Assembly (NCBI GenBank): GCA_016887505.1
Contig: CP069393.1
Span: 1,350,001 to 1,414,000 of the forward strand
Direction of reading: 5' to 3'
From: Clostridia bacterium
Lineage (GTDB): Bacteria > Bacillota > TC1 > UBA5767
DNA: 64,000 bases
Part shown: positions 1 to 64,000 of the stretch, piece after piece
How the letters are laid out: each line of letters starts with the position of its first letter
How positions within the stretch are numbered: position 1 is the stretch's first letter
Made by a program: the position numbers and the translations under genes
Notes under the pieces: model-generated
Told to the model about the DNA's origin: nothing
Databases searched by the model: none
Seen by the model: only the letters and a program-made list of their open reading frames with translations

Positions 1-429
1 TGTTTCGCCTGTTACTGGATCTACCGTCACATCAGGATTGGTAGCAGAACCAGTCATCATTGGTATACCAGCATCCATTGCAGCTGGGACAACGTTCAAG
101 CAAGCACCAGAAGTAGCAGGGCCCAACAAGGCTATGATGTTCTCTTCAGCCATTAATTTGGTTGCTACACTCAATGCTTCAGCTGGATCAGACTTATTGT
201 CCAAAATGATAGCCTCAACCATTTTCCCATTGATGCCACCCGCTTCATTCACTTCTTTGACGGCCAACTTGATGCCATCTACAGTATTGCTACCATAGGT
301 TGCAACTGGACCAGATAATTCGTAGTTTACTCCAATTCTAATAGTGTCTGACGCCTCTTCAGTTCCTGCGCATCCAACAATGGATACTGATAGCATGGCA
401 ACTAGTAGAATTACTAAAAGTCTTTTCAT
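1..429 (-). CDS. Branched-chain amino acid-type ABC transporter substrate-binding lipoprotein (3' end cut by window)
   Basis: This is the N-terminal 143 residues of an extracellular ligand-binding lipoprotein of the LivJ/LivK (Peripla_BP_6) type, which captures branched-chain amino acids, amides or related ligands for an ABC importer. It opens with a hydrophobic signal and a lipobox ending SIVGC (Cys about residue 20), followed by a typical IRIGVNYELSGPVATYG strand and a GPATSGACL segment lining the ligand cleft. The ATG at 427-429 has an AGGAGA ribosome site just upstream. The C-terminal two thirds lie beyond base 1. It is divergent from the Rrf2 gene, with about 200 bp between them. Family is clear; the ligand is not determinable. 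Confidence 0.88.
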   Translation of the reverse strand, partial: MKRLLVILLVAMLSVSIVGCAGTEEASDTIRIGVNYELSGPVATYGSNTVDGIKLAVKEVNEAGGINGKMVEAIILDNKSDPAEALSVATKLMAEENIIALLGPATSGACLNVVPAAMDAGIPMMTGSATNPDVTVDPVTGET

Positions 430-464
430 ATGTCTCTCCTTACAGTTTTATTTTAATACTAATC

Positions 465-497
465 ATTATATCCTCTTTTAGCCTCGATTAAAAGAGG
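465..497 (-). promoter_or_regulatory. Promoter of the binding-protein gene with an inverted repeat across the -35/spacer
   Basis: On the minus strand a TATAAT -10 box (465-470) lies about 36 bp before the start codon. Immediately upstream a perfect 9-bp inverted repeat, CCTCTTTTA/TAAAAGAGG as read on the plus strand (472-480 and 489-497), covers the spacer and a weak TTTTAA -35. Its position fits a repressor operator; no protein can be assigned. Confidence 0.4.
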
Positions 498-571
498 GCC
501 TTGCTAATATCTCAGGAAAATTATTGTCTAGCAAAATAGGCACACGAATTGCAAGCGATAGTTTTACATAT

Positions 572-618
572 TTGACATTTTTTTACTAGTATGTCTATAT
601 TGTATATAGACATACTAG
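572..618 (+). promoter_or_regulatory. Rrf2 operon promoter with 15-bp perfect palindromic operator
   Basis: TTGACA (572-577) and TATATT (596-601) form a sigma-A promoter with 18-bp spacing. A perfect 15-bp inverted repeat, CTAGTATGTCTATAT (586-600) and its complement (604-618) around a 3-bp centre, covers the -10 and start region. An AGGAGG ribosome site follows before the Rrf2 ATG at 634. The placement suggests repression, probably autoregulation by the Rrf2 protein encoded next. Confidence 0.65.
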
Positions 619-633
619 ACAATAGGAGGCGTT

Positions 634-1065
634 ATGAAACTTTCTACCAAAAGCGAATATGCTATCTTAGCAATGATATATCTTGCCCGACAGCAAGAAA
701 AGGGATACGTCAAGATAAGTGACATCTGCAAGCATTATTCTATTCCCAAAAAGTACCTAGAAATCTTATTCACAGTACTTCGTCACAATGGTTTCATACA
801 AACTAGGCGTGGTGCAGATGGTGGTTACCAGTTGGCAAAACCAGCTGAAGAAATATCGCTAGCCCAAGTTGTTCGACTAATGGACGGCGCTTTGGCTCCA
901 ACTAGTTCCGTCAGTGAATACTTCTATTCAGATACACCACTTCAACAAGAACCAGGTGTCCTGCTAATATTCCGTGAAATCCGTGACTTTATATCAGATA
1001 AGCTTGAAGCAACCACGCTCGCAGATTTCGTGATAGAGAGCGTGCATAACGATGAAGTCGAATAA
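634..1065 (+). CDS. Rrf2 family transcriptional regulator
   Basis: A 143-residue winged-helix regulator of the Rrf2 family: it opens MKLSTKSEYAILAMIYLAR, has the recognition-helix region SIPKKYLEILFTVLRHNGF, and the wing RGADGGYQLAKP. The three clustered cysteines that bind a 2Fe-2S cluster in IscR/NsrR are absent (the only cysteine is near residue 32, in DICKHY), so it is more like the cluster-free CymR branch, which controls sulfur metabolism. The next gene overlaps it by 14 bp and encodes a TauE/SafE-type exporter, which makes a sulfur-related signal plausible. The palindrome over its own promoter suggests autoregulation. Effector not known. Confidence 0.88.
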   Translation: MKLSTKSEYAILAMIYLARQQEKGYVKISDICKHYSIPKKYLEILFTVLRHNGFIQTRRGADGGYQLAKPAEEISLAQVVRLMDGALAPTSSVSEYFYSDTPLQQEPGVLLIFREIRDFISDKLEATTLADFVIESVHNDEVE

Positions 1066-2083
1066 CACAATTACTGGTTGGGAAGTTTCCATTGAAAACG
1101 AGTCGCACGATAAGAAAACTAGAATGCAACTGTCTCGTCGCGAAATTCGGGCTTCTCTAGTCTCCTTAGCTATCCTAGTTTTAGTTGGCCTCTTGGGTTA
1201 TTGGCTTGCAAATTGCCCTTTTGAGGGGACCATTCGAATTAGTTCACCAGCCATCCTAGCAAAAGGATGGACAAAGAGTACTTGGGGTATCGCCTGGGAA
1301 GTGGTACTGTTCGCTATTATTTTCGAATTTTTAGATTCAACAGCTGGTATGGGCTATGGAACTGCGTTTACGCCACTCCTATTGGTTATGGGATACGACC
1401 CCATGCAAATTGTACCGGTAATAATGATTCAACAAGCATGTGCGGGACTAACCAGTGCCTATATGCATCAAGAATATGGCAATATAGAATGGAAGATAAA
1501 GCCTCTGTCAGAATCCGTAAAGCTCTGGCTAATCATCGCCGGAGCAGGTAGCCTTGCCACCATTTTCTCCATCACCTCGGTCTATGCCCTGCTCAAATTA
1601 GCCAATGTGTGGATCAAGCTTTATGTTATCATTTTACTCATCACCATGGGCCTTATATCCTTAATAAAAGCCACTAGCACCTATAAATACCGTCCCCAAA
1701 GAATGATTTTTTTCGGTGCTTTAGCTGGACTGAACAAGGGGATTGGTGGGGGTGGATACGGACCAGTACTCACTATTGGCGGAATACTTAGTGGTATCCC
1801 TGTAAAAAGCATGATTGCCGTTACCGCCTTATCTGAAGGCACCGTTTGTGTTACTTCCATTATTATTTGGGCCATTCTAATGAATGCTGGTCTAGGCATA
1901 GACTTTGTTCTCTTGCCTTCCATGATGATTGGCAGTGTGCTAGCAGTATTAGCAGCCCCCTACGTTGTTCGCGTATTGCCCGAAAAACGTTGGAAGGTAT
2001 TTATCCCCATTTATTGTCTACTACTTGCATCCATCAGTCTTTGGAAACTTTGGCCGACTATCTACGCTATTCTCCTTGCTTAA
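1052..2083 (+). CDS. TauE/SafE (TSUP) family membrane permease
   Basis: A 343-residue integral membrane protein of the TauE/SafE (TSUP) family, whose members move sulfite, sulfonates, sulfoacetate or thiosulfate across the membrane. The two family half-repeats are recognisable: one begins EFLDSTAGMGYGTAFTPLLL, the other AGLNKGIGGGGYGPVLTIGG, each followed by hydrophobic helices. The N-terminal ~30 residues are hydrophilic and charged. It starts 14 bp inside the Rrf2 gene and is therefore translationally coupled to it; a strong terminator follows. Regulator plus exporter in one unit suggests inducible export of a toxic sulfur oxyanion, but the substrate is inferred. Confidence 0.85.
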   Translation: MKSNNTITGWEVSIENESHDKKTRMQLSRREIRASLVSLAILVLVGLLGYWLANCPFEGTIRISSPAILAKGWTKSTWGIAWEVVLFAIIFEFLDSTAGMGYGTAFTPLLLVMGYDPMQIVPVIMIQQACAGLTSAYMHQEYGNIEWKIKPLSESVKLWLIIAGAGSLATIFSITSVYALLKLANVWIKLYVIILLITMGLISLIKATSTYKYRPQRMIFFGALAGLNKGIGGGGYGPVLTIGGILSGIPVKSMIAVTALSEGTVCVTSIIIWAILMNAGLGIDFVLLPSMMIGSVLAVLAAPYVVRVLPEKRWKVFIPIYCLLLASISLWKLWPTIYAILLA

Positions 2084-2100
2084 TTGCCTATTATACAAAG

Positions 2101-2145
2101 ATTGGCCTGGAGCCCTAACTTCCAAGGACTCCAGGCCAATCTTTT
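2101..2145 (+). terminator. Rho-independent terminator of the Rrf2-TauE operon
   Basis: A perfect 12-bp stem, ATTGGCCTGGAG (2101-2112) with CTCCAGGCCAAT (2129-2140), is followed by CTTTT. It lies 18 bp after the TauE stop codon. Confidence 0.8.
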
Positions 2146-2197
2146 CTCATTCCTACTCATATGCACATTATATATACAAGCTACCAAATTACTTGCA

Positions 2198-3328
2198 TTA
2201 TTTTACTCTTTTTATCTTAATAACTTCATATGGAGATTCCAATGAGCGATTTTGGTAGGATAGTATATCCTTATTGATTATCATACCATCTTTTATATCG
2301 ACAGCATTTTTCAATACATCACTATCCGTTTCCTCAACAATATAATGTAAATATGGAAGAATACATTTCGATATTTCCCATGAAGCACTATTCCATAGTA
2401 GTGTTGGTGTATGATCTACTGCGTAGTAAGTTACCTTGCCGATATTAAATACCGGATTTGAAAATGTTGTTGGTATCGCAAAACTAAATCCCATGCCTTC
2501 ATCACAACTTATATCAATAATTAGACATGGCTTAGTGATTTTCTCAATATCGCAATCACTAATAAAAGTAACTGGATCGTTCGTATCCTGTAACATACCA
2601 TTCACTATAATATCCGCAGCGATTAAATCATCCAAGAGAGGTTTCTTCTCCAAGAACAAATTGATTGTTTTAACCTTACTACTATTATCTTTCACTATTT
2701 GCTTGTATTGAACGCCTGGTATTTTATTTGCAACTAAGAAGGAGGGCCGTTGCGTATACACGGTTATATCGCTAAAGCTATGTCCTTTTAATGCAAAGAT
2801 AGCTCCTCTACTTACAGAGCCCTGGCTGATTATGGCAACTTTTCTTCTTGGTCCATATTGACCATCAATTCCCAAAAGCTCTAATGCATGTTGTACTCCA
2901 CAATATCCAGCCATTTCATTATTCTTGTTGAATATATGCAATAGTTCGTGACCATTCTGATAATTCATATTTTCCCATGCAATTAAAGTTAATTTTTTAT
3001 CTATGGCAATCTGAGCAATAATACTCTGTTGCACACTATGGATCCAACCCCATACCAATGTTTCATCCTGCATTTCTTCAAAATCTTCTATAACTGGTTT
3101 TGTAATTATAATTGCCTTAAACTTTTTAAATAACTCTTTTCGTTCTAGTAAACTATTACCCGTAAGAGAATATATCGTTTCATCATCCATGCCAAATGGT
3201 ATTCCATACCCTTTTTCAAAAAATAAGTGTTTTCGTATGTTTATAGGTATTTGACATATATGACTAGGGTGAATAGAAACCCTTTTTTCATTTTCCTTTT
3301 TTGACGTTCCTATTACTGCAATGTCCAT
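2198..3328 (-). CDS. N5-(carboxyethyl)ornithine synthase-like / alanine dehydrogenase family enzyme
   Basis: A 376-residue protein of the alanine dehydrogenase/transhydrogenase superfamily. It most resembles the N5-(1-carboxyethyl)ornithine synthase (CEOS) group, which condenses pyruvate with the side-chain amine of ornithine or lysine using NADPH. Seen in the sequence: ENEKRVSIHPSHI near the N-terminus, FEKGYG, WGWIHSVQ, LIAWENMN, a dinucleotide-binding stretch KVAIISQGSVSRGAI (about 163-177), DISCDEGMGFSFAIPTT and YYAVDHTPTLLWNSAS. It stands alone between the TauE unit and an antitoxin-like gene. The substrate could differ from ornithine. Family confidence is high, exact reaction moderate. 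Confidence 0.68.
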   Translation of the reverse strand: MDIAVIGTSKKENEKRVSIHPSHICQIPINIRKHLFFEKGYGIPFGMDDETIYSLTGNSLLERKELFKKFKAIIITKPVIEDFEEMQDETLVWGWIHSVQQSIIAQIAIDKKLTLIAWENMNYQNGHELLHIFNKNNEMAGYCGVQHALELLGIDGQYGPRRKVAIISQGSVSRGAIFALKGHSFSDITVYTQRPSFLVANKIPGVQYKQIVKDNSSKVKTINLFLEKKPLLDDLIAADIIVNGMLQDTNDPVTFISDCDIEKITKPCLIIDISCDEGMGFSFAIPTTFSNPVFNIGKVTYYAVDHTPTLLWNSASWEISKCILPYLHYIVEETDSDVLKNAVDIKDGMIINKDILSYQNRSLESPYEVIKIKRVK

Positions 3329-3413
3329 TTAATAATCCTTCCGTTGTCCGGTAGCTGTTGTAAATGTTAATCGCAGCTTTTTTTCACAAACAATATTTTA
3401 TAATTACCCAAAT

Positions 3414-3695
3414 TCATTCTGAATTAGGTATCCTATTTTGCATAGTGTAATTTTTTTTTCTTCCCTTTTCTGGTAGTGACTCTAAAACCTTCATGAAATC
3501 GAATTCTTCTAGGCCCTCAAGATACTCTATAATGTCAGCAAGTCTCTCATATTCTGCAAATGAAAACAATATAGCATCAAGCTGATTATTCTTCATTATA
3601 AAAATTTTACCCAACTCTTCTGCCTTATCCCTGCATCTTTTATAGTTTCTTATCATTTCAGAATTTGATACGATTGCGTTTGTAGAAACTTTCAT
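3414..3695 (-). CDS. Orphan Phd/YefM-type antitoxin
   Basis: A 93-residue protein with the Phd/YefM antitoxin pattern: an N-terminal strand MKVSTNAIVSNSEMIRN, a central FIMKNNQLDAILFSFAEYERL (about 32-52) that forms the dimer core, and an acidic helical tail. Such proteins bind their own operator and neutralise a RelE/Doc-type toxin. A GGGGG ribosome site precedes the ATG. No toxin gene lies in the 85 bp downstream or upstream on this strand, so it is either solitary, a transcriptional repressor, or left behind after toxin loss. The gene beyond it on one side is a decayed transposase. Confidence 0.65.
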   Translation of the reverse strand: MKVSTNAIVSNSEMIRNYKRCRDKAEELGKIFIMKNNQLDAILFSFAEYERLADIIEYLEGLEEFDFMKVLESLPEKGRKKNYTMQNRIPNSE

Positions 3696-3946
3696 ATTCG
3701 TCCCCCTTTATTATTCTACATATCTATTGTAACTTAAATTTTATTATTTTACTACTTATTATTCGTATATTTATTCAAACTATGGTTCTTATATGATTGG
3801 ATAAACTCTTCCTCTTTGTCAGAATAAAAATTTAGAGGAACAGATTTTTATAATAAAATTTAGAAAAATGATTATATAAAAAGGAGAGTCATCAGCTAAC
3901 TCCGAATTAGGTACGTGACAAAACGAACCGCAAAAGAAATAAACTG

Positions 3947-4870
3947 ATGGCTTACTCTAATTCTTATGCACCTTTTGAGATAATTCTACTTAATTCCATG
4001 ACTGTTGAGAGCCCCATGCTAGCATTGCTTACCTGGCTTTGTCGCCAACACTTGGATGTTGTATTCGCAAGTGATGTTAGCGCAGGTAATTCCGAGCCTA
4101 CTAAAACATGTTAGAAATATCGTGCTAGGTACCGTCCAAGACAATTTGACACTAGAATGGATAGCATGTACCTTATGTTGCTTACAAGCCTCATGACCTT
4201 GGTCGCATATCGCTTCCGTGACCGGAAGGAAGCTTTTTCAGACTTAACCCTCATAAATATGATTCAAGAAACATTCATAAAGGTTTCTCTACCAAAAATA
4301 TTGAAATGCTAGCCAAGAGTCTAGCTATTGATTCTATTTTCAAAATCCTGGTTAGTAATATTATCAAGGAATCACAATCTCAGGTAGATACACTTATTAA
4401 CAGGTAAGTGGATAAAAACTATCCAGGCTTGCAGCTTAAAGCACTATACAAAAAGATACATAAAGGCAATCATATTACCAATATAGCAGTACATTTTGTC
4501 TATGCTCTCAGAAACGATATAACCAAGATTTTATGACTTTTGAACCCATATACAAAGAGTCTAAAACCAACTGTAATTACATGTTTAACTCTCTGAATGA
4601 GCGTAGTTCTTGATGAATTCTGGCTGGTTGCCAGTGATGCCCACAGAGGATTGTTAGCTTTAAAAAATTATTCATTGGAACCTCCTAACCGCGCAGTTAA
4701 GTTCACTTCATGAGAAACTTCCTAGCCCAAAAGTATTTGGCTTCAACCAAATGAGCAAACAGCACAGCCCTATTCAAATTTTTCATATGCAATACGAATC
4801 ATACTTTCCAATATCCGTTGAAATTCTAGAATAGAAATTTGAGGGGTCTATCGCCTTCCATAGATTCATG
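3947..4870 (+). pseudogene. Decayed IS256-family (Mutator) transposase
   Basis: Conceptual translation of the plus strand gives a broken IS256-family transposase in several frames. Recognisable pieces in the correct order are: LLNSMTVESPMLALLTWLC near 3990-4050; YRPRQFDTRMDSMYL near 4130; FSTKNIEMLAKSLAIDSIF near 4280; YPGLQLKALYKKI near 4425 (the DAxY first catalytic region, with the Asp lost); and FWLVASDAHRGLLAL near 4620 (second catalytic Asp). Internal stops, for example after 4110 and near 4405, and frame changes show it is dead. The 3' third is barely recognisable. It has a different lineage from the intact elements elsewhere in the window. I see nothing further in 4871-5044. Confidence 0.65.
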
Positions 4871-5044
4871 TTACCATCTACCATATTGAGTGCAGCGAGG
4901 GCTGACCCACTGGCTGGCCTTACGTGAAAACATAACTCCCGAACTGACTGTTTCTGACATACCAGTGCAGCTTGATTTCACCATAGAGGACATATTCGTT
5001 GAGTAGTTGTTTAGACCTCTTTTATATTTTACTCGAACCAATTT

Positions 5045-8000
5045 TCATCTTAAATGTCTTAATGATCTACCAGTGCTTTTCTCAAATTCTGTTGCCACTT
5101 CGTCGGGAATAATCCCGATAAAATAATCTTCCAAAATATTCCATATTTCATCACTACTAAGACCATTATCAAATAGATATGTCAACATGCCTACAGATAA
5201 TTTATGTCGCAAACCAACAATTTCCAATAACTGATTATGATAGAAATATGGTCGATTGATTATTTCTTTCATGGTTTTTGTTTGGTTAATATAAATATAT
5301 AGTTGGCTATTTCTCCCTCCTAGTGCCTTATATGATAAAACATCGTAGCTCTCAAGAACGCCCAGTATTGTGAGATATTCTTTGAATTTTTTAGAATTAC
5401 CACCTTGATTTAAATATAGTTCATTGTCGGTTTGTTCTCGTTCAATATATGTCAATCCTCTCTTGATCCAATTAAAATACATTGTTACAGCATTTTTAAA
5501 GCGATACTTTATAACTCCAGACTTTTGCTCACGAGCACTATATGGATTGGAATTAAAATTCTTACAATATTCACGAGCATATATACGCATAGCTGAGATA
5601 TTAATCTCAACAATGCTTTTCACTCGATATCTCGAAATCCCCGTCTTTCTATGAAGATTATCTGCAAGTACATCAGCATCAATATAAGTACCTTCACGAA
5701 CGGAGTTATTTATTACTCCACTTAATGCATCATTTACTGCTTTGAAAACATGTTGATGCCCCTTCTTAAAATCAATATCAATTTTTAAAACTGGATCAAA
5801 AGCGTCTAAATAGTCAAAACTCAATGCTCTATCTTTTGAATAGAGCATATATTTGAACTTAGGAAAAGATAAATTTGAACTATACTGTCTTTCCCATAGT
5901 TGCTTCAAATTTACATTGAATACTGAACCTTCTTCATTGATTGGTTTGGCAATATTCCCATACTTATTATTTACAACTGAGGCTGTTTTTGATGAAAGTT
6001 TGAAATATCCGATCTCAAATAGTGGGATTGGACGAACATAAAATGGTGAATATGATAATGACCTTTCAAAGTCTTTTTGAATCAAAAGCATTGCAGTTTT
6101 AACTTTGCTTATCCCATCGTCAGGACTGGAAAAAGCATTCTCAAATATGTGAGAAAAGCTCTCTGCATCCACAAGCATTTCATTGCTCCGTTTAGTCTGT
6201 CTCTTGGTAGGTTTCCTACGAATGTTATCATTATGGAGCTGATATATCTTCTTAATCACTTCTACTAGCTGGTACTCTTTTACCGTTGACAAACCGTGCA
6301 AGCGATTTATATGCTTGAAATCATTGCTCATAAAATCATAAACCGCATTACCCTTAAGTAAGGGTTTTCTTGCAGCTCTACCAATTTCCTGCATGTAATC
6401 GCATACATTACCAGTTGGAGCGAAATGCATCACAATCTCGATATCTTCAATATCAATTCCCATTCCAAACGCTTTTGTAGCAATCATAATAGGCTTCTCT
6501 TTGTTTAGAAATTGGATATAATTCTCTTGCTTAACTAAGGCATCTAGCCTGCCATGGTACTTTGCCACATACTCGCCTACATCATTAATTTTACAATAAT
6601 CATGGAAACGCTCTATAAGAGCAACTGTTGGAAAATAGATTAACGTTTTTCTTTCAGTTACTATTGACCTTTTAATGTTCTTAATTAGAAGGTCAAACTT
6701 ATCAAGCTCATATTCGCTTCTATTTTTAATCTTTTCCCTCTTATTCACAGTTATAGATATATCATCGCGGCGCACATAGCCCAAATAAGTAATGGGATCA
6801 ATCATATGTAAACTTTGAATAGTCTCTTGATACATATTTTCCAGGCCACCAAAAATCGCAGTTGCCGTAAATGTCGCAATAACAAACTGCATTCCTTCTC
6901 TTTTCTGTTGGGATTTTCTCAATTTCATAATATGGTCACCAAGATACCAGTAGTCTGGTCTAAACTGTTTCCCCCAGGTAGTTACAATATGAGCCTCATC
7001 AATGACTAAAACTCCAAGCTTTCTCGGTCCGATAATTTGCATTAAATCACTCTTCCCCATGAGTGATTCAGGTGATAAATAAAGAACATTGCATTTCGCC
7101 TCAGCAATCTCATCAATTATTTCCTGCTTCTTGATTGGTGAAATATCTGAATTAATTGTTCTTGAGTATTTATAACCCCTAGATTCCAATCCATTCACCT
7201 GGTCGTTCATTAAGCCAATAAGAGGTGAAATCACAATTGTAAATAAGCCATAATTCTCTGCTAGATAAATTGCAGGGATTTGGAACATTGCAGATTTTCC
7301 AGCACCTGTAGGAGCTGTAACGAATATATCTCTAAAAGACTCTCCATCTTTACATCTTTCGACTTGTTCAACGAGATGCGATATCACGTCGCTTTGTTTT
7401 ATGTTCTCAATCTCCCTCTTACCATCAGCAATAGAATCCATATCATAGACTTGTATAGGTTTAAAATTATCAGCTCTCCAATATTGCTTTAATATTCTTC
7501 TAAAATCAGGATGGACAAATTCATCCGGAGTTTCTTTGGCCTTCTTAACTATACACATTTCCAAGTCTGGTCTCAGTGTGCTAAGAATGGAAATCTTTTT
7601 TTTCAGAAGGTCAATATCTAATCCAACATTACTTTTAACTATCTGAATCTTTTCAACCTCATCAGTTAGAACTTTATCCAAGAACTGTAAATAGTCCAAT
7701 TCATCAAGGAGGTCATATGTCAATACTCCTTCAGAATACAAATGTTCCGGTACATGGATATTACATTCTTCGTAGAAACTAATTGTTCTTTCTTTCTCAT
7801 CATCCACAAATTGATTAAAGGTGTTATATATTTTTCCACCGATTTCTACAAAATTCGAATATATTTCTGTGTAAGCTTTTGCTGTTTTGCTCATTTCTCC
7901 TGATTTCTTAATTTCTGAGTTGTAGTGACTTAAAAGTTCATCTTGGATTTTTGTTTTTATATTGACACAAAGAGGATAAAAATTTTCATATAGGTTATTA

Positions 8001-8239
8001 TCAATAATTATGACCTTGGGATACTGTGCAAATATAAATTCACGTAGTGCAAGGTATTCATCATAAGTAAGGATATCTTTAGATGATTCAAGACGCATAA
8101 AATATCCTAATCTGTTCTCCAAAAGTCTATCTAAATCTATCTTTCTTGATAAAACCTCATCAACATTAAAGCCCTTAATAACAACCATTGTTTTAGGGTC
8201 CTTATATTCATTAATTAGTTTTTCTAAACTATCTATCAT
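5045..8239 (-). CDS. RecQ-like superfamily 2 DNA helicase with large N- and C-terminal extensions
   Basis: A 1064-residue helicase. The first ~300 residues match nothing I recognise. Then come Walker A APTGAGKSA (about 309-317), SPLIGLMNDQV, the DEAH box VIDEAHIVTTWG (about 413), TFTAT, YHGRLD, KAFGMGIDI and motif VI QEIGRAARK (about 635), all in RecQ-like order. About 400 more C-terminal residues follow without a recognisable RQC or HRDC domain, so it is roughly twice the usual RecQ length. The ATG at 8239 is preferred because GGAGG lies six bases upstream; the more distal ATG at 8260 has none. It overlaps the upstream sigma-factor gene by 11 bp, so the two are translationally coupled. Its role is unknown; defence is plausible from its island context. 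Confidence 0.8.
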   Translation of the reverse strand: MIDSLEKLINEYKDPKTMVVIKGFNVDEVLSRKIDLDRLLENRLGYFMRLESSKDILTYDEYLALREFIFAQYPKVIIIDNNLYENFYPLCVNIKTKIQDELLSHYNSEIKKSGEMSKTAKAYTEIYSNFVEIGGKIYNTFNQFVDDEKERTISFYEECNIHVPEHLYSEGVLTYDLLDELDYLQFLDKVLTDEVEKIQIVKSNVGLDIDLLKKKISILSTLRPDLEMCIVKKAKETPDEFVHPDFRRILKQYWRADNFKPIQVYDMDSIADGKREIENIKQSDVISHLVEQVERCKDGESFRDIFVTAPTGAGKSAMFQIPAIYLAENYGLFTIVISPLIGLMNDQVNGLESRGYKYSRTINSDISPIKKQEIIDEIAEAKCNVLYLSPESLMGKSDLMQIIGPRKLGVLVIDEAHIVTTWGKQFRPDYWYLGDHIMKLRKSQQKREGMQFVIATFTATAIFGGLENMYQETIQSLHMIDPITYLGYVRRDDISITVNKREKIKNRSEYELDKFDLLIKNIKRSIVTERKTLIYFPTVALIERFHDYCKINDVGEYVAKYHGRLDALVKQENYIQFLNKEKPIMIATKAFGMGIDIEDIEIVMHFAPTGNVCDYMQEIGRAARKPLLKGNAVYDFMSNDFKHINRLHGLSTVKEYQLVEVIKKIYQLHNDNIRRKPTKRQTKRSNEMLVDAESFSHIFENAFSSPDDGISKVKTAMLLIQKDFERSLSYSPFYVRPIPLFEIGYFKLSSKTASVVNNKYGNIAKPINEEGSVFNVNLKQLWERQYSSNLSFPKFKYMLYSKDRALSFDYLDAFDPVLKIDIDFKKGHQHVFKAVNDALSGVINNSVREGTYIDADVLADNLHRKTGISRYRVKSIVEINISAMRIYAREYCKNFNSNPYSAREQKSGVIKYRFKNAVTMYFNWIKRGLTYIEREQTDNELYLNQGGNSKKFKEYLTILGVLESYDVLSYKALGGRNSQLYIYINQTKTMKEIINRPYFYHNQLLEIVGLRHKLSVGMLTYLFDNGLSSDEIWNILEDYFIGIIPDEVATEFEKSTGRSLRHLR

Positions 8240-9299
8240 TTCTTTCCTCCAGGTCACCATGCATAGCTTTTATTTCCTGCATTTTACGTAACTTTGAAAG
8301 TGCCGTTGATTCAATCTGTCTAATTCGTTCTCGCGTCACATTAAAATGTTTCCCTACTTCCTCTAATGTCATTCTTTCCCCAGTAGTAATACCAAATCGC
8401 ATCCTGATGATTTCAGCTTGTCTTGGCTTTAGTCGACCAACACAATCATGTAATTGTCTGCTTATAAGTTTTCGCTCAACTTCTTGTTCCACTGTAATTC
8501 CCTCTGGAACAAATAATTCAATCAATTGGGTATCATGGTCTTCACCAACACAGACATCCAATGAAGCTGGGCTTAGAAGATTGTGGCTTATAGAAATTAT
8601 TTCTTTTGCTTTTTCAATAGAATAATTTTCTTCTGATACTAGAAAATCAGTTAATTCCTTATCTGTCTCAAAACTATGGTTTTGAATGGTTTTACGAATA
8701 TGATTAACTTTCTCAAATAGATGGACAGGTATTCTTACAAGGTATCCATTATCTGGGATGGCTCTGGTAATACTCTGTGTTACCCACCAATGGGCGTAGG
8801 TAAGAAACTTACATTCTTTCTTAATATCAAATCGTTCAACAGCTTTTTTAAAACCAAAAAAGCCATACATATAGAGGTCTTCATCATCTAATCTGTGCTG
8901 ATAACTCTTCGAATACTTTTGAACTATTTTCCATATGAAGCGTTCATTTTTTTGAATTAGTATTCCTAAAACATTTTGATTACCTCTTTGATACATCAAA
9001 CAGAGTTCTTCATTATTTAGCTTATTCAAACCAGAAGAGTCAAACGCTATTGTTCTATTTGATATTTCACAAGTTTCTTCTAAATGGTCATAATTGCCTT
9101 TCGAATCATTGTTTAATTCCTGTATATTTGTAGTTTCATTATCAAAAATAAGGTCTATACCACGTTCAATTAAATAGTCAATGATAATGTACTTATCCTG
9201 CAGTGGTAAAAAATCAAACAATTTTTCGAAACTCTGCTCACTAATTTTTTTCCCCACCAGATGTGGGTTGATTAATTTATCGATAAACTCTTTATTCAT
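8229..9299 (-). CDS. Sigma-70 family RNA polymerase sigma factor (RpoD-like, accessory)
   Basis: A 356-residue sigma-70 protein. Regions 2 to 4 are present: region 2 around RFIWKIVQKYSKS to FLTYAHWWVTQSITRAI, region 3 around VRIPVHLFEKVNHIRK, and region 4 ending in the helix-turn-helix MTLEEVGKHFNVTRERIRQI. The first ~110 residues are not a normal region 1 and match nothing I know. The ATG at 9299 is chosen for the GAGGTG site six bases upstream. It is an accessory sigma factor rather than the housekeeping RpoD, because it sits in a mobile island and runs directly into a RecQ-like helicase gene (11-bp overlap). Pairing of a primary-type sigma with a helicase is unusual. Confidence 0.85.
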   Translation of the reverse strand: MNKEFIDKLINPHLVGKKISEQSFEKLFDFLPLQDKYIIIDYLIERGIDLIFDNETTNIQELNNDSKGNYDHLEETCEISNRTIAFDSSGLNKLNNEELCLMYQRGNQNVLGILIQKNERFIWKIVQKYSKSYQHRLDDEDLYMYGFFGFKKAVERFDIKKECKFLTYAHWWVTQSITRAIPDNGYLVRIPVHLFEKVNHIRKTIQNHSFETDKELTDFLVSEENYSIEKAKEIISISHNLLSPASLDVCVGEDHDTQLIELFVPEGITVEQEVERKLISRQLHDCVGRLKPRQAEIIRMRFGITTGERMTLEEVGKHFNVTRERIRQIESTALSKLRKMQEIKAMHGDLEERNDR

Positions 9300-10464
9300 T
9301 GATTTCACCTCACTACCATGGCTATAACCCTTTATCAATACTTGCCTTGCACAATTAAATTATCCTAAATTCACACTAATTCAAATAGTCATTATCTTTA
9401 AAAGCCTCTATTTATTAATAATTGCGCACCACAGCAACTATTCCTATCTACCCGTTAACTGAATTATAAAACTTAATTAGACTAAATATGGTCCATGACA
9501 AAACTGACATATTATAATTGTCCCATCACAAATCATACGCACCTAGCAACCGGGTAAGCACTATAGAATACATCATATTTTTCCATCTAAAGAATAGATA
9601 TCATTTGAGCCCAAGAAACGAGGTCACATAAACCAACTGCATCATCTAAGCCAAATAACATATCAGCACAACCACAGAAACCCACTCTGGCTAACCCTTT
9701 GGAGAAGCCAAAATATAAGGCCTTTTTCAGTAAAACAAAATATATAATAGTACTCCTGAGCTTATACAATATTGGTCGGTACTATTACCAAGATTTGCTT
9801 TGTACATCCATAGCAGTCTGGTCTACTCGGCACAAACAGAGTTCGTAACTAACTCTCGCCCTTTCAGGTCTGTCATGCTGACTATATCGATTTAGCTTTT
9901 TTCGAGCACTTATCAATTATTAGTTCAACAATCTTCCTCAAAGGGCTTGGTCTCTGTATGAAGCGAAATCAATGTTTCAACAGGCAGTAAGTGAATTTTT
10001 TTTGCTATAGTTATAATAGTTCATATAGTTATTCTTCAGGCATCAATATTAAGCCGGTTTTGCATAGTGTCAGTCATAAAAACATGTATTGGTGTAAATT
10101 CAGCACAAAAAAGCTAGACAGACATATGTCCATCTAGCTAAATTATTAGGTTCTAATAACAAAATATTCCATTTTATAGTTTCCTCAGTTTATGGTTTTT
10201 GGAAACTCCCTGTATGAATTATATACAACTAAATTATAAAACGCAATGATGGACCCTATGAGGACAAATCTTATTTTGCTTATATTTCTTCCGTAATTCA
10301 TAATTATGTACCCTGTATTGATGAAATTGTAACACTCAGTGAAAGATAAAGAACTCACAGCTTCCACACTTACGAGAATATCAGACAATAATGAGAAGAT
10401 CCTGAAATCAATAAGATAGCAGTTCAAGGGAATACTTTTATTACACAATTAAATTATAATTCAC
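9300..10464 (-). other. Gene-poor AT-rich interval between sigma/helicase pair and defence-like operon
   Basis: About 1.1 kb without a convincing gene. Short open frames exist at 9587-9769 and 10185-10448 on the minus strand but show no family signature or good ribosome site. The only clear structure is a minus-strand terminator-like hairpin at 10107-10139, described separately. The DNA probably represents decayed sequence between IS insertions. Confidence 0.4.
10107..10139 (-). terminator. Terminator-like hairpin in the gene-poor interval
   Basis: On the minus strand AGCTAGA pairs with TCTAGCT (arms 10112-10118 and 10133-10139), with further pairing inside, and is followed by six T residues. 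It implies a transcription unit, possibly now decayed, ending here from the right. Confidence 0.5.
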
Positions 10465-10763
10465 TGTTCGAGTATCCGGCTGAAATCAGAAGGATAATAT
10501 ACACAACAAACGCCATCGAAACCTTTAACCGCCAGTTACGCAGAGTCACGAAATCCAAGAGTGTATTTCCAACCGATGATGCCCTGTTGAAAATGCTGTG
10601 TCTGGCAATGATTGATATAACCAAGAAATGGACTATGAGGACTTGGGACTGGGGTAAAATTATTAATCAGCAAGCAATTCACTTCGAGGGCATATTTGAC
10701 CTTCCCCCAGAACGAGTTAGGAAAAATCTTTAGGAAAGTTTATACTAATTTCTTGACAAATTC
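10465..10763 (+). pseudogene. 3' remnant of the IS256-family element found intact at 30.5 and 34.9 kb
   Basis: About 300 bp match the last 300 bp of the intact copies (31594-31893), including the end of the transposase and the right terminal repeat region. The frame reads FEYPAEIRRIIYTTNAIETF onward with a handful of substitutions and a displaced stop. The 5' three quarters are missing. It abuts the 3' end of the defence-like operon, which is 44 bp away, and is older than the intact copies because it has diverged. Confidence 0.85.
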
Positions 10764-10806
10764 TACTGCGATCAACCACTCACCAAAATACTTTTTTCCA
10801 CAACTA

Positions 10807-11247
10807 TCATTCCTCAATCTCTTCTATTCGCTCATCTAACATTTCAACCAGCTGAAATACCAGTCCTTCTTCATCATACTTTGAGAAATCAGGAACAAGT
10901 TTTTCAATAATTCCAAATCCTGTATTAGCATATTCCTCCGCTATTCCATACACTAAATCAGTGTTCCTAATTTTATCTTCTTCTTCTGTCTTTCTTAATT
11001 CATCAATTGCTACAGAGTAAATATAAGCCATTACAGAGTCTTTCCCTTTTGCCGATGATTCAAGAACAAGTCCTTCCTTGGATTTTGATTTTGTTCTAGT
11101 TCCTTCATTCACTCCTAATGCGAATGCAAGCATAAAAATATCTGTTCTTTCACCATTTGACTTCAAGCAAAGCATGTCAACTTTATCAATTTTTTCTTTA
11201 ATTAATCCCTCAACATACTGTCGGTCTGCGGATAATCTATCTGCCAT
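10807..11247 (-). CDS. Small protein of the DndD-like operon (DndE-sized, function unknown)
   Basis: A 146-residue acidic protein, last in the six-gene operon and only 3 bp after the DndD-like ATPase gene, with a GGAGG ribosome site overlapping that junction. It has a short N-terminal basic helix (RLSADRQYVEGLIKEKIDK), a central RTDIFMLAFALGVNEG segment, and a strongly acidic helical C-terminus ending EERIEEIEE-like. The RTDIFMLAFALG stretch and the position after a DndD-like gene recall DndE, but similarity is too weak to call. No enzyme motif is visible. It may be an adaptor for the ATPase. Confidence 0.6.
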   Translation of the reverse strand: MADRLSADRQYVEGLIKEKIDKVDMLCLKSNGERTDIFMLAFALGVNEGTRTKSKSKEGLVLESSAKGKDSVMAYIYSVAIDELRKTEEEDKIRNTDLVYGIAEEYANTGFGIIEKLVPDFSKYDEEGLVFQLVEMLDERIEEIEE

Positions 11248-11250
11248 TGC

Positions 11251-13230
11251 TTAAGCCTCCCTTATAGTTGCTATTTCATCTGTAGTAAGCTTATTGTAAC
11301 TTGAAATAACCTCTTGATTTAATACATTACTAATTTCATCTGAATATTCTGATGGAGTAACCGCCAAAATTATTTGCTTCGATTGGCTTACATTTAAAAG
11401 CACTTTTGCAAAATTTTCTCTGTTAATATCTGAAACTCTTCCAACCGGCGTATCAATAAATAATAAATTATCGTATCCTGAAACTTCATGAAGTCCAATC
11501 GTAAATGCAAGTGCAAGCAATTCCTTTTCTGCTGCTGAGCAACTATGTAGGCAGGATAAATTTGTTCTTTTATGGAACAATTTCAGTCTAAAATTATCGT
11601 CTAGTTCAATCCTTCCGTATGTTTCTTTCTTCCATAATAATTCCTCGAAAATTTCCATCGTTCGTTTTTGCATTTTTGACTTTACATCAGTAACAATACT
11701 ATTCTTAATGCTTATAATGATTTCCCTAGCATCTGACACAAAATCATAGTGTCTTTTAATATCATCGCAAGTGGAATTATCCTTTATTGCTTGGTCATAT
11801 TCTTTCTTTTTATCTGTTTTTTCTTTTTCTAAATTTTCTAATTGGGTTTTATACGAACCTTTTTTTTGAGAATTTAATTTAACCAAGTCCTCATTATTTC
11901 GTTTTTGCATCATTGCTATTTCGATCTCTTTTATTTCACTGACTGTTGAAATTTGATTATATAATTTATCATTTTCAGCATTTAGATCATCAATTTTGTC
12001 TTGATATTCTTTCAATAATCCAAATATTCTTTCTTTATCATTCTGATATTCAGATACTTCAAGTCCTCTATGAATGTCATTTTTTATTTCTGTAAGCTTC
12101 TGTATCGATACATTCGACATAAACTTTTGAACTAAAGTTTGAAAATATTCTTCTGCTGATTTATTCAAATCACTACCGCAAATTTTACATTTGTGTTCTT
12201 CTAAACTATTCTTTATGACATCAATATTAATATCTGGAACTAACGAACCATCCCCCACTTTTTGCATGATATATTGTTCTGTATTTTTATTTTTCTTATA
12301 CAATAATATCTTCACTAAATATTTTCGAACAAATATTGATAATTCTTGTTTTACCTGCATAAGTTTCGCTTCATATCTTACAATTTCTTCCTTATTCTTA
12401 TTATATCTATTATTATACTCTACAATTCTCTCAGTCCCGTTAATTATTGAATCCATCTGCTCAATCGCTTTTTCTGAATTCGCGATCTGCTCCTCGATTT
12501 GCGCTATTTCTCGCTTTTTATTGTCAATATTATTCTGTACTACATTTAATGCTGTTGCCTTTGCTTCGAGATTTGGTGATAATCTAGATAATTTTTTCTG
12601 ATATTGCTTAGCAAAACTTCCCAGATGTTCTTCGACTTTTCCAATCACATTTACCTGAGCAATTTCATAAATACTATCTCGTATATGAGACACGTTACTA
12701 ATATCTGGATCAAAATAATTAAGCAATTGCTCACCATCAAAATAAAAGTACTCTCTTATTTTCTTCGGCAAATATCGATTTATAATTTCATCTGCTTGTG
12801 CTTCCTCATACCTATAAGTATCTCCACTCGCTCTAGTTTCTAAAACATTGAATATGTCCTTTCCTGCTTGGAGATAGGTGTTTACACTAATTGAAGCTTT
12901 ACGTTCAAATACATACTTTTGGTTTCCTTCAGTCATACAAATTTTAACCACAACATATCCATATTGTTCATCATTTATTTTCGCTTCTTCGATAGCATCT
13001 ATATTACATAATGATAACTTATCCTTTTGATTACTGATCAATTTTACTGCTCCAGAGGCATGTGGTTCATCCCCGTACAGGCACCAGTTGATCGCATTTA
13101 AAAGATTTGTTTTCCCAACTCCGTTTGAAGCTACAATAATATGCATATCATTCTCTGATGTCTTGTCAAAACAAAACTTAACATTCTTATATTGTCTATA
13201 GTTATTTATTTCAATTGATGAAAAGCGCAT
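11251..13230 (-). CDS. DndD-like SMC/Rad50-type zinc-hook ATPase
   Basis: A 659-residue protein built like DndD/SbcC. It has an N-terminal Walker A, ASNGVGKTNLLNAINWCLYG (about 34-53), a long coiled coil, a central zinc hook CKICGS (about 347) flanked by coil, then an ABC signature region SAAEKELLALAFTIGL and a Walker B of the DndD form LLFIDTPVGRVSD, where TP replaces the usual DE. DndD-type ATPases couple ATP hydrolysis to DNA nicking or conformational change in phosphorothioation and related defence systems. Its start overlaps the stop of the microprotein gene by one base (TAATG), showing coupling. No dndB or dndC gene accompanies it, so it is not a standard Dnd system. Confidence 0.8.
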   Translation of the reverse strand: MRFSSIEINNYRQYKNVKFCFDKTSENDMHIIVASNGVGKTNLLNAINWCLYGDEPHASGAVKLISNQKDKLSLCNIDAIEEAKINDEQYGYVVVKICMTEGNQKYVFERKASISVNTYLQAGKDIFNVLETRASGDTYRYEEAQADEIINRYLPKKIREYFYFDGEQLLNYFDPDISNVSHIRDSIYEIAQVNVIGKVEEHLGSFAKQYQKKLSRLSPNLEAKATALNVVQNNIDNKKREIAQIEEQIANSEKAIEQMDSIINGTERIVEYNNRYNKNKEEIVRYEAKLMQVKQELSIFVRKYLVKILLYKKNKNTEQYIMQKVGDGSLVPDINIDVIKNSLEEHKCKICGSDLNKSAEEYFQTLVQKFMSNVSIQKLTEIKNDIHRGLEVSEYQNDKERIFGLLKEYQDKIDDLNAENDKLYNQISTVSEIKEIEIAMMQKRNNEDLVKLNSQKKGSYKTQLENLEKEKTDKKKEYDQAIKDNSTCDDIKRHYDFVSDAREIIISIKNSIVTDVKSKMQKRTMEIFEELLWKKETYGRIELDDNFRLKLFHKRTNLSCLHSCSAAEKELLALAFTIGLHEVSGYDNLLFIDTPVGRVSDINRENFAKVLLNVSQSKQIILAVTPSEYSDEISNVLNQEVISSYNKLTTDEIATIREA

Positions 13231-13400
13231 TACTCATTTCCCCTTTCATTCAATGCTAAGTCGATCAATTCTTTATATTTTTTACTATACTGGCAACTTT
13301 CATTTTCATGATTTACAATATCAAAAAGAAAATCCCTCATTGCCTTATCATTCTTTGTTTTTTCCTCCAATAGTGCTTTAATAGTCAAGTTCTTTATCAT
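13230..13400 (-). CDS. 56-residue microprotein of the defence-like operon
   Basis: A 56-codon gene locked into the operon at both ends: its ATG (13398-13400) overlaps the helicase stop as ATGA, and its TAA shares one base with the ATPase start. The product starts MIKNLTIKALLEEKTKND and is charged and helical, with a single cysteine in ENESCQYSKKY. No family is recognised. Because the two overlaps preserve the coding frame chain, it is very likely real. It may be a small subunit linking helicase and ATPase. Confidence 0.7.
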   Translation of the reverse strand: MIKNLTIKALLEEKTKNDKAMRDFLFDIVNHENESCQYSKKYKELIDLALNERGNE

Positions 13401-15532
13401 TCCGTAACCTCCCTTAAAATAGAATATACTTCATTTAAAACAGATGAATTATTGATAGCATTTTTCGATAACTCCAATACACGGTCCATCTCTTTTTTGA
13501 AAATACGCTTTTCTAATTCAATTATCTGGTCATTATGAAAATCAGAAATATCTGGTTTAATAATCATATCGTATATATTCGCAATATTTTTCCCTGGTGC
13601 CTGTCTGATTATTCTACCTATCCTTTGTATATACTCCCTTGGATTTGTACTACTTGCCATTACTATAGCTCGGTCTGCTGAAGGAATATCTATTCCTTCA
13701 TCCAAACATTTTATTGCAACAAGAACCTGATACTTTTTCTCTTTAAAACATTTAATAATGTATTGTCGCTCTGATAACCCTCCGTATTTATCTGATGATA
13801 TTGTAGATTGTGCCTGAGTAAATCTAGACGCAGAAATACCATTTTCCCCCAATATTTTCATTACTTTGTCCATCTGATCGGCCGAAACAAAGATAATTGT
13901 ATCTGATATTTCTGCCCCAATCTCCGACAAAATAGATTCTAATTCTCTGTATTTTTCATGTGCATTCTTTTCGATATCTGCACGTTTAAAACGCATCATC
14001 TGAAGGTAATTGTAAGTTTCTTCACTTTTAAATCTGCTAATACGAATTATTTTATCTGTAATTATTTTATATTCTTCTAGCTCATCCTCTGTCATTGATA
14101 TGAATCGAGGTTCATACTTAAAATTAACTAGAAAAGGCTTTCCGGTTAAAGGATTATGATTTTTCAAAGCATCTTCAAGTGAAAATTCATATGATTTACC
14201 ACCAAAATACTTTTCAATTAAATAACTACCCTCATCATCAAACCAACGCTGGGGTGTCGCGCTCAATCCTAGTCTATATGAATATCTTTCTAGCAAACCA
14301 TTTTTTGTTTTTGCCGCACCCAAGCCATGAACTTCATCGCCTATCAGAAATTTTGTTATTCTGTCACTAGTATCATTTATTAAATTGATATAATTTTCAG
14401 AACTACAAATTTGATGAGTCGAATAAACAACCAAGTTTCTATATAAACCAGTGCTTAATTTCAAAATTTCTCGTTTTAATAGTGATGGCCAATTAGTTAC
14501 ATTCCCATTTATCTCTATTGAATGGTCAACTTGTATATCCAAACTTTCAATATCTGTTTTCCATTGGGATGCCAATGTTATTTGCGGACATGCTATAACT
14601 ACAAGTAGCTTTGAAGTATCTTCCATTGCATTCTTAATACAACCGATTGCAGTTCTTGTTTTGCCACAGCCCGTTGCCATTTGCAAAAGTAAATTTCTTT
14701 CATTATCTTCCCACATTTCAACTGCTTCCTTTTGATAAAAGAATAGCTTTAGTGAAGGTTTTGGTGATTGCATTTCGATAATAATATTGTTTGGATAATA
14801 ATTCTTTATTGCCAGCATGGAAGGCTCAAAATATTGACTTTCAGTTATTAGTTTTTCTGCAAGAGCTTGTGGAATATCTTTTACCTCAACATCTGGCCTT
14901 ACAGCTCTCCAAAAACTGTCAAATTTCTTAATATCATCCTCTATATAAGGTATTGCGCCCGACCAACTACAAAACACTTTGAATTCTTCTGTATTGCCAA
15001 GCCACCCCGATGCTGATTCATTATTGGAGCCACTAAAGGATAAAATATTTCCACTTTGGTCATGGAAAATTCCAACTTTCTGATGCATAATTCCTAATTC
15101 ATTTATCTGGTCAGCACTACACATCTTGCCATTTTTTTTTATTACCGCAATTTTTATTTCAAGCTTATCTTTCGCAAGCATCCAGCCTAGTGCCATAATA
15201 TGGTCCTTTTGAAATTGGGATTCAATCTGCGAATAATCACTAATAAATTTTTCTGTAAGCAACTCATCTAGATTTTTAACAGAATTTTCTAGCATCATAA
15301 TATCATCGCAACTTAATTGCGGACATGTCACTAATCTCATCTTGCCACCGTTAGAGATAAAATTCTCCAACCCTCGTGCAGCCAGTGCTAAACTACTTGA
15401 TGAAAAAAATCCAGCAATTCTATCATAATGATTGGATAACGATAATACCGGGATATAAAATTCCCATAAAACATCATCCATTCCTGAATCATATGAAATT
15501 TTTAGTGGTATATTGGATAAGTTTTTAGTCAT
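13397..15532 (-). CDS. PLD-nuclease/superfamily 2 helicase fusion
   Basis: A 711-residue fusion. Residues 1 to about 230 form a phospholipase-D-like domain: RIAGFFSSSSLALAARG, then MHQKVGIFHDQSGNILSFSG with the catalytic HxK (His about 150) and a following SGSNNESASGW. The rest is an SF2 helicase: QKEAVEMW, Walker A MATGCGKT (about 286), DEVHGLG (about 397), LSATPQRW, GIDIPSADRAI and motif VI QRIGRIIRQ (about 636). Such proteins are common in defence islands, where they act as nuclease/translocases on DNA. It begins four bases after the 230-aa gene and its stop overlaps the microprotein start. Only one HxK is seen, so a dimeric nuclease is likely. Confidence 0.82.
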   Translation of the reverse strand: MTKNLSNIPLKISYDSGMDDVLWEFYIPVLSLSNHYDRIAGFFSSSSLALAARGLENFISNGGKMRLVTCPQLSCDDIMMLENSVKNLDELLTEKFISDYSQIESQFQKDHIMALGWMLAKDKLEIKIAVIKKNGKMCSADQINELGIMHQKVGIFHDQSGNILSFSGSNNESASGWLGNTEEFKVFCSWSGAIPYIEDDIKKFDSFWRAVRPDVEVKDIPQALAEKLITESQYFEPSMLAIKNYYPNNIIIEMQSPKPSLKLFFYQKEAVEMWEDNERNLLLQMATGCGKTRTAIGCIKNAMEDTSKLLVVIACPQITLASQWKTDIESLDIQVDHSIEINGNVTNWPSLLKREILKLSTGLYRNLVVYSTHQICSSENYINLINDTSDRITKFLIGDEVHGLGAAKTKNGLLERYSYRLGLSATPQRWFDDEGSYLIEKYFGGKSYEFSLEDALKNHNPLTGKPFLVNFKYEPRFISMTEDELEEYKIITDKIIRISRFKSEETYNYLQMMRFKRADIEKNAHEKYRELESILSEIGAEISDTIIFVSADQMDKVMKILGENGISASRFTQAQSTISSDKYGGLSERQYIIKCFKEKKYQVLVAIKCLDEGIDIPSADRAIVMASSTNPREYIQRIGRIIRQAPGKNIANIYDMIIKPDISDFHNDQIIELEKRIFKKEMDRVLELSKNAINNSSVLNEVYSILREVTE

Positions 15533-15536
15533 TTTC

Positions 15537-16229
15537 TCACTTCCATTTCAAATGGGTTTCAATGATTTCTTCACTATCAATAGATTTACAAACATATTCT
15601 AGCATGGTTCTAACATTTGGTCTTCGACGTATTGCTGTACTTTCTGATAAGTAATTACGAAGTATTCCCATCATATTAACTTCATGATATCTTGCATCAA
15701 TAACACTTTTCTGGATTATTGGTATTAGCAGAAATAATTTTGTTCTTATTTCTTTTCTTACATCATCATCAAATTCAATATATTCTTTTCCAATATAGCT
15801 AACAGAAAATGGTTGATGCTTTGTTGTCAGATGCATTAACGATGCAGTTTTATAATGATTTTCTCCATATTTTGTCTGTGCACCTTTACTACCTGTTTTA
15901 TTAAAAAAATATCCAATCAATTGATAATTGCAACCTGGATTAGACTCTACTATCCTAATAACATCGTCTATTGAATTTATGCTACTATATTGCGGAATAT
16001 TTTTAGCCGATATATCTTGTATACTCGTTGCATCTGCTTCAATAATATCAATTATTTTCCTTACCGATGTTTTATTAATGGTCTTAAGTATATGTGCAGC
16101 TACTCTCTGCAATTCACCTTCAGCATATTTTCCCTGAGGTATCACATCAACTGGGTGTAAATAGAATAATCTTAAGATTTCATGGTCATAAATACTACCA
16201 TTGAGTATTTTTTCTATATAACTTTCCAA
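15537..16229 (-). CDS. Unknown 230-residue protein of the defence-like operon
   Basis: I do not recognise this family. The product is 230 residues, mixed alpha/beta by eye, with no signal peptide or membrane segment. Noticeable segments are FYLHPVDVIPQGKYAEGELQ near the N-terminus, KTGSKGAQTKYGENHYKTAS (about 112-131), rich in basic and polar residues, and RNYLSESTAIRRRPNVRTML near the C-terminus. A TTG start (16227-16229) with AAGGGA nine bases upstream is used; the gene begins two bases after the radical SAM stop and ends four bases before the helicase start. The basic segments would suit nucleic acid binding, but that is inference. Confidence 0.72.
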   Translation of the reverse strand: MESYIEKILNGSIYDHEILRLFYLHPVDVIPQGKYAEGELQRVAAHILKTINKTSVRKIIDIIEADATSIQDISAKNIPQYSSINSIDDVIRIVESNPGCNYQLIGYFFNKTGSKGAQTKYGENHYKTASLMHLTTKHQPFSVSYIGKEYIEFDDDVRKEIRTKLFLLIPIIQKSVIDARYHEVNMMGILRNYLSESTAIRRRPNVRTMLEYVCKSIDSEEIIETHLKWK

Positions 16230-16231
16230 AC

Positions 16232-17428
16232 CTAATCATCCCTTCTCTTTTTCACCCGTCTTTGCTTCATATCAATTACATATTTCTGTTGGTCAAATCT
16301 TAAATCAAAATATTTTGCTGCAATATCTGGAAATTTTTTTTCGAACTCTATCATTGCTTTCATTGCAGAACACAATGTCCCCACTGTTTTATGATATTCT
16401 TGATTTGCTTGACAGTATTGCCTAAATGATTTTTTCTTCAAAAACTGAGGCTGATTACACCATCTAGCAATCTGGATAAACATTCCCTTATATGGACTGT
16501 TCAAATAATATTCATGCCGCATAATATAAGGTAAACAACCATATTTGATAATAATTGAAATCCTTTCAAATATGCTTGCAATTTCCACTTCATCTTGTGA
16601 AGCAAATCCAGAAAGCACATATAATTTTGTACTTTTGCAATTATAGCTTCTCCATAATTTAAGTTTTTCTTCTATTAAATCCCTATCCTCAATATGGTCA
16701 AATGCAAATATTATATCCCCCTTATATTTTACGTTGTTAAGTATTTCTGCTTTTTTAGAAGTAAGTAACCGAATATCAAGGCCTTGCCTAAATTGAAATG
16801 GTTTCCCTATTGCAATAAGTTCATCAAATACTTCTTTCCACTTTCCATATGCAAAAATATTATCATCCCACAAATAAATCCCTTTTCTGCTCGTATCAAG
16901 CCATTCAGATATATGGGAATGAAATTGAGCTTTATCATATTTTCGGTTTACACAAAACTCACATTTTCTGAAACACCCTCTTGTCGCAAAACCTATTGAA
17001 TAATCTGTATAATCTTTCCAATACACTGTTTTGTTTTTATGCAATGCATTATGTTCTATATACTCGTCATAAATGTGATAGTCTGGCATATGATGTTCAA
17101 TTTCGCAAGGTAAATCCATTCCACCATCAAAATAAAACCCTGTGCCTCCGTGAAACACATTATCAAATTCTAATATTTTTTCATCAATTGTTGTAAAATC
17201 AAAAACTTTCGATATATATATTGCATCGTATTCTCTAATACCTTCATAATCGTCCTTTGTAATGCATTCATAGTTTTCGATAAGTTCCACATCGCATCCT
17301 TGCTCTTTAAAAAATCCACTTAACTTCATAATAACTAGGTTTGGATGACGTGTTCCATTATCCAATAAATCTGCATCAATCAATCCTATTTTCCCTCTAA
17401 TACTGTAATCAACACGTTGTTTCATCAT
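16232..17428 (-). CDS. Radical SAM protein with B12-binding-like N-terminal domain, first gene of defence-like operon
   Basis: A 398-residue radical S-adenosylmethionine protein. The cluster motif CFRKCEFC (CX3CX2C, cysteines about 152, 156 and 159) follows ATRG, as in the family. The N-terminal part, KIGLIDADLLDNGTRHPNLV then MKLSGFFKEQGCDVELIE, is the Rossmann-like leader found in B12-binding radical SAM proteins, though no clear cobalamin-binding DxHxxG is present. The start at 17428 is preferred over 17464 because AAAGGA lies seven bases upstream. It is the promoter-proximal gene of a six-gene operon with a nuclease-helicase and a DndD-like ATPase; a base-modifying or sulfur-inserting role is inference. 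Confidence 0.75.
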   Translation of the reverse strand: MMKQRVDYSIRGKIGLIDADLLDNGTRHPNLVIMKLSGFFKEQGCDVELIENYECITKDDYEGIREYDAIYISKVFDFTTIDEKILEFDNVFHGGTGFYFDGGMDLPCEIEHHMPDYHIYDEYIEHNALHKNKTVYWKDYTDYSIGFATRGCFRKCEFCVNRKYDKAQFHSHISEWLDTSRKGIYLWDDNIFAYGKWKEVFDELIAIGKPFQFRQGLDIRLLTSKKAEILNNVKYKGDIIFAFDHIEDRDLIEEKLKLWRSYNCKSTKLYVLSGFASQDEVEIASIFERISIIIKYGCLPYIMRHEYYLNSPYKGMFIQIARWCNQPQFLKKKSFRQYCQANQEYHKTVGTLCSAMKAMIEFEKKFPDIAAKYFDLRFDQQKYVIDMKQRRVKKRRDD

Positions 17429-17521
17429 TAAACGGTCCTTTGCATTTATATTTATAAAGTGCATTATCCACTATTAACCCAGTCGCATATTCAGGAAATT
17501 CAGGTTAGTAATATTATGTTT

Positions 17522-17550
17522 ATTATACATTCCATTAATGAAAATTACAA
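17522..17550 (-). promoter_or_regulatory. Sigma-A promoter of the radical SAM/PLD-helicase/DndD-like operon
   Basis: On the minus strand TTGTAA (17545-17550) and TATAAT (17522-17527) are separated by 17 bp, 94 bp before the preferred start codon. No operator-like repeat is obvious. Confidence 0.55.
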
Positions 17551-18114
17551 CTTTTTTTTATGTAAATAATATGATTATCATGCGATTCATGGATAAAATA
17601 CTAGCTTTATAAAGTCATATCAGAATTTTAGCTATTTATCTCATTTGCATTTTTGTTACAATATCTTCTAAATCGCTTCATCATTAATCATTACATAGCC
17701 TTTTGTATCAAAATTTAACAGAATTCCCATAATTTAAGACATATATTCTATTCTTCAACCAATGCCATCATTAACAAATCTTCACGACTCAAAGAACTAT
17801 CCTTTCCACAATTCATACAATCGGTTTTATTCAACTCTAAATGCACCCAAAACAAAACGTGCTCACGTGGTAGTCTGTGTTTTTTCTCCCACACGTATTT
17901 TATAAAACCACCTCATATCTCGGTCTAACAGATTTGGCGAATAATACACTTTGTTAATGGTCAGTAAGAATGTTGAACGCCAAAGTCCTCATGGAGTCAA
18001 CTTTTGCATTAATTTTGAAATCCTAAATCATTACTTAAGGATTATGTGGAGCAATCAAAACATATCGTAAAGGTAGTAGATTGCACAGAAACATACAATC
18101 CAATACCCTCTTAA
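17551..18114. other. Gene-free interval upstream of the defence-like operon
   Basis: About 560 bp of AT-rich DNA without a coding frame, RNA or recognisable IS sequence. It separates the operon promoter from the terminator of the S-layer-type gene. Confidence 0.4.
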
Positions 18115-18151
18115 ATAAAATAGTGGATGCCACAAAGTGACATCCACCATT
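18115..18151 (-). terminator. Terminator of the SLH surface-protein gene
   Basis: On the minus strand a 14-bp stem (arms about 18119-18132 and 18138-18151, with two G-U pairs) carries the loop and is followed by a T-rich run. It lies 20 bp after the stop codon. Confidence 0.7.
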
Positions 18152-18170
18152 TATTAGATTTCTTTTATTA

Positions 18171-21100
18171 CTATATCAGACCTGATTTCTGAAGCAATCG
18201 CTGAGCCATGGCTGCAACTTCTGCACGTGTTACGTAATCTTTTGGTGCAAGTGATTTATCATCTTTTCCAGATACAATCCCTGCTTTAAGACAATTTGCT
18301 ATGCCAGTCTCGGCATAAGCAGAAACGGTATCATCATCTTTAAAAGTACCGAGTAATGTGCTGATTTCACTTTCAGTTAAATCTATATCTAATTCTGTAA
18401 TGTCCATTGCTAAAGCCAAAATGGTTATTGCCTGTTCTCTGGTGATCCTATCATTTGGACGAAATGTTCCATCCTCATAACCAGAAATCAATCCATAGTG
18501 CTTAGCTGTTGCAATATAACCACTGTACCAAGCAGAATCAGCGACGTCACTAAATTCATTTTCCACAGCACCATCGTCAAGGCCTAGAGCCTGAACCATT
18601 ATTACAGCAAACTCCGCTCTTGTTATCGCACCGTTTGGATTGAATGTTCCATCTGTATAACCAGATATGACCTTGCGAGAAGCCATATCATTTACCGCAT
18701 TTTGTGCCCAGTGGCCTTCCACATCTTCAAACTCTATCGGATTATAGATAAGCGCATAAACGCTATTCGTCAGGCTGTTGATCACGGCATAATATATACC
18801 CTCTATGACAGTGATTTGGGTTGGTACATGGCGTACACTACCATCCGAATCTACAATGACCGCAGTTGTTATGGCCTTCGCGTCAACGTCACTCGGTATT
18901 TCAATCCTCCGTTCAACATACGATTTATAGCTTGAAACAGTACGTGTTTCTCCGTTATAGGTACAGCTAACTGTAAATTCAATCGGCTCTACCATAAGGA
19001 TCAATCCACCCTTTTTCAATGCAGCTTCCACAACTAGCTCCATATCCTCATTCGGTTCAGAAATCATTACTTCGACAGTAATGTCAGAAAGATCAATCGC
19101 CTCACCAAAACGGGCTGCCATCGCATCAATATCGATTTCTTTTGCAGGCAGAGTATAGATTGCTGAGCTTGTCTTAATCATCAAACTAGCATTCTTCTCT
19201 TCCAGGTTCTTGACCATCTTCCCAGTTATAAGACCGGACTTTATATCAGAACCACTAATAATAGGTACTTCAACCGTTAAACCATCTGCTTCAGAATTTA
19301 ATAGTGCTTTGAGTTTATCGGTATCAATACTAACTTTTGTCTTTGTTCTTCCCTCTTCATTCATACCATTTTGTTTTTTAGCAGCTGTATACCCCTTGCC
19401 ATTTACCAAAATAACGACATCGTCGTATAAATTTGATGAAGAAGATGTACTATCTGACCTAGAATTATTAATGTTCTGGGTCACTATGAATACAACCGTA
19501 TCCATATTATCCGCACTAACCATCACTGTTGCTTCGTATACACCTTTAGCAAGCCCATTATTTGCCGCTATGGTAAAGCTTGTAGATTGATTTGAAACAA
19601 GGTTTGTTTGTTTTGGTTGCGTAAAACTAAATGATTCAGCGTCAGCTCCACTCATTGAGACAGCTAAGCCAGTTAGATTTCCAGTGCCATTACACAGTAT
19701 TGTGATGATTTTGGTTTCTTGAGTTCCAGAAGAATAATTAGATTTCAAGGTAGACATCATGAGATCATTCAAGTCTTCTACTGTATAGGTTTCACTAGTA
19801 GTAAAGCTCTCTACCTCACCATATGACCTTCCAAGACTGTTTACGGCATAGGACCGCAAGTAGTAGGTAGTGCTGGGACTAAGGCCACTTGCTACTTCAC
19901 TAAAACTGCCAGTTCCTGTTCCCATGCTTACCTTGGTCACGCCTTCCGCACCCATTACGGGTACGTCATCCGTTGACGAATAAAGTACTCCTTTATCACT
20001 TACTGGTTCGCCACCAGAATCTGACACATTTCCACCTAGTGTTGCCTCTGTTGCCGTGACTTGCGATACTTCCGATGTCGTCAAGGTCGGTACAGTTTCT
20101 ACCCTAGCCCCAATAGTAAGTGTGCTGGTTTTTATTTCATTTTCTGATGCTAATTCGATTGACCCGATGGTTACACTGAACGCCGCTAGATCTGAGTCAA
20201 AATCCCTACCATCATACCCAAGCATCACCGTACATTCTGTATTGTTATCATAGGTAATAGCTTCTATTGTTACCCCATCTGGAGCATTATCTAGTGTGAA
20301 GCTTGATGGTAAAAGTTCACCATCTACAAAAGTCGTACCTGAAAGCTTTATTGTCAAGATAGCTGTACCGAGGTTCTCCTCTGTTAATGATGTCGCTGAG
20401 CTTAAAGAGGCACTTATGGAATCCGTTGTAAAAGCTACAATCGAACCATATGATGTTCCAATATTGTTTGTGGCATAGGACCGTATGTAGTAGGTTGTGC
20501 TAGGACTAAGGCCACTTACTACTTCACCAAAGCTGCCAGTTCCTGTTCCCATACTTACCTTGGTCACGCCTTCCGCACCCATTACGGGTGCGTCATCCGT
20601 TGACGAATAAAGTACTCCTTTATCACTTACTGGTTCGCCACCAGAATCCGACACATTTCCACCTAGTGTTGCCTCTGTTGCCGTGACTTGCGATACTTCC
20701 GATGTCGTCAAGGTCGGTACAGTTTCTACCCTAGCACCAATAGTAAGTGTGCTGGTTTTTATTTCATTTTCTGATGCTAATTCGATTGACCCGATGGTTA
20801 CACTGAACGCCGCTAGATCTGAGTCAAAATCCCTACCATCATACTCAAGCATCACCGTACATTCTGTATTGTTAGCATAGGTAATAGCTTCTATCGTTAC
20901 CCCATCCGGAGCATTATCTAGTGTGAAGCTCGATGGTAAAAGTTCACCATCAACAAAAGTCGTACCTGAAAGCTTTATTGTCAAGATAGCTGTACCGAGG
21001 TTCTCCTCTGTTAATGATGTTGCAGAGCTTAAAGAGGCACTTATGGAATCCGTTGTAAAAGCTACAATCGAACCATATGATGTTCCAATATTGTTTGTGG

Positions 21101-23609
21101 CATAGGACCGTATGTAGTAGGTTGTGCTAGGACTAAGGCCACTTACTACTTCACCAAAGCTGCCCGTTCCTGTTCCCATACTTACCTTGGTCACGCCTTC
21201 CGCACCCATTACGGGTGCGTCATCCGTTGACGAATAGAGCACTCCTTTATCACTTACTGGTTCGCCACCAGAATCTGACACATTTCCACCTAGTGTTGCC
21301 TCTGTAACCATCACTTGTGATACTTCCAATGTTGATACTTCCGGTGCAGTCCTAGCGGCCTTGTTTATAGCTACAGAGTAGAATACAGTTCTTGAATCAT
21401 CGTTCGCAGTTACCGTTATGTATACGTCAGTCGTACCTCCTTCTGTTAGAAGAAGTGAATTGCCAGGCATTATTTCATCAGAAAAATCTGACTCTAAATA
21501 AAGATTTATCTTCGAATACTTAGAAGCCGTGATATCTGAAACTGATATATCAAATATACTATAGTCTATATCAATATTCCATAAGACAGGGTCGTCACTG
21601 CTTCCTGCACCGCTTGTCTTAGTATCCGTCATAGATAAAACACTTACTAATTCCGCTTCACTGCGAATTGGTAAAACCATGGCCGAAACGGATACACCAT
21701 CTTCTTCCGTCGTTTTCAAAAAAGCTTCTTTGGCCGCACTGTTTTTCTCAGCTGTAATCGAAATACCGTCCATTGTAATAGATATTGTAGAACTATCTGT
21801 TATTTTTGCACCGTTATCGTCATACCAGGTAACTCCTTCATAGGAACCTGTTTTTATCGTGGAAAATAGAGTATTCGCAGTCTCATATTCACTATCTGAA
21901 GTGTATGAAAAGAGCAGAGGGGCTGCTGAAACATATGCTGCATCCGTTGTATCCATGTCGAAATCAGCATCGGCTGGATCTGCAAGTCGAGGATAAATAT
22001 TGTCTGAAAATGTCCAGTGTTCATCCGTCCATCCTTCTCCACTTGAGCCTGTTCTGAGTCCAGTTCCTATCATATTTAAAGTAGATATTCCTTCTGCCTG
22101 ATTTGAATAATCTTTATCGCCTATACCTTTATATGTGGACATCTGCTTGTCATAATAGCAATCTAACGCATAATTGGAACTATTCTGACCGAGTATTGCG
22201 CCTACATAGCGGTAGCTACACGCTATGGTACCGCTATTATAACAGTAGGACAATTCTTTAGGTGACCCGAATCCGACCAGCCCTCCTAGGTAGCGATAGC
22301 CTGATACGAAACCAGAGTTATAGCAATATAAAACTGCGCCAGAGGTAAAACTGTTGCCAATCAACCCTCCCACGTTAGAAGTTCCAGATACAGTACCTGT
22401 ATTATAGCAGTGCAACAACTCTGCACTACTGATTTGGCTGGCCATACCACCAATATAATCGGTATCCCCTGATACACTCCCGGTGTTATAACAGTAAGAC
22501 AGTTTGCCGGTATATATAAGACTACTAAAGCCACCGATATGATTAGCACCTGATACCTTGCCTGTATTATAACAATATGAAATTGTATTATTATAATTGT
22601 AGCCAACTACACCGCCTAGATGATCCGTACCTGATAGGGTACCCGTATTATGGGAGTATGACATCGAGCTATCAATACCATAACCTACTACACCGCCAAT
22701 ATAGGAATCTCCTGATATATTGCCTGTGTTATAGCAATGGGAAAGTTCCATACCCTGGTGCCTACCCGCAACGCCACCTAGATCTGAATTGCCAGATATG
22801 GTCCCGGTGTTATAACAATAGGATACCATGCTATTCGCACTGTAACCGACTACCCCCGCAACATAGTTATTTGTGCCTGTTATAATTCCCTCATTATAGC
22901 AGTATGACAATGTGCTATCCTCGATAAAAGCGGCTATGCCAGCTACAAATTTGTCACTAGCAGTGATATAGCTGTTGACTATTCCCAAATTTTCAACAGT
23001 TCCATTACTGATATGTCCAAACAATCCCTGATATCTTGTTGTCCCATCGATATATATTCCTTTAATAACATTTCCATTGCCATCAAATATACCCGAAAAA
23101 TTCTTGGAAGACTCCGCACCTATAGGCACCCATTCGTTGATTGTAAACGGTGCCAAGCCAGTAGTTCCAAATTGATCCGTGTACACTAAACCGGCAGTAC
23201 TTTTTGTGCTGTCAAATGTTTCGTTGCTGCCACTATCATCGCCAGCTATACCAGTGCCCAACCAATATGTCGTTTTTCCTTCTTTGGCAACCACGACAAG
23301 CCCAGTATCAGCGTCTAATGCAAAACTCACGCCAATGTTTAAGTCGATTTCACCAGCAAGCTTAAAATGCTGATCTTCAAAATCTTCCCCCTGGTTGACT
23401 AAATAAGCTAAATCAGCCAAATCTTGGGCACTTGAAATGATATACGGATTATCTTGGGTCCCAATACCATCCGTGAATCCTGTCGGCGCATTGTCCACCG
23501 TCGGATAACTCCATTCGCCATCGGAAGCAACTGCTGTCGATTCTAGTAGCGGGAAAAAAGATAGAACCATACATAGTGTGAGAATAACGCTTAAAGCTTT
23601 CTGTTTCAT
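18171..23609 (-). CDS. Large S-layer-homology surface protein with GLUG repeats and duplicated fibronectin-like modules
   Basis: An 1812-residue exported protein. A signal peptide (about residues 1-29, ending ESTAVASDG) is followed by a region of about ten GLUG-type repeats, each like GGVVGYNYNNTISYCYNTG (about 195-500). Then comes a cadherin-like strand domain (about 690-755) and three fibronectin-like modules beginning ATLGGNVSDSGGEPVSDKG, interleaved with two linker domains. A beta-rich region precedes three SLH domains (about 1625-1812; FEDVEGHWAQNAVNDMA and FSDVADSAWYSGYIATAKHY are two), which bind pyruvylated wall polymers. It is thus an S-layer-anchored adhesin or structural protein. 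AAAGGGTG precedes the ATG. A terminator follows. It is flanked by the defence-like island and the ECF operon. Binding target unknown. Confidence 0.88.
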   Translation of the reverse strand: MKQKALSVILTLCMVLSFFPLLESTAVASDGEWSYPTVDNAPTGFTDGIGTQDNPYIISSAQDLADLAYLVNQGEDFEDQHFKLAGEIDLNIGVSFALDADTGLVVVAKEGKTTYWLGTGIAGDDSGSNETFDSTKSTAGLVYTDQFGTTGLAPFTINEWVPIGAESSKNFSGIFDGNGNVIKGIYIDGTTRYQGLFGHISNGTVENLGIVNSYITASDKFVAGIAAFIEDSTLSYCYNEGIITGTNNYVAGVVGYSANSMVSYCYNTGTISGNSDLGGVAGRHQGMELSHCYNTGNISGDSYIGGVVGYGIDSSMSYSHNTGTLSGTDHLGGVVGYNYNNTISYCYNTGKVSGANHIGGFSSLIYTGKLSYCYNTGSVSGDTDYIGGMASQISSAELLHCYNTGTVSGTSNVGGLIGNSFTSGAVLYCYNSGFVSGYRYLGGLVGFGSPKELSYCYNSGTIACSYRYVGAILGQNSSNYALDCYYDKQMSTYKGIGDKDYSNQAEGISTLNMIGTGLRTGSSGEGWTDEHWTFSDNIYPRLADPADADFDMDTTDAAYVSAAPLLFSYTSDSEYETANTLFSTIKTGSYEGVTWYDDNGAKITDSSTISITMDGISITAEKNSAAKEAFLKTTEEDGVSVSAMVLPIRSEAELVSVLSMTDTKTSGAGSSDDPVLWNIDIDYSIFDISVSDITASKYSKINLYLESDFSDEIMPGNSLLLTEGGTTDVYITVTANDDSRTVFYSVAINKAARTAPEVSTLEVSQVMVTEATLGGNVSDSGGEPVSDKGVLYSSTDDAPVMGAEGVTKVSMGTGTGSFGEVVSGLSPSTTYYIRSYATNNIGTSYGSIVAFTTDSISASLSSATSLTEENLGTAILTIKLSGTTFVDGELLPSSFTLDNAPDGVTIEAITYANNTECTVMLEYDGRDFDSDLAAFSVTIGSIELASENEIKTSTLTIGARVETVPTLTTSEVSQVTATEATLGGNVSDSGGEPVSDKGVLYSSTDDAPVMGAEGVTKVSMGTGTGSFGEVVSGLSPSTTYYIRSYATNNIGTSYGSIVAFTTDSISASLSSATSLTEENLGTAILTIKLSGTTFVDGELLPSSFTLDNAPDGVTIEAITYDNNTECTVMLGYDGRDFDSDLAAFSVTIGSIELASENEIKTSTLTIGARVETVPTLTTSEVSQVTATEATLGGNVSDSGGEPVSDKGVLYSSTDDVPVMGAEGVTKVSMGTGTGSFSEVASGLSPSTTYYLRSYAVNSLGRSYGEVESFTTSETYTVEDLNDLMMSTLKSNYSSGTQETKIITILCNGTGNLTGLAVSMSGADAESFSFTQPKQTNLVSNQSTSFTIAANNGLAKGVYEATVMVSADNMDTVVFIVTQNINNSRSDSTSSSSNLYDDVVILVNGKGYTAAKKQNGMNEEGRTKTKVSIDTDKLKALLNSEADGLTVEVPIISGSDIKSGLITGKMVKNLEEKNASLMIKTSSAIYTLPAKEIDIDAMAARFGEAIDLSDITVEVMISEPNEDMELVVEAALKKGGLILMVEPIEFTVSCTYNGETRTVSSYKSYVERRIEIPSDVDAKAITTAVIVDSDGSVRHVPTQITVIEGIYYAVINSLTNSVYALIYNPIEFEDVEGHWAQNAVNDMASRKVISGYTDGTFNPNGAITRAEFAVIMVQALGLDDGAVENEFSDVADSAWYSGYIATAKHYGLISGYEDGTFRPNDRITREQAITILALAMDITELDIDLTESEISTLLGTFKDDDTVSAYAETGIANCLKAGIVSGKDDKSLAPKDYVTRAEVAAMAQRLLQKSGLI
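19806..21310 (-). repeat. 627-bp tandem repeat inside the SLH surface-protein gene
   Basis: Two nearly identical 627-bp units (about 21310-20684 and 20683-20057) plus a partial third (about 20056-19806) encode 209-residue blocks of one fibronectin-like module plus a linker domain. The units differ by only a few bases, so the duplication is recent or kept uniform by recombination. The 627-bp spacing is a multiple of three, so copy number can change without frameshift. Confidence 0.88.
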
Positions 23610-24088
23610 ATTTACACCCTTTCATGCTGCTATAGCTCAGTATGCTAAAAATTTATTGTATAGTATACAAATGCATTCTGCAAAGTGTATTTCACATTTT
23701 AGAGCAACTCCGTTGGGTGATTGGATATAGATAGTATGAATAGTAAAGTACCCTATCATTCCAAACATCCAATTCAGCAACTGAAGGGCTTTCTGTTTGA
23801 ATTAATGCGAACAGTAGCATTGTTTCATCACCCGCATGCCACTAATTAGAAACATAATTTACTAGATGAGCAATTCGCTGATGAAATAATTTTACCAAGA
23901 ATGCGGGATTTGCACTTACGCCTCTATTTTATATATTACTTAATTACAAAACATATAAACACTGCAAAAACAATCACGAAAATATTTTATCGTGTTTTTG
24001 TCAATTTTTTTCCACCAAATATTTATGTCATAATCATTATCGACTGCTGGTATACTACTTTATTGAATAACGTTTTTTTATAATTATC
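23610..24088. other. Gene-free divergent intergenic region
   Basis: About 480 bp between the SLH protein start and the ECF promoter. No coding frame with a family signature is present; I see no confident RNA or IS piece. Confidence 0.4.
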
Positions 24089-24114
24089 CAAACTATTTTC
24101 CTTTTCAACGCGTC
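24089..24114 (+). promoter_or_regulatory. Putative ECF-type autoregulatory promoter
   Basis: CAAAC (24089-24093) and CGTC (24111-24114) are separated by 17 bp, the arrangement of ECF sigma promoters of the SigV/SigW class (AAC, then CGTC). It lies 44 bp before the sigma-factor start codon, so it probably serves autoregulation. Confidence 0.45.
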
Positions 24115-24157
24115 TATATAATATAAGACAATGTTTCGAAACAAAGGAGTCTTTTTA

Positions 24158-24658
24158 ATGAGCAAGAAAAAGAAACAAATATTGGAACTATACCTGTTGA
24201 AAAAACAGCAGGACCACTATAGGTATGTCTACAGCATTATTAAGCACCGTGACGATGCACTTGACGTTGTACAAGAAAGTATTCTAAAAGCACTTAAGAG
24301 CTACCATCAATTAAAAGATACAACTAAAATTAATGCTTGGTTTTATCGGATTCTCATGACCACATCCTATGATTACTTAAGAAAAAACAAGAAATACAAT
24401 ACTCAATTGTCGGAAGTCAGCAAATTACATCTCAGTTCATATTTTGACCAATATGCTGATATTGATTTAGCTGATGCAATTTCAACATTGTCCGTTAATG
24501 AGCAAACAGCCTTGTATTTTAGGTATTATGAAGATATGAAAAATGAGGATATCGCAAAGCTCTTAGGAGAAAATATCAATACAGTCAAGACTCGAATATA
24601 TGGTGCACTTAAAAAATTGTATCCCTTACTAGAACCAAATATTAAGGAGGAAAAATAG
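24158..24658 (+). CDS. ECF sigma factor, SigV-like
   Basis: A 166-residue extracytoplasmic-function sigma factor. Region 2 spans about HYRYVYSIIKHRDDALDVVQ, ALKSYHQL and WFYRILMTTSYDYLRKNKK; region 4 is STLSVNEQTALYFRYYEDM followed by the helix-turn-helix IAKLLGENINTVKTRIYGAL. The start at 24158 is chosen because AAAGGAG lies eight bases upstream; an upstream in-frame ATG at 24131 has no such site. The stop shares one base with the GTG start of the anti-sigma gene. It most resembles SigV, which in Bacillus responds to lysozyme. A likely ECF promoter sits just upstream. Confidence 0.88.
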   Translation: MSKKKKQILELYLLKKQQDHYRYVYSIIKHRDDALDVVQESILKALKSYHQLKDTTKINAWFYRILMTTSYDYLRKNKKYNTQLSEVSKLHLSSYFDQYADIDLADAISTLSVNEQTALYFRYYEDMKNEDIAKLLGENINTVKTRIYGALKKLYPLLEPNIKEEK

Positions 24659-25584
24659 TGCGAACAAGAGATGAACTTAAACAACACATTGATGCTATAG
24701 AAATACCTGATGAACTTGATTCCCTCGTCCAACAAACAATAAAGGAGTATCACATGAAAGAAAAGAATAAAAGAATATACCAATGGTCAGCAGGCCTCGT
24801 AGCTTTATTTGCTTTTGTTATTACAATCAATGTAAATCCAGTACTAGCTGAGTCTCTTTCCCGAGTGCCACTACTTGGCTATGTAGTGCGAGTATCTACC
24901 TTTACGCAGTATCAGCAAACGGATGCACAATACGATATGAACATTGAAATTCCTGCAATAGAAATTGACGATTCCGTGTATGGAGACTTATCCGATATCA
25001 TTGAGCAAGATGGTTCTCCTGAAAACGAGAAACTTAACCAAGTTATTTATGGGCTCAATGAAAAATATAGTGAGGAGGGAAAGGCTCTTTATGAAGCTTT
25101 TCAGGAAGAAACAGCAGAACTTGATCTGGCCGGAGGTGGACATCTGGGCGTAGATAGTGGATACGAAGTTAAGACTAACGATGAGCGGTTCTTAAGCCTA
25201 GGAAGATATACCGTTAACACGGTCGCCTCTTCCTCAACTACAATGTCATATGACACCATCGATAAAGTAAATGCGCAAATTGTCACCTTACCTGCATTAT
25301 TTAAGGATGATACTTATATACCTTTAATAAGCGAATTAATTATTGACCAGATGACCGAAAGAATGAATACGGATGACTCACTCGTTTATTGGTTAGCAGA
25401 TGATCAGATAGCCTCTTTCGAAAGCATCTCAGCAGACCAAAACTTCTATATCAACGAATCACACCAATTGGTTATTTCTTTTGATAAATATGAAATTGCA
25501 CCTGGCTATATGGGATTGCAAGAATTCGTACTTGATACGGATGATATTCGTTCACTACTAATTGACCCAAATTACCTCGATTAG
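24658..25584 (+). CDS. RsiV-like membrane anti-sigma factor (DUF4179/DUF3298)
   Basis: A 308-residue protein encoded directly after the ECF gene (GTG start sharing one base with its stop). An N-terminal cytosolic stretch of about 40 residues is followed by one transmembrane helix (about 43-60, SAGLVALFAFVITINVNP), so the rest lies outside the membrane. The C-terminal part ending FDKYEIAPGYMGLQEFVLDT is the DUF3298 fold of RsiV, the anti-sigma factor that binds lysozyme and is then cleaved by signal peptidase and RasP to free SigV. The gene therefore probably senses lysozyme or another envelope stress. A terminator follows. Confidence 0.82.
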   Translation: MRTRDELKQHIDAIEIPDELDSLVQQTIKEYHMKEKNKRIYQWSAGLVALFAFVITINVNPVLAESLSRVPLLGYVVRVSTFTQYQQTDAQYDMNIEIPAIEIDDSVYGDLSDIIEQDGSPENEKLNQVIYGLNEKYSEEGKALYEAFQEETAELDLAGGGHLGVDSGYEVKTNDERFLSLGRYTVNTVASSSTTMSYDTIDKVNAQIVTLPALFKDDTYIPLISELIIDQMTERMNTDDSLVYWLADDQIASFESISADQNFYINESHQLVISFDKYEIAPGYMGLQEFVLDTDDIRSLLIDPNYLD

Positions 25585-25670
25585 CCTTTAGACTCTCTGC
25601 CCAAATCAGTTTGACTACGTATACGTATTTCACATACGATATTTATTAAGCTGAATTCATAAGTATCACA

Positions 25671-25723
25671 AAAATACATAGCTTCTCTTTAATCGTTAAA
25701 TTGAAGAGAAGCTATGTATTTTT
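25671..25723 (+). terminator. Terminator of the ECF/anti-sigma operon
   Basis: A long stem pairs 25671-25689 with 25704-25722 (AAAATACATAGCTTCTCTT and its complement) and ends in a T-rich run. Its symmetric A/T flanks could make it bidirectional. Confidence 0.8.
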
Positions 25724-25776
25724 TATTATTTAACTAAAGTTAGGTCCATCCATTCCATAAATTACACATAGGTGTA

Positions 25777-27136
25777 GATTAAGTACATATAATGGTGTAA
25801 AAACAAAATGAGCCAAAAACTCACAACTCGGTTACAATAAATGTGCTAGCAAATACTAAACCGAGGAGTGTGAATCATGGCTCAGTACAATATTACCCTA
25901 ACCGAAGAACTCTTGCACGGTCTTTTCGTCTCAGATGGAAAAGATGAAGCTTTTTCTAACCTATTGGAAGAGATATTCAACCAAGTATTGGTTGCTCAAT
26001 CTAATGACCAAATTGGTGCTGCCCCATACGAACGCACCGACGAAAGGAAGGCTTACCGTAACGGATACAGGGACCGACAGTTGACCACCAGGGTGGGAAC
26101 ACTGACGCTGCACGTCCCAAGACATCGTAACGGCGACTTCAGCACTGAACTTTTTGAGCGTTACCAACGCAGCGAGCAAGCCCTGCTTCTGGCCATGATG
26201 CAAATGGTCGTGAGCGGTGTATCCTCCAGGAAGGTGGAAGACATCACCTATGAACTCTGTGGCAGGAAGTTCTCCAAGTCTATGGTTTCTAAACTGTGCG
26301 AAAAGTTGGATCCCATCGTAAAGAATTTTCAGAACCGTCCGCTCGAAAAGCATTATCCCTTCCTGGTGGTGGATGCCCTTTACCTCAAGGTACGCGAAGA
26401 TAACCGAGTCCGTTCCAAAGGACTACTTGTAGCTGTGGCTGTTAACCAAGAAGGTTACCGTGAAATCATCGGTTTCAGGGTGGCAGACACAGAGTCCGAA
26501 ACAAGCTGGAGAGAGTTCTTCTCATCCTTGAAGGACCGAGGTCTTAAAGATGTACATCTGGTCACTTCGGACAGCCACAGAGGACTTGTGAACGCCATCA
26601 GGAAACATTTCCAGGGCGCTACCTGGCAGAGATGCCAAACACACTTTTCAAGGAACGTGCTGGACTTGACACCAAAGTCACTGCAGCCAGAACTGAAAGA
26701 ACATCTACGTAGGCTCTATGAAGCTGTTGATCTAGAAAGTGCCACCAAAGTTCGTGATGAGATTATAGACAAGTACGAAACCAAAGCATCACGTGCAATG
26801 AATCTTCTAGATGAAGCCTTTGCCGATGTCACAGCTGTTCTCAGCGTTCCCTTAAAATACAGGAAACGGCTCCGAACCAGCAACGGCATTGAGCGACTAA
26901 ACCAGGAGATTCGCCGTAGAGAGCGAGTCATACGGATCTTCCCGAATGAGGCTTCGGTTATCCGTCTCATTGGCGCCCTACTCATGGAACAGGACGAGAA
27001 ATGGCAGACTGGCCGCAAGTATTTTGAGATGGATCTTTACTACCAGACGTTTTCTGAATCTAAGAATTCTGCAAAGGCTGCTGCAGTCGCCTAATCTAAA
27101 CTACCGAGGAATTTACACACAAATGTGGACTTGACT
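25777..27136 (+). mobile_element. IS256-family insertion sequence, 1360 bp, with 8-bp target duplication
   Basis: The element is bounded by a perfect 8-bp direct repeat TAGGTGTA (25769-25776 and 27137-27144), the usual IS256-family duplication length. The imperfect terminal inverted repeats share AAGTxCAxAT and TGTAAA segments at about 25781-25800 and 27113-27132. It carries one transposase gene and lies between the ECF operon terminator and the Lgt-like gene. Confidence 0.8.
25877..27094 (+). CDS. IS256-family (Mutator) transposase
   Basis: A 405-residue intact transposase of the IS256/Mutator DDE class, catalysing cut or copy transposition of the surrounding element. The family blocks are in order: YRNGYRDRQLTTRVGTLTLH, VVSGVSSRKVEDITYELCGR, the first catalytic region FLVVDALYLKVREDN, the second VHLVTSDSHRGLVNAIRKH, and the last catalytic region TSNGIERLNQEIRRRERVI. 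GAGGAGTG precedes the ATG. GC content and codon use are higher than in neighbouring genes, showing foreign origin. It belongs to a different subgroup from the 404-residue transposases further right. Confidence 0.93.
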   Translation: MAQYNITLTEELLHGLFVSDGKDEAFSNLLEEIFNQVLVAQSNDQIGAAPYERTDERKAYRNGYRDRQLTTRVGTLTLHVPRHRNGDFSTELFERYQRSEQALLLAMMQMVVSGVSSRKVEDITYELCGRKFSKSMVSKLCEKLDPIVKNFQNRPLEKHYPFLVVDALYLKVREDNRVRSKGLLVAVAVNQEGYREIIGFRVADTESETSWREFFSSLKDRGLKDVHLVTSDSHRGLVNAIRKHFQGATWQRCQTHFSRNVLDLTPKSLQPELKEHLRRLYEAVDLESATKVRDEIIDKYETKASRAMNLLDEAFADVTAVLSVPLKYRKRLRTSNGIERLNQEIRRRERVIRIFPNEASVIRLIGALLMEQDEKWQTGRKYFEMDLYYQTFSESKNSAKAAAVA

Positions 27137-27174
27137 TAGGTGTATCCTTCTGATTCTGTTTTTAAGCAATATAT

Positions 27175-27238
27175 GCTCGAGTACATATAATGATGTAAAG
27201 CCACACCTAGGTTACAATACATATGCTAGCAAATACTA
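27175..27238 (+). mobile_element. Left-end remnant of a second copy of the same IS
   Basis: This stretch repeats, with small deletions, the left end and promoter region of the adjacent element (compare 25781-25856): GTACATATAATGxTGTAAA, GGTTACAATA and GCTAGCAAATACTA occur in both. No transposase follows, so it is a truncated relic. Confidence 0.7.
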
Positions 27239-27246
27239 CACATTCA

Positions 27247-28050
27247 TTACTCAGTACTATACCCAGCCTTGCCTCTATTACATTTGAATCGATATACCAT
27301 TATGGTGACGACCATAATGAGAATGTATAGTGCTGGATAGAAAAATAAACCAATATCTTCATTTGCATCCGCTCTAAAAAACAAATTTATTAATCTAAAA
27401 AAAGAATAGCTACTTGCTGCAATTAGAAAGACTTGACCATTAAAGTGTTTCCCTCGTTTTTCAATGTATAAAACAAGGAGTGCTATTAACCCCAACGCTA
27501 ACATTTCATATACTGGAGTTGGATGAACACTTACCGGTTTATTAAAAATCCCAACTACCTGATTCGCTATTTGCCATTGATGTGGCAAACTGCCGACGGG
27601 ATAATGAATTGCCCAAATCATATCGCTCTCTTTTCCAAAGCAACAGCCCGCTAACAAACAACCAATTCTCCCAATACTTAACCCGATTAAAATTCCTGGT
27701 GTTAAACAGTCCATAATTTCTAGAAATGATTCTTTTTTGGCAAAGGCATACAATCCAATCGCAGAAATTGCAGACAATAATCCGCCATAAAGTGCATATC
27801 CGCTACCAGTAAACGGAAAAACATATTCCACTAAAGTAATGATTTTATCTGAATTATGAAAGTGATAAAGTATACGAGCGCCAATCATAGAAATCCAAAG
27901 AACCAAGAATAACTTAATCACCACATTTGAATGCGATTCCTTTGTTTGATGAAATCGTAGTATTGATATTATGATAAAAGCCATGCTCCCTAATAATGCA
28001 AATATTTTATAGCTTGGTATCCCGTAAATCAATGGTAGCACAGGGCTCAC
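27247..28050 (-). CDS. Lgt-like prolipoprotein diacylglyceryl transferase family protein (variant signature)
   Basis: A 267-residue polytopic membrane protein related to Lgt, which attaches diacylglycerol to lipobox cysteines. Seven or so hydrophobic helices and the segment GLSIGRIGCLLAGCCFGK (about 121-138) place it in the family, but that segment replaces the usual GRxxNFxNxE of Lgt by a cysteine-rich GCC form, as in the less studied Lgt-like branch. Other Lgt features (GxxYGG as GYALYGGLL, and HPTPVYEM) are present. Its start overlaps the preceding lipoprotein gene by four bases (ATGA). It may be dedicated to that lipoprotein rather than the genome's main Lgt. Confidence 0.75.
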   Translation of the reverse strand: MSPVLPLIYGIPSYKIFALLGSMAFIIISILRFHQTKESHSNVVIKLFLVLWISMIGARILYHFHNSDKIITLVEYVFPFTGSGYALYGGLLSAISAIGLYAFAKKESFLEIMDCLTPGILIGLSIGRIGCLLAGCCFGKESDMIWAIHYPVGSLPHQWQIANQVVGIFNKPVSVHPTPVYEMLALGLIALLVLYIEKRGKHFNGQVFLIAASSYSFFRLINLFFRADANEDIGLFFYPALYILIMVVTIMVYRFKCNRGKAGYSTE

Positions 28051-30149
28051 TCATCCCTTACCAGACTTAAATCAAGTCCAAATAGTTCTACTGGCAAAGC
28101 TCCACCTAAGGTTTGTGGATTTCCATCTGTAAAGGTTAAGTCTGCAGTCACATCATCACCTACCAGTTCATAAATTGTTTCTGATTTCTGCTTAAGTGTA
28201 ATCGTATTTACGGCTGGTTCCCAATCCTCCATTGGAACAATAACGGTAAGTGTACCCGTATACATTCCATCACTCCCATTCAGAACCACACGCGTTTCCA
28301 TCGGCATGCCTAGCATTTCTTCAAAATTCAACTCACCAGTACCTCCACAGGCTTCAATTTCAGTTTCAGTCGGCACTGAAGTTATTACAATAGAGCCAGA
28401 CCATGAACCTGATAAATTCGCTGGCATCTTCTCTTTATACCCTAATTCAATAAGCTCATCCTGGTATCTTTTTTCACCATCTGTCATTTTTAAAAGCTGT
28501 GCCAATCGTGCTACCCTTCCAGCCTCGATATACTTTTCATCTCCTCCACCAGAAAAGCCAAGTTCTCTACTGGTATCTTTTAGGATTCTGTTTTTAAGTA
28601 CAAATAATTCTTCTAACCGTTCTTCCATGGACATTTCCTTCTCATCATATCCATACTTGGAATTCGTTAATAACTTTGCATTTTCAAAGGCCTCAATTAG
28701 TTCTTTATTCGCTCTTTCAAACTTCGCAACTTCATCTTCTCTTTTGCTTCTTTCTTCAAAAACTTTTCGTAAGTCATTTTTAGCTTTTTCGCGAATATTA
28801 TTCAATGTTTTTTCGCCTAGCATGTCTGTTAACGGCGTTCCATCAGCAGCTCTTTCCATATCATGAAGCGTAGCATATTCTTCTATCGCATCAATATAAA
28901 CTTCTCTTCTCAAACCATCCATTTGTTCAAAAAGCTCATCAAAGTTCCCTTTTTCAACATTGTAACCCCACGGTACCCAGCTTGAAGCACCGTTTAGATA
29001 TATTTTATATGCCGCTTCTAATTTATCATTTTTCCATCTATTAATTTGCCGCTCGATTACTTCCGCCCCAGCAGTTAAAACCTTTCCAGGGGGAAAACTA
29101 CCGATAATTTCTTTTGATACTGCCTTAAGTGCCCCATCAGTATTTCCGTTATACCATTCTGTTAATGCGGTAAAGCCCGTATTTATTTTCCCTGCATTAT
29201 CTGCTAGCTTACCTAAAGCATTTCCAATGGGCATATCCTTAAGCTTACCCGCTGCCTTTAATTTTTCTAAAGAACTAAACATCTCTTTTCCAACGAATGT
29301 ATTCAACTCCAGACCAAGGGCATCCATCGTTTTATCATCACCAGAATTTTTAGCATCATTGGCTGTTACAAGTAGACTCGTTATATCTCCCTGCTTCATC
29401 AAACCTTCTATCACATCTTGTGTAAAACTTTTGTCAACAACACCAAATTTTTCTGCTACTAAGTCATTTACCATTTTTTCTAGTACTGAGCTTGTTCCGC
29501 TTGCCCCTTGTGAAATAGCCCAATCTGCCTTAGATCTTTTAGATAAAAAATCACTTAACCGCTTTTCTTTTGTAGGCTCTACTGCCCAAAATTTTGAAAA
29601 ATGATAAGTACCTATTGTTACATAACCTTCTTCAAGATTCACTTCTTTCGGTCGCATGTAATCCCAATTTTCACCGTTATAATACGCTACCATTATTTCA
29701 TCTTCATGAACAAGGCCTGCTAATTCTTCCTGGGTTAATTTTAGTTTTATGATTACCTCTTCCGAAAGCCGTTTCTTCTCTCGGTCAATACTTATCTCTA
29801 ATGGAGAGCCAAGTGGTGTTCCATCTTCCGGATTCAACTGGGGAATAGATTCTGGATTTGTGATTTCTATGGTTACCTCTTCATCAAAGGTATTTTCAGG
29901 GATTTGCAATTCAACAAATTGCGTATCATAATCACCAACTATCCCTTCCATATTAGACATACGTTGGCTAGCCGGCTCATCAAAATGACGTTCATAATCC
30001 GTTGTTAGCCCATCCGTGTCTTTGGCAACAGATTCGTCGATATTAGTCAACTCCGCAATTGTTTCAGCATCTGTACCTGAAGAGCAGCCACTAAGTAGTA
30101 ACACGCCCACCAATACTAATACCATTTTTTTCACAAAATATTTTTTCAT
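28047..30149 (-). CDS. Large lipoprotein (700 residues) coupled to an Lgt-like gene
   Basis: The 700-residue product has a basic N-terminus, a hydrophobic stretch and a lipobox LLSGC (Cys about 22), so it is a membrane-anchored lipoprotein. Near residues 75-115 a stretch beginning VELQIPENTFDEEVTIEITN resembles a ZU5-like or related beta domain. A helical middle (about 200-530), charged and repetitive, and a C-terminal beta region (about 585-690, with LSGSWSGSIVITSVP) follow. I do not recognise an enzyme. The stop overlaps the Lgt-like start by four bases, suggesting functional linkage, for example acylation by that enzyme. The gene carries no IS-like composition. Confidence 0.7.
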   Translation of the reverse strand: MKKYFVKKMVLVLVGVLLLSGCSSGTDAETIAELTNIDESVAKDTDGLTTDYERHFDEPASQRMSNMEGIVGDYDTQFVELQIPENTFDEEVTIEITNPESIPQLNPEDGTPLGSPLEISIDREKKRLSEEVIIKLKLTQEELAGLVHEDEIMVAYYNGENWDYMRPKEVNLEEGYVTIGTYHFSKFWAVEPTKEKRLSDFLSKRSKADWAISQGASGTSSVLEKMVNDLVAEKFGVVDKSFTQDVIEGLMKQGDITSLLVTANDAKNSGDDKTMDALGLELNTFVGKEMFSSLEKLKAAGKLKDMPIGNALGKLADNAGKINTGFTALTEWYNGNTDGALKAVSKEIIGSFPPGKVLTAGAEVIERQINRWKNDKLEAAYKIYLNGASSWVPWGYNVEKGNFDELFEQMDGLRREVYIDAIEEYATLHDMERAADGTPLTDMLGEKTLNNIREKAKNDLRKVFEERSKREDEVAKFERANKELIEAFENAKLLTNSKYGYDEKEMSMEERLEELFVLKNRILKDTSRELGFSGGGDEKYIEAGRVARLAQLLKMTDGEKRYQDELIELGYKEKMPANLSGSWSGSIVITSVPTETEIEACGGTGELNFEEMLGMPMETRVVLNGSDGMYTGTLTVIVPMEDWEPAVNTITLKQKSETIYELVGDDVTADLTFTDGNPQTLGGALPVELFGLDLSLVRDE

Positions 30150-30542
30150 TGTTAATGCCTCCCCTTCTTTAGCTGTTTTCGGTTACATTCAACTACATAG
30201 TGCTAATGTTCTCCTGAATATATACTTTAATTGATCAACGAAAGTTAAAATATAAAGAGCATATGCCTCAGCCAAATAGCTTGAAAACGTGAATCACTTG
30301 AATCGAAACTTACCGCTAATCCGGCATGGGGTTCAAGGCATTAACCTATTAATTAAAAGGATTTGTCATAATAATGAATGGTATGGGTATTGAATCAATC
30401 GGTTGGAAACACCAGAAAGCATGTACTATGGAATTTATCAGCATGCTGCAAAATACAATAAGAATATGTCAAGGATAAGATTTATTAAAGAATTTAGATT
30501 TGATAGCAGATTATTAGACGTGTAGCATAGAGTAATGATTTA
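30150..30542. other. Gene-free interval before the first 404-residue-transposase IS
   Basis: About 390 bp without a coding frame. It contains the probable promoter region of the lipoprotein/Lgt-like operon but no box pair I would commit to. Nothing else recognised. Confidence 0.35.
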
Positions 30543-31893
30543 GAGGGTGTAAAATAATTGGTGTAAACTCCTGAGATTGTATAAACTAAATCTATCTTCA
30601 AGGAGGAACACTATAATGGCCCAGAAAAAACTCATCGACAAACAACTGATCCGCGAACTCATGAAAGAAGGCGAGCTTAAGGATGTCAAAGACATCCAGT
30701 CCCTACTAAAAGCACAGTTCAAAGACATCATGCAAGAAATGCTGGAAGCTGAACTGGATCATGAACTCGGATATAGCAAGTATGACTATAAGAACAAGGA
30801 TACTACAAACAGCCGTAACGGCATTCGTTCTAAAAAGGTTCGTTCCGATTATGGAGAAATGGAAATTGACATACCTAGAGACCGTAATGGGGATTTTGAA
30901 CCTGTAATCATTAAGAAAAACCAACGTGATGTTTCAAGTATTGATGACCAGGTCATAAGCATGTATGCCAAAGGGATGACTGTCAGAGACATTCAGGATC
31001 ATCTACATAACCTTTACGGAATTGATGTATCACCAACCATGATTTCACAGATTACTGAGAAAATATTACCTGTAATAAAGGAATGGCAGCAACGCCCACT
31101 ACAAGAGGTTTATGCCCACCTAATCATGGATGCCATCCACTACAAAGTCCGTCAGGATGGAAAGATAGTCAACAAAGCAGTCTACATCATACTAGGTATT
31201 GATTTGGACGGTAAAAAGGACGTTGTAGGTATGTGGGTCGGAGAAAATGAGACCAGTAAATTTTGGCTTAAAGTGTTAACTGATTTGCAGCATCGTGGTG
31301 TTAAGGATGTGCTGATAGTGTCTATCGATGGACTGAATGGCTTTAAAGAAGCAATACAGGCTGTTTATCCAGACACCAGAATTCAGCGGTGCATCGTTCA
31401 TATGATTCGCAATTCAACGAAATACCTGTCCTGGAAGGACCGTAAAGCATTCGTCAATGATCTTAAACCAATCTACAAAGCAATCAACGAAGATTCCGCT
31501 TTGAACGCTCTACAAGATTTAGAAGACAAGTGGGGCGAGAAGTATTATATCGCGGTAAAACCTTGGAAAGACAACTGGGATGAAGTAGCAACAATGTTCG
31601 AGTATCCGGCTGAAATCAGAAGGATGATATACACAACAAACGCCATCGAAAGCTTTAACCGCCAGCTACGCAAAGTCACGAAATCCAAGAGTGTGTTTCC
31701 AACCGATGATGCCCTGTTGAAAATGCTGTATCTGGCAATGATTGATATAACCAAGAAATGGACTATGAGGACTCGGGACTGGGGTAAAATTATTAATCAG
31801 CTAGCAATTCACTTCGAGGGACGTATTTGACCTTCCACGAATTGAGTTAAGAAAAATCTTTAAGGAAGTTTACACCAATTTCTTGACAGACTC
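30543..31893 (+). mobile_element. IS256-family insertion sequence, 1351 bp (copy 1)
   Basis: Bounded by imperfect inverted repeats of about 28 bp that share AATTGGTGTAAACT: GAGGGTGTAAAATAATTGGT at the left and the complement of a GAGTCTGTCAAGAAATTGGT end at the right. It has the same length and orientation as copy 2 at 34946-36296; one base differs in the region I compared closely (30719 vs 35122 region). No target duplication is visible (flanks ATGATTTA and TTAATACT), consistent with later rearrangement. Confidence 0.85.
30616..31830 (+). CDS. IS256-family (Mutator) transposase, copy 1
   Basis: A 404-residue intact DDE transposase. The blocks in order: a zinc-free N-terminal helical region, RNGIRSKKVRSDYGEMEIDI, MTVRDIQDHLHNLYGI, the first catalytic region LIMDAIHYKVRQDGK, the second VLIVSIDGLNGFKEAI, and the third YTTNAIESFNRQLRKVTKSK. 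The ATG at 30616 follows AAGGAGG by nine bases; an upstream in-frame ATG at 30577 has no such site. The amino acid sequence is identical to copy 2. Recent transposition is implied because 404 codons remain unchanged. Confidence 0.95.
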   Translation: MAQKKLIDKQLIRELMKEGELKDVKDIQSLLKAQFKDIMQEMLEAELDHELGYSKYDYKNKDTTNSRNGIRSKKVRSDYGEMEIDIPRDRNGDFEPVIIKKNQRDVSSIDDQVISMYAKGMTVRDIQDHLHNLYGIDVSPTMISQITEKILPVIKEWQQRPLQEVYAHLIMDAIHYKVRQDGKIVNKAVYIILGIDLDGKKDVVGMWVGENETSKFWLKVLTDLQHRGVKDVLIVSIDGLNGFKEAIQAVYPDTRIQRCIVHMIRNSTKYLSWKDRKAFVNDLKPIYKAINEDSALNALQDLEDKWGEKYYIAVKPWKDNWDEVATMFEYPAEIRRMIYTTNAIESFNRQLRKVTKSKSVFPTDDALLKMLYLAMIDITKKWTMRTRDWGKIINQLAIHFEGRI

Positions 31894-31948
31894 TTAATAC
31901 TATGAACTCACTTTATCTTCATCCCCTGAATTGCAATAACAAGTTGGT

Positions 31949-32137
31949 TCATCCGATTAACGGTCTATAGAGACTTAAAAAATTTGACTGGTAAACTGCT
32001 TTATTTCTTAGTAATTCAATCGAGCCCTTCCTATACATTGAATGTTTGGTTCGTTTGATTTTGCTGACACTACCTTCCACTACACCATTACTTAAACTGT
32101 ATTTAGCATCATTTGTTCTGGTCAAGCAAAATTGCAA
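31949..32137 (-). pseudogene. C-terminal remnant of an ISL3-type transposase
   Basis: About 60 codons on the minus strand encode the C-terminal segment typical of ISL3-family transposases: SLSNGVVEGSVSKIKRTKHS followed by MYRKGSIELLRNKAV. In the full protein this part contains the last catalytic Glu (the VEG). The remainder of the gene is absent. The piece lies between IS copy 1 and the DUF1566 lipoprotein and is a relic of a third IS family in the window. I see nothing else up to 32232. Confidence 0.6.
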
Positions 32138-32232
32138 TACCTGGAAATGCGGACTTTTTCTTGGACACTTTCCTTTTGCTTATTTGTTTTTGCGCACTTT
32201 ATTGTATACGACCTCTAAAACTATTTTGCTAC

Positions 32233-33804
32233 TTAATCAGCATCTCGAACTAAACGAACCATATTATATACACGTTGTTCATCACCTTGTGGTGCATTTT
32301 CATCTGGTGCCGGATAATCTTCACGATCACCAGTCTTCGGATCACTTTTTTGTGAACCAGCACCATGAGCATCCACTTCTACATCATTCATCAGACCCAT
32401 TGCATTACCAAATACTACATAGCTAGCTGCATTGTATTCTGTAGGGCTAGCACTGGTATCATCATGAGTCGTACCAGACCAGTAATAGCCATAATCATCT
32501 TCGCCAAAACAATTGATAATAGGGGCACAATAGAACATTTCGTTAATAGCTGGCGTGCCTGTCACTGGTGACCGATCATAATCAACTATACTTTGAAGTT
32601 CTTTCACGTTCGGCAAGCGCCAATCCGAGTATCCGAGGAAGTTACTTTCATTCATTTCTGCTACCCATTCAAGAGCTTCTTGCCAATTAAGGGTACCATC
32701 TGCTTCTGTTCCAGCTTCATAATAACCGGAGTCATTTTGGGTCCACATCAAGCCTGTCGCTTCATCCGTAATCGTTTCATCACCATTATCTACAAAGAGG
32801 TTTTCACCATAGCTTGTATTCCCTCTTACAAAGTAACAATAAAAATCTTTATCAATCTCATAGCCTTTAATACGACCATCTGCAAAATTATATCCAAACA
32901 CCGTCGTATTGCCACCCAGTGTTGTTGAGTCATATATAGTAGAAGTCATAATCTGTGAATCAATAAATCGATTTTCTCCTGCGGCATCACCATACTCAAA
33001 CTCAAAATAATCCGTATCAATATAGGGTATTGATGTATCAGAGCTCGTTCTTGTAAGACCTGAAAACTGAACCAAAGAATATAATTCTTTTATCGTTGGA
33101 ATTCTCCAATCAGAATATCCTCCAAGCGCCTCTTCATTAAATTCATCCAGCAGCTCAACTGCTTCCGGCCAAGTTAATTTTTCGCCTGGATCTTGTTGCC
33201 ACATCAGATCTGTCACATTATCTGTAACCGTCCCATCACCATTGTCAGTATAGCTTGGCGCATTGCCTGTATAAGATGCATCTTGCCCATAAAAATCTTC
33301 ACCTTCTGCCGGTTCATCAATAATTGCATCATTCGAATAAAATATGGTCTGATTTGTATCTACAATAGGATAACCACCTATTGTTGCTGTATAGCCGACC
33401 GCCGCTAAAAGCTCAGCTTCAATAGCATTGGCTTCTTCAACAGTATACGTACTTCCTGTACTCATCATGCCTTCATCCATATCTTCTATGCCAATTAGTG
33501 AAGTTAGATCAATGGCCATAGCTTGTTCTGTTGAAATAATCCCTTCTTCAACAGCCCCTGCTAATGGATCTTCAACCATTTCGCCACCATTCTTAGGATC
33601 GTGTTCATCTAAGTAGGCCATTAGGTTCTCCGACTCCTCTGCACTAAGAACACCACTCTCTACATATTCAGCAAGCGGGTCATTTCCCAATATATCACCC
33701 TCTTGCTCTCCGGAACTCATTTCATCTGAATTTTCAACATCGCTTCCTTCACATGCTGTAAATATCATCATCACGGCCAATAACAGCGCTAACGTCTTCT
33801 TCAT
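32233..33804 (-). CDS. Lipoprotein with two DUF1566 (Lcl C-terminal) domains
   Basis: A 523-residue exported lipoprotein with lipobox ending IFTAC (Cys about 18). An acidic linker (about 25-190) is rich in Glu and Asp. Two DUF1566 domains follow: the first from about 190 to 330 contains TDNVTDLMWQQDPGE and GGYSDWRIPTIKELYSLV; the second from about 335 to 520 contains TDEATGLMWTQND and LGYSDWRLPNVKELQSIVDY, ending in YNMVRLVRD. DUF1566 is found in adhesion-like surface proteins such as Lcl, and in some formylglycine-like folds; no active-site residues can be named. It is flanked by IS remnants, so transfer is possible. Confidence 0.85.
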   Translation of the reverse strand: MKKTLALLLAVMMIFTACEGSDVENSDEMSSGEQEGDILGNDPLAEYVESGVLSAEESENLMAYLDEHDPKNGGEMVEDPLAGAVEEGIISTEQAMAIDLTSLIGIEDMDEGMMSTGSTYTVEEANAIEAELLAAVGYTATIGGYPIVDTNQTIFYSNDAIIDEPAEGEDFYGQDASYTGNAPSYTDNGDGTVTDNVTDLMWQQDPGEKLTWPEAVELLDEFNEEALGGYSDWRIPTIKELYSLVQFSGLTRTSSDTSIPYIDTDYFEFEYGDAAGENRFIDSQIMTSTIYDSTTLGGNTTVFGYNFADGRIKGYEIDKDFYCYFVRGNTSYGENLFVDNGDETITDEATGLMWTQNDSGYYEAGTEADGTLNWQEALEWVAEMNESNFLGYSDWRLPNVKELQSIVDYDRSPVTGTPAINEMFYCAPIINCFGEDDYGYYWSGTTHDDTSASPTEYNAASYVVFGNAMGLMNDVEVDAHGAGSQKSDPKTGDREDYPAPDENAPQGDEQRVYNMVRLVRDAD

Positions 33805-34194
33805 AGTACCTCCTTGCCTTTTTCAAATATTATAGTTTTTCAATCAACGAACTATTACACTTAGTCTAAACCCAAATTGTTACAACAGTTTGTCACATGA
33901 GATATTTTGACCATTTTTGTACAATAATTTATATAAAGTATACTATTACTACTAAGTACATTCTTCAAGTGAAATTCCTGAAACTAAGAAATTCGAACAT
34001 GGCATAGGTCTCAATTTATCTATGTTAATATTAAAGTTAAACCAATTTATTAGTTAATGGGTTCAAGTCACGAAAGAAGTTCCTTGTAAAGCTTGTAGTA
34101 TGCTATGCTTGAAATAGATAAAACGAAAAACAAGGATTATTGCAAATGTTGCTATACTAATAAAGAATTTACATTTATTGTTCAATGGAAAAAA
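33805..34194. other. Gene-free interval between lipoprotein and acetyltransferase
   Basis: About 390 bp of AT-rich DNA holding the divergent promoter region. No gene or IS sequence is seen; only the plus-strand promoter described next is convincing. Confidence 0.35.
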
Positions 34195-34222
34195 TTGATT
34201 GAGCTTGTACCCCAAATATAAT
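34195..34222 (+). promoter_or_regulatory. Promoter of the acetyltransferase gene
   Basis: TTGATT (34195-34200) and TATAAT (34217-34222) with 16-bp spacing. The -10 includes the first possible ATG at 34221, so translation must begin further on, at 34272, where AAGGAG precedes the ATG. Confidence 0.6.
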
Positions 34223-34271
34223 GGCAAACAATATAAATTATATGCAACTTACTTCGCAAGGAGATCGGATT

Positions 34272-34945
34272 ATGAGCTATATAAATATCACAGCAGGTAA
34301 TATAGAAGAAGAACATATTTGTTGCGCAATTGCTGATAAAAAGCATCAAGATGGCGTATATATAAAAAAAGAATGGCTTAAAGACAGAGTTATCGAAGGT
34401 CATGTTTTTAGAAAACTAGATGCAAGAGGAAAAGTGTTTATTGAGTATTCTCCCCTTGAAACAGCTTGGACGCCAGTTTTAGGCGACAATTATCTTTATA
34501 TATATTGCCTATGGGTTTCAGGTAGTTTTAAGAAAAAGGGATATGGAAAAGAGCTTTTAGAATACTGCATAGATGATGCTAAAAAGCAAAACAAGTCAGG
34601 AATTTGTGTTATCAGCTCTAAGAAGAAGAAACCATTTCTAAGTGATAAGAAATTCATGACTAAACAAAAATTTATATCAGTAGATACCATTGATGATGAA
34701 TATGAGCTTTTAGCACTTTCTTTTGACGGGACTTATCCGCGTTTTACTGATACTGCAAAAAATCAGAAGATAGATAGCAAAGATTTAACAATATATTATG
34801 GATTACAATGTCCCTATATTCCAAACTGTATCAAAGAAGTTGAAACCTTTTGCAAAGCAAATGGAATTAAGCTCAATCTAAAAAAGGTGGATACATTGGA
34901 AAAGGCAAAAGCTATGCCTTGCGTTTTTAATAATTGGGCAGTATC
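34272..34945 (+). pseudogene. GNAT/YoaP-type N-acetyltransferase, 5' part (split by IS copy 2)
   Basis: This reads MSYINITAGNIEEEHICCAI from an ATG with AAGGAG upstream, then a GNAT fold: YIYCLWVSGSFKKKGYGKEL contains the acetyl-CoA loop (KGYGKELL, about 90), and a YoaP-type C-terminal domain with CPYIPNC (about 183). Residues up to NNWAV are native; IS copy 2 then cuts the gene. The last few codons of the longer open frame (to 34955) are IS sequence. The 3' part lies beyond the IS at 36297-36379. The enzyme would acetylate an unknown amine substrate. As it stands, the product lacks the last ~26 residues and is probably inactive or unstable. Confidence 0.8.
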
Positions 34946-36296
34946 GAGGGTGTAAAATAATTGGTGTAAACTCCTGAGATTGTATAAACTAAATCTATCT
35001 TCAAGGAGGAACACTATAATGGCCCAGAAAAAACTCATCGACAAACAACTGATCCGCGAACTCATGAAAGAAGGCGAGCTTAAGGATGTCAAAGACATCC
35101 AGTCCCTACTAAAAGCACAATTCAAAGACATCATGCAAGAAATGCTGGAAGCTGAACTGGATCATGAACTCGGATATAGCAAGTATGACTATAAGAACAA
35201 GGATACTACAAACAGCCGTAACGGCATTCGTTCTAAAAAGGTTCGTTCCGATTATGGAGAAATGGAAATTGACATACCTAGAGACCGTAATGGGGATTTT
35301 GAACCTGTAATCATTAAGAAAAACCAACGTGATGTTTCAAGTATTGATGACCAGGTCATAAGCATGTATGCCAAAGGGATGACTGTCAGAGACATTCAGG
35401 ATCATCTACATAACCTTTACGGAATTGATGTATCACCAACCATGATTTCACAGATTACTGAGAAAATATTACCTGTAATAAAGGAATGGCAGCAACGCCC
35501 ACTACAAGAGGTTTATGCCCACCTAATCATGGATGCCATCCACTACAAAGTCCGTCAGGATGGAAAGATAGTCAACAAAGCAGTCTACATCATACTAGGT
35601 ATTGATTTGGACGGTAAAAAGGACGTTGTAGGTATGTGGGTCGGAGAAAATGAGACCAGTAAATTTTGGCTTAAAGTGTTAACTGATTTGCAGCATCGTG
35701 GTGTTAAGGATGTGCTGATAGTGTCTATCGATGGACTGAATGGCTTTAAAGAAGCAATACAGGCTGTTTATCCAGACACCAGAATTCAGCGGTGCATCGT
35801 TCATATGATTCGCAATTCAACGAAATACCTGTCCTGGAAGGACCGTAAAGCATTCGTCAATGATCTTAAACCAATCTACAAAGCAATCAACGAAGATTCC
35901 GCTTTGAACGCTCTACAAGATTTAGAAGACAAGTGGGGCGAGAAGTATTATATCGCGGTAAAACCTTGGAAAGACAACTGGGATGAAGTAGCAACAATGT
36001 TCGAGTATCCGGCTGAAATCAGAAGGATGATATACACAACAAACGCCATCGAAAGCTTTAACCGCCAGCTACGCAAAGTCACGAAATCCAAGAGTGTGTT
36101 TCCAACCGATGATGCCCTGTTGAAAATGCTGTATCTGGCAATGATTGATATAACCAAGAAATGGACTATGAGGACTCGGGACTGGGGTAAAATTATTAAT
36201 CAGCTAGCAATTCACTTCGAGGGACGTATTTGACCTTCCACGAATTGAGTTAAGAAAAATCTTTAAGGAAGTTTACACCAATTTCTTGACAGACTC
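34946..36296 (+). mobile_element. IS256-family insertion sequence, 1351 bp (copy 2), inserted in an acetyltransferase gene
   Basis: Same ends, length and orientation as copy 1. The 7-bp sequence CAGTATC is repeated directly on both sides (34939-34945 and 36297-36303); IS256 elements usually give 8-9 bp, so this may be a duplication with one changed base. Removing the IS and one copy of the repeat restores the acetyltransferase frame. Confidence 0.9.
35019..36233 (+). CDS. IS256-family (Mutator) transposase, copy 2
   Basis: A 404-residue transposase whose amino-acid sequence equals that of copy 1, including the catalytic blocks LIMDAIHYKVRQDGK, VLIVSIDGLNGFKEAI and YTTNAIESFNRQLRK. A difference from copy 1 seen near the 5' end is a silent CAG/CAA change at a glutamine codon. 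The ATG is nine bases after AAGGAGG. Because its element has disrupted a gene and kept a target repeat, it is the later or less rearranged insertion. The gene should be functional. Confidence 0.95.
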   Translation: MAQKKLIDKQLIRELMKEGELKDVKDIQSLLKAQFKDIMQEMLEAELDHELGYSKYDYKNKDTTNSRNGIRSKKVRSDYGEMEIDIPRDRNGDFEPVIIKKNQRDVSSIDDQVISMYAKGMTVRDIQDHLHNLYGIDVSPTMISQITEKILPVIKEWQQRPLQEVYAHLIMDAIHYKVRQDGKIVNKAVYIILGIDLDGKKDVVGMWVGENETSKFWLKVLTDLQHRGVKDVLIVSIDGLNGFKEAIQAVYPDTRIQRCIVHMIRNSTKYLSWKDRKAFVNDLKPIYKAINEDSALNALQDLEDKWGEKYYIAVKPWKDNWDEVATMFEYPAEIRRMIYTTNAIESFNRQLRKVTKSKSVFPTDDALLKMLYLAMIDITKKWTMRTRDWGKIINQLAIHFEGRI

Positions 36297-36379
36297 CAGT
36301 ATCCTATGAGGGAAATTTTAAAACTTTACATTTATTGAATGTAAACTATCTCAAAAAAATGTTAGGCTATGAAAAATAA
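36297..36379 (+). pseudogene. Acetyltransferase gene, 3' part beyond IS copy 2
   Basis: Joined to the 5' part at the CAGTATC repeat, the frame continues as AVSYEGNFKTLHLLNVNYLK to a TAA at 36377-36379, a typical C-terminus for this family (the strand-turn after NNWAV). It confirms that the gene was intact before insertion. A terminator follows 56 bp later. Confidence 0.78.
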
Positions 36380-36435
36380 TTCTATAAGCACTTTGGTTAT
36401 AAATTTTGATTGAGATTTATCAGTTAATAAGCTAA

Positions 36436-36475
36436 ATACCCTAATTCAATTTAAACTGAATTAGGGTATCTTTTT
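36436..36475 (+). terminator. Terminator of the acetyltransferase gene
   Basis: A perfect 13-bp stem ATACCCTAATTCA (36436-36448) with its complement (36457-36469), followed by CTTTTT. Confidence 0.8.
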
Positions 36476-36598
36476 GTATTTTTATTTTTTTCTTGCTCTA
36501 CCAATAGCTCTACGGTTAGGAGCAAACTAGAAACAAATAATAAAGCTATGCTCTGTGTCCCTCAATTTTGCTTTTCAGGTGCTATTTTATAAGGCACC

Positions 36599-38143
36599 TT
36601 ACTCCCACTCAATCGTTGCTGGTGGTTTACTGGTTATGTCATAGGCCACTCTATTCACATGTGGCACCTCATTAACAATTCGAACTGAAATCTTCTGTAG
36701 CAATTCATATGGTAGATGTGCCCAGTCTGCCGTCATCGCATCATTACTCGTCACCGCACGAACAATCACAGTGTACGCATAGGTTCGTTCATCCCCCATA
36801 ACACCAACCGACTTCATGTTGGGAAGCACAGCAAAATACTGCCACACTTCTTTATCTAAGCCAGCATTGGCTATCTCTGAGGTTACAATATGATCAGCTT
36901 CTCTAAGAATATCTAGTTTTTCTTGTGTTATTTCATTTAAAACACGGATACCTAGTCCTGGTCCTGGGAAGGGTTGTCTCCAAACAATTTCTTTCGGCAT
37001 ACCCAATTCTTCACCAACCATACGAACTTCATCCTTGAAGATTGTCCTTAGGGGTTCAATCAGTTTGAACTGCATATCCTCAGGCAATCCCCCCACGTTG
37101 TGATGCGACTTAATGGTAGCAGCCGTTTCCGTACCACTTTCAATCACATCAGAATACAGAGTTCCTTGTACAAGAAAATCCATTTTTCCCAGTTTATCCG
37201 CTTCTTCTTCAAAAACGCGGATAAATTCTTCACCAATAATTTTCCTTTTCTTCTCAGGATCCGACACGCCTTTAAGCTTCGACAAAAATCGTTCTTTCGC
37301 ATCTATGCTAATCAGGTTTAAGCCAAATTCACCTTTAAAGGTTTTTTCCACTTGCTCTGATTCATTTTTACGCATCAATCCATGGTCAACATAAACACAT
37401 GTTAAATTTTCCGATATTGCCTTGTTTACCAGTAGAGCAGCGACTGCAGAATCAACACCACCGGAAAGAGCACACAGAACCCGTTTATCTCCTACCATTT
37501 CGCGAATTCGATTCACTTCCGTGTCAATAAAAGAGCTCATCGTCCAAGTGCCTTTTAAACCAACTACATCATAGAGGAAATGCTTCAGCATATCCTGCCC
37601 ATAGATAGTATGGTTTACCTCGGGATGAAACTGCACACCATACATTTTTCTTTTCGCATTGGACATAGACGTAACGGGACTGGATTCAGTATTCGAAGTC
37701 ACAATAAAGCCCTCTGGTGCTTGCGCAATAAAATCACCATGACTCATCCAACACTGCTGCGAAGCAGGCAAGTCCTTCATCAAGATATCCTCAGAAAGAA
37801 TATTCAAATCCGTCTTTCCGTATTCTCTCGTATCTGTCGCTTTCTGCACCTTTCCGCCCAAATCCTTGGCCATCAGTTGCATGCCGTAACATATTCCTAA
37901 GATAGGAATGCCTAGCTCATATATTCGCTTGTCTAGCGTAGGCGCCTTCTCTCCATAAACCGATGATGGACCTCCACTAAAAATAATGGCTTGGGGATTC
38001 TTCTTTTCAATTTCTTCAATGGGGGTAAAAAAAGGAATCATCTCACAATATACATGTGCTTCCCTTACCCTCCTAGCTATCAACTGATTGTATTGGCCTC
38101 CAAAATCTAGAACCAATACCAATTCTTCTTTTAAGTGTTCCAT
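36599..38143 (-). CDS. guaA: GMP synthase (glutamine-hydrolysing)
   Basis: A 514-residue GMP synthase, converting XMP to GMP with glutamine and ATP in the cytosol. The N-terminal class I amidotransferase domain contains [18 protein letters not shown], the nucleophile in [10 protein letters not shown] (Cys about 83) and [10 protein letters not shown]. The ATP pyrophosphatase domain has the P-loop [13 protein letters not shown] (about 229) and ends with the dimerisation domain INEVP-like [20 protein letters not shown] and the family tail TIEWE. Length is standard. It lies 15 bp after hpt on the same strand, so purine salvage and GMP synthesis are co-transcribed. Confidence 0.97.
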
Positions 38144-38157
38144 CTTTCCTCCTCGAG

Positions 38158-38709
38158 TTACATGTATGCTTCCGGCTTTAATGAGGCCACACCAGGATAG
38201 TTTCTATATTTCTGGTCGAAATCCAATCCATAGCCAACAACAAATTCATCCGGAATGATAAACCCACTGTATTCCACTTCCACTTCTACTTCCTTGCGAT
38301 CAGGTTTTTCTAAGAAGGTACATACCTTCACAGAATGTGGACCTCTCGCCAGCAAGGTTTTCTTCAGGTAGGCCAAGGTTAATCCAGTATCCACGATATC
38401 TTCAACAATCAGAACATCTTTGTCTATGATATCTTCTTCTAAATCCTTGTTAATTTTAACTACCCCCGAAGATTTAGTAGCCGCCCCGTAGCTGGATACA
38501 ACCATGGTATCCAAAGTCGTAGGAATATTTAATTCGCGGATTATGTCCGCCGCAAAAATTAACGAACCTCTGAGGATACTGACGACAATCAGCTCTCTAC
38601 CCGAGTCCTTATAATCTGCCGTAATTTGTTTGCCCATTTCTTTTACCTTAACTTTTATCTCATCTTCTGTAAGTAAAACATCCTTAATCTTGTCGTCAAA
38701 ATAATTCAT
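38158..38709 (-). CDS. hpt: Hypoxanthine phosphoribosyltransferase
   Basis: A 183-residue purine salvage enzyme that makes IMP or GMP from hypoxanthine or guanine plus PRPP. The PRPP-binding motif [14 protein letters not shown] (about 99-112) is intact; [13 protein letters not shown] (about 48) and [20 protein letters not shown] near the C-terminus, with the purine-contacting residues, are also present. A GGGAGGG ribosome site precedes the ATG. It is first in a two-gene unit with guaA; the combination supplies guanine nucleotides from both salvage and de novo XMP. Confidence 0.95.
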
Positions 38710-38852
38710 TTTATACCCTCCCTGAATTCATACCGTATTATAGCATTTAGATGATTAGAATGGAACAATAGTAGTCATAAAAGTCATGACAACTACTTAT
38801 TACATGCCCGGAAATTTTCCCCTAGTGCACGCAAAAAACCACCACTCGTTTG

Positions 38853-38885
38853 CAAAAAACAAAAAGCACATACCAATCTGGTATG
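38853..38885 (-). terminator. Terminator of the URO-D-type gene
   Basis: On the minus strand CATACCA (arms 38869-38875 and 38879-38885) forms a short hairpin followed by a T-rich tail interrupted by G. Confidence 0.65.
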
Positions 38886-38944
38886 AACTTTCTATCATCC
38901 AAGTGAACTAGTAACCAAAATGATAACCTACTCCTAATTACATA

Positions 38945-39880
38945 TCAATCATTAATCATTGCCCTAAGAGCCCTTAGGTTCTCGATTTCCATCATTTCAT
39001 CCAAGATTCCAGTACAAGACCCGGCCACCACGAAAGCACCCTGATGTCTTAATTTTCTCAAAAGAGATGCTTCCTCCCTTAAAAGCGCCAAGTCTCCCGT
39101 AAACGCCTCTCTAGATATACCACCCCAAAAGAGAAAATTTGGATAAGTCTTCACCAATTCCTCTATGTGCATACCCGCCTCACGTTCAATGGATTGCAGG
39201 CCTGCCGCGCCAGCTTCTATATAAGATGGTATAACCATCCGGACATCCCCATCACTGTGCACAATCACTGGAAGCTCACACCTGCCGATAAAATCCTGTA
39301 AAAACGGGAAATACATCGCTTCCAGAATTCTAGGAGACATCATAAGACCACTAGTACCAGCAATATCATCTCCCAAAACTACCCCAGATATTCCCTTATC
39401 TATGGCCTTCTTCACGATTAATAGCAACCAATCAAAATAGGATTTTACGGCCTTTTCCATCAAATTTTTATCTCGAGCCAACGACATCATAAAAAGGTCA
39501 AAGGGCATAATGCTAGATAAAAGTTGTATCGGTCCTTCCAAAAGAAGTAGGTTATCCTTGTTCTCCTCTCGGCTGCCTAGTTTGTCCAAGGTTACCACAT
39601 CTAAATTTGGGAGGGCATACTGTTCCAATTCTTCCATACTATTCACTGGAAAAGATGGCTTCTTTAGAGCATTGCTCCTCGCAACCATTCTACCAAATAA
39701 ATCTCCTCCACCTGCTTTACCTGGTGGCAAAGATAAAAAATCGATACCCATATTTTCTGCAAAATCATGTGCTGTGGATACCCCCGCTTTTTTCAATAGA
39801 CCATTTTCAGGATAAAACTCGCCCCAACTCAATTGGTTCGTTTGCTGTATTCTTGTGGTGATTGCCCCTTCAAAATTCAT
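38945..39880 (-). CDS. Uroporphyrinogen decarboxylase-fold protein (HemE/MtaA-like)
   Basis: A 311-residue protein of the URO-D superfamily. Recognisable parts: FLSLPPGKAGGGDLFG near the N-terminus, LLLLEGPIQLLSSIM, GVVLGDDIAGTSGLMMSPRI, and LPVIVHSDGDVRMVIPSYIE, where true HemE or methyltransferases have an HxCG or DxHSDG-like metal or substrate region. In anaerobes such stand-alone proteins are often methyltransferases or demethylases acting with corrinoid partners, not heme enzymes, and no other heme gene is nearby. It sits 13 bp after a CysQ-like gene. The precise reaction cannot be assigned. Confidence 0.75.
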   Translation of the reverse strand: MNFEGAITTRIQQTNQLSWGEFYPENGLLKKAGVSTAHDFAENMGIDFLSLPPGKAGGGDLFGRMVARSNALKKPSFPVNSMEELEQYALPNLDVVTLDKLGSREENKDNLLLLEGPIQLLSSIMPFDLFMMSLARDKNLMEKAVKSYFDWLLLIVKKAIDKGISGVVLGDDIAGTSGLMMSPRILEAMYFPFLQDFIGRCELPVIVHSDGDVRMVIPSYIEAGAAGLQSIEREAGMHIEELVKTYPNFLFWGGISREAFTGDLALLREEASLLRKLRHQGAFVVAGSCTGILDEMMEIENLRALRAMIND

Positions 39881-39893
39881 CCGTTGACCCTTC

Positions 39894-40703
39894 CTAGACC
39901 CAAATGTTTTCTTTTCTGTTCACAATATAGAATCCTTTTTCATTTAAATGATTCTTTCTGTTATACCGAAGCACCGAACCATCCATTTGCCGAACAATTC
40001 CGCCAGCTTCTTCCACAATGGCTTGCATCGCCGCCGTATCCCACTCGTTCGTGTATCCATAGCGATAATAGACATCGGCTTTGCCACTAGCCACCAAACA
40101 ACCTTTTATGGAGCTACCAATATAATGGTAGCCTCCGATTCGAGACTCATGTTCTTGCAACAGCTTCTGTAAATTTTTTCCAATGTAGGGATGACTTACC
40201 GTCACAATCAGATTATTTAAACGATCAGACACTTGAATCGGCTCTACTTCAAAAAGCGCGCCCTCCTTATTCACCTGGGCCTGGAAAGCACCATTACCCT
40301 TGCTTGCATAGTAGATGGTTCGATTGACTGGAATATAAATTACACCCATCACAGATTCCTTTTCCCTACTAAGGGCAATGTTAACCCCAAATTGACCATT
40401 TCTCTTTACAAACTCTCGGGTACCGTCTATAGGGTCCACGATAAAGCAATCTTTTTTATCATAGGTCTCCTGATTGGATACATTTTCCTCAGAAAGAATA
40501 CCATAATCCGGAAAATACTCTGCTAACTTGAGAGATATCAAGTGGTCTGCCGTCTCATCTGCCAAGGTTACCGGAGACTTGTCTTTTTTGTAGCAGACTT
40601 TAAAATCAGTCTGGTAAATCTCCATCACCTTTTCGCCAGCAAGAAGGGCGATTTCAATCGCACATTTTAATTCTTTATCTAATTCTCTTGCCATAGCAAT
40701 CAC
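39894..40703 (-). CDS. cysQ: CysQ-like 3'(2'),5'-bisphosphate nucleotidase / inositol monophosphatase family
   Basis: A 269-residue member of the lithium-sensitive phosphatase family. It shows the metal-binding motifs DKSPVTLADETAD, LSEENVS, DPIDGTREFVKRNGQFGVNI (about 93-112) and WDTAAMQAIVEEAGG (about 222). CysQ removes the 3' phosphate of PAP formed in sulfate activation; the TREF after DPIDG is typical of CysQ rather than inositol phosphatases. A GTG start is used (AAGGA is six bases upstream); an ATG three codons further is possible. It follows a promoter-terminator stretch (see the small RNA candidate), and a URO-D-type gene follows. Confidence 0.82.
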   Translation of the reverse strand: MIAMARELDKELKCAIEIALLAGEKVMEIYQTDFKVCYKKDKSPVTLADETADHLISLKLAEYFPDYGILSEENVSNQETYDKKDCFIVDPIDGTREFVKRNGQFGVNIALSREKESVMGVIYIPVNRTIYYASKGNGAFQAQVNKEGALFEVEPIQVSDRLNNLIVTVSHPYIGKNLQKLLQEHESRIGGYHYIGSSIKGCLVASGKADVYYRYGYTNEWDTAAMQAIVEEAGGIVRQMDGSVLRYNRKNHLNEKGFYIVNRKENIWV

Positions 40704-40750
40704 GTCCGTTCCTTGTTCTATTCAGTATACAGAAAAAAAGAGAGTCTTGG

Positions 40751-40970
40751 AAATAAAAAAGAAGCCTGGGTGGAGGCCTCCTTTTTAACGCTAAGATATA
40801 ATCTCAGCAAAAGAAAAACCTGCTCCAGGAAAGAAGCAGGGTGTCTGCGCTTCTTGCACTTCTTTCCAATAGGGGGAGGCCAAAACGTTTCCATTTTAAC
40901 CCTAGCGGTCCAAGTTCCATAGATTACTCTTTAGGAGGCAAGGACTTCGAAGTGAGTATGATTTTTCTTA
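40751..40970 (-). ncRNA. Candidate structured small RNA or leader between DUF364 and cysQ genes
   Basis: A sigma-A promoter at 40977-41005 points into about 215 nt with no gene that ends at a terminator (arms 40761-40767 and 40774-40780, then T6 on the minus strand). Inside, several hairpins are possible: a GAAA-tetraloop hairpin with AAAATG/CGTTTT arms (around 40884-40898), a CCTGCT/AGCAGG stem (40819-40840), and ends that can pair (TAAGA with TCTTA). Length and ends would fit a 6S-like RNA; position upstream of cysQ would also fit a riboswitch-plus-terminator. I cannot assign a class. Confidence 0.45.
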
Positions 40971-40976
40971 CTACCA

Positions 40977-41005
40977 ATTATAACGGTGTAAACAAGAATT
41001 TTCAA
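40977..41005 (-). promoter_or_regulatory. Strong sigma-A promoter within the end of the DUF364 gene
   Basis: On the minus strand TTGAAA (41000-41005) and TATAAT (40977-40982), spacing exactly 17 bp. It starts 5 bp after the DUF364 stop codon and drives the small RNA or leader candidate. Confidence 0.7.
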
Positions 41006-41009
41006 GTTA

Positions 41010-41798
41010 CTACGAACGGTTCGGATTGCGGTAGGCAAATTTGCTACTGCACAAGCGAAGACTCGGTATACCACCTGCCATAGAAATAATTTTCTTAAAG
41101 TCTCCCGCTAAATTCTTATCCCATAGCGTACCAGCTATCACGCTTATCTTGGTATCTCTATATGCTTCCAAATAGGGCAAGGTAGTCGAGCCAATTAAAA
41201 TAACTTCACGTGCTTTGGTGCAAACCTCCAATAGTTCCCCAAGGCTATTGTTAATAAGTGTGGTACCGGAAAGAAAGACAACTGAACACCGTGGCAGCGT
41301 ACTCAACATATCTTCTACTGGTTCCACACCAGGTTGTCCAGCATGACCCTTATCGAACGCATGCAAGGTGAGTCCTTCTTTTCTTACCCTTTTCACTACA
41401 GGTCCAAGATAACCCACCATTCCAATCGTATCATCTGGTCGCACTAAGGAAAACACATCTAGATTTTCCATAAGATTCTTTTCTTCCAAATAAGCCCTAG
41501 CGCCTGTATTCAAGGCAGCAATACCCAAAGCTCTCTTCAGAATATGTATCTTCTCCGTAGCCCAATGTCCCATCTGAAGAGCATCCATGCCCAAAAGTGT
41601 TAGATTATTAGAAAATATTCCATCCAAACATCCCGACAATTCCTCCCGCAGCACATAGCTAGAACCCAATTCTCCATTATCCAATTCTACCCCTACAATG
41701 TTTAGTCCAATCCGTAGATCTTGGACATACCTTTTCTCAAGATATGGCGCTGCTTCATCAAAGGCTTTCCTAAGTATATTGTTTTCTTCATATTTCAT
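41010..41798 (-). CDS. DUF364/DUF4213-type putative heavy-metal chelation protein
   Basis: A 262-residue cytosolic protein of the DUF364 (putative heavy-metal chelatase) family. N-terminal residues form the DUF4213 enolase-like part (ending YVLREELSG), and the C-terminal DUF364 part has IGMVGYLGPVVKRV (about 139-152), VEDMLSTLPRCSVVFLSGTT and VILIGSTTLPYL. The ATG at 41798 is chosen since GGAGGA stands six bases upstream; a frame open further upstream would cross the groL terminator. Some DUF364 genes are near molybdenum, tungsten or corrinoid genes, and the Moco cluster lies 3 kb away, but a role is not established. Confidence 0.78.
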   Translation of the reverse strand: MKYEENNILRKAFDEAAPYLEKRYVQDLRIGLNIVGVELDNGELGSSYVLREELSGCLDGIFSNNLTLLGMDALQMGHWATEKIHILKRALGIAALNTGARAYLEEKNLMENLDVFSLVRPDDTIGMVGYLGPVVKRVRKEGLTLHAFDKGHAGQPGVEPVEDMLSTLPRCSVVFLSGTTLINNSLGELLEVCTKAREVILIGSTTLPYLEAYRDTKISVIAGTLWDKNLAGDFKKIISMAGGIPSLRLCSSKFAYRNPNRS

Positions 41799-41868
41799 AG
41801 CTCGTCCTCCGTTATACTTAATATAATATAACGAAACAAGGCCGTCCAGCGCTTTCTGGGTATACACC

Positions 41869-41897
41869 AAAAAAAGAGGAAGGCCAAGGCCTTCCTC
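41869..41897 (-). terminator. Terminator of the groES-groL operon
   Basis: A perfect 10-bp stem GAGGAAGGCC/GGCCTTCCTC (41876-41885 and 41888-41897) on the minus strand followed by seven T residues, just after the groL stop. Confidence 0.9.
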
Positions 41898-41913
41898 AAA
41901 CACTCATAAGAGC

Positions 41914-43548
<1,635 letters not shown>

Positions 43549-43585
43549 TTATTCTCCTTTAAATTAATTTTTCAATCCAAGTTGA

Positions 43586-43870
43586 CTACTCAATAACCGC
43601 CAATACTTCTCTTTGGCTAATTACCAGTAAATCTTGGCCATCGTATTTAATCTCGGTACCAGAGTACTTACTAAACAAAATGTGCTCTCCGACTTTGACT
43701 TCCATTACTTCCTTGACGTTATCAATCTCTCTGCCAGGGCCTACAGCCACAACTTCAGCTTCTTGGGATTTCTCTTGTGCAGAATCAGGAAGCAAAATAC
43801 CACTTGCTGTCTTTTCTTCTGTTTCAACTACTTTCAGGATGATTTTGTCACCCAATGGTCTCAAACTCAT
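43586..43870 (-). CDS. groES: 10-kDa co-chaperonin GroES
   Basis: A 94-residue co-chaperonin that caps the GroEL ring. It shows MSLRPLGDKIILKVVE at the start, the mobile loop EKTASGILLPDSAQEKSQEA (about 19-38, with IL of the GroEL-contacting GxxL), the roof region VVAVGPGREI, and GTEIKYDGQDLLVISQREVL at the end. AGGAGG lies just upstream of the ATG. Transcribed with groL; a perfect CIRCE element stands between promoter and start. Confidence 0.97.
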   Translation of the reverse strand: MSLRPLGDKIILKVVETEEKTASGILLPDSAQEKSQEAEVVAVGPGREIDNVKEVMEVKVGEHILFSKYSGTEIKYDGQDLLVISQREVLAVIE

Positions 43871-43894
43871 ATTGAATCCTCCTTGATTGATTAT

Positions 43895-43960
43895 TTAGCA
43901 CTCTTTTACCAAGAGTGCTAATCACTAAGTACATATTATCAACAAATGAAAGAAAATCAA
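43895..43960 (-). promoter_or_regulatory. groES-groL promoter with perfect CIRCE operator
   Basis: TTAGCACTC (43895-43903) and GAGTGCTAA (43913-43921) with a 9-bp spacer form the exact CIRCE consensus bound by HrcA. On the minus strand TTGATT (43955-43960) and TAATAT (43933-43938), 16 bp apart, lie just upstream, so HrcA would block initiation until heat shock. Confidence 0.93.
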
Positions 43961-44009
43961 GACCTTTTCCACTTTTTTTGATATTTTCTGACCTTTTTTG
44001 TTCTTTACT

Positions 44010-44492
44010 CTATCTAGCACACTCGGAGGCTTCTCCCCGCAAAATTTCCAATCCATGCGGTAAGGCCGGCAAAATCACATCTAAACATTCTTCACAAGCT
44101 TTCGGACTTCCCGGCAAATTAACAATTAAGGTTTCTCCAACGATGCCAGCCACTGCCCTGCTGAGCATAGCTCGATCCGTAATTTTCATGCTTGCAGAAC
44201 GCATAGCCTCCGGAATACCCGGAGTCAGCCTTTCTACAACAGCAAGGGTTGCTTCCGGTGTTACATCACGCTTTGAAAATCCCGTTCCACCAGTAGTAAG
44301 TACCAATTCAGCACCCGCTCTGATGCATTCTTTCATCGCCTCCACCAACGCGTCCTTTTCATCTGCTACCAAACTATATTGTACAACTTCGCCAATAGTC
44401 GCTGTTTTCTTACGAATCACTTCAGAGGAAAGATCTTTTCTAAGACCTTTAGAACCCTGATCGCTAGCTGTAATAATGCCTATCTTAATCAT
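44010..44492 (-). CDS. mogA: Molybdopterin adenylyltransferase MogA/MoaB family
   Basis: A 160-residue protein of the MogA/MoaB family, which adenylates molybdopterin before metal insertion. Seen: MIKIGIITASDQGSKGLRKD at the N-terminus, the MPT-binding loop LVLTTGGTGFSKRDVTPEAT (about 66-85), and GETLIVNLPGSPKACEECLD near the C-terminus. The ATG at 44492 follows GAGGTG closely; the frame is open further upstream but without a ribosome site. It is the last gene of the Moco cluster, about 80 bp after moaC. MogA and MoaB cannot be separated without a tree. Confidence 0.88.
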   Translation of the reverse strand: MIKIGIITASDQGSKGLRKDLSSEVIRKKTATIGEVVQYSLVADEKDALVEAMKECIRAGAELVLTTGGTGFSKRDVTPEATLAVVERLTPGIPEAMRSASMKITDRAMLSRAVAGIVGETLIVNLPGSPKACEECLDVILPALPHGLEILRGEASECAR

Positions 44493-44574
44493 TATGCACC
44501 TCGATTCTTTCTCCGACGAGAAAAATGTCGTATCCAACCATTTACGCTACCTAGCAGTCCAAAACAGAAAGGGC

Positions 44575-45060
44575 TTATCCTTCTTTTCTCTCATAGGTTC
44601 CCGATTTGCCGCCCGTCTTTTTCATTAGGCGGATCCGACCAATCTCCATAGACTTATCTATTGCCTTGCACATATCGTAGATAGCTAGAAGAGAAATGGA
44701 AACAGCCGTTAAAGCCTCCATCTCCACACCGGTTACACCCTTGGTCTTAACCGTTGCTCTTGCCTCTATACAACCCTTTTCTTCAACCACTTCCAGTTCC
44801 ACCTTGGCAGAAGTAATAAGCATAGGATGACACATTGGAATCAATTCCGATGTCTTTTTAGCCCCCATGATGCCAGCAATGCGTCCCACAGACAACACGT
44901 CCCCTTTGGGAATGTCTGCTGATAAAATCCTACTAATTATTTCCTCATTCATATAGATTTCACCCTTGGCTGTCGCTGCGCGTTCCGTTTCCGCCTTACC
45001 ACCGACATCCACCATATAGGCTTTCCCATCTTGGTCTAAATGAGACAAACTCTTTTCCAT
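44575..45060 (-). CDS. moaC: Cyclic pyranopterin monophosphate synthase MoaC
   Basis: A 161-residue enzyme that converts the MoaA product into cyclic pyranopterin monophosphate. The ATG at 45060 starts MEKSLSHLDQDGKAYMVDVG and follows GGAGGG. Conserved parts are RIAGIMGAKKTSELIPMCHP (about 58-77), CIEARATVKTKGVTGVEMEA, and DMCKAIDKSMEIGRIRLMKK (about 127-146), with the catalytic Lys and Asp. It begins 4 bp after the moaA stop. Downstream comes mogA. A longer frame upstream of this start lies inside moaA and lacks a site. Confidence 0.96.
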   Translation of the reverse strand: MEKSLSHLDQDGKAYMVDVGGKAETERAATAKGEIYMNEEIISRILSADIPKGDVLSVGRIAGIMGAKKTSELIPMCHPMLITSAKVELEVVEEKGCIEARATVKTKGVTGVEMEALTAVSISLLAIYDMCKAIDKSMEIGRIRLMKKTGGKSGTYERKEG

Positions 45061-45064
45061 TGTT

Positions 45065-46042
45065 CTACCCTCCAATCTGAGACATACGGCGGTCCTTGCA
45101 TTCATATTTTTCATATTCCATGCGGTGTTCCTTCGGTTTATGCCCCAATACATTATGGTACAAGGCCTGAATCTTCTCATCATCTGAACCATCTCTCAAA
45201 AGTTCCCGCACATCAAATTCTGTACTTGAAAATAAGCACGGCCTAAACTTACCATCTGCGGTAAGACGCATGCGATTACAATCGGCACAGAAATGATTGG
45301 TTAAGGCCGCTATGACACCTATTCGTCCCTCCGTACCAACAATCTGATAATTACTAGACGGGCCATCCTTGGGGCCTCTAGGAATCTGCGCTAGCTCATA
45401 TTTTTTCCGAATAGTATTCAGAATATCTTCCATACTAATATAGGACTCACCATTTTCCGAGGACTCGCCCACCGGCATTAGTTCAATAAAACGAACCGTC
45501 AATTTATTGTCGATAGCAAACGTGGCAAAATCCACCAATTCATCTTCATTGAACCCTCGAATGGCTACTGCATTTACTTTGACTGGGTTAAGCCCAGCAG
45601 CTTGGGCGGCCTTGATTCCACGAATTACCTTGTCCAATTCTCCCAAGCGGGTAATCGCATGGTATTTGTCTTTTTTTAAAGTATCTAGCGAAACATTAAC
45701 TCGATCCAGTCCAGCTTTTTTTAAGCTCACCGCAAGTTTTTCCAATAGGATCCCATTGGTGGTCAGACTTATTTCCTCTATACCTTCTATCCCATGAATG
45801 CCCCTAACCAGGGCTTCAATATTTTTCCTTACCAGTGGTTCACCACCGGTAAGTCGAATCTTGCGTATTCCATCTTTTACCAAGATTTGTACTAGGCGAA
45901 TGATTTCCTCCAAGGATAGAATTTCATCATGTCGCTTTGGCTCTATACCTTCTTCAGGCATGCAGTAGGTACAGCGTAGGTTACATCTGTCTGTAACTGC
46001 AATGCGCAGATAATCTATCTCTCTTTGGTAGTTATCCTTCAT
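45065..46042 (-). CDS. moaA: GTP 3',8-cyclase MoaA (radical SAM)
   Basis: A 325-residue radical SAM enzyme that cyclises GTP, the first step of molybdenum cofactor synthesis. It has the N-terminal SAM cluster motif CNLRCTYC (Cys about 17, 21 and 24), LTGGEPLVRKN, and the C-terminal substrate cluster FCADCNRMRLTADGKFRPCL (about 251-270). The usual C-terminal GG tail is present as QIGG. Its start lies 11 bp inside the preceding MoeA-fusion gene. Together with moaC and mogA it provides the pterin steps. No moaD/moaE genes are in the window. Confidence 0.97.
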   Translation of the reverse strand: MKDNYQREIDYLRIAVTDRCNLRCTYCMPEEGIEPKRHDEILSLEEIIRLVQILVKDGIRKIRLTGGEPLVRKNIEALVRGIHGIEGIEEISLTTNGILLEKLAVSLKKAGLDRVNVSLDTLKKDKYHAITRLGELDKVIRGIKAAQAAGLNPVKVNAVAIRGFNEDELVDFATFAIDNKLTVRFIELMPVGESSENGESYISMEDILNTIRKKYELAQIPRGPKDGPSSNYQIVGTEGRIGVIAALTNHFCADCNRMRLTADGKFRPCLFSSTEFDVRELLRDGSDDEKIQALYHNVLGHKPKEHRMEYEKYECKDRRMSQIGG

Positions 46043-47978
46043 GTTCCAATTCCTGTCCTCCGGTCATAAGCCAGATTTTCCCCGTATCTCTAAGACTGTA
46101 GCCACCCAGTTTCGTTACCCGTCTTGCAAAATCCTCCGAGTTCACTGCTTCACACAGTGCCTGGCCTTCCTTTGAATGAAAAAAATCTGCTCTTAAAAGA
46201 AGATCATATCGTTCTTCATAGAGGGGCAAAAATCCCAAATCCAATGATTTTGCAGCACTATACACTGCTAGGCCTGCCATAGCCTGTCCTGAAAGAATCG
46301 CCGTTCCCACACCCAAATGAGTATATTCTTCTAGGTCATATCCTAATAGCTTATCTGGATCCAATCCCTCTTGCTTCAAAATATGATCTAATAGAATACG
46401 AGTGCCACTCCCCTTTTGCCGGTTAACATAGCTTAGTTTTCGATTCACCATATCTTTTATGCCTTTAATCCCATGCGGATTGCCTTTTTCGACCATAAGC
46501 CCCTGTTGCCTGTAGACTAAATTCATCAAGATAATATCCTCATCGGGGAGATATTTTTTAACATAAGACTCATTGTATTCGCCGGTTTCCTCATCCAATA
46601 AATGAATACCAGCCATATGGGTCTCTCCTCTACGCATGGCCATCAAGCCGCCAAAGCTTCCCGTATTGGCTGAAGATAGTCTAATATCTGGATGATGCAT
46701 CCTGATACAAGAGCCCAATTGGTCCTGCGTCAAATCATGGCTACCGATGGATATAATATTTCTAAGGATGGCATTTCTTTCTTTTATAAGCTCAATCTCT
46801 ACTTCTTCCCCTGCAGAGTACCCTTCTAGATTCTCAGGAACAATTAAGAGCCCGTCTGCCTTTATCAGTGAACTAATAACACCAGCACCTCTAGAAATTG
46901 GCGTTGCGACCATTTTGTTACCCACTTGACCCAAGGTAACCCGGATATACTCCTTTGAGCCACCACTAGAATTAGTAGTTCGTGAAATATGAGCTTTAAT
47001 TTTATCCTTAGGTGGCAACAAGTTTTGTTGCATGGCTTCCATCAATGGTCTTACTAGAATCTCACAGTCAAGAGTCGCTGATACTGGATATCCAGGGAGA
47101 CCCACGATGGGCGTATTGCCAATAAGGCCCAACAAAGCCGGTTTACCCGGTTTTACCGCAAGACCATGTACGACTACCTCACCTAGTTCTTCGATGGCTT
47201 GGTGGGTAAAATCTTCTCGTCCTGCAGACGAACCCGCATTGATTATAACCACATCATAGGTATCGGAAGCTTTCTGTAAAGCTTGCTTAATCTGCTCGAG
47301 CTCGTCCTCCACGATATCTTCTACTACAGGTATGGCCCCCCATTCCGTAAGTAGCGCCGAAAATATCGCTGAATTGTATTCCACCAAATCTCCCGCTTTC
47401 AGGTTGCTTTCCGCTTTCTTGATCTCGGTCCCAGTAGGAATAATCGCCACACGTGGTCTTTGGCGCACCAACAAGCGAAATACTCCACCTGCTAAAAATC
47501 CTCCTAGATCATAGGCCCCAACCCTATGGTTTACCGGCACAATCATCTCAGTGGCAGTCAGATCTTCTCCAACCGGTCTGACATGCTGCCAGGGTATTGC
47601 TGGACGAACTATTTCTGCCACTCCTTTTTGAGGGTAATGTACTTCCTCACTCATAATGACCGCATTACATCCTTCCGGAAGGGGATCTCCTGTATCTACT
47701 TCATGGTACTGATTTGTTAGATGTAAAAGAACCGGATTCGTATCTCGGGCAAGTAAGGTCTCCTCTGCCTTAACCGCAATACCATCCATAGCGGACGCTA
47801 GGAAATGAGGTGAATGGCGCTTTGCTAGTACCGCTTCTGCTGTTATGCGTCCAAGCGCATCCCGCACATCTACTGATTCCGTTTGAAGCAAAAGAGCTCC
47901 ACTTTCCTCAAGCCGTAAAAACCAGCGTCGAAGAGCCTCGTCTAATTCTATGTTTTCAAGATATATTCTTCTAGCCAC
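46032..47978 (-). CDS. MoeA domain fused to a LysR-type/PBP substrate-binding domain
   Basis: A 648-residue fusion. The first ~400 residues are a MoeA-like molybdenum insertion protein: SPHFLASAMDGIAVKAEETL, PTGTEIKKAE, NAGSSAGREDFTHQAIEEL and VKPGKPALLGLIGNTPIVGL. The last ~240 residues form a periplasmic-binding-like domain of the kind found in LysR regulators and ModE-like sensors, including IISIGSHDLTQDQLGSC, NRQKGSGTRILLDHIL and GLAVYSAAKSLDLGFLPLYE. Such fusions occur in clostridia and may sense or load molybdate, tungstate or another oxyanion. A second, unfused moeA lies directly upstream on this strand, 21 bp away. The function of the fused domain is inferred. Confidence 0.88.
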   Translation of the reverse strand: MARRIYLENIELDEALRRWFLRLEESGALLLQTESVDVRDALGRITAEAVLAKRHSPHFLASAMDGIAVKAEETLLARDTNPVLLHLTNQYHEVDTGDPLPEGCNAVIMSEEVHYPQKGVAEIVRPAIPWQHVRPVGEDLTATEMIVPVNHRVGAYDLGGFLAGGVFRLLVRQRPRVAIIPTGTEIKKAESNLKAGDLVEYNSAIFSALLTEWGAIPVVEDIVEDELEQIKQALQKASDTYDVVIINAGSSAGREDFTHQAIEELGEVVVHGLAVKPGKPALLGLIGNTPIVGLPGYPVSATLDCEILVRPLMEAMQQNLLPPKDKIKAHISRTTNSSGGSKEYIRVTLGQVGNKMVATPISRGAGVISSLIKADGLLIVPENLEGYSAGEEVEIELIKERNAILRNIISIGSHDLTQDQLGSCIRMHHPDIRLSSANTGSFGGLMAMRRGETHMAGIHLLDEETGEYNESYVKKYLPDEDIILMNLVYRQQGLMVEKGNPHGIKGIKDMVNRKLSYVNRQKGSGTRILLDHILKQEGLDPDKLLGYDLEEYTHLGVGTAILSGQAMAGLAVYSAAKSLDLGFLPLYEERYDLLLRADFFHSKEGQALCEAVNSEDFARRVTKLGGYSLRDTGKIWLMTGGQELEHEG

Positions 47979-47999
47979 AATTTTCTCCTTGTATCTGCA

Positions 48000-49223
48000 C
48001 TAATACAAATAAACGCGTACAGATTTCCCCTCAGGATAGCCTTCCGTTCCTGCCGGAATAATGATTTCTCCATCACCTTCAGTCAAAAGACTGACGATAC
48101 CAGATACACCTAGTAATGGAACTACTTCAAGCTCTCCATTGGATTCACGCACCTTTACCTTAATATGGTCATCCCTACCACTCTCTGAAGGTACATTACG
48201 CGTCAAAACGCCCATCACAGTATTCTTCCAACGGTTCTCCGAAGGGGTTCTTAGAAGGGGTTTTCCCAACACATCGAACACTGTCCTAGACGATACGGGA
48301 TGTCCCGGCAAGCCCAAAAGTACCTTACCATCTTTGGTCGCTCCTAAGGCTGGTTTCCCCGGTTTCAAAGGAATTCCATGAAACAATGGGTCCCTACCGG
48401 TCAAATCTTTCAAAACACTAAGACAGTAGTCCCTCGTTCCCACTGAACTTCCACCCGAAATAAGCACCATATGGTTTTCTCTAAAGGCTTGTTCCACTAG
48501 ATTATATAGATGTTGGTACTCATCTTTCGCCACTGGATAAACGTTCGCCACAGCACCAACGCTTCTTACTTCTCCTCTAAGGATATAGCTGTTCACATCC
48601 CGAATCTCACCCATCTTTGGCGTGTTTTCGGGAGAAATAATTTCATTTCCCGTAGAAAGAATACCTACCCTATAGCGTTCCAAAACTGGTATTTCCACAA
48701 TGCCCTGGCTTGCCAAGAGTCCCACTTCCTGGGGTCTTAGACGCTTTTTGGCAGGAATCAAAAGATCCCCTACTTCCACATCTTCGCCTTTTCTAACAAC
48801 ATTTTCACCAGCAGCTACCTCTTTGAAAGCCAACAGTTCATCTTCTGAAAGAAGATCGGCATACTCAATCATTAGAACCGCATCGGTTCCTTCAGGAAGC
48901 ATGCCTCCTGTGGGAATGTAGGATGCTTCACCCTTTTTAAGGCTGAAAGTTGTCTCTTGACCCATCAGAATTTCTTCACCAAGCTTTAATAGACCCGGCA
49001 ATGCCTCCGACGCACCAAAAGTATCTTGCGCTCTAAGTGCATAGCCATCCTTCGTGGAACGACTAAAATTAGGCACCTGCTCTACCGCATAGATGTCTTC
49101 TGCCGAAATCCTCCCCAAAGCATCGTCCAGATTTACTTTTTCAACCTTTAGTGTTGGATTAAAAACTTCTTCTAATATATGTTTTGCCTCCGGAATAGAG
49201 GTCAGATTGAATAATTCTTTCAT
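48000..49223 (-). CDS. moeA: Molybdopterin molybdenumtransferase MoeA
   Basis: A 407-residue MoeA protein that inserts molybdate into adenylated molybdopterin. It shows VPNFSRSTKDGYALRAQDTF near residue 60, PTGGMLPEGTDAVLMIEYAD, LSTGNEIISPENTP (about 196), LISGGSSVGTRDYCLSVL (about 255-272), and HPVSSRTVFDVLG. The start at 49223 is preferred because AGGTG lies five bases upstream; a codon at 49253 would begin inside the HTH gene. It is arranged head to tail with the fused MoeA; in such pairs one member may serve tungsten. The cluster continues with a small HTH protein and a Nudix hydrolase. Confidence 0.93.
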   Translation of the reverse strand: MKELFNLTSIPEAKHILEEVFNPTLKVEKVNLDDALGRISAEDIYAVEQVPNFSRSTKDGYALRAQDTFGASEALPGLLKLGEEILMGQETTFSLKKGEASYIPTGGMLPEGTDAVLMIEYADLLSEDELLAFKEVAAGENVVRKGEDVEVGDLLIPAKKRLRPQEVGLLASQGIVEIPVLERYRVGILSTGNEIISPENTPKMGEIRDVNSYILRGEVRSVGAVANVYPVAKDEYQHLYNLVEQAFRENHMVLISGGSSVGTRDYCLSVLKDLTGRDPLFHGIPLKPGKPALGATKDGKVLLGLPGHPVSSRTVFDVLGKPLLRTPSENRWKNTVMGVLTRNVPSESGRDDHIKVKVRESNGELEVVPLLGVSGIVSLLTEGDGEIIIPAGTEGYPEGKSVRVYLY

Positions 49224-49231
49224 CTCAGCAC

Positions 49232-49417
49232 CTAAAAGCAGCCAAGTTGGCAAGCGGATATTTTTATATCCAGCACTTCACAACGCTTTCCTACCTCACT
49301 GTAAGGTAGTGCTAATTCATCACCAATCTCTTGAGCCAGCTTACAACTAATCCGTCCCTGCTTGCTTTTTTCTTTGATTTTCAAATCGACTGCCTTCATT
49401 TTTTCATTATCCATCAT
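49232..49417 (-). CDS. Small conserved HTH-like protein of the Moco cluster
   Basis: A 61-residue protein beginning MMDNEKMKAVDLKIKEKSKQ, with a helix-turn-helix-like pattern RISCKLAQEIGDELALPYSE (about 22-41) and a conserved end ISACQLGCF containing two cysteines. Proteins of this size ending CQLGCF are found next to molybdenum cofactor or selenium/formate dehydrogenase genes in anaerobes. It may bind DNA or metal, but no function is established. The ATG overlaps the Nudix stop by four bases (ATGA), so both are coupled with the moe genes. Confidence 0.68.
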   Translation of the reverse strand: MMDNEKMKAVDLKIKEKSKQGRISCKLAQEIGDELALPYSEVGKRCEVLDIKISACQLGCF

Positions 49418-49899
49418 CGTCTCTCCTCCTCCACATTCACCATACCTTGATACAAGCTACTCGCGGGAAAATCAGAATCTCTGTCCGTCCAAAAACGATC
49501 CAACAACCAAGCTGGATGTATGGTTAGATTACTGTTCGCAAGTTGCTCTTTCGTATAAAATCCTGCATCTTGAATATACTGGGTCTCCTCCTCAGGATCA
49601 TAGCCAGTCACTAGTTCACCACCAGTTTTTCGAAGCAATACGTATATTTCCAGGTTGTGATAGTTTCGTTCATCCTCCACAAATTGGCGTATATATATGA
49701 TACGCTCTGGTGTAGTCCGGAGACCAGTTTCTTCAAAGACCTCGCGTACTGCACCTGCAAGAACAGACTCGCCTTCTACTAAGCCTCCCCCAGGAGGCAT
49801 CAGCCAGTACTCTTCTTTACTCTGATGCTTATGTAATACCATCAATATGCTGTCCTTTTCCATTACGATTCCTACGCAGCGAATGCGATGTTTATGCAT
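49414..49899 (-). CDS. Nudix hydrolase
   Basis: A 161-residue cytosolic Nudix hydrolase, which cleaves nucleoside-diphosphate-linked compounds. The Nudix box GGLVEGESVLAGAVREVFEE followed by TGL (about 38-60) is complete, with REVFEE metal ligands. C-terminal residues do not identify the substrate. It is first in a coupled series with the small HTH protein and moeA, so it may clean up nucleotide-type cofactors, for example adenylated pterin, but that is inference. Confidence 0.88.
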   Translation of the reverse strand: MHKHRIRCVGIVMEKDSILMVLHKHQSKEEYWLMPPGGGLVEGESVLAGAVREVFEETGLRTTPERIIYIRQFVEDERNYHNLEIYVLLRKTGGELVTGYDPEEETQYIQDAGFYTKEQLANSNLTIHPAWLLDRFWTDRDSDFPASSLYQGMVNVEEERR

Positions 49900-50018
49900 G
49901 GTTTCTCCTTTGAATTAGGTTATCAATTTTATTATAAAGCAGGAAGCCAATTTGTGCGAATAAATAAGCGCTATTCTTAGCTCCATATAACGGTTATGCT
50001 CCTTATATCTACTACTAC

Positions 50019-50048
50019 AAAAAAAATGGAACGACCATAGGCCGCCCC
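50019..50048 (-). terminator. Terminator after the thioredoxin-like gene
   Basis: On the minus strand a 9-bp stem with three G-U pairs (arms about 50028-50036 and 50040-50048) is followed by a run of about eight T residues. It separates the t6A operon from the Moco cluster. Confidence 0.75.
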
Positions 50049-50053
50049 ATAAA

Positions 50054-50512
50054 CTATCCTCTATCCTCTACTTCTTGTTGTACCTGCAATTTTACTAGTT
50101 CCTCCGCCAATTCAGCCTCGGCCGCTTCCCAATCAATTTTACCAGAATAATGGCCGATAAGTCGCCCGTCCCTTGCATAGAATAATAGCGTCGGTGTTAC
50201 CTGAATCTGTTTTTTCCAAGCAAAGGCCATTTCACCTTCATTTTCAACATTTATATCCACCCAGCGAAAATCCGATAGAGCCTCAAGATTCTCTGAAAGT
50301 GCCTGTTTATCTTTTTTTGCTGTTTGACTAACCAAGCAGGCATCTGAATAGAAATAAAGCACGTATGGTTCCTTAGCAGAAAGTGCCTGCGATTCCAATT
50401 CTCTACCACTATATACCTGTCCAATTAGACCAAAATTATAGGCTGAAAAGAGTATAACCACAGAAGTTATCAACAATACCAGTAGGCGTATGCCCTTCGA
50501 TATTTTACCCAT
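50054..50512 (-). CDS. Membrane-anchored thioredoxin-like protein lacking CXXC
   Basis: A 152-residue protein with one N-terminal transmembrane helix (about 9-30, RLLVLLITSVVILFSAYNFG) and an extracellular thioredoxin-like fold: EPYVLYFYSDACLVSQTAKK in place of the WCxxC active site and IQVTPTLLFYARDGRLIGHY with the cis-proline. Only one cysteine (DAC) remains at the active-site position, so ordinary disulfide oxidation or reduction by a CXXC is impossible; it may act as a chaperone, a single-cysteine reductase or a binding protein. The ATG at 50512 follows GGAGG. It lies at the 3' end of the tsaD operon. Confidence 0.75.
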   Translation of the reverse strand: MGKISKGIRLLVLLITSVVILFSAYNFGLIGQVYSGRELESQALSAKEPYVLYFYSDACLVSQTAKKDKQALSENLEALSDFRWVDINVENEGEMAFAWKKQIQVTPTLLFYARDGRLIGHYSGKIDWEAAEAELAEELVKLQVQQEVEDRG

Positions 50513-50587
50513 TTTCCTCCTTTCGGGGATACTTATCCCCATTATCCACAAAATTTAGTCACAAAACGCATGTTCTTGTGGATAACC

Positions 50588-51607
50588 TCATCCGTGTATC
50601 GGAATACTAGGAACTGCGTTCAAATCCAAACCAGCCTCTTTGCCTTGTCCTGCCAAGTGATAGGCAGCTGCACCAATCATGGCCGCATTATCGGTACACA
50701 ATACCGATTCCGGAAAGATTAACTCGATTCCCTCAGGATCCAGTTTTTCCTTCATTATGCGGCGCAATGCCTGATTGCTAGCCACGCCTCCCGCAAGTGC
50801 CACCGTTCGAACTTTTTTCTCTTTGGCCGCCCTGAGTGTCTTCACCGCAAGTACTTCTATTAAAGCCTCTTGAAAGCTTCTGGCCACATCTTCTACCACA
50901 ACTTCATTTCCATTTTGCTTATTTTTATGCAAATAATTAATTACCGATGATTTCAGGCCTGAAAAACTAAAATCGTAGGAATCCGCTTCTAAGTATGCGC
51001 GAGGAAACTGGATACTCTCTACTCCTTTTCGTGCCGCTTTTTCAATCTCTGGTCCACCAGGATAATCAAATCCCAACACCCTCGCTACCTTGTCAAAGGC
51101 CTCGCCAGCAGCATCGTCTCTCGTCTGTCCCATAATACTCATCTTACCATGATCTTCCCAATAAATAATGCTCGTGTGCCCCCCTGATACGACAGTACAA
51201 ATCAGAGGAAACTGCACATCTGGATGACTCAATAAATTGGCATACATATGACCCAGTAAGTGGTGTACAGGAACGAGTGGAATCTTAAGTGCATAGGCTA
51301 GAGATTTAGCTAGTGAGACACCCACCAGAAGAGCTCCTACCAATCCAGGTCCATAGGTAACCGCTAGACAGTCTAATTCTTTCTTATCCACGTTCGCTTG
51401 TTTCAGTGCCATTTCTACAACATCCAGCACATTTTCTAAATGCTTTCTCGAAGCTATTTCCGGGACAACACCCCCATACAGCTTATGAATGTCAATCTGA
51501 GAGGAAATAATATTTGAACGTACGATGCTACCGTTTTCAATCACAGCTGCTGATGTTTCATCACAACTAGTCTCTAGTGCCAGTAGCAGCCTTGGTTTTT
51601 CAGTCAT
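50588..51607 (-). CDS. tsaD: tRNA N6-adenosine threonylcarbamoyltransferase TsaD
   Basis: A 339-residue enzyme that transfers threonylcarbamoyl to A37 of ANN-decoding tRNAs. It has the ASKHA fold: LLALETSCDETSAAVI at the start, the metal-binding HHLLGHMYA (about 116-124), STVVSGGHTSIIY-like TVVSGGHTS, and DEAA-type AAGEAFDKVARVLGFDYPGG (about 166-185). Length is standard. Its ATG lies inside the rimI gene (8-bp overlap). It works with TsaB and TsaE, both encoded just upstream. The Gcp/YgjD naming also applies. Confidence 0.97.
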   Translation of the reverse strand: MTEKPRLLLALETSCDETSAAVIENGSIVRSNIISSQIDIHKLYGGVVPEIASRKHLENVLDVVEMALKQANVDKKELDCLAVTYGPGLVGALLVGVSLAKSLAYALKIPLVPVHHLLGHMYANLLSHPDVQFPLICTVVSGGHTSIIYWEDHGKMSIMGQTRDDAAGEAFDKVARVLGFDYPGGPEIEKAARKGVESIQFPRAYLEADSYDFSFSGLKSSVINYLHKNKQNGNEVVVEDVARSFQEALIEVLAVKTLRAAKEKKVRTVALAGGVASNQALRRIMKEKLDPEGIELIFPESVLCTDNAAMIGAAAYHLAGQGKEAGLDLNAVPSIPIHG

Positions 51608-52052
51608 TGAAATGCCTCCACATTATCAGCGCATCTTCCTTGTCATCACTATAGTATCCTTTGCGCCGCCCTTCTACTACAAATCCATTGTTCTCATACA
51701 GCGTTCTTGCTGCTTCATTGCTTTCACGAACCTCTAATGTCACATCGGTAAGATTCGAGCCAATCGCGAATAATAGCAATGTATTTAAAAGTGTCTGTCC
51801 GATACCCTTCCTTCTATGCAAAGGGTGTACAGCAATATTGGTCACATGCCCTTCGTTAAGCACAGACCACATACCACCATAGCCTACGACCTGTTCATCA
51901 ATCAATGCTACATAATAACTGGCCAGAGTATTGGATTCCATTTCATAAACAAAAGTATCTCTATTCCATGGAGTCGTAAAACTTAGTCGCTCAACCTCCA
52001 GTAACCCATCGATGTATTTGCTACTCAGCTGTTCAATTCTAAGTTCACTCAT
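51600..52052 (-). CDS. rimI: Ribosomal-protein S18 alanine N-acetyltransferase RimI
   Basis: A 150-residue GNAT acetyltransferase, which in the family acetylates the N-terminal alanine of S18. It contains the acetyl-CoA loop VHPLHRRKGIGQTLLNTLLL (about 76-95), VTLEVRESNEAARTLYENNG, and the C-terminal GRRKGYYSDDKEDALIM. The ATG at 52052 is chosen over a GTG at 52058. It is coupled to tsaB by an 8-bp overlap and to tsaD by another, as commonly found in Firmicutes (tsaE-tsaB-rimI-tsaD). Confidence 0.9.
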   Translation of the reverse strand: MSELRIEQLSSKYIDGLLEVERLSFTTPWNRDTFVYEMESNTLASYYVALIDEQVVGYGGMWSVLNEGHVTNIAVHPLHRRKGIGQTLLNTLLLFAIGSNLTDVTLEVRESNEAARTLYENNGFVVEGRRKGYYSDDKEDALIMWRHFND

Positions 52053-52743
52053 TGGCACCTGCCCTTTTCAAGTTCTGCTCCGCCTGAGAAGCACGAATAT
52101 ATGTAGGGGCGAGTCTCTTCAAATTATCTCCGCCTTCAGAGGCATAGCGTTCAAGAGCTAAAATTCCTACCGTCGATGCCCTATTGTCCATGGTTGCCGC
52201 TGAAGCAAAGCGTGCTTCCGGCATAGCTTTTTCTAGTTCTTCTCGCATCGCATGAACGCCATCCCCTATAAAGATTGGATCTTTTAAATCCAATTCCTCC
52301 ATCCTCTTTGCAATGCTCTTGGCATCCAAGACAAAATAATCGCCAATATGTTCCTCTCCCTTGAGGAAGAATCCTCCATAAGCTTCTTTTCTTCTGGCGT
52401 TTATGAGAGGTACAACCGTACCCATATCACCGCGTAATCTGCAGGCCATTGAATCCAAGGTATTCACACCCTTTAGGGGCAAATCCCAGCCATAGGCTAG
52501 GCCTTTCGCTGTAGACATACCAATGCGAAGCCCTGTAAACGATCCTGGGCCTATGGATACCGCCACAAGACCAATCTCTTTTTCACTCACTTCTGCATCC
52601 GAAAGCATGCCATCAATCATGGGCAATAGCTTTTCCGAATGGTTCTTTTTTATATTTAGGAATCGTTCCGATAGAACCATTCCTTCTTCACACAAAGCCA
52701 CTGATGCTACATTGGTGGCACTCTCGATGCTAAGCACTTTCAT
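52045..52743 (-). CDS. tsaB: tRNA threonylcarbamoyl adenosine protein TsaB
   Basis: A 232-residue ASKHA-fold scaffold protein of the t6A complex. It starts MKVLSIESATNVASVALCEE (ATG at 52743) with an AGGA site, and shows VSIGPGSFTGLRIGMSTAKG (about 69-88), the TsaB hallmark, with no metal-binding HxxxH, unlike TsaD. It holds TsaD and TsaE together. The gene overlaps tsaE by 14 bp upstream and rimI by 8 bp downstream, so the t6A proteins are made in fixed order. Confidence 0.95.
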   Translation of the reverse strand: MKVLSIESATNVASVALCEEGMVLSERFLNIKKNHSEKLLPMIDGMLSDAEVSEKEIGLVAVSIGPGSFTGLRIGMSTAKGLAYGWDLPLKGVNTLDSMACRLRGDMGTVVPLINARRKEAYGGFFLKGEEHIGDYFVLDAKSIAKRMEELDLKDPIFIGDGVHAMREELEKAMPEARFASAATMDNRASTVGILALERYASEGGDNLKRLAPTYIRASQAEQNLKRAGANE

Positions 52744-53224
52744 ACTGTATTCCTGCACTTTCCAATAGTTTAGCGACACGGCCTAAATATTCTTCTCCCA
52801 TGCCTGCCCCAGTCAATTCAATCCGTCTTTTCATGTCTCCCTGCCGTTCAATCCGTACTAGCAAATAATCGTCTGGCCAGAGTTCAGGAAACTGATCCGC
52901 CCACTCAATCAAGCAAAGTCCATCACCATAAAGTACTTCTTCAAGTCCAATATCGGTTGCTTCTGCTTCACTGTTAAGACGATATACATCTAAATGATAT
53001 AGGGTAAGATCACCCTGGTAAATCTGCATCAAGGTAAAAGTAGGGCTGGTGACATCGGTATCAATACCCAGGCCGCTAGCAATCCCCTGGCTCATGGTGG
53101 TCTTGCCCGCTCCCAAATCTCCGGTAAAAAGAACCACATCTCCTGGTTCAGCTGCCTGACCAATCATCTCGCCGATGTGCTTCGTATGCAAGGCGCTTTC
53201 ACTCCATAGCGTTCGCTTTTTCAT
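52730..53224 (-). CDS. tsaE: tRNA threonylcarbamoyladenosine biosynthesis ATPase TsaE
   Basis: A 164-residue P-loop ATPase that drives the t6A cycle. The Walker A LFTGDLGAGKTTMSQGIA (about 33-50) and the TsaE motif TSPTFTLMQIYQ (about 61-72), then LYHLDVYRL and LCLIEWADQFPEL (Walker B region) are all present. The ATG at 53224 follows a GGAGAAG site; frames further upstream lie inside the amidohydrolase gene. It overlaps that gene by 26 bp. Other partners TsaB and TsaD follow. Confidence 0.95.
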   Translation of the reverse strand: MKKRTLWSESALHTKHIGEMIGQAAEPGDVVLFTGDLGAGKTTMSQGIASGLGIDTDVTSPTFTLMQIYQGDLTLYHLDVYRLNSEAEATDIGLEEVLYGDGLCLIEWADQFPELWPDDYLLVRIERQGDMKRRIELTGAGMGEEYLGRVAKLLESAGIQYESA

Positions 53225-54356
53225 GATAAACTTCTTCTCCTTTAATCCATACTGTTCGCACTTTGGCGTAAAAATCCAAGGGGTCTTTATCAAATGAAAC
53301 CATATTCGCCTCATACCCTGCCGCCAGGGTTCCAATACGCTCATCAAGGCCTAAGACCCGTGCTGCACTGCTTGTAAGCGATGCGATAGCTCCCATTTCA
53401 GAAAGGCCCTTCTTTCTAGCCTGCATCGCCATAATCCTAAGTGACTCCGCCGGTAATTCTGGAGCATCGCTAATAATACAAAAGGGTATACCAGCTTTTT
53501 CCAAAAGGGCTGGCAACTCATCCGAAATTTCTTTCATTTCCCTCTTACAGCGCGTCATAAAAAACGGTCCCAAGGCGATAAGAGCATCACTTTCTTTTAA
53601 TTCATCTAAAATATGAGCCGCGCCTGTCGCATGCTCCAAAATCAGCTCTAGATGAAACTCTTTGGCTAGACGCATTGCGGACTGTATATCATCGTAGCGG
53701 TGCGCATGCACTCTGAATGGTATCTTACGTTCTAAAAGCCATTTCAAGGGCTCCAAATCTAGTTCATATAAATCAGGATTTTTTTGCTGCTCTTCCCAGT
53801 AACGCTTTGCTGCATACAATGCTTTCCTAAGAAGAGCCATCTCACCCATCCGAGTATACGGTTGCATATTTTTGCTTCCATAGTCACGTTTCGGGTTTTC
53901 ACCCAATGCCCCTTTAATACTATTTGGCTCTTGAATTAGCATTTCATCCAAAGTACTGCCAGCGGTATAAAGGCTAGCGCCTTGGCCACCAATTAAATTG
54001 GAGCTGCCCGGCATAATACCCACAGTTGTAATTCCAGAAGCCAGTGCATCAGTAAAAAGAGCATCCGTAGGATAGATGCCATCTATGACCCGCAGAGCCG
54101 GTTGGACTGGATTTCCCAGTTCATTCACATCATCACCGCTAGAATCCATTTCCTCAAGCAATCCTATATGGCAGTGAGCATCTATTAGACCCGGCAACAA
54201 GACACCTGGGCAATCCAAAATTTCGTCGGCTTCTCCATCCCAGTCTGCCAAAGAACCAGCCTCCATAATGAGTCCATCTTGAACCAATACATAGGCATTT
54301 TCAACATATACCGATTCGATAAGGGCCCTGTTTGCCCTAAAACATTTCCTACTCAT
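53199..54356 (-). CDS. Amidohydrolase (imidazolonepropionase-related)
   Basis: A 385-residue metal-dependent hydrolase of the amidohydrolase superfamily (COG1228 type). Metal ligands are visible: LIDAHCHIG (HxH, about 58-66), a histidine in FRVHAHRYDD (about 214-223), LEHATGAAH (about 237), and a terminal Asp in IISDAPELPA. Such enzymes hydrolyse cyclic amides or aminoacyl compounds, substrate unknown. It lies between alr (8-bp overlap of its start with the alr stop) and tsaE (26-bp overlap), which fits membership in one operon but does not tell the substrate. Confidence 0.85.
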   Translation of the reverse strand: MSRKCFRANRALIESVYVENAYVLVQDGLIMEAGSLADWDGEADEILDCPGVLLPGLIDAHCHIGLLEEMDSSGDDVNELGNPVQPALRVIDGIYPTDALFTDALASGITTVGIMPGSSNLIGGQGASLYTAGSTLDEMLIQEPNSIKGALGENPKRDYGSKNMQPYTRMGEMALLRKALYAAKRYWEEQQKNPDLYELDLEPLKWLLERKIPFRVHAHRYDDIQSAMRLAKEFHLELILEHATGAAHILDELKESDALIALGPFFMTRCKREMKEISDELPALLEKAGIPFCIISDAPELPAESLRIMAMQARKKGLSEMGAIASLTSSAARVLGLDERIGTLAAGYEANMVSFDKDPLDFYAKVRTVWIKGEEVYHEKANAME

Positions 54357-55512
54357 CTTTATACACCCTAGGAACCCGTTCGCTAAGTCCGGTCAGTATC
54401 TCATAATTAATGGAGCCGGTCAATCCTGCTAGTTCGGAGACAGGAAGGCTTGCACCCGTTTCTTCCTCCACGCCATACAGAACTACTTCATTGCCCAGTT
54501 CCACTCCTTGAATGTCGGTTACATCAATCATCATTTGGTCCATACAAATGCTACCCACAATGGGTGCTCTTTTCCCCTTTATAAGCACACTACCCCGATT
54601 GGATAAGATGCGAGGATAGCCGTCTGCATACCCCAATGGCAAGGTTGCAATAACAGAGTCCCTTGTGGTCGTATAGGTTCCACCATAGCTAATGCGCATA
54701 CCAGGTTTGGCATGCAAAATATTGACGATACTCGCCTTCAAAGTGAGTGCCTGCTTAAGTGGCAGTAGGGTACTTCTTCCTTCAATATATTGTGATGGGT
54801 AATGCCCATAGAGTATGATTCCCGGGCGCACCATATCCAAGTGCGATTCTTTCATTGTCAGTGTGGCAGCACTGTTTGCCATGTGCTTTATGGGAATCTT
54901 CGTGGGACGTGCATTTCTATCGTTTTTTTCCACTAACATTTTCTCCAAGCAGTCTGTAAACTCACTGAAGCGATCCATTTGCATTCGGCAATAATCCACA
55001 TCACCAGTATCTGCACTAGCCATATGAGAAAAAATTCCATCAATCTGAATATTGCTCAAATCGTCTATCTCCACTATATCTTTTAGAGATTCATCGTCAC
55101 TCACAAAGCCGATTCGGTGCATGCCTGTGTCTACCTTGATATGCACTTTGACAATAGCATCCGCCTTTTTTGCAGCCTCATTCAGTTTAATCGCCTGTTC
55201 TTTGTTGAAAATAGTCTGCATGATATCATACTGTAATAACTGGTCGTAATCCTTCCAATCCGTATAGCCCAATATCAAAATTGGTTTGGTTATCCATTTT
55301 TTCCTGAGTTCTATCGCTTCCGACAAAACAGCCACACCAAAATAGTCTGTTACTTCATTCAAGGCTTCCTTGGCCACATGACTAGCACCATGCCCATAGC
55401 CATTCGCCTTAATAATGGACATGATTTTGGTTTCTGGTTCCAAAAATTCCCTCAATGCTTTTATGTTACTGCGGATAGCATGTATATCCACTTCTGCCCA
55501 TACTAGTCTCAT
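54349..55512 (-). CDS. alr: Alanine racemase
   Basis: A 387-residue PLP enzyme converting L-alanine into D-alanine for peptidoglycan. The PLP lysine sits in IIKANGYGHGASHVA (about 35-49), and the second catalytic Tyr in MRISYGGTYTT (about 255). VRPGIILYGHYPS and SICMDQMMIDVTDI are also typical. The ATG at 55512 follows GAGGAG directly. It overlaps the amidohydrolase start and follows the NAD(P)H-hydrate gene by 19 bp. Together with acpS and nnr it makes up the widespread Firmicutes acpS-nnr-alr order. Confidence 0.96.
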   Translation of the reverse strand: MRLVWAEVDIHAIRSNIKALREFLEPETKIMSIIKANGYGHGASHVAKEALNEVTDYFGVAVLSEAIELRKKWITKPILILGYTDWKDYDQLLQYDIMQTIFNKEQAIKLNEAAKKADAIVKVHIKVDTGMHRIGFVSDDESLKDIVEIDDLSNIQIDGIFSHMASADTGDVDYCRMQMDRFSEFTDCLEKMLVEKNDRNARPTKIPIKHMANSAATLTMKESHLDMVRPGIILYGHYPSQYIEGRSTLLPLKQALTLKASIVNILHAKPGMRISYGGTYTTTRDSVIATLPLGYADGYPRILSNRGSVLIKGKRAPIVGSICMDQMMIDVTDIQGVELGNEVVLYGVEEETGASLPVSELAGLTGSINYEILTGLSERVPRVYKDE

Positions 55513-55531
55513 ATTTTCTCCTCGGTCTAAC

Positions 55532-57103
55532 CTATACAATCTTCGTTACAAATGCATGGCTTTCCCATACTTGTTTTACGCTCATAAATGCTTTCGCAAT
55601 ATAACTCGTGATATCTCCAGCTTTCATGGACTCCTCGCCCCATTCCCGGGCGGCTAAATCTCCCGCAAGTCCATGTAAGTAGGCTCCTGCCTTCGCGGCT
55701 GAAAAAGAATCCAGCCCCTGACCCATGAGTGCTCCAATCATACCACTCAAAACATCTCCTGCTCCACCAGTAGCCATGCCCGGATTGCCCGTACTATTGA
55801 TGGCCAATTCATTCCCATCATAAATCAGCGTTCGGCTACCCTTTAGGAGGACGACACCTCCATACTTCATATATAATTCTTTTACTGCTCCGAGTCGATT
55901 TGCCTTCACTTCAGCAGCACTCCAGTTAAGCAGTCTAGCTGCTTCACCTTCGTGGGGGGTAATAACCATCTGCTTATTCTTATCGATCTTTGCTGAATCC
56001 ATGTATGCCAGCAGGTATAGTGCATCTGCATCTACAACCATTGGAATCTTGGATTCAAGTACTAATCTATGTACTAGCCCAATCGAGGAATCGTGTCTCC
56101 CCATGCCTGGTCCTAAAATTAGCACATCGCGCAAATTGCATTCTTCAAGTATCGCATCCGCTAAATTTTCTCCCAAGCAACCATCTTTCCCAATCATGGG
56201 AATGGTCATCGCTTCCGTTAATTTTCGTTCCATAATTTCATTAATTTGTTCCGGAACAACACAGCTGACCAATCCAGCACCGCTTCTAATCGCACCTTCG
56301 GCACATAAGTATACAGCACCAGTCATACCTTTTTTTCCACCAACCATAAGAATCTTACCCGCATCCCCCTTATGAATTTGAGCATGCCTTTTACCAATCA
56401 TTTCACTGATTCCCTTGGTCGTCTGAATTCTGTACTTTCCTTCATACTGTTCTAGCAAAGCCTTTGGCAGGGAAATATTTCCTAAATACACTTCTCCTGC
56501 TCGCTTCTTCTCATCCAAGTACAGTCCCAACTTTGGAGCACCCAAAGTAAGCGTATATTCACTTTCCATAACGGTATCGCCCAAACCAGTGTTGCTGTCT
56601 AACCCTGACGGTATGTCTAGAGCAATCTTGGTTGCAGAAGAGTCATTATAGTGTTCATAAATCTGCCATAGTTCCTCCCGTATAATACCGGAAAAACCCG
56701 TTCCGAACAATGCATCAAGAAGAATGTCTGCTTCTTCCATGCATTCCAGTATTCTCTTTTTTTGGTTCGAATAAATCAAATGGGAAGAATCCACTTCCAT
56801 CTTTTCTATGATTTGGTACTGCTTCTGGGCATCTGGAGATAACTTTTTGATATCAAAAGCTAGAATTAAATATGGTTTATAGCCTAAATTCCAAAGGTGT
56901 CGGAATACCGCGATACCATCGCCTCCATTGTTTCCTTTTCCGGCAATGATGCATACCATCTGAGATGTCAAGTTTACATGTTTCTGCATAAACTCCACCA
57001 CCCGTAATGATGCATTTTCCATCAACACCAATCCTGGAATACCGAAATCTTCAATTGCTTTTTTATCTATCTCCTTAATCACTTTTCCTTCAACGGCAAA
57101 CAT
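55532..57103 (-). CDS. nnr: Bifunctional NAD(P)H-hydrate epimerase / ADP-dependent dehydratase
   Basis: A 523-residue repair enzyme for hydrated NADH and NADPH. The N-terminal YjeF_N epimerase domain (about 1-215) contains GLVLMENASLRVVEFM and CIIAGKGNNGGDGIAVFRHL. The C-terminal ribokinase-like dehydratase domain (about 230-515) contains GDAGKILMVGGKKGMTGAVY, ILGPGMGRHD, VITPHEGEAARLL and the NPGMATGGAGDVLSGMIGAL signature (about 445). Both domains appear complete. It starts one base after acpS stops. Confidence 0.95.
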   Translation of the reverse strand: MFAVEGKVIKEIDKKAIEDFGIPGLVLMENASLRVVEFMQKHVNLTSQMVCIIAGKGNNGGDGIAVFRHLWNLGYKPYLILAFDIKKLSPDAQKQYQIIEKMEVDSSHLIYSNQKKRILECMEEADILLDALFGTGFSGIIREELWQIYEHYNDSSATKIALDIPSGLDSNTGLGDTVMESEYTLTLGAPKLGLYLDEKKRAGEVYLGNISLPKALLEQYEGKYRIQTTKGISEMIGKRHAQIHKGDAGKILMVGGKKGMTGAVYLCAEGAIRSGAGLVSCVVPEQINEIMERKLTEAMTIPMIGKDGCLGENLADAILEECNLRDVLILGPGMGRHDSSIGLVHRLVLESKIPMVVDADALYLLAYMDSAKIDKNKQMVITPHEGEAARLLNWSAAEVKANRLGAVKELYMKYGGVVLLKGSRTLIYDGNELAINSTGNPGMATGGAGDVLSGMIGALMGQGLDSFSAAKAGAYLHGLAGDLAAREWGEESMKAGDITSYIAKAFMSVKQVWESHAFVTKIV

Positions 57104-57475
57104 CTAGTCCTCCCCTATCGCAAAGGCAATGGCCATACCTGCTTCATGAGATAAACTCAAGGATACAGAACGTATATTCAAACTAGAAAGTACTTTTTCC
57201 GCATCCTTACCAAACCGGTAAAATGGCTCTCCCGACTCTTTCTTATCCACTTCAACATCCAGAAAGCTGCAAGCAGACAAGCCCTTGCCCACCACCTTCA
57301 TAAATGCTTCCTTGGCTGCATAACGAGCTGCATATTTTTCCCAAGATGAAGCTTGGCTTTCACAATAAGCCTGTTCACTCGGTGTAAATACCCGATTTCT
57401 AAAATGATCGTTTTTGTTTATTGCTTGTTTGATGCGTTCTGTATGCACCAAATCTACACCAATACCAATTATCAT
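57104..57475 (-). CDS. acpS: Holo-[acyl-carrier-protein] synthase
   Basis: A 123-residue phosphopantetheinyl transferase that activates acyl carrier protein. It starts MIIGIGVDLVHTERIKQAIN, with the metal-binding Asp in GVDLV, and has WEKYAARYAAKEAFMKVVGK (about 50-69) with the second Glu, and VSLSLSHEAGMAIAFAI at the end. The ATG at 57475 has an AAAGGA site; a longer frame upstream would cross the pst terminator. It opens the acpS-nnr-alr-tsaE-tsaB-rimI-tsaD operon. Confidence 0.95.
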   Translation of the reverse strand: MIIGIGVDLVHTERIKQAINKNDHFRNRVFTPSEQAYCESQASSWEKYAARYAAKEAFMKVVGKGLSACSFLDVEVDKKESGEPFYRFGKDAEKVLSSLNIRSVSLSLSHEAGMAIAFAIGED

Positions 57476-57520
57476 AGCTTTTCCTTTCAAAGTATCATAT
57501 CTATTATACAACAAGCCCAT

Positions 57521-57559
57521 TGTAAAAAGAAGAAACCAGTCGAAACTGGTTTCTTCTTT
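57521..57559 (-). terminator. Terminator of the pst operon
   Basis: On the minus strand a 15-bp stem with a TTCG loop (arms 57526-57540 and 57545-57559) leads into a T-run, after pstB. The same hairpin reads as a plus-strand structure. Confidence 0.85.
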
Positions 57560-57597
57560 ACTCCATGCTATCGCTAGATGCTTCACAATTCGTATTG

Positions 57598-58377
57598 TTA
57601 GCCAAAACGCCCTGTTATGTAATCTTCTGTTCTTTGATCTCTAGGATTGGCAAATATTTTTTCAGTACAATCGTACTCGACCAACTCACCGAGCAGAAAA
57701 TAGGCAGTTCGATCCGATATTCGAGCTGCTTGTTGCATAGAATGGGTTACAATGGCAATCGTGTAATCCTCCTTCAAGCGACTTATCAGCTCCTCTATGC
57801 GACTAGTCGCAATGGGATCTAGGGCTGACGTTGGTTCATCCATCAAGATGATATCCGGCTGTATTGCCAAACAACGAGCAATACAGAGTCTCTGCTGCTG
57901 TCCTCCCGATAAGCCATAGGCATTGTCATTTATACGGTCCTTGACCTCATCCCAAAGCGCTGCAGACTTAAGACTCGTCTCTAAAATTTCTGCCAACAAT
58001 TGCTTGTTTTTTATACCATGAATCTTAGGACCATATAACACATTCTCATAAATGGATTTCGGAAACGGATTTGGTTTTTGGAATACCATACCTACTTTAG
58101 TCCTCAATTCCTCAACCCGGAGTGACTTGTCAAAAATATTTCTCCCATGGTACAAGATTTCTCCTGTGGTATGAACACCAGGTATATTCTCAATCATACG
58201 ATTTAGTGTCTTAATGAAGGTAGATTTTCCACATCCACTTGGTCCGATAATGGCGGTCACATGGTTTTTAAAGATTTCCAGGTTCACATCTTTTAGAGCC
58301 TGCGTATCGCCATACCAGAGGTTTAATCCTTTAATATCATATACAATCTCAGGCGTATTCATTATTTTTTCACGCAA
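57598..58377 (-). CDS. pstB: Phosphate ABC transporter ATP-binding protein PstB
   Basis: A 259-residue ABC ATPase that powers phosphate import. Walker [20 protein letters not shown] (about 43-61), the PstB-type [19 protein letters not shown], the signature [16 protein letters not shown] (about 149-164) and Walker [14 protein letters not shown] are all complete. A TTG start at 58377 is used because GGAGG lies nine bases upstream; the ATG five codons later is too far from it. It ends the pstS-C-A-B order; a phoU gene is not seen nearby. Confidence 0.96.
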
Positions 58378-58392
58378 ATTTTTATCCTCCTG

Positions 58393-59334
58393 CTAATAGC
58401 TTTTCTGAAATTTGTTCCGGATAAAGATTGCCACCGAATTCATCAGGAACAGCACCACTAGCAAGACCACGATGGTTGCCGATGCTAGATTGGCATATTC
58501 TTTGGTTAATACACTATCCAAGGTCCAATAATAGATTTGAATAGGAAGGGCAGTGAAATCATCCATAATACTAGTCGGTACCCGCATAATCAACGCTGGA
58601 ATTCCAAGTACGACTAGCGGCGCTGTCTCCCCCATTGCCCTAGATACCGATAAGATAGAACCAGTTAAAATACCCGGAATGGCAATCGGTAAGACAACCT
58701 TCCAGATTGTCGTCCATTTGGTCGCGCCCATAGCATACGAACCTTCACGCAAATAGCCAGGTACTGACCGAAGGGCCTCTTGAGACGCCACTACAATGAT
58801 TGGTAGAACCATCAAGGACAAAGTCAAGCCACCAGCCAAAATACTCGAACCCAGGTGCAAAACCCTACCAAACAATGATAAACCAAGCAGGCCAAAAATA
58901 ACGGAAGGAACGCTAGCGAGATTGGATAGGTTGATGCGGATAAAGTCTCGAATCTTGCCTTCTTTTGCATACTCTTCTAAGTAAATTGCGGTAGATACAC
59001 CCAATATAATGGTTACTGGAATAACAATCAGGATTAGTCCGATGGAGCCAACTATAGCACCCCAAATACCAGCCTTTTGAGGGAAAATTGACAAGTTGCT
59101 AGTTAGAAACTGCCAATCAAGCCAGCCGATGGACTGCCTAATAATTTGGTAAAATAGGATCACTAGTACAGCGATGGCGAATACCGTTGACAAGGAAAAG
59201 ACTCTCTGCAACAGATTGTTAAGCCAAACCCTCCGCTTAATGTGGGAAGAATCAATCTTGAACGAGCGTTTTTGATTTATCTTTTTGTCTTTTTCAATGG
59301 CCAATTCCTTTAATAGTTGAGTTTCAAAATTCAT
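58393..59334 (-). CDS. pstA: Phosphate ABC transporter permease PstA
   Basis: A 313-residue inner-membrane permease, about six transmembrane helices, forming the phosphate channel with PstC. It shows ASVPSVIFGLLGLSLFG (about 142-158), an LMVLPIIVVASQEALRSVPG stretch followed by REGSYAMGATKWTTIWKVVL (the ABC-coupling EAA-like loop, about 195-214), and RAMGETAPLVVLG. A 45-residue charged N-terminal tail precedes the first helix. It starts one base after pstC stops. Confidence 0.95.
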   Translation of the reverse strand: MNFETQLLKELAIEKDKKINQKRSFKIDSSHIKRRVWLNNLLQRVFSLSTVFAIAVLVILFYQIIRQSIGWLDWQFLTSNLSIFPQKAGIWGAIVGSIGLILIVIPVTIILGVSTAIYLEEYAKEGKIRDFIRINLSNLASVPSVIFGLLGLSLFGRVLHLGSSILAGGLTLSLMVLPIIVVASQEALRSVPGYLREGSYAMGATKWTTIWKVVLPIAIPGILTGSILSVSRAMGETAPLVVLGIPALIMRVPTSIMDDFTALPIQIYYWTLDSVLTKEYANLASATIVVLLVVLFLMNSVAIFIRNKFQKSY

Positions 59335-59335
59335 C

Positions 59336-60259
59336 TCAATACACCTCTCTATATTTTTTAGAAATATACTGAGCCACCAAATTCATTAACAAGGTAAAAA
59401 TAAACAAAAGTAGACCCACAGCATACAGACTGTAATAACCCGTTGTACCCGCGCCGGCATCGCCACTGGTAAATTCAACAATATAGGAGGTCATGGTCTG
59501 CATAGACTGAGTAATATCAAAACTGAAATTCTTATTACTTCCACTAGCAATCGCAACAATCATCGTTTCTCCAATTGCCCTGGATATGGCTAAAACGAAA
59601 GAAGATACGATGCCGGAAACTGCAGCCGGTACCACTACCTTGGTTGCTACCTCAAAGCGAGTCGATCCTAGGCCCAAGGCACCTTCCCGCATGGCATTTG
59701 GTACTGCATTCATGGCATCCTCCGACAAGGAAGCAACCATGGGGATAATCATAATACCCATTACAATTCCTGGACTGATTACATTTTTAGCCCCCAAGGA
59801 AGGAATCAGATGCATTAAAAGTGGCGTTACGAAAGAATAGGCAAAGAATCCGTATACAATGGTCGGCACACCCGCTAAGATTTCTAGTATCGGTTTTAGA
59901 ACTCTACGTTTCCCCGCAGAAGCAAATTGGCTCAAATAAATCGCCGCTGCGAGTCCTACCGGCACGGCAACCAACATGGCAATAAGCGAAGTAAAAATAG
60001 TTCCATTGATGAGAGGAAGAATACCAAAAGAAGGATTTGCACTTAGAGGCGCAAGACTTGTACTGAAAACTTCTGAAAATGGAACCTTTTGAAAAAATTT
60101 GTATGCATCAAAAAATAGGGTCAGTACAATACCGACTGTAGTCAGTACAGACATGGATGCCATGAGCAAGAGAAACTTGGGCATAAAGGCATCCACATGG
60201 TTTTTCTTATGACTTATATTGTCCTGAATCAGCAGCCGGACATTGGTTTTTCCGTCCAT
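59336..60259 (-). CDS. pstC: Phosphate ABC transporter permease PstC
   Basis: A 307-residue membrane permease paired with PstA. It carries ILAGVPTIVYGFFAYSFVTP (about 125-144), the EAA-like loop NAVPNAMREGALGLGSTRFE (about 187-206), and SRAIGETMIVAIASGSN, the phosphate permease motif. Helices are typical, with a short cytosolic N-terminus. It lies 130 bp after pstS, with a hairpin in between; pstA follows immediately. The operon imports inorganic phosphate when it is scarce. Confidence 0.95.
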   Translation of the reverse strand: MDGKTNVRLLIQDNISHKKNHVDAFMPKFLLLMASMSVLTTVGIVLTLFFDAYKFFQKVPFSEVFSTSLAPLSANPSFGILPLINGTIFTSLIAMLVAVPVGLAAAIYLSQFASAGKRRVLKPILEILAGVPTIVYGFFAYSFVTPLLMHLIPSLGAKNVISPGIVMGIMIIPMVASLSEDAMNAVPNAMREGALGLGSTRFEVATKVVVPAAVSGIVSSFVLAISRAIGETMIVAIASGSNKNFSFDITQSMQTMTSYIVEFTSGDAGAGTTGYYSLYAVGLLLFIFTLLMNLVAQYISKKYREVY

Positions 60260-60334
60260 ATTTATTCTATCCTTTCGGTGTATTCCTACAGTTGAGTCAT
60301 TTCATAAATGCTTCATACTAAATTAGACAGAACC

Positions 60335-60359
60335 AAGATGAGGACTTTCTCCTCATCTT
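60335..60359 (-). promoter_or_regulatory. Intercistronic hairpin between pstS and pstC
   Basis: A perfect 10-bp inverted repeat AAGATGAGGA/TCCTCATCTT (60335-60344, 60350-60359) lacking a T-run. It is placed where such hairpins protect the binding-protein mRNA or reduce readthrough, giving more PstS than permease. Confidence 0.6.
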
Positions 60360-60389
60360 AGCAGCAATCCTATCTCACATCTTTATTTG

Positions 60390-61364
60390 CTAGTTGATAG
60401 CATCCAGCTGAGCTGCATAGGCAGCATAGGTTTCAGCAGGAAGTGGCGCAAAGCCAGTTTCTCCAGCCAATTTTTGTGCACCTTCCGCAGATACTATGTA
60501 CTTTGCAAAATCCAATACCTGAGGCTTTTCTTTGGCATAGTTCACATTCAAATACGTGAATACTGGTCTTGTGAATTGGGCATATTCTAAGTCTTCACCA
60601 ATGGTCTCAAGTGTCGGTGCAACCGGTCCCGCACCAAAGTCTACATGAACAGCTTGCAGTTTGTCTTGATTGCTCTCATAGTAGCCATAACCAAAATAGG
60701 CAATTGCATATTGATCGTTGGCTACCAAATCAACTAGGGTCGAATATTCTTGCTGTAGACTTGCAGTCTTGACCATAGGCTGCTCATCCAGAATCTTTTC
60801 GTAGAAAAACTCATAGGTACCATGATTTTCATTTGGTCCATAAAACTTGATTTCTTCTGAAGGCCAGTCTGGGCGAATGTCAGACCAAAGGACCACATCG
60901 TCCGCTTTATAGGAACCGGAAATAAACATACTGATGATTTCTTCTGCGCTCATTTCGCTAGCCCAGTCATTTTCCTTGTTAATTACCATGGTTAAGCCAT
61001 CTAGCGCTAATTTTATTTCAATTACATCGCGGTCCATTTCTAACCCTTGCTCCTTGAGTAAGGCTACTTCTTTATCTTTAATCTTTCTAGAAGCATCTGA
61101 AAAATCGGTTTCACCTGGTATAAATTTTTTAAAGCCAGCACTAGATCCTGCACGGCCAACCTGCACGCTGACTCCAGGTTCTTCCTGTGTCATGTATTCT
61201 TCTGCAATATAGGCCATCAAGGGATATACCGTTCCAGAACCATCTATGGTAACAGTACCCTCTAGCGCATCAGACGCTACTTCTGAATCCTCATTTCCCG
61301 AACATCCAGTGTAGGCAAAAAGCAGGGACATGGCGACTAGTACAATTATAATTTTCTTTAGCAT
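60390..61364 (-). CDS. pstS: Phosphate-binding lipoprotein PstS
   Basis: A 324-residue phosphate-binding lipoprotein. Signal peptide ends at lipobox FAYTGC (Cys about 20). Residues GTVTIDGSGTVYPLMAYIAE (about 36-55), FIPGETDFSDASRKI, LDGLTMVINKEN and FYGPNENHGTYEFF are the phosphate-contact segments of the family. The ATG at 61364 is preceded by GGAGG. First in the operon; a three-fold 11-bp-spaced Pho box lies upstream, so expression should be high in phosphate starvation via a PhoP/PhoB-type regulator. Confidence 0.95.
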   Translation of the reverse strand: MLKKIIIVLVAMSLLFAYTGCSGNEDSEVASDALEGTVTIDGSGTVYPLMAYIAEEYMTQEEPGVSVQVGRAGSSAGFKKFIPGETDFSDASRKIKDKEVALLKEQGLEMDRDVIEIKLALDGLTMVINKENDWASEMSAEEIISMFISGSYKADDVVLWSDIRPDWPSEEIKFYGPNENHGTYEFFYEKILDEQPMVKTASLQQEYSTLVDLVANDQYAIAYFGYGYYESNQDKLQAVHVDFGAGPVAPTLETIGEDLEYAQFTRPVFTYLNVNYAKEKPQVLDFAKYIVSAEGAQKLAGETGFAPLPAETYAAYAAQLDAIN

Positions 61365-61424
61365 TAAACTTCCTCCTATATTCTTGGTCAACTCATTGTG
61401 GTCTTCACTGCAACTTACAAATGA

Positions 61425-61492
61425 AGTATAGCATGATGTTTTTCAACTTGTGTTTGATCGAAGTTAACCTTTTGTTAAGAATAGGTTAAGGC
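61425..61492 (-). promoter_or_regulatory. Pho box and -10 of the pst operon
   Basis: On the minus strand TTAAC units recur exactly every 11 bp (TTAA at 61464, 61475 and 61486 in plus coordinates), the spacing of PhoP/PhoB direct repeats, with weaker units continuing toward a TATACT -10 at 61425-61430. No good -35 is present, as expected for an activator-dependent promoter. Confidence 0.7.
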
Positions 61493-61584
61493 AATCTAGC
61501 ACTGCTGCATTACTTTTTGTATTGTCCTTTCTCATCCTAAATTTTCTCTATCTATAGTTTCAAGAAAGGGTGACAAGGGTATAT

Positions 61585-61617
61585 AAAAAAGCGATAGAGG
61601 AAAAATCCCCCTATCGC
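61585..61617 (-). terminator. Terminator of the pentapeptide-repeat gene
   Basis: A GCGATAG-based stem (arms 61591-61600 and 61608-61617) on the minus strand followed by six T residues. Confidence 0.8.
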
Positions 61618-61681
61618 GAATAGAATACTTTATATTATACCTTGTGCTATAGCCCGCCTGCCTGTTCACAGATGGATGATC

Positions 61682-62338
61682 TCATTGTTTAATAATTAGG
61701 CCCATCAACCTAGATAAGAGGATTGCTTGCTGGGGAGAAACAAGAGCCCCTTTCAAATCCTCAATACGAACACCCAGGCCAGAAATATTGCAGCTGCTGA
61801 TATCAATACCATCAAGCTTTAGCCCTGACATTTGACATTCTCGCAAGTCAGTGTTCGTCAACCGAACAGCGGTAAAACTAGACAACTGAAAATCAGCAAA
61901 ACATAGGGATGACTCTTCAATACTTACCCCATTCCAATGTGAAAATCTGAAGTTAGCATACCCTGCATTGCACCTGCCAATAGATACGTGTCGCAAGGAT
62001 GCTTCACTAAGGTTTGACCCCAACAACTTGCAGTCGAGAAACTCAACTCGGTTGAATGTCGCATTGCTTAAGTCCAAATTTGACATGTCACAATTTTCGA
62101 ATCGCACATCCTCAATGTCCGCTCTTCTAAACGTTCCATCCTGAAAAGTAGTATTCCTGATGATTGTTTCTTTCAAACATACACTTTCAGCACTTCTTGC
62201 ATCAAAACTACAGTCAGTTATAATTGACGCATTAATTTGCTGTTCATCCTCAATGACCCTCATGGTGTTTTCCACTAAAAACATCTCTTCGGGAAAACGA
62301 GGTACTTGAATCTTTACATTTTTCTTAGCCTTTTTCAT
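61682..62338 (-). CDS. Pentapeptide-repeat protein
   Basis: A 218-residue protein. From about residue 50 to 190 it follows the A(D/N)Lxx pattern with five-residue periodicity, for example DMSNLDLSNATFNRVEF, GYANFRFSHWNGVSIEES and LCFADFQLSSFTAVRLTNTD, which forms a right-handed quadrilateral beta helix. No signal peptide or membrane segment is visible. Some family members mimic DNA and protect gyrase (Qnr-like), but most have no known role and no gyrase gene is near. The ATG at 62338 follows GGAGA; an upstream frame lacks a ribosome site. Confidence 0.82.
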   Translation of the reverse strand: MKKAKKNVKIQVPRFPEEMFLVENTMRVIEDEQQINASIITDCSFDARSAESVCLKETIIRNTTFQDGTFRRADIEDVRFENCDMSNLDLSNATFNRVEFLDCKLLGSNLSEASLRHVSIGRCNAGYANFRFSHWNGVSIEESSLCFADFQLSSFTAVRLTNTDLRECQMSGLKLDGIDISSCNISGLGVRIEDLKGALVSPQQAILLSRLMGLIIKQ

Positions 62339-62493
62339 CTTGTCTCCTGTCCCTTCGTGTAGGGAGCGATCATCTAACATCCTATCCAATATACCAGCAA
62401 GCATTCTTGTTTACAAATACCACGATTGACTGACTCTTGGTTTTTTCTACCTGTTTTCCCATCCAATCAGTAAAAAAGCCGCCAATAAGACGG

Positions 62494-63099
62494 TTAACTT
62501 TTCATATGAACAAGTTCAATCCCACGAGCCAACTTACTCAGATCTTCTGGTACTAAATGGTAGTCTAGGAGCTCATTTTTCGTGAATGATTCTAATGCCT
62601 CAATTGAGCCTTTAATAAGTTCAACCTCTAACTCCCGGATGTTTACACTTCGGTTGTTTGCGCGAACAATGCCTTCGTCTAGTGCACATTCAAGTACAGA
62701 ATCCTTGTACTCAATTTGTCGTACATGGCGAAAAATATCCGTTTCAATGAGTGGCACTAATTCCTTACTTCCTAACACCTCTTCCAACATACCTCGTTCC
62801 TTTGGAAAATCCGCTAGGCTCAAATTAAAATCATCCTTTTTCTTATTTATCTCAATTCGAGTATGCAAACCATCCACAACCCCGCCGCCATATTTCAAGG
62901 TAGCTACAATATCTTCGTCTTCTCGTCTTAGGCGCAATCCAATCCTACTATTAGCAAGAAGCAAATCCTGGGTATCATAATATGTTGCTCTTAGATGTAT
63001 GGTTCTGGCTTTATTTCCTAAAATTGAATCGTCGGACAATAAAGCGCGCATGGTTTGTTCGTCTTGAATTCCAAGTTTCAGCTCAATTTCCTTGTCCAT
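62494..63099 (-). CDS. CYTH domain protein
   Basis: A 201-residue protein of the CYTH superfamily (adenylate cyclase class IV/thiamine triphosphatase/inorganic triphosphatase). It opens MDKEIELKLGIQDEQTMRAL with the diagnostic ExExK, and has YYDTQDLLLANSRIGLRLRR (about 42-61) and DIVATLKYGGG, typical of metal- and triphosphate-binding tunnel strands. Members hydrolyse triphosphates or polyphosphate; activity is not decidable. It overlaps the preceding pheA stop by 17 bp. Lying near pst genes could hint at polyphosphate metabolism, but that is weak. Confidence 0.87.
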   Translation of the reverse strand: MDKEIELKLGIQDEQTMRALLSDDSILGNKARTIHLRATYYDTQDLLLANSRIGLRLRREDEDIVATLKYGGGVVDGLHTRIEINKKKDDFNLSLADFPKERGMLEEVLGSKELVPLIETDIFRHVRQIEYKDSVLECALDEGIVRANNRSVNIRELEVELIKGSIEALESFTKNELLDYHLVPEDLSKLARGIELVHMKS

Positions 63100-64000
63100 C
63101 TATAGATCCTTTCTTGTAGTTACCCAAAAACTCAAATTGGGAAGAAGATTCCATCATGCGATACATCGCCTTGCGAACCCGATTTTCCAACAGATTACCC
63201 TCAAAATCTATAAAAAAGTAATATTCCCATGGCTTTCCAAAAATAGGTCTTGATTCAATCCGAGTCATATTAAGATCGCTTTCGGTAATAATACCGATAA
63301 TCCGGTAGAGTGAGCCGATTTCATGCGCCATGGATAGGCGCACACTAATCTTATTACACTCCTTATCAATAAGAGGTGTACGTCGAACCCTGACGAAACG
63401 CGTGTAATTGGTCCCATTGTCCCCAATATTTTCAGCCAAAACAGATAGGCCATAGAGTTTTCCCGCCTGCAAACTGGCAATTGCTCCTACTCTGGGGTCA
63501 TTCGTTTCGAACACTTTTTTCGCACTCATCGCTGTATTGTAGTACGGTTCAGGCAAATATCCTCGGTCTTCAATAAATTTGGCACACTGGCTAAGCGCCT
63601 GGTTATGAGAAAACACTCTCTTAATTTGGTGAATGTCCGCCGTTGGAATACCCAAAAGTGCGTGCTTGATGGGTAAAATAAGCTCTCCACTAATGTAGAG
63701 GTCATTACTAGCAATCAGATGCTCCACTTCCTTAACACCGCCAGTGGAAGAATTCTCAATGGGCAATATTAAGTCGCTGATTTCACCCTCTTTTAGGGCC
63801 AATACCGCCTTTTCAAAAGTTGGATAATTTCTGCGAGGGTCTGCCCCAGGCATCATTAAATCCAAGGCCTCTTGGCTATATGAGCCAGGGATTCCTTGAA
63901 AGCCTACAATGCGCTTTTCAGTTTCTGGATTTTTTTTATCTAATATAGCCTCTAAATCCACCATTGCATGTTTTTCATGTTTTTCGTAAACAAGGTTTCC
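63083..64000 (-). CDS. pheA: Prephenate dehydratase domain with ACT domain (PheA; 5' end probably beyond the window)
   Basis: This encodes the prephenate dehydratase of phenylalanine synthesis. The catalytic domain starts RIVGFQGIPGSYSQEALDLM and includes LPIENSSTGGVKEVEHLIAS (about 65-84 from the Met at 63964) and NYTRFVRVRRTP. The C-terminal ACT domain, AHEIGSLYRIIGIITESDLN with RIESRPIFGKPWEYYFF, is the feedback site for phenylalanine. The frame stays open from the Met at 63964 to base 64000 and no ribosome site precedes that Met; the extra residues (YEKHEKHA) resemble the linker in chorismate mutase/dehydratase fusions, so a mutase domain may lie beyond the window. Confidence 0.85.
   Translation of the reverse strand, partial: GNLVYEKHEKHAMVDLEAILDKKNPETEKRIVGFQGIPGSYSQEALDLMMPGADPRRNYPTFEKAVLALKEGEISDLILPIENSSTGGVKEVEHLIASNDLYISGELILPIKHALLGIPTADIHQIKRVFSHNQALSQCAKFIEDRGYLPEPYYNTAMSAKKVFETNDPRVGAIASLQAGKLYGLSVLAENIGDNGTNYTRFVRVRRTPLIDKECNKISVRLSMAHEIGSLYRIIGIITESDLNMTRIESRPIFGKPWEYYFFIDFEGNLLENRVRKAMYRMMESSSQFEFLGNYKKGSIDGQGN

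What the first reader, a model, noticed from the sequence alone, without database searches (positions are those of the whole stretch)
10807..17428. Six-gene operon: radical SAM, unknown 230-aa protein, PLD-helicase, microprotein, DndD-like ATPase, DndE-sized protein
All six genes are packed end to end on one strand (gaps of 2-4 bp, ATGA and TAATG overlaps), behind one promoter, in an island bracketed by decayed IS256-family transposases. PLD-helicases and DndD-like zinc-hook ATPases are known from defence and phosphorothioation systems, but the canonical dndB/dndC genes are absent and a radical SAM protein with a B12-type leader stands first. A possible reading: radical chemistry modifies DNA or a nucleotide, and the helicase-nuclease and ATPase act on unmodified DNA. 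The modification idea is inference; the arrangement is seen.
Basis: partly seen in the sequence, partly recalled or inferred. Interest (0 to 1): 0.85.

Follow-up and report, generated by a model that had tools for sequence, protein, structure and literature searches.

The report
Radical-SAM-linked PbeABCD phage-defence operon
Four of these six genes are a known bacterial antivirus machine (PbeABCD) that normally relies on a chemical mark in the cell's own DNA, and the other two look like a previously undescribed way of making such a mark, using a radical enzyme instead of sulfur or ordinary methylation.

Summary
The six genes are real and tightly packed. Genes 3-6 are not new: they are PbeA, B, C and D, the effector cassette described with DNA phosphorothioation (PMC6459918, PMC10853773). 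What is new is the front pair, a radical-SAM enzyme plus a 230-aa protein (U230) of no known family, standing where DndCDEA or a methylase usually stands. Database scans found RSAM + U230 + Pbe genes in 19 further loci (Bacillota, Lentisphaerota, Spirochaetota, Kiritimatiellota, archaea, one virus contig). RSAM and U230 are fused in six loci. The pair also accompanies a different effector set (ParB-like x2, nuclease-like, SNF2 helicase) in five. Searches started from U230 led back to RSAM and Pbe in all three strong loci. RSAM-linked PbeA form a supported clade with CxxC-hook PbeC, unlike the CxC of PP-loop-linked relatives. Four other Pbe loci carry distant radical-SAM enzymes. Phage relatives of the RSAM often sit beside ParB-methylases, SAM synthetase or Mom. 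Best reading: RSAM-U230 marks self DNA at sites chosen by U230, and PbeABCD blocks unmarked DNA. Shown: genes, conservation, fusion, exchange. Inferred: DNA as substrate, chemistry, immunity. No paper I could search describes it. New variant of a known kind.

The parts
16232..17464 (-). Radical-SAM enzyme (RSAM, 410 aa from the first ATG; about 398 aa from the likely start at 17428). C164xxxC168xxC171 cluster motif, invariant C310, N-terminal Rossmann-like domain.
   Evidence: PHROG phrog_9298 'radical SAM domain protein' 1.9e-50; AF2 model pLDDT 91; nearest PDB folds MgmA, MiaB, AprD4, RimO, E 3e-6 to 1.5e-4; Cys conservation 41/41
15537..16229 (-). U230, proposed DNA-site-recognition partner of RSAM; invariant or near-invariant KYGEN and TxxRR motifs; all-helical.
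   Evidence: No family in Pfam, NCBIfam, PADLOC or PHROGs for the window copy; 25-member alignment; AF2 pLDDT 95 with no PDB or viral fold match at E<=0.001; weak AAA_assoc_C and DUF7226 hits in a few members; fused to RSAM in six loci
13397..15532 (-). PbeA: HKD/PLD nuclease domain (H150QK...GSNN) plus SF2 helicase (GCGKT, DEVH)
   Evidence: PADLOC PbeA 1.4e-213; TIGR04095 dnd_restrict_1 4.9e-107, below its cut-off; motifs
13230..13400 (-). PbeB: 56-aa small protein
   Evidence: No family model, but homologues in the same place in L009, L010, L011, L015, L026 and L209
11251..13230 (-). PbeC: DndD-like ABC ATPase with CxxC apex motif (C348-K-I-C351)
   Evidence: PADLOC PbeC 8.1e-83; TIGR03185 DndD 5.5e-31, below cut-off; motifs GVGKT, SAAEK, LLFIDTP
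10807..11247 (-). PbeD: DndE-like protein (146 aa)
   Evidence: TIGR04062 dnd_assoc_4 3.4e-5, far below cut-off; same position and 25-62% identity in related operons
17522..17550 (-). Candidate sigma-70 promoter TTGTAA-N17-TATAAT
   Evidence: Consensus match only; count in region not above shuffles

Best explanation
A self/non-self defence operon of the Pbe type in which the sulfur (DndCDEA) or methylase modification module is replaced by a two-protein module, RSAM + U230. U230 most likely binds chosen DNA sites and positions RSAM, which uses a [4Fe-4S] cluster and S-adenosylmethionine (probably with its Rossmann domain holding cobalamin or substrate) to place a radical-made mark, most likely a methyl or related group, on host DNA. 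PbeC-PbeD scan DNA, and PbeA (helicase-nuclease), held in check by PbeB, blocks or cuts DNA that lacks the mark. Shown: the genes, their conserved order, RSAM-U230 fusion and exchange between effectors. Inferred: DNA as substrate, the chemistry, and immunity itself.
For: (1) Genes 3-6 match PbeA and PbeC strongly and have PbeB and PbeD in published order. (2) The whole arrangement recurs: RSAM + U230 + PbeA + PbeC in 17 of 65 loci of a genome scan, one with PbeA/PbeC on the opposite strand, plus L157 and L209. (3) All three strong U230-first loci (window, G250/L157, viral L209) also carry RSAM and PbeABCD. (4) RSAM and U230 are one polypeptide in L011, L012, L013, L019, L047, L209. (5) The pair is exchanged between effectors: five loci have a ParB-like/nuclease-like/SNF2 set instead; in L047 and L016 it sits on Pbe effectors outside the main RSAM-Pbe clade. 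(6) U230 co-segregates: a 96-supported branch holds all 27 U230-linked RSAMs and only 5 viral ones. (7) DNA context: of 50 viral RSAM loci with three ORFs on each side, 21 have a ParB/methylase gene within three ORFs and 10 a SAM synthetase; one RSAM is next to Mom (1.4e-41). (8) Among 22 Pbe loci inspected (window included), 2 have RSAM-U230 and 4 a distant radical-SAM gene just after PbeD, one with a Pfam B12-binding domain. (9) dndC is absent from the window genome and below cut-off or absent in 21 of 24 other hosts. (10) Pbe cassettes without a known mark are a published puzzle: 165 of 553 lacked any modification gene nearby (PMC6459918).
Against: No biochemical or phage data. U230's DNA-binding role rests on weak winged-helix-type hits in single members and inference from function; its fold matches nothing solved. 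Neighbour genes do not prove that RSAM acts on DNA. Phage RSAMs lack U230, so it is not needed for every member. The window RSAM has no detectable Pfam B12-binding or Radical_SAM hit; the cysteine motif, a PHROG family and the fold place it there. Database sampling was by pattern scan, so frequencies are rough.
Confidence: 0.6

Rival explanations
1. RSAM makes a small antiviral molecule or modifies a protein or tRNA (as viperins or MiaB do), and U230 is a regulator; PbeABCD is a separate, co-inherited effector.
For: Radical-SAM enzymes in defence so far are the viperins (my knowledge); the nearest solved folds include tRNA (MiaB) and protein (MgmA, RimO) modifiers.
Against: No PADLOC viperin hit; no three-cysteine N-terminal second cluster as in MiaB/RimO; strict linkage and fusion with U230 rather than with other partners; phage copies sit beside DNA-modification genes.
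Confidence: 0.18
2. RSAM-U230 marks or damages foreign DNA and thereby recruits PbeABCD, i.e. a two-step attack rather than protection of self.
For: Same gene content; nothing in sequence fixes which DNA is marked; U230 could recognise phage DNA.
Against: In the tested Pbe system marking protects: PT-modified virus escapes (PMC6459918). Phages themselves carry RSAMs, including copies nested within the U230-linked clade with no U230 found in the record, which makes more sense if the mark protects.
Confidence: 0.1
3. The Pbe cassette depends on phosphorothioation or methylation supplied elsewhere in the genome, and the radical-SAM pair is incidental.
For: The tested Pbe system needs PT marks (PMC6459918).
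Against: No DndC in this genome; its one PAPS-reductase-family gene lies about 1 Mb away; no methylase recognised among the larger ORFs from 1 to 30 kb of the window; the pair recurs with this Pbe clade.
Confidence: 0.07
4. RSAM-U230 is an autoregulated sensor/toxin and the whole operon an abortive-infection device not involving a DNA mark.
For: PbeB was proposed as a negative regulator and Pbe as a possible suicide system (PMC10853773).
Against: RSAM stands in the position of modification modules and swaps between unrelated effectors.
Confidence: 0.05

Closest known systems
DndCDEA-PbeABCD (PMC6459918); CxC ABC ATPase-DndE systems (PMC10853773)
   Same: PbeA HKD nuclease + SF2 helicase, small PbeB, DndD-like PbeC with apex cysteines, DndE-like PbeD, same order, modification genes adjacent
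   Different: Modification genes are RSAM + U230, not DndCDEA or a cytosine methylase; apex motif is CxxC, not CxC; PbeA belongs to a separate supported clade
Cobalamin-type radical-SAM methylases (MgmA, HpnR, PhpK)
   Same: Rossmann-like N-terminal domain followed by a radical-SAM barrel; MgmA is the top PDB fold match; the distant Pbe-linked enzyme in L199 has a B12-binding domain and weak HpnR/PhpK similarity
   Different: No sequence match of the window enzyme to those families; substrate unknown, DNA proposed
Phage radical-SAM family phrog_9298
   Same: Same family, up to 55% identity in viral contigs
   Different: Phage copies lack U230 and Pbe (one virus contig, L209, carries the whole set); often beside ParB/methylase, SAM synthetase or Mom
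Dpd (7-deazaguanine) DNA modification
   Same: Unusual base made with radical-SAM help (QueE) plus a helicase-based restriction set (my knowledge)
   Different: None of the six genes is a Dpd modification gene; similarity is confined to generic helicase domains

Membership tests
PbeABCD | Gene order pbeA-pbeB-pbeC-pbeD, co-directional | tested here: met
PbeABCD | PbeA = HKD nuclease domain fused to SF2 helicase | tested here: met
   PDLC02707 1.4e-213; HQK...D...GSNN, GCGKT, DEVH
PbeABCD | PbeC = DndD-like ABC ATPase | tested here: met
   PDLC02712 8.1e-83; Walker A, signature and Walker B motifs
CxC ABC ATPase subgroup (PMC10853773) | CxC cysteine motif at the coiled-coil apex | tested here: not met
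   Window has C348-K-I-C351 (CxxC), as do its RSAM-linked relatives except L047; the PP-loop-linked loci have CxC
PbeABCD | PbeD is a DndE cognate | tested here: inconclusive
   TIGR04062 3.4e-5, cut-off not reached; no PADLOC hit
PT-based Dnd/Pbe defence | DndC (PP-loop sulfurtransferase) present | tested here: not met
   No match at E<=0.001 in the whole genome
PbeABCD | Protects against virus in a mark-dependent way | not testable with these tools
   Needs plaque assays
Methylase-paired Pbe / R-M | DNA methyltransferase gene nearby | tested here: not met
   None recognised among the larger ORFs from 1 to 30 kb; small ORFs were not all searched
Radical-SAM superfamily | CxxxCxxC and radical-SAM barrel | tested here: met
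   Cys 41/41, PHROG 1.9e-50, fold match
Cobalamin-dependent radical-SAM methylase | Recognisable B12-binding domain | tested here: inconclusive
   Pfam B12-binding absent in the window enzyme; Rossmann-like fold present; domain present in L199
MiaB/RimO methylthiotransferase | Three N-terminal cysteines for a second cluster | tested here: not met
   No conserved set of N-terminal cysteines
Prokaryotic viperin | Match to viperin models | tested here: not met
   No PADLOC or NCBIfam viperin hit

The most novel reading that the evidence does not exclude
RSAM-U230 is a new class of DNA-modification enzyme: a radical-SAM (probably cobalamin-dependent) catalyst guided by a novel-fold DNA-binding partner that writes a carbon-centred mark on genomic DNA as a self-tag. 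It is plugged into at least two unrelated restriction-type effectors, and phages have taken the catalyst to disguise their own DNA.
Probability: 0.4. Interest if true: 0.93.

Novelty: new variant of a known kind. Interest (0 to 1): 0.76.

Why it matters
The 2019 Pbe paper left open what mark, if any, guides the many Pbe cassettes without dnd or methylase genes (165 of 553). This supplies a concrete, conserved candidate for part of them. If the mark is on DNA, it would be a self-tag made by radical chemistry, which could alkylate positions that ordinary SN2 methylases cannot reach. It would be distinct from methylation, phosphorothioation and 7-deazaguanine, with a matching phage-side gene family. 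All of it is testable in cultured anaerobes with LC-MS and nanopore sequencing.

Tried and rejected
(a) That the six genes are a wholly new system: rejected, genes 3-6 are PbeABCD. (b) Viperin or MiaB-type methylthiotransferase: rejected or disfavoured. (c) U230 equals the 260-aa gene upstream of the phage RSAM in L003: rejected; no similarity, and that gene has a SAM-synthetase domain. (d) Fold match for U230: none in PDB or viral models. (e) U230 in phages or plasmids by tblastn: none; later one virus contig, with the full operon. (g) Empty-site comparison in the genus failed because the chosen flank gene is absent from both relatives. (h) A single origin of the alternative-effector RSAMs is not formally rejected (AU p 0.08), although U230-linked RSAMs as one clade excluding all viral copies is rejected (p 0.0007). 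(i) Literature: 8 searches found no radical-SAM/Pbe system; in PMC10853773 the two 'radical SAM' mentions both concern DndC. Krishnan 2020 and Iyer 2013, looked up by DOIs recalled from memory, could not be opened, so a mention there cannot be excluded.
Full report
WHAT IS THERE. Window 10807-17464 (minus strand) holds six co-directional genes with 2-4 bp gaps or start/stop overlaps. The first coding start is probably 17428 or 17425 rather than 17464: the alignable part of the homologues begins further in, and AAGGA precedes 17428. The region is 31-33% G+C against about 40-45% further right. Genes 3-6 match the PbeABCD cassette: PbeA 1.4e-213, PbeC 8e-83, a 56-aa PbeB and a DndE-like PbeD with weak TIGR04062 similarity. 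PbeA keeps its HKD motif, Walker A and DEVH. PbeC keeps Walker A, signature and Walker B and has CKIC at the apex. PbeABCD is known to block virus DNA replication in a phosphorothioate-dependent way (PMC6459918), and its parts were re-described in PMC10853773. So most of the operon is already named.

THE NEW PART. Gene 1 is a radical-SAM protein: CxxxCxxC in 41/41 relatives, a fourth invariant cysteine C310, PHROG family 9298. Its AF2 model (pLDDT 91) is closest to MgmA, MiaB, AprD4 and RimO, i.e. an N-terminal Rossmann-like domain plus a radical-SAM barrel. It lacks the conserved N-terminal cysteines of methylthiotransferases. Gene 2 (U230) has no family for the window copy; its confident all-helical model (pLDDT 95) matches no PDB or viral fold at E<=0.001. 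Single members hit winged-helix-type Pfam domains weakly (that these are winged-helix families is my knowledge).

CONSERVATION. A scan of about 85,000 genomes with the RSAM profile gave 65 loci. Counting by tblastn and ORF clusters, 17 have RSAM + U230 + PbeA + PbeC, nearly all in the window's order; L016 has PbeA and PbeC on the opposite strand, and PbeB and PbeD were often too diverged for tblastn. Hosts include Bacillota, Lentisphaerota, Spirochaetota, Kiritimatiellota, a nanoarchaeal bin and Methanomethylophilus. Five more have RSAM + U230 around a different effector: ParB-like, a 136-aa protein with a PD...ExK-like motif (my reading of the sequence), SNF2 helicase and a second ParB-like protein. 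Two (L017, L019) have RSAM + U230 with other neighbours. In six loci RSAM and U230 are one polypeptide.

INDEPENDENT TEST. Starting from U230, 398 genomes of the phylum gave the window, G250 and one weak hit in G214. G250 carries U230-PbeABCD with RSAM just downstream on the other strand. The weak G214 locus shows no RSAM or Pbe similarity and is probably not a member. A U230 scan of 2.9 million viral contigs gave one locus, with a fused RSAM-U230 plus PbeABCD.

PARTNERS OF PBE. Starting from PbeA in the same phylum sample, I inspected 22 loci, the window included. Ten have PP-loop (PAPS-reductase-like) genes, several with a cysteine desulfurase; two have RSAM-U230; four (L191, L199, L204, L205) have a distant radical-SAM gene immediately after PbeD; six have no modification gene that I recognised. 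The L199 enzyme has a B12-binding domain. Radical-SAM genes are therefore a recurrent Pbe partner.

TREES. In an RSAM tree of 73 rows, a 96-supported branch separates all 27 U230-linked enzymes plus five viral ones from 41 U230-less phage/mobile ones. The records of those five viral copies show no U230, though that search had no positive control and records may be fragments. A U230-linked clade that excludes all viral copies is rejected (AU p 0.0007), whereas one origin of the alternative-effector set is not (p 0.08). In the PbeA tree, 18 of 20 RSAM-U230-linked PbeA form a 97-supported clade with L199 as sister; L047 and L016 fall elsewhere, i.e. the RSAM-U230 pair was probably moved onto other Pbe effectors, although both have long branches. 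PbeC in the main clade has a CxxC apex; the PP-loop-linked ones have CxC.

HOW IT MOST LIKELY WORKS. The tested Pbe system needs a self mark (PT, PMC6459918). dndC is absent here, and the RSAM-U230 pair occupies the modification slot, is sometimes fused, and is swapped between effectors as a unit. Phage relatives cluster beside DNA-modification genes: 21 of 50 viral loci with three ORFs on each side have a ParB/methylase gene within three ORFs, 10 have SAM synthetase, and one RSAM has Mom next door. I infer that U230 selects sites, RSAM writes a radical-chemistry mark on host DNA, and PbeABCD excludes unmarked DNA. Phages that carry a defence-type RSAM may be disguising themselves (inference). 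Identity of the mark, substrate and immunity are unproven.

NOVELTY. No paper found describes radical-SAM enzymes with Pbe. Two relevant comparative-genomics papers could not be read. I file it as a new variant of the Pbe kind, not as a canonical member of the PT-based or CxC-hook subgroups, for which defining features were tested and not met.

Noticed in passing
L022:9998-15716, L023:9983-15731, L025:9944-15734, L027:9998-15762, L065:7439-13226: A second six-gene system: RSAM, ParB-like, 136-aa protein with PD...ExK-like motif, SNF2 helicase, ParB-like 2, U230. It has no Pbe genes; the ParB-like proteins hit no Pfam family.
   Followed up: partly
L191:13486-15543, L204:4276-6309, L205:3352-4836, L199:4800-6056: Distant radical-SAM genes (418-685 aa) directly after PbeD. 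In L191, L204 and L205 PbeA is preceded by a protein of 1121-1156 aa; those of L191 and L205 contain a sigma-70 region-4-like domain.
   Followed up: partly
window 5045-9338: DpdF/Cas3-like DEAD helicase (1071 aa) overlapping a sigma-70-family gene resembling MzaA, in the same low-GC stretch: possibly a second defence system.
   Followed up: no
L003:3997-7122 and many viral loci (e.g. L116, L130, L138): Gut-phage cassette of a short (260-aa) SAM-synthetase-like gene, ParB-methylase fusion and radical-SAM enzyme: a probable DNA-modification pathway.
   Followed up: partly
L087:8019-9843: Phage radical-SAM gene directly followed by a Mom-family DNA-modification gene (Pfam Mom 1.4e-41).
   Followed up: partly
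L041, L049, L051, L054, L056, L058, L064: RSAM paired with a conserved 320-374-aa gene (cluster 21) that looks primase-like, on elements that look mobile and often carry a ~1800-aa surface-type protein gene.
   Followed up: no
L019:9923-15321: Thermoplasmata locus with a fused RSAM-U230 plus a second U230 gene and a divergent coiled-coil protein weakly like LmuB.
   Followed up: no
window 18171-23609: 1812-aa SLH-domain surface protein with near-identical repeats, next to the operon.
   Followed up: no

Follow-up and report, generated by a model that had tools for sequence, protein, structure and literature searches.

A radical SAM gene at the head of a complete Pbe operon

The window, i.e. 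the whole stretch of 64,000 nucleotides that was analysed, holds an operon of six genes on the minus strand in the order RSAM, U230, PbeA, PbeB, PbeC, and PbeD. Its features are the following.

16232..17464, minus strand: RSAM, a radical SAM protein of 410 aa (ORF, PHROG 9298 match, predicted fold), with a predicted architecture of a Rossmann-like (B12-domain-like) N-terminal half and a radical SAM barrel (model pLDDT 92.6)
16952..16975, minus strand: CX3CX2C motif of RSAM, residues 164-171 (C164, C168, C171), position worked out by hand from the start of the ORF
15537..16229, minus strand: U230, 230 aa, TTG start, conserved KYGENHxK and STxxRR, no match above noise in Pfam, NCBIfam, PADLOC, or PHROGs
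13397..15532, minus strand: PbeA, HKD/PLD nuclease fused to an SF2 helicase (PADLOC PbeA 1.4e-213; TIGR04095 4.9e-107)
13230..13400, minus strand: PbeB, small protein of 56 aa (ORF seen in the gap between PbeA and PbeC)
11251..13230, minus strand: PbeC, DndD-like/CxC-clade ABC ATPase (PADLOC PbeC 8.1e-83; TIGR03185 5.5e-31)
10807..11247, minus strand: PbeD, DndE-like/dnd-associated protein (TIGR04062 3.4e-5; position, homologs)

U230 lies 2 nt after RSAM, PbeA 4 nt after U230, and PbeD 3 nt after PbeC, while PbeB overlaps PbeA and shares one base with PbeC. The sequence-only reading had placed a radical SAM gene with an intact CX3CX2C motif at the head of a nuclease-helicase operon, in a context of defence. 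This was borne out: what that reading called a nuclease-helicase operon turns out to be PbeABCD, a module that partners DNA phosphorothioation (PT). It is complete, lies with U230 downstream of RSAM on the same strand, and provides the defence context. The span given earlier for RSAM, from 16232, is the same frame read from an internal Met (398 aa); the full ORF extends to 17464.

The PADLOC match of PbeA spans nearly the whole model, and Pfam adds ResIII and Helicase_C domains but no PLD match. The NCBIfam matches of the operon, dnd_restrict_1 (TIGR04095), DndD (TIGR03185), and dnd_assoc_4 (TIGR04062), all fall under the curated cut-offs; for PbeD, the position fits a DndE-like protein. Small ORFs like PbeB (49-63 aa, likeness judged by eye) occur in the gap between PbeA and PbeC in 12 of the 13 loci checked. 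For a zinc hook of CxC spacing in PbeC, the candidate is CKIC at residue 348, a CxxC. Promoter and terminator scans did no better than on shuffled sequences, and no Rfam family reached gathering scores in window positions 1-30000.

The motif of RSAM reads CFRKCEFC, and its three cysteines are kept in all 81 aligned rows. C310 is a cysteine in 74 of these rows, and no N-terminal cysteine is conserved among them (C57, C67, and C120 vary). PHROG 9298 ("radical SAM domain protein") matches RSAM with 1.9e-50, and at E<=1 neither a radical SAM family of Pfam nor any PADLOC model does so. Scans of NCBIfam, Pfam, and PADLOC with RSAM and U230 gave noise only, and searches of PDB sequences with the profiles of both gave 0 matches at E<=10. 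With CX3CX2C and a predicted barrel, RSAM has the features that define the radical SAM superfamily.

Other genes in the window deserve mention. About 1.5 kb downstream of PbeD, at 5045-9338 on the minus strand, a sigma-70-like gene (MzaA-like, PADLOC 2.5e-37) overlaps a RecQ-like helicase gene (PADLOC C3a193, 2.4e-137); this pair is possibly a second defence operon. Upstream of the operon, 18171-23609 (minus strand) encodes a protein of 1812 aa with GLUG motifs and three SLH domains. Two ORFs with an identical translation of 417 aa (30577-31830 and 34980-36233) and a third of similar type (25877-27094) are presumably transposase-like.

Predicted folds of RSAM and U230

The best match of the RSAM model (pTM 0.89) in VIA is MgmA (9ccb; Z 16.6, rmsd 3.9, 284 aligned, model residues 25-353), followed by AprD4 (Z 16.1, rmsd 4.1, 310 aligned), MiaB (Z 15.1, rmsd 4.8, 290 aligned), RimO (Z 14.5, rmsd 5.5, 288 aligned), TsrM (Z 12.3), and OxsB (Z 11.8). 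Foldseek puts a model of MtaB first (9a6d, 2.3e-6), with MiaB at 1.4e-5 and MgmA at 1.7e-5. The top eight VIA rows belong to a variety of enzymes, each sharing 11-12% identity with RSAM, so that the structural comparison proposed by the sequence-only reading does not place RSAM with any one housekeeping enzyme. The likeness of the N-terminal half to B12-binding radical SAM proteins, suspected from the letters, reappears in the predicted fold (MgmA, AprD4, TsrM, and OxsB), the match to MgmA giving the model a B12-binding-like N-terminal fold. A pattern search also confirmed that the cobalamin motif DxHxxG is absent, which does not decide on cobalamin use, since some B12 radical SAM enzymes lack the motif. 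One claim did fail, namely that viperins have a different motif: they also carry CX3CX2C. Viperin is not among the rows listed for RSAM by VIA or Foldseek.

Fold and motif point to radical SAM, and the likely options for its chemistry are an MgmA-like C-methylation and a MiaB-like insertion of sulfur. In the latter case the mark that RSAM writes on DNA would be a methylthio or thio group, by another route to a PT-related mark, which would be a sub-case of the self-marking role that we favour below. The mark known to accompany Pbe is a sulfur one, the methylthiotransferases MiaB and RimO are among the best fold matches, and PP-loop genes lie near some prophage-like RSAMs. However, MiaB and RimO hold their auxiliary cluster with three conserved N-terminal cysteines, and this triad is absent from the RSAM family (C57, C67, and C120 are not conserved in the 81 aligned rows), and in the 24 Pbe-type loci described below home-made HMMs matched neither a cysteine desulfurase nor a PP-loop protein. 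We regard a sulfur mark as unlikely.

The model of U230 is of similar quality (pLDDT 94.4, pTM 0.91), and Foldseek returned nothing at E<=0.001. Its VIA rows, all under Z 8, include MexR (Z 6.8, rmsd 11.7), FokI (Z 6.5, 147 residues, rmsd 4.1), and BrxA (Z 5.6, 141 residues, rmsd 4.4), so the model weakly resembles winged-helix DNA binders from about residue 75 on, a likeness that is no more than suggestive. U230 is fused to RSAM in four loci (L053, L055, L080, and L127), to a PLD protein in L054 and L062, and to sigma-70 regions 2 and 4 in L077 (15133-17472); sigma region 4 is also found within large proteins adjoining Pbe in L163 and L166.

The self tag of Pbe and the modification genes of the host

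PbeABCD is an antiviral module that uses PT as self tag (PMC6459918). In Haloterrigena jeotgali, the combination dndCDEA-pbeABCD confers protection against virus SNJ1, the loss of dndCDEA abolishes protection (PMC6459918, Xiong et al. 2019), PT-modified SNJ1 escapes, all four pbe genes contribute, and viral replication is inhibited (PMC6459918). The escape of the PT-modified virus and the dependence on dndCDEA support a self tag in Pbe systems. The same study reports neither cleavage of viral DNA nor a growth defect without dndCDEA, which sets PbeABCD apart from a classical restriction enzyme (PMC6459918). Rakesh, Aravind and Krishnan (2024) argue that cleavage is nevertheless likely (PMC10853773); given this dispute, we make no claim of cleavage. 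Among 553 PbeAC loci, 165 have no known modification gene nearby, and the authors ask whether these are inactive or use another mark (PMC6459918).

The genome that contains the window is a single contig, 99.2% complete. It has no match to DndC at E<=1e-3 and none to DUF4007, which we take to be SspB, at E<=1e-5, and we therefore rejected the possibility that PT is made elsewhere in this genome. C5 methylases (PF00145) have no match at E<=1e-5, and the four matches to N6/N4 methylases (PF01555) all lie outside the 64-kb window. Among the 24 genomes with RSAM beside Pbe (many being MAGs of uncertain completeness), 19 have neither DndC nor DUF4007 in the sequence available. DndC passes the cut-off in two and is weakly matched in one more, which is also one of the three with DUF4007, so PT is possible in those few. 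We searched for methylases near Pbe-type loci with home-made HMMs and with PADLOC and Pfam, the latter two applied to 122 proteins, each 150 aa or longer and encoded no more than some 5 kb away, from 23 of the 24 loci; among the families listed (25 of 59 for PADLOC, 25 of 96 for Pfam) there are two MTase_II models with one member each.

What lies beside PbeA in the same phylum

We then reversed the question and searched PbeA (PADLOC PDLC02707) in 398 genomes of the phylum. Of 47 matches at E<=1e-40, we kept 22 loci, that of the window included, with E<1e-120 and most of the model covered, and left out 25 partial rows; for G164, which is among those kept, the assignment relies on search positions alone. 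Thirteen are of the Dnd/Ssp type, six have a radical SAM gene, and three have neither (L166, L168, and L175). By the profiles used, none of the 22 has both radical SAM and Dnd/Ssp genes; L170, which is of Ssp type, does encode another CX3CX2C protein about 5 kb beyond PbeC, but this one goes unrecognised by the RSAM profile. DUF4007 is present in ten loci, nine of them with a PP-loop protein, and DndC is over the cut-off in three, where it shares the contig of PbeA at a distance of 7-10 kb. The name "Ssp-type" is our reading of the domains in L164 and similar loci; in L164 (1266-8687) these are an Ssp-type PP-loop protein, DUF4007, a protein of 1214 aa, and a class-V aminotransferase, directly before PbeA. 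The three loci without either module suggest that Pbe may work without a linked mark; in one of these genomes, that of L168 (G093), a broken match resembling DndC lies on a different contig.

The six radical SAM genes beside Pbe comprise two of the family of the window and four that are more distant (L163, L171, L176, and L177). The distant ones follow PbeD directly (L163:13973-16030; L171:5134-6390; L176; L177) and are thus other types of radical SAM protein in the same slot. All six fall within the nine loci without PT genes, an arrangement with probability 0.0011 if loci were independent, which they are not, as the PbeA tree groups them. In this quick tree of 45 rows, 24 RSAM-linked rows group together in one starred clade (SH-aLRT 99) that is sister to L171, itself linked to another radical SAM; L069 (on a long branch) and L127 fall outside the main RSAM-linked clade, and the long radical SAM type (L163, L176, and L177) is in another clade with two of the loci having neither module. 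Since RSAM-linked PbeA are mostly of one clade, the counts of linkage are not independent. The PbeA of L178 is that of L065. Of the 398 genomes, five match the RSAM profile at E<=1e-40; two are of the type found in the window, and both are beside Pbe.

These data bear on the idea that RSAM produces a diffusible antiviral nucleotide in the manner of viperin, Pbe being merely a set of neighbouring defence genes. A radical SAM enzyme within a defence operon fits this idea and viperin is a precedent (PMC12926258), but RSAM occupies the slot of Dnd/Ssp and was not found with them in the 22 PbeA loci, phages carry it, and PADLOC has no model that matches it at E<=1. We give this explanation very little weight.

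RSAM is joined to several restriction modules

The distribution of RSAM was studied by scanning a 24-row alignment (A1) against genome contigs. This gave 145 relatives, of which we kept the best 80, and partners were called within the fetched flanks by tblastn, ORF maps, HMMs, and a six-frame recount. Since the query contains the protein of the window, the fractions of partners among these 80 best-matching loci are biased towards it. First, Pbe genes adjoin RSAM in 24 of the best 80, in several phyla as judged by record titles. This argues against chance adjacency, which we rejected, the gene set being conserved across phyla. Second, 16 of the 80 have a cassette of ParB-like, PD-(D/E)xK-like, and SNF2 genes, including one (L086) where only the first gene is seen, at the contig end; "ParB-like" and "PD-(D/E)xK-like" are readings of motifs (NPR and EGN[TS]RL; D..GEAK), not profile matches. 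Third, a GmrSD-like partner occurs in five, with strong matches in L073, L078, and L090, 5.6e-11 in L089, and a match by Pfam only in L107 (4.9e-6, under the Pfam cut-off). Fourth, a DrmA-type helicase lies beside RSAM in three, namely L124 (PADLOC 2.7e-171) and L112 and L120, which were assigned with an HMM built from these three loci. Fifth, two loci have a PLD-U230 fusion. In the remaining 30 we recognised no restriction module; 17 of these have a methylase or PP-loop gene, and they are often prophage-like.

The gene order of the SNF2 cassette in L074 (9977-15719) and ten similar loci bearing U230 is RSAM, ParB-like, PD-(D/E)xK-like, SNF2 helicase, ParB-like, and U230; it looks like a restriction system, although we could not match it to a known one. 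In L124 (637-10970), L112, and L120, RSAM adjoins the DrmA-type helicase and a protein of 800 aa without PADLOC match, and the HMMs used found no methylase there. We considered the c85 proteins as DrmB and rejected the assignment, as two members have no PADLOC match at 0.01. U230 is present in 41 of the 50 restriction-linked loci. Within the fetched flanks of these 50, home-made HMMs matched a methylase, PP-loop protein, DUF4007, or cysteine desulfurase only once, a C5 methylase in L060, which is an RSAM-Pbe locus.

Partners were exchanged repeatedly. On a quick tree of 123 RSAMs made without mixture model (L057 and L058 are missing and L089 is labelled "other"), no fewer than 14 changes of the Pbe label are required, eight of them forced by starred branches. 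Accordingly close pairs differ in partner: L096 (SNF2 cassette) and L099 (Pbe) have RSAMs 75.5% identical, L074 (SNF2) and L088 (Pbe) 75.7%, L084 (Pbe) and L075 (SNF2) 69.0%, and L078 (GmrSD) and L094 (Pbe) 68.7%. Such changes among RSAMs that are 69-76% identical are what one would see of an exchangeable module.

RSAM in phages and plasmids

We found 46 RSAM loci on viral contigs, and, within the fetched flanks, none has U230, PbeA, or PbeC. A C5 or N6/N4 DNA methylase matches within 3.5 kb in 27 of them (near-duplicates included). Annotated phage records have 15 matches to RSAM and plasmid records 12; in PV036431 and LC711081 the RSAM gene overlaps a DNA methylase gene. In the latter, an archaeal plasmid (L004:5995-8031), RSAM is annotated with an intein homing endonuclease and followed by three DNA methyltransferase genes. 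L009, at one end of an IMG/VR contig of 138 kb, has an RSAM that shares 82.9% identity with that of the Pbe-linked L081 and falls next to those of L081 and L082 in the tree; there is no U230 or Pbe gene in the stretch examined. This RSAM could be a case of phage camouflage or a gene carried by a prophage. The absence of U230 from the 46 viral loci led us to reject the idea that every RSAM needs U230; phage RSAMs do without it, and the role we assign to U230 below is a guess.

The viral loci also matter for the possibility that RSAM is a protein maturase, modifying U230 or PbeA/PbeC so that the restriction half becomes active only afterwards. The best fold match, MgmA, which is tied within one Z unit with AprD4, is a protein methylase by the title of its entry, and by analogy with its methylation of a glutamine of methyl-coenzyme M reductase RSAM might act on a protein, of which U230 would be an obvious candidate, since no other gene accompanies RSAM so constantly (41 of 50 restriction-linked loci) and the two are fused in four loci. 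Yet the restriction partners are unrelated between loci, and in the 46 viral loci there is neither a U230 nor a Pbe protein for RSAM to mature. We find a maturase improbable. Many radical SAM enzymes modify tRNA, and RSAM, whose fold matches MiaB, might instead modify RNA, or be a regulator or sensor of the operon, linked to it for regulatory reasons. Its linkage to several restriction halves directed at DNA, and to DNA methylases in phages, argues against this, and we give it hardly any credence.

A proposed self mark made by radical chemistry

We propose that RSAM and U230 are the modification half of an antiviral system akin to restriction-modification, in which PbeABCD would be the other half and the DNA would receive a mark; we put the probability of this at about 0.65. 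The argument starts from what the genomes display directly, i.e. the gene content, its conserved linkage, the swapping of partners, the lack of Dnd/Ssp marker genes, and the predicted folds. RSAM is most simply the enzyme of a self mark because it sits in the slot of Dnd, Ssp, or a methylase, was not found with Dnd/Ssp in the 22 loci, is common to unrelated restriction halves, and is found alone in phages. It may install a "self" mark that has not been described. A [4Fe-4S] cluster and SAM would generate a 5'-deoxyadenosyl radical, with which RSAM would install a group on the host DNA. U230, winged-helix-like, might guide RSAM to DNA or link the mark and its reader. PbeC and PbeD would scan the DNA, and PbeABCD would halt the replication of DNA that is unmarked. 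In other genomes the RSAM(-U230) module would have been plugged onto other restriction halves, and phages would carry RSAM alone to pass as self. The sequence-only reading had suggested a new chemistry in an antiviral role: the context does point to new chemistry, and the role is better read as that of the self-marking half than as directly antiviral.

The wider version of this proposal, for which we see even odds, is that of a mobile RSAM(-U230) DNA-modification module, making its self mark by radical chemistry, that has become coupled with five or more restriction halves (Pbe, ParB-like/PD-(D/E)xK-like/SNF2, GmrSD-like, DrmA-type, and PLD-U230) and taken by phages as camouflage. The self-marking role predicts that bacteria, archaea, and phages carry an undescribed mark on their DNA. 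If this is so, radical SAM chemistry joins methylation, phosphorothioation, and deazaguanine as a source of self marks, and a radical SAM module could fill the modification slot in some of the 165 PbeAC loci without known partner (PMC6459918).

Comparison with known systems

As an enzyme, RSAM has in common with B12-type radical SAM proteins (MgmA, TsrM, and OxsB), AprD4, and MiaB/RimO the two-domain fold and CX3CX2C, but it is only 10-15% identical to them in aligned rows, lies in another gene context, and has no DxHxxG and no conserved N-terminal Cys triad. PHROG 9298 of phages is the same family (1.9e-50), one viral copy being 83% identical to a defence-linked RSAM; unlike the operon of the window, the viral loci have no U230 or Pbe genes and are often near DNA methylases. 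Our searches of the open-access literature turned up no report of a radical SAM partner for Pbe, DISARM, GmrSD, or the other restriction halves, although such papers could exist elsewhere. The term appears twice in PMC10853773, both times for DndC, and does not occur in PMC12458937.

Three systems share the restriction core. The CxC ABC ATPase-DndE systems (PMC10853773) have the same core of ATPase, DndE, and HKD-helicase and are associated with cytosine methylases, whereas the operon of the window has no methylase; their authors suggest that this core can recruit other modifications. The Ssp-type phosphorothioation genes of L164 and others are a modification half beside the same antiviral half as in the window, with PP-loop, DUF4007, and cysteine desulfurase-like genes where the window has radical SAM and U230. 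Finally, DndCDEA-PbeABCD (PMC6459918) has the same antiviral half, in the same order PbeA-B-C-D, and the system of the window has RSAM and U230 in place of dndCDEA.
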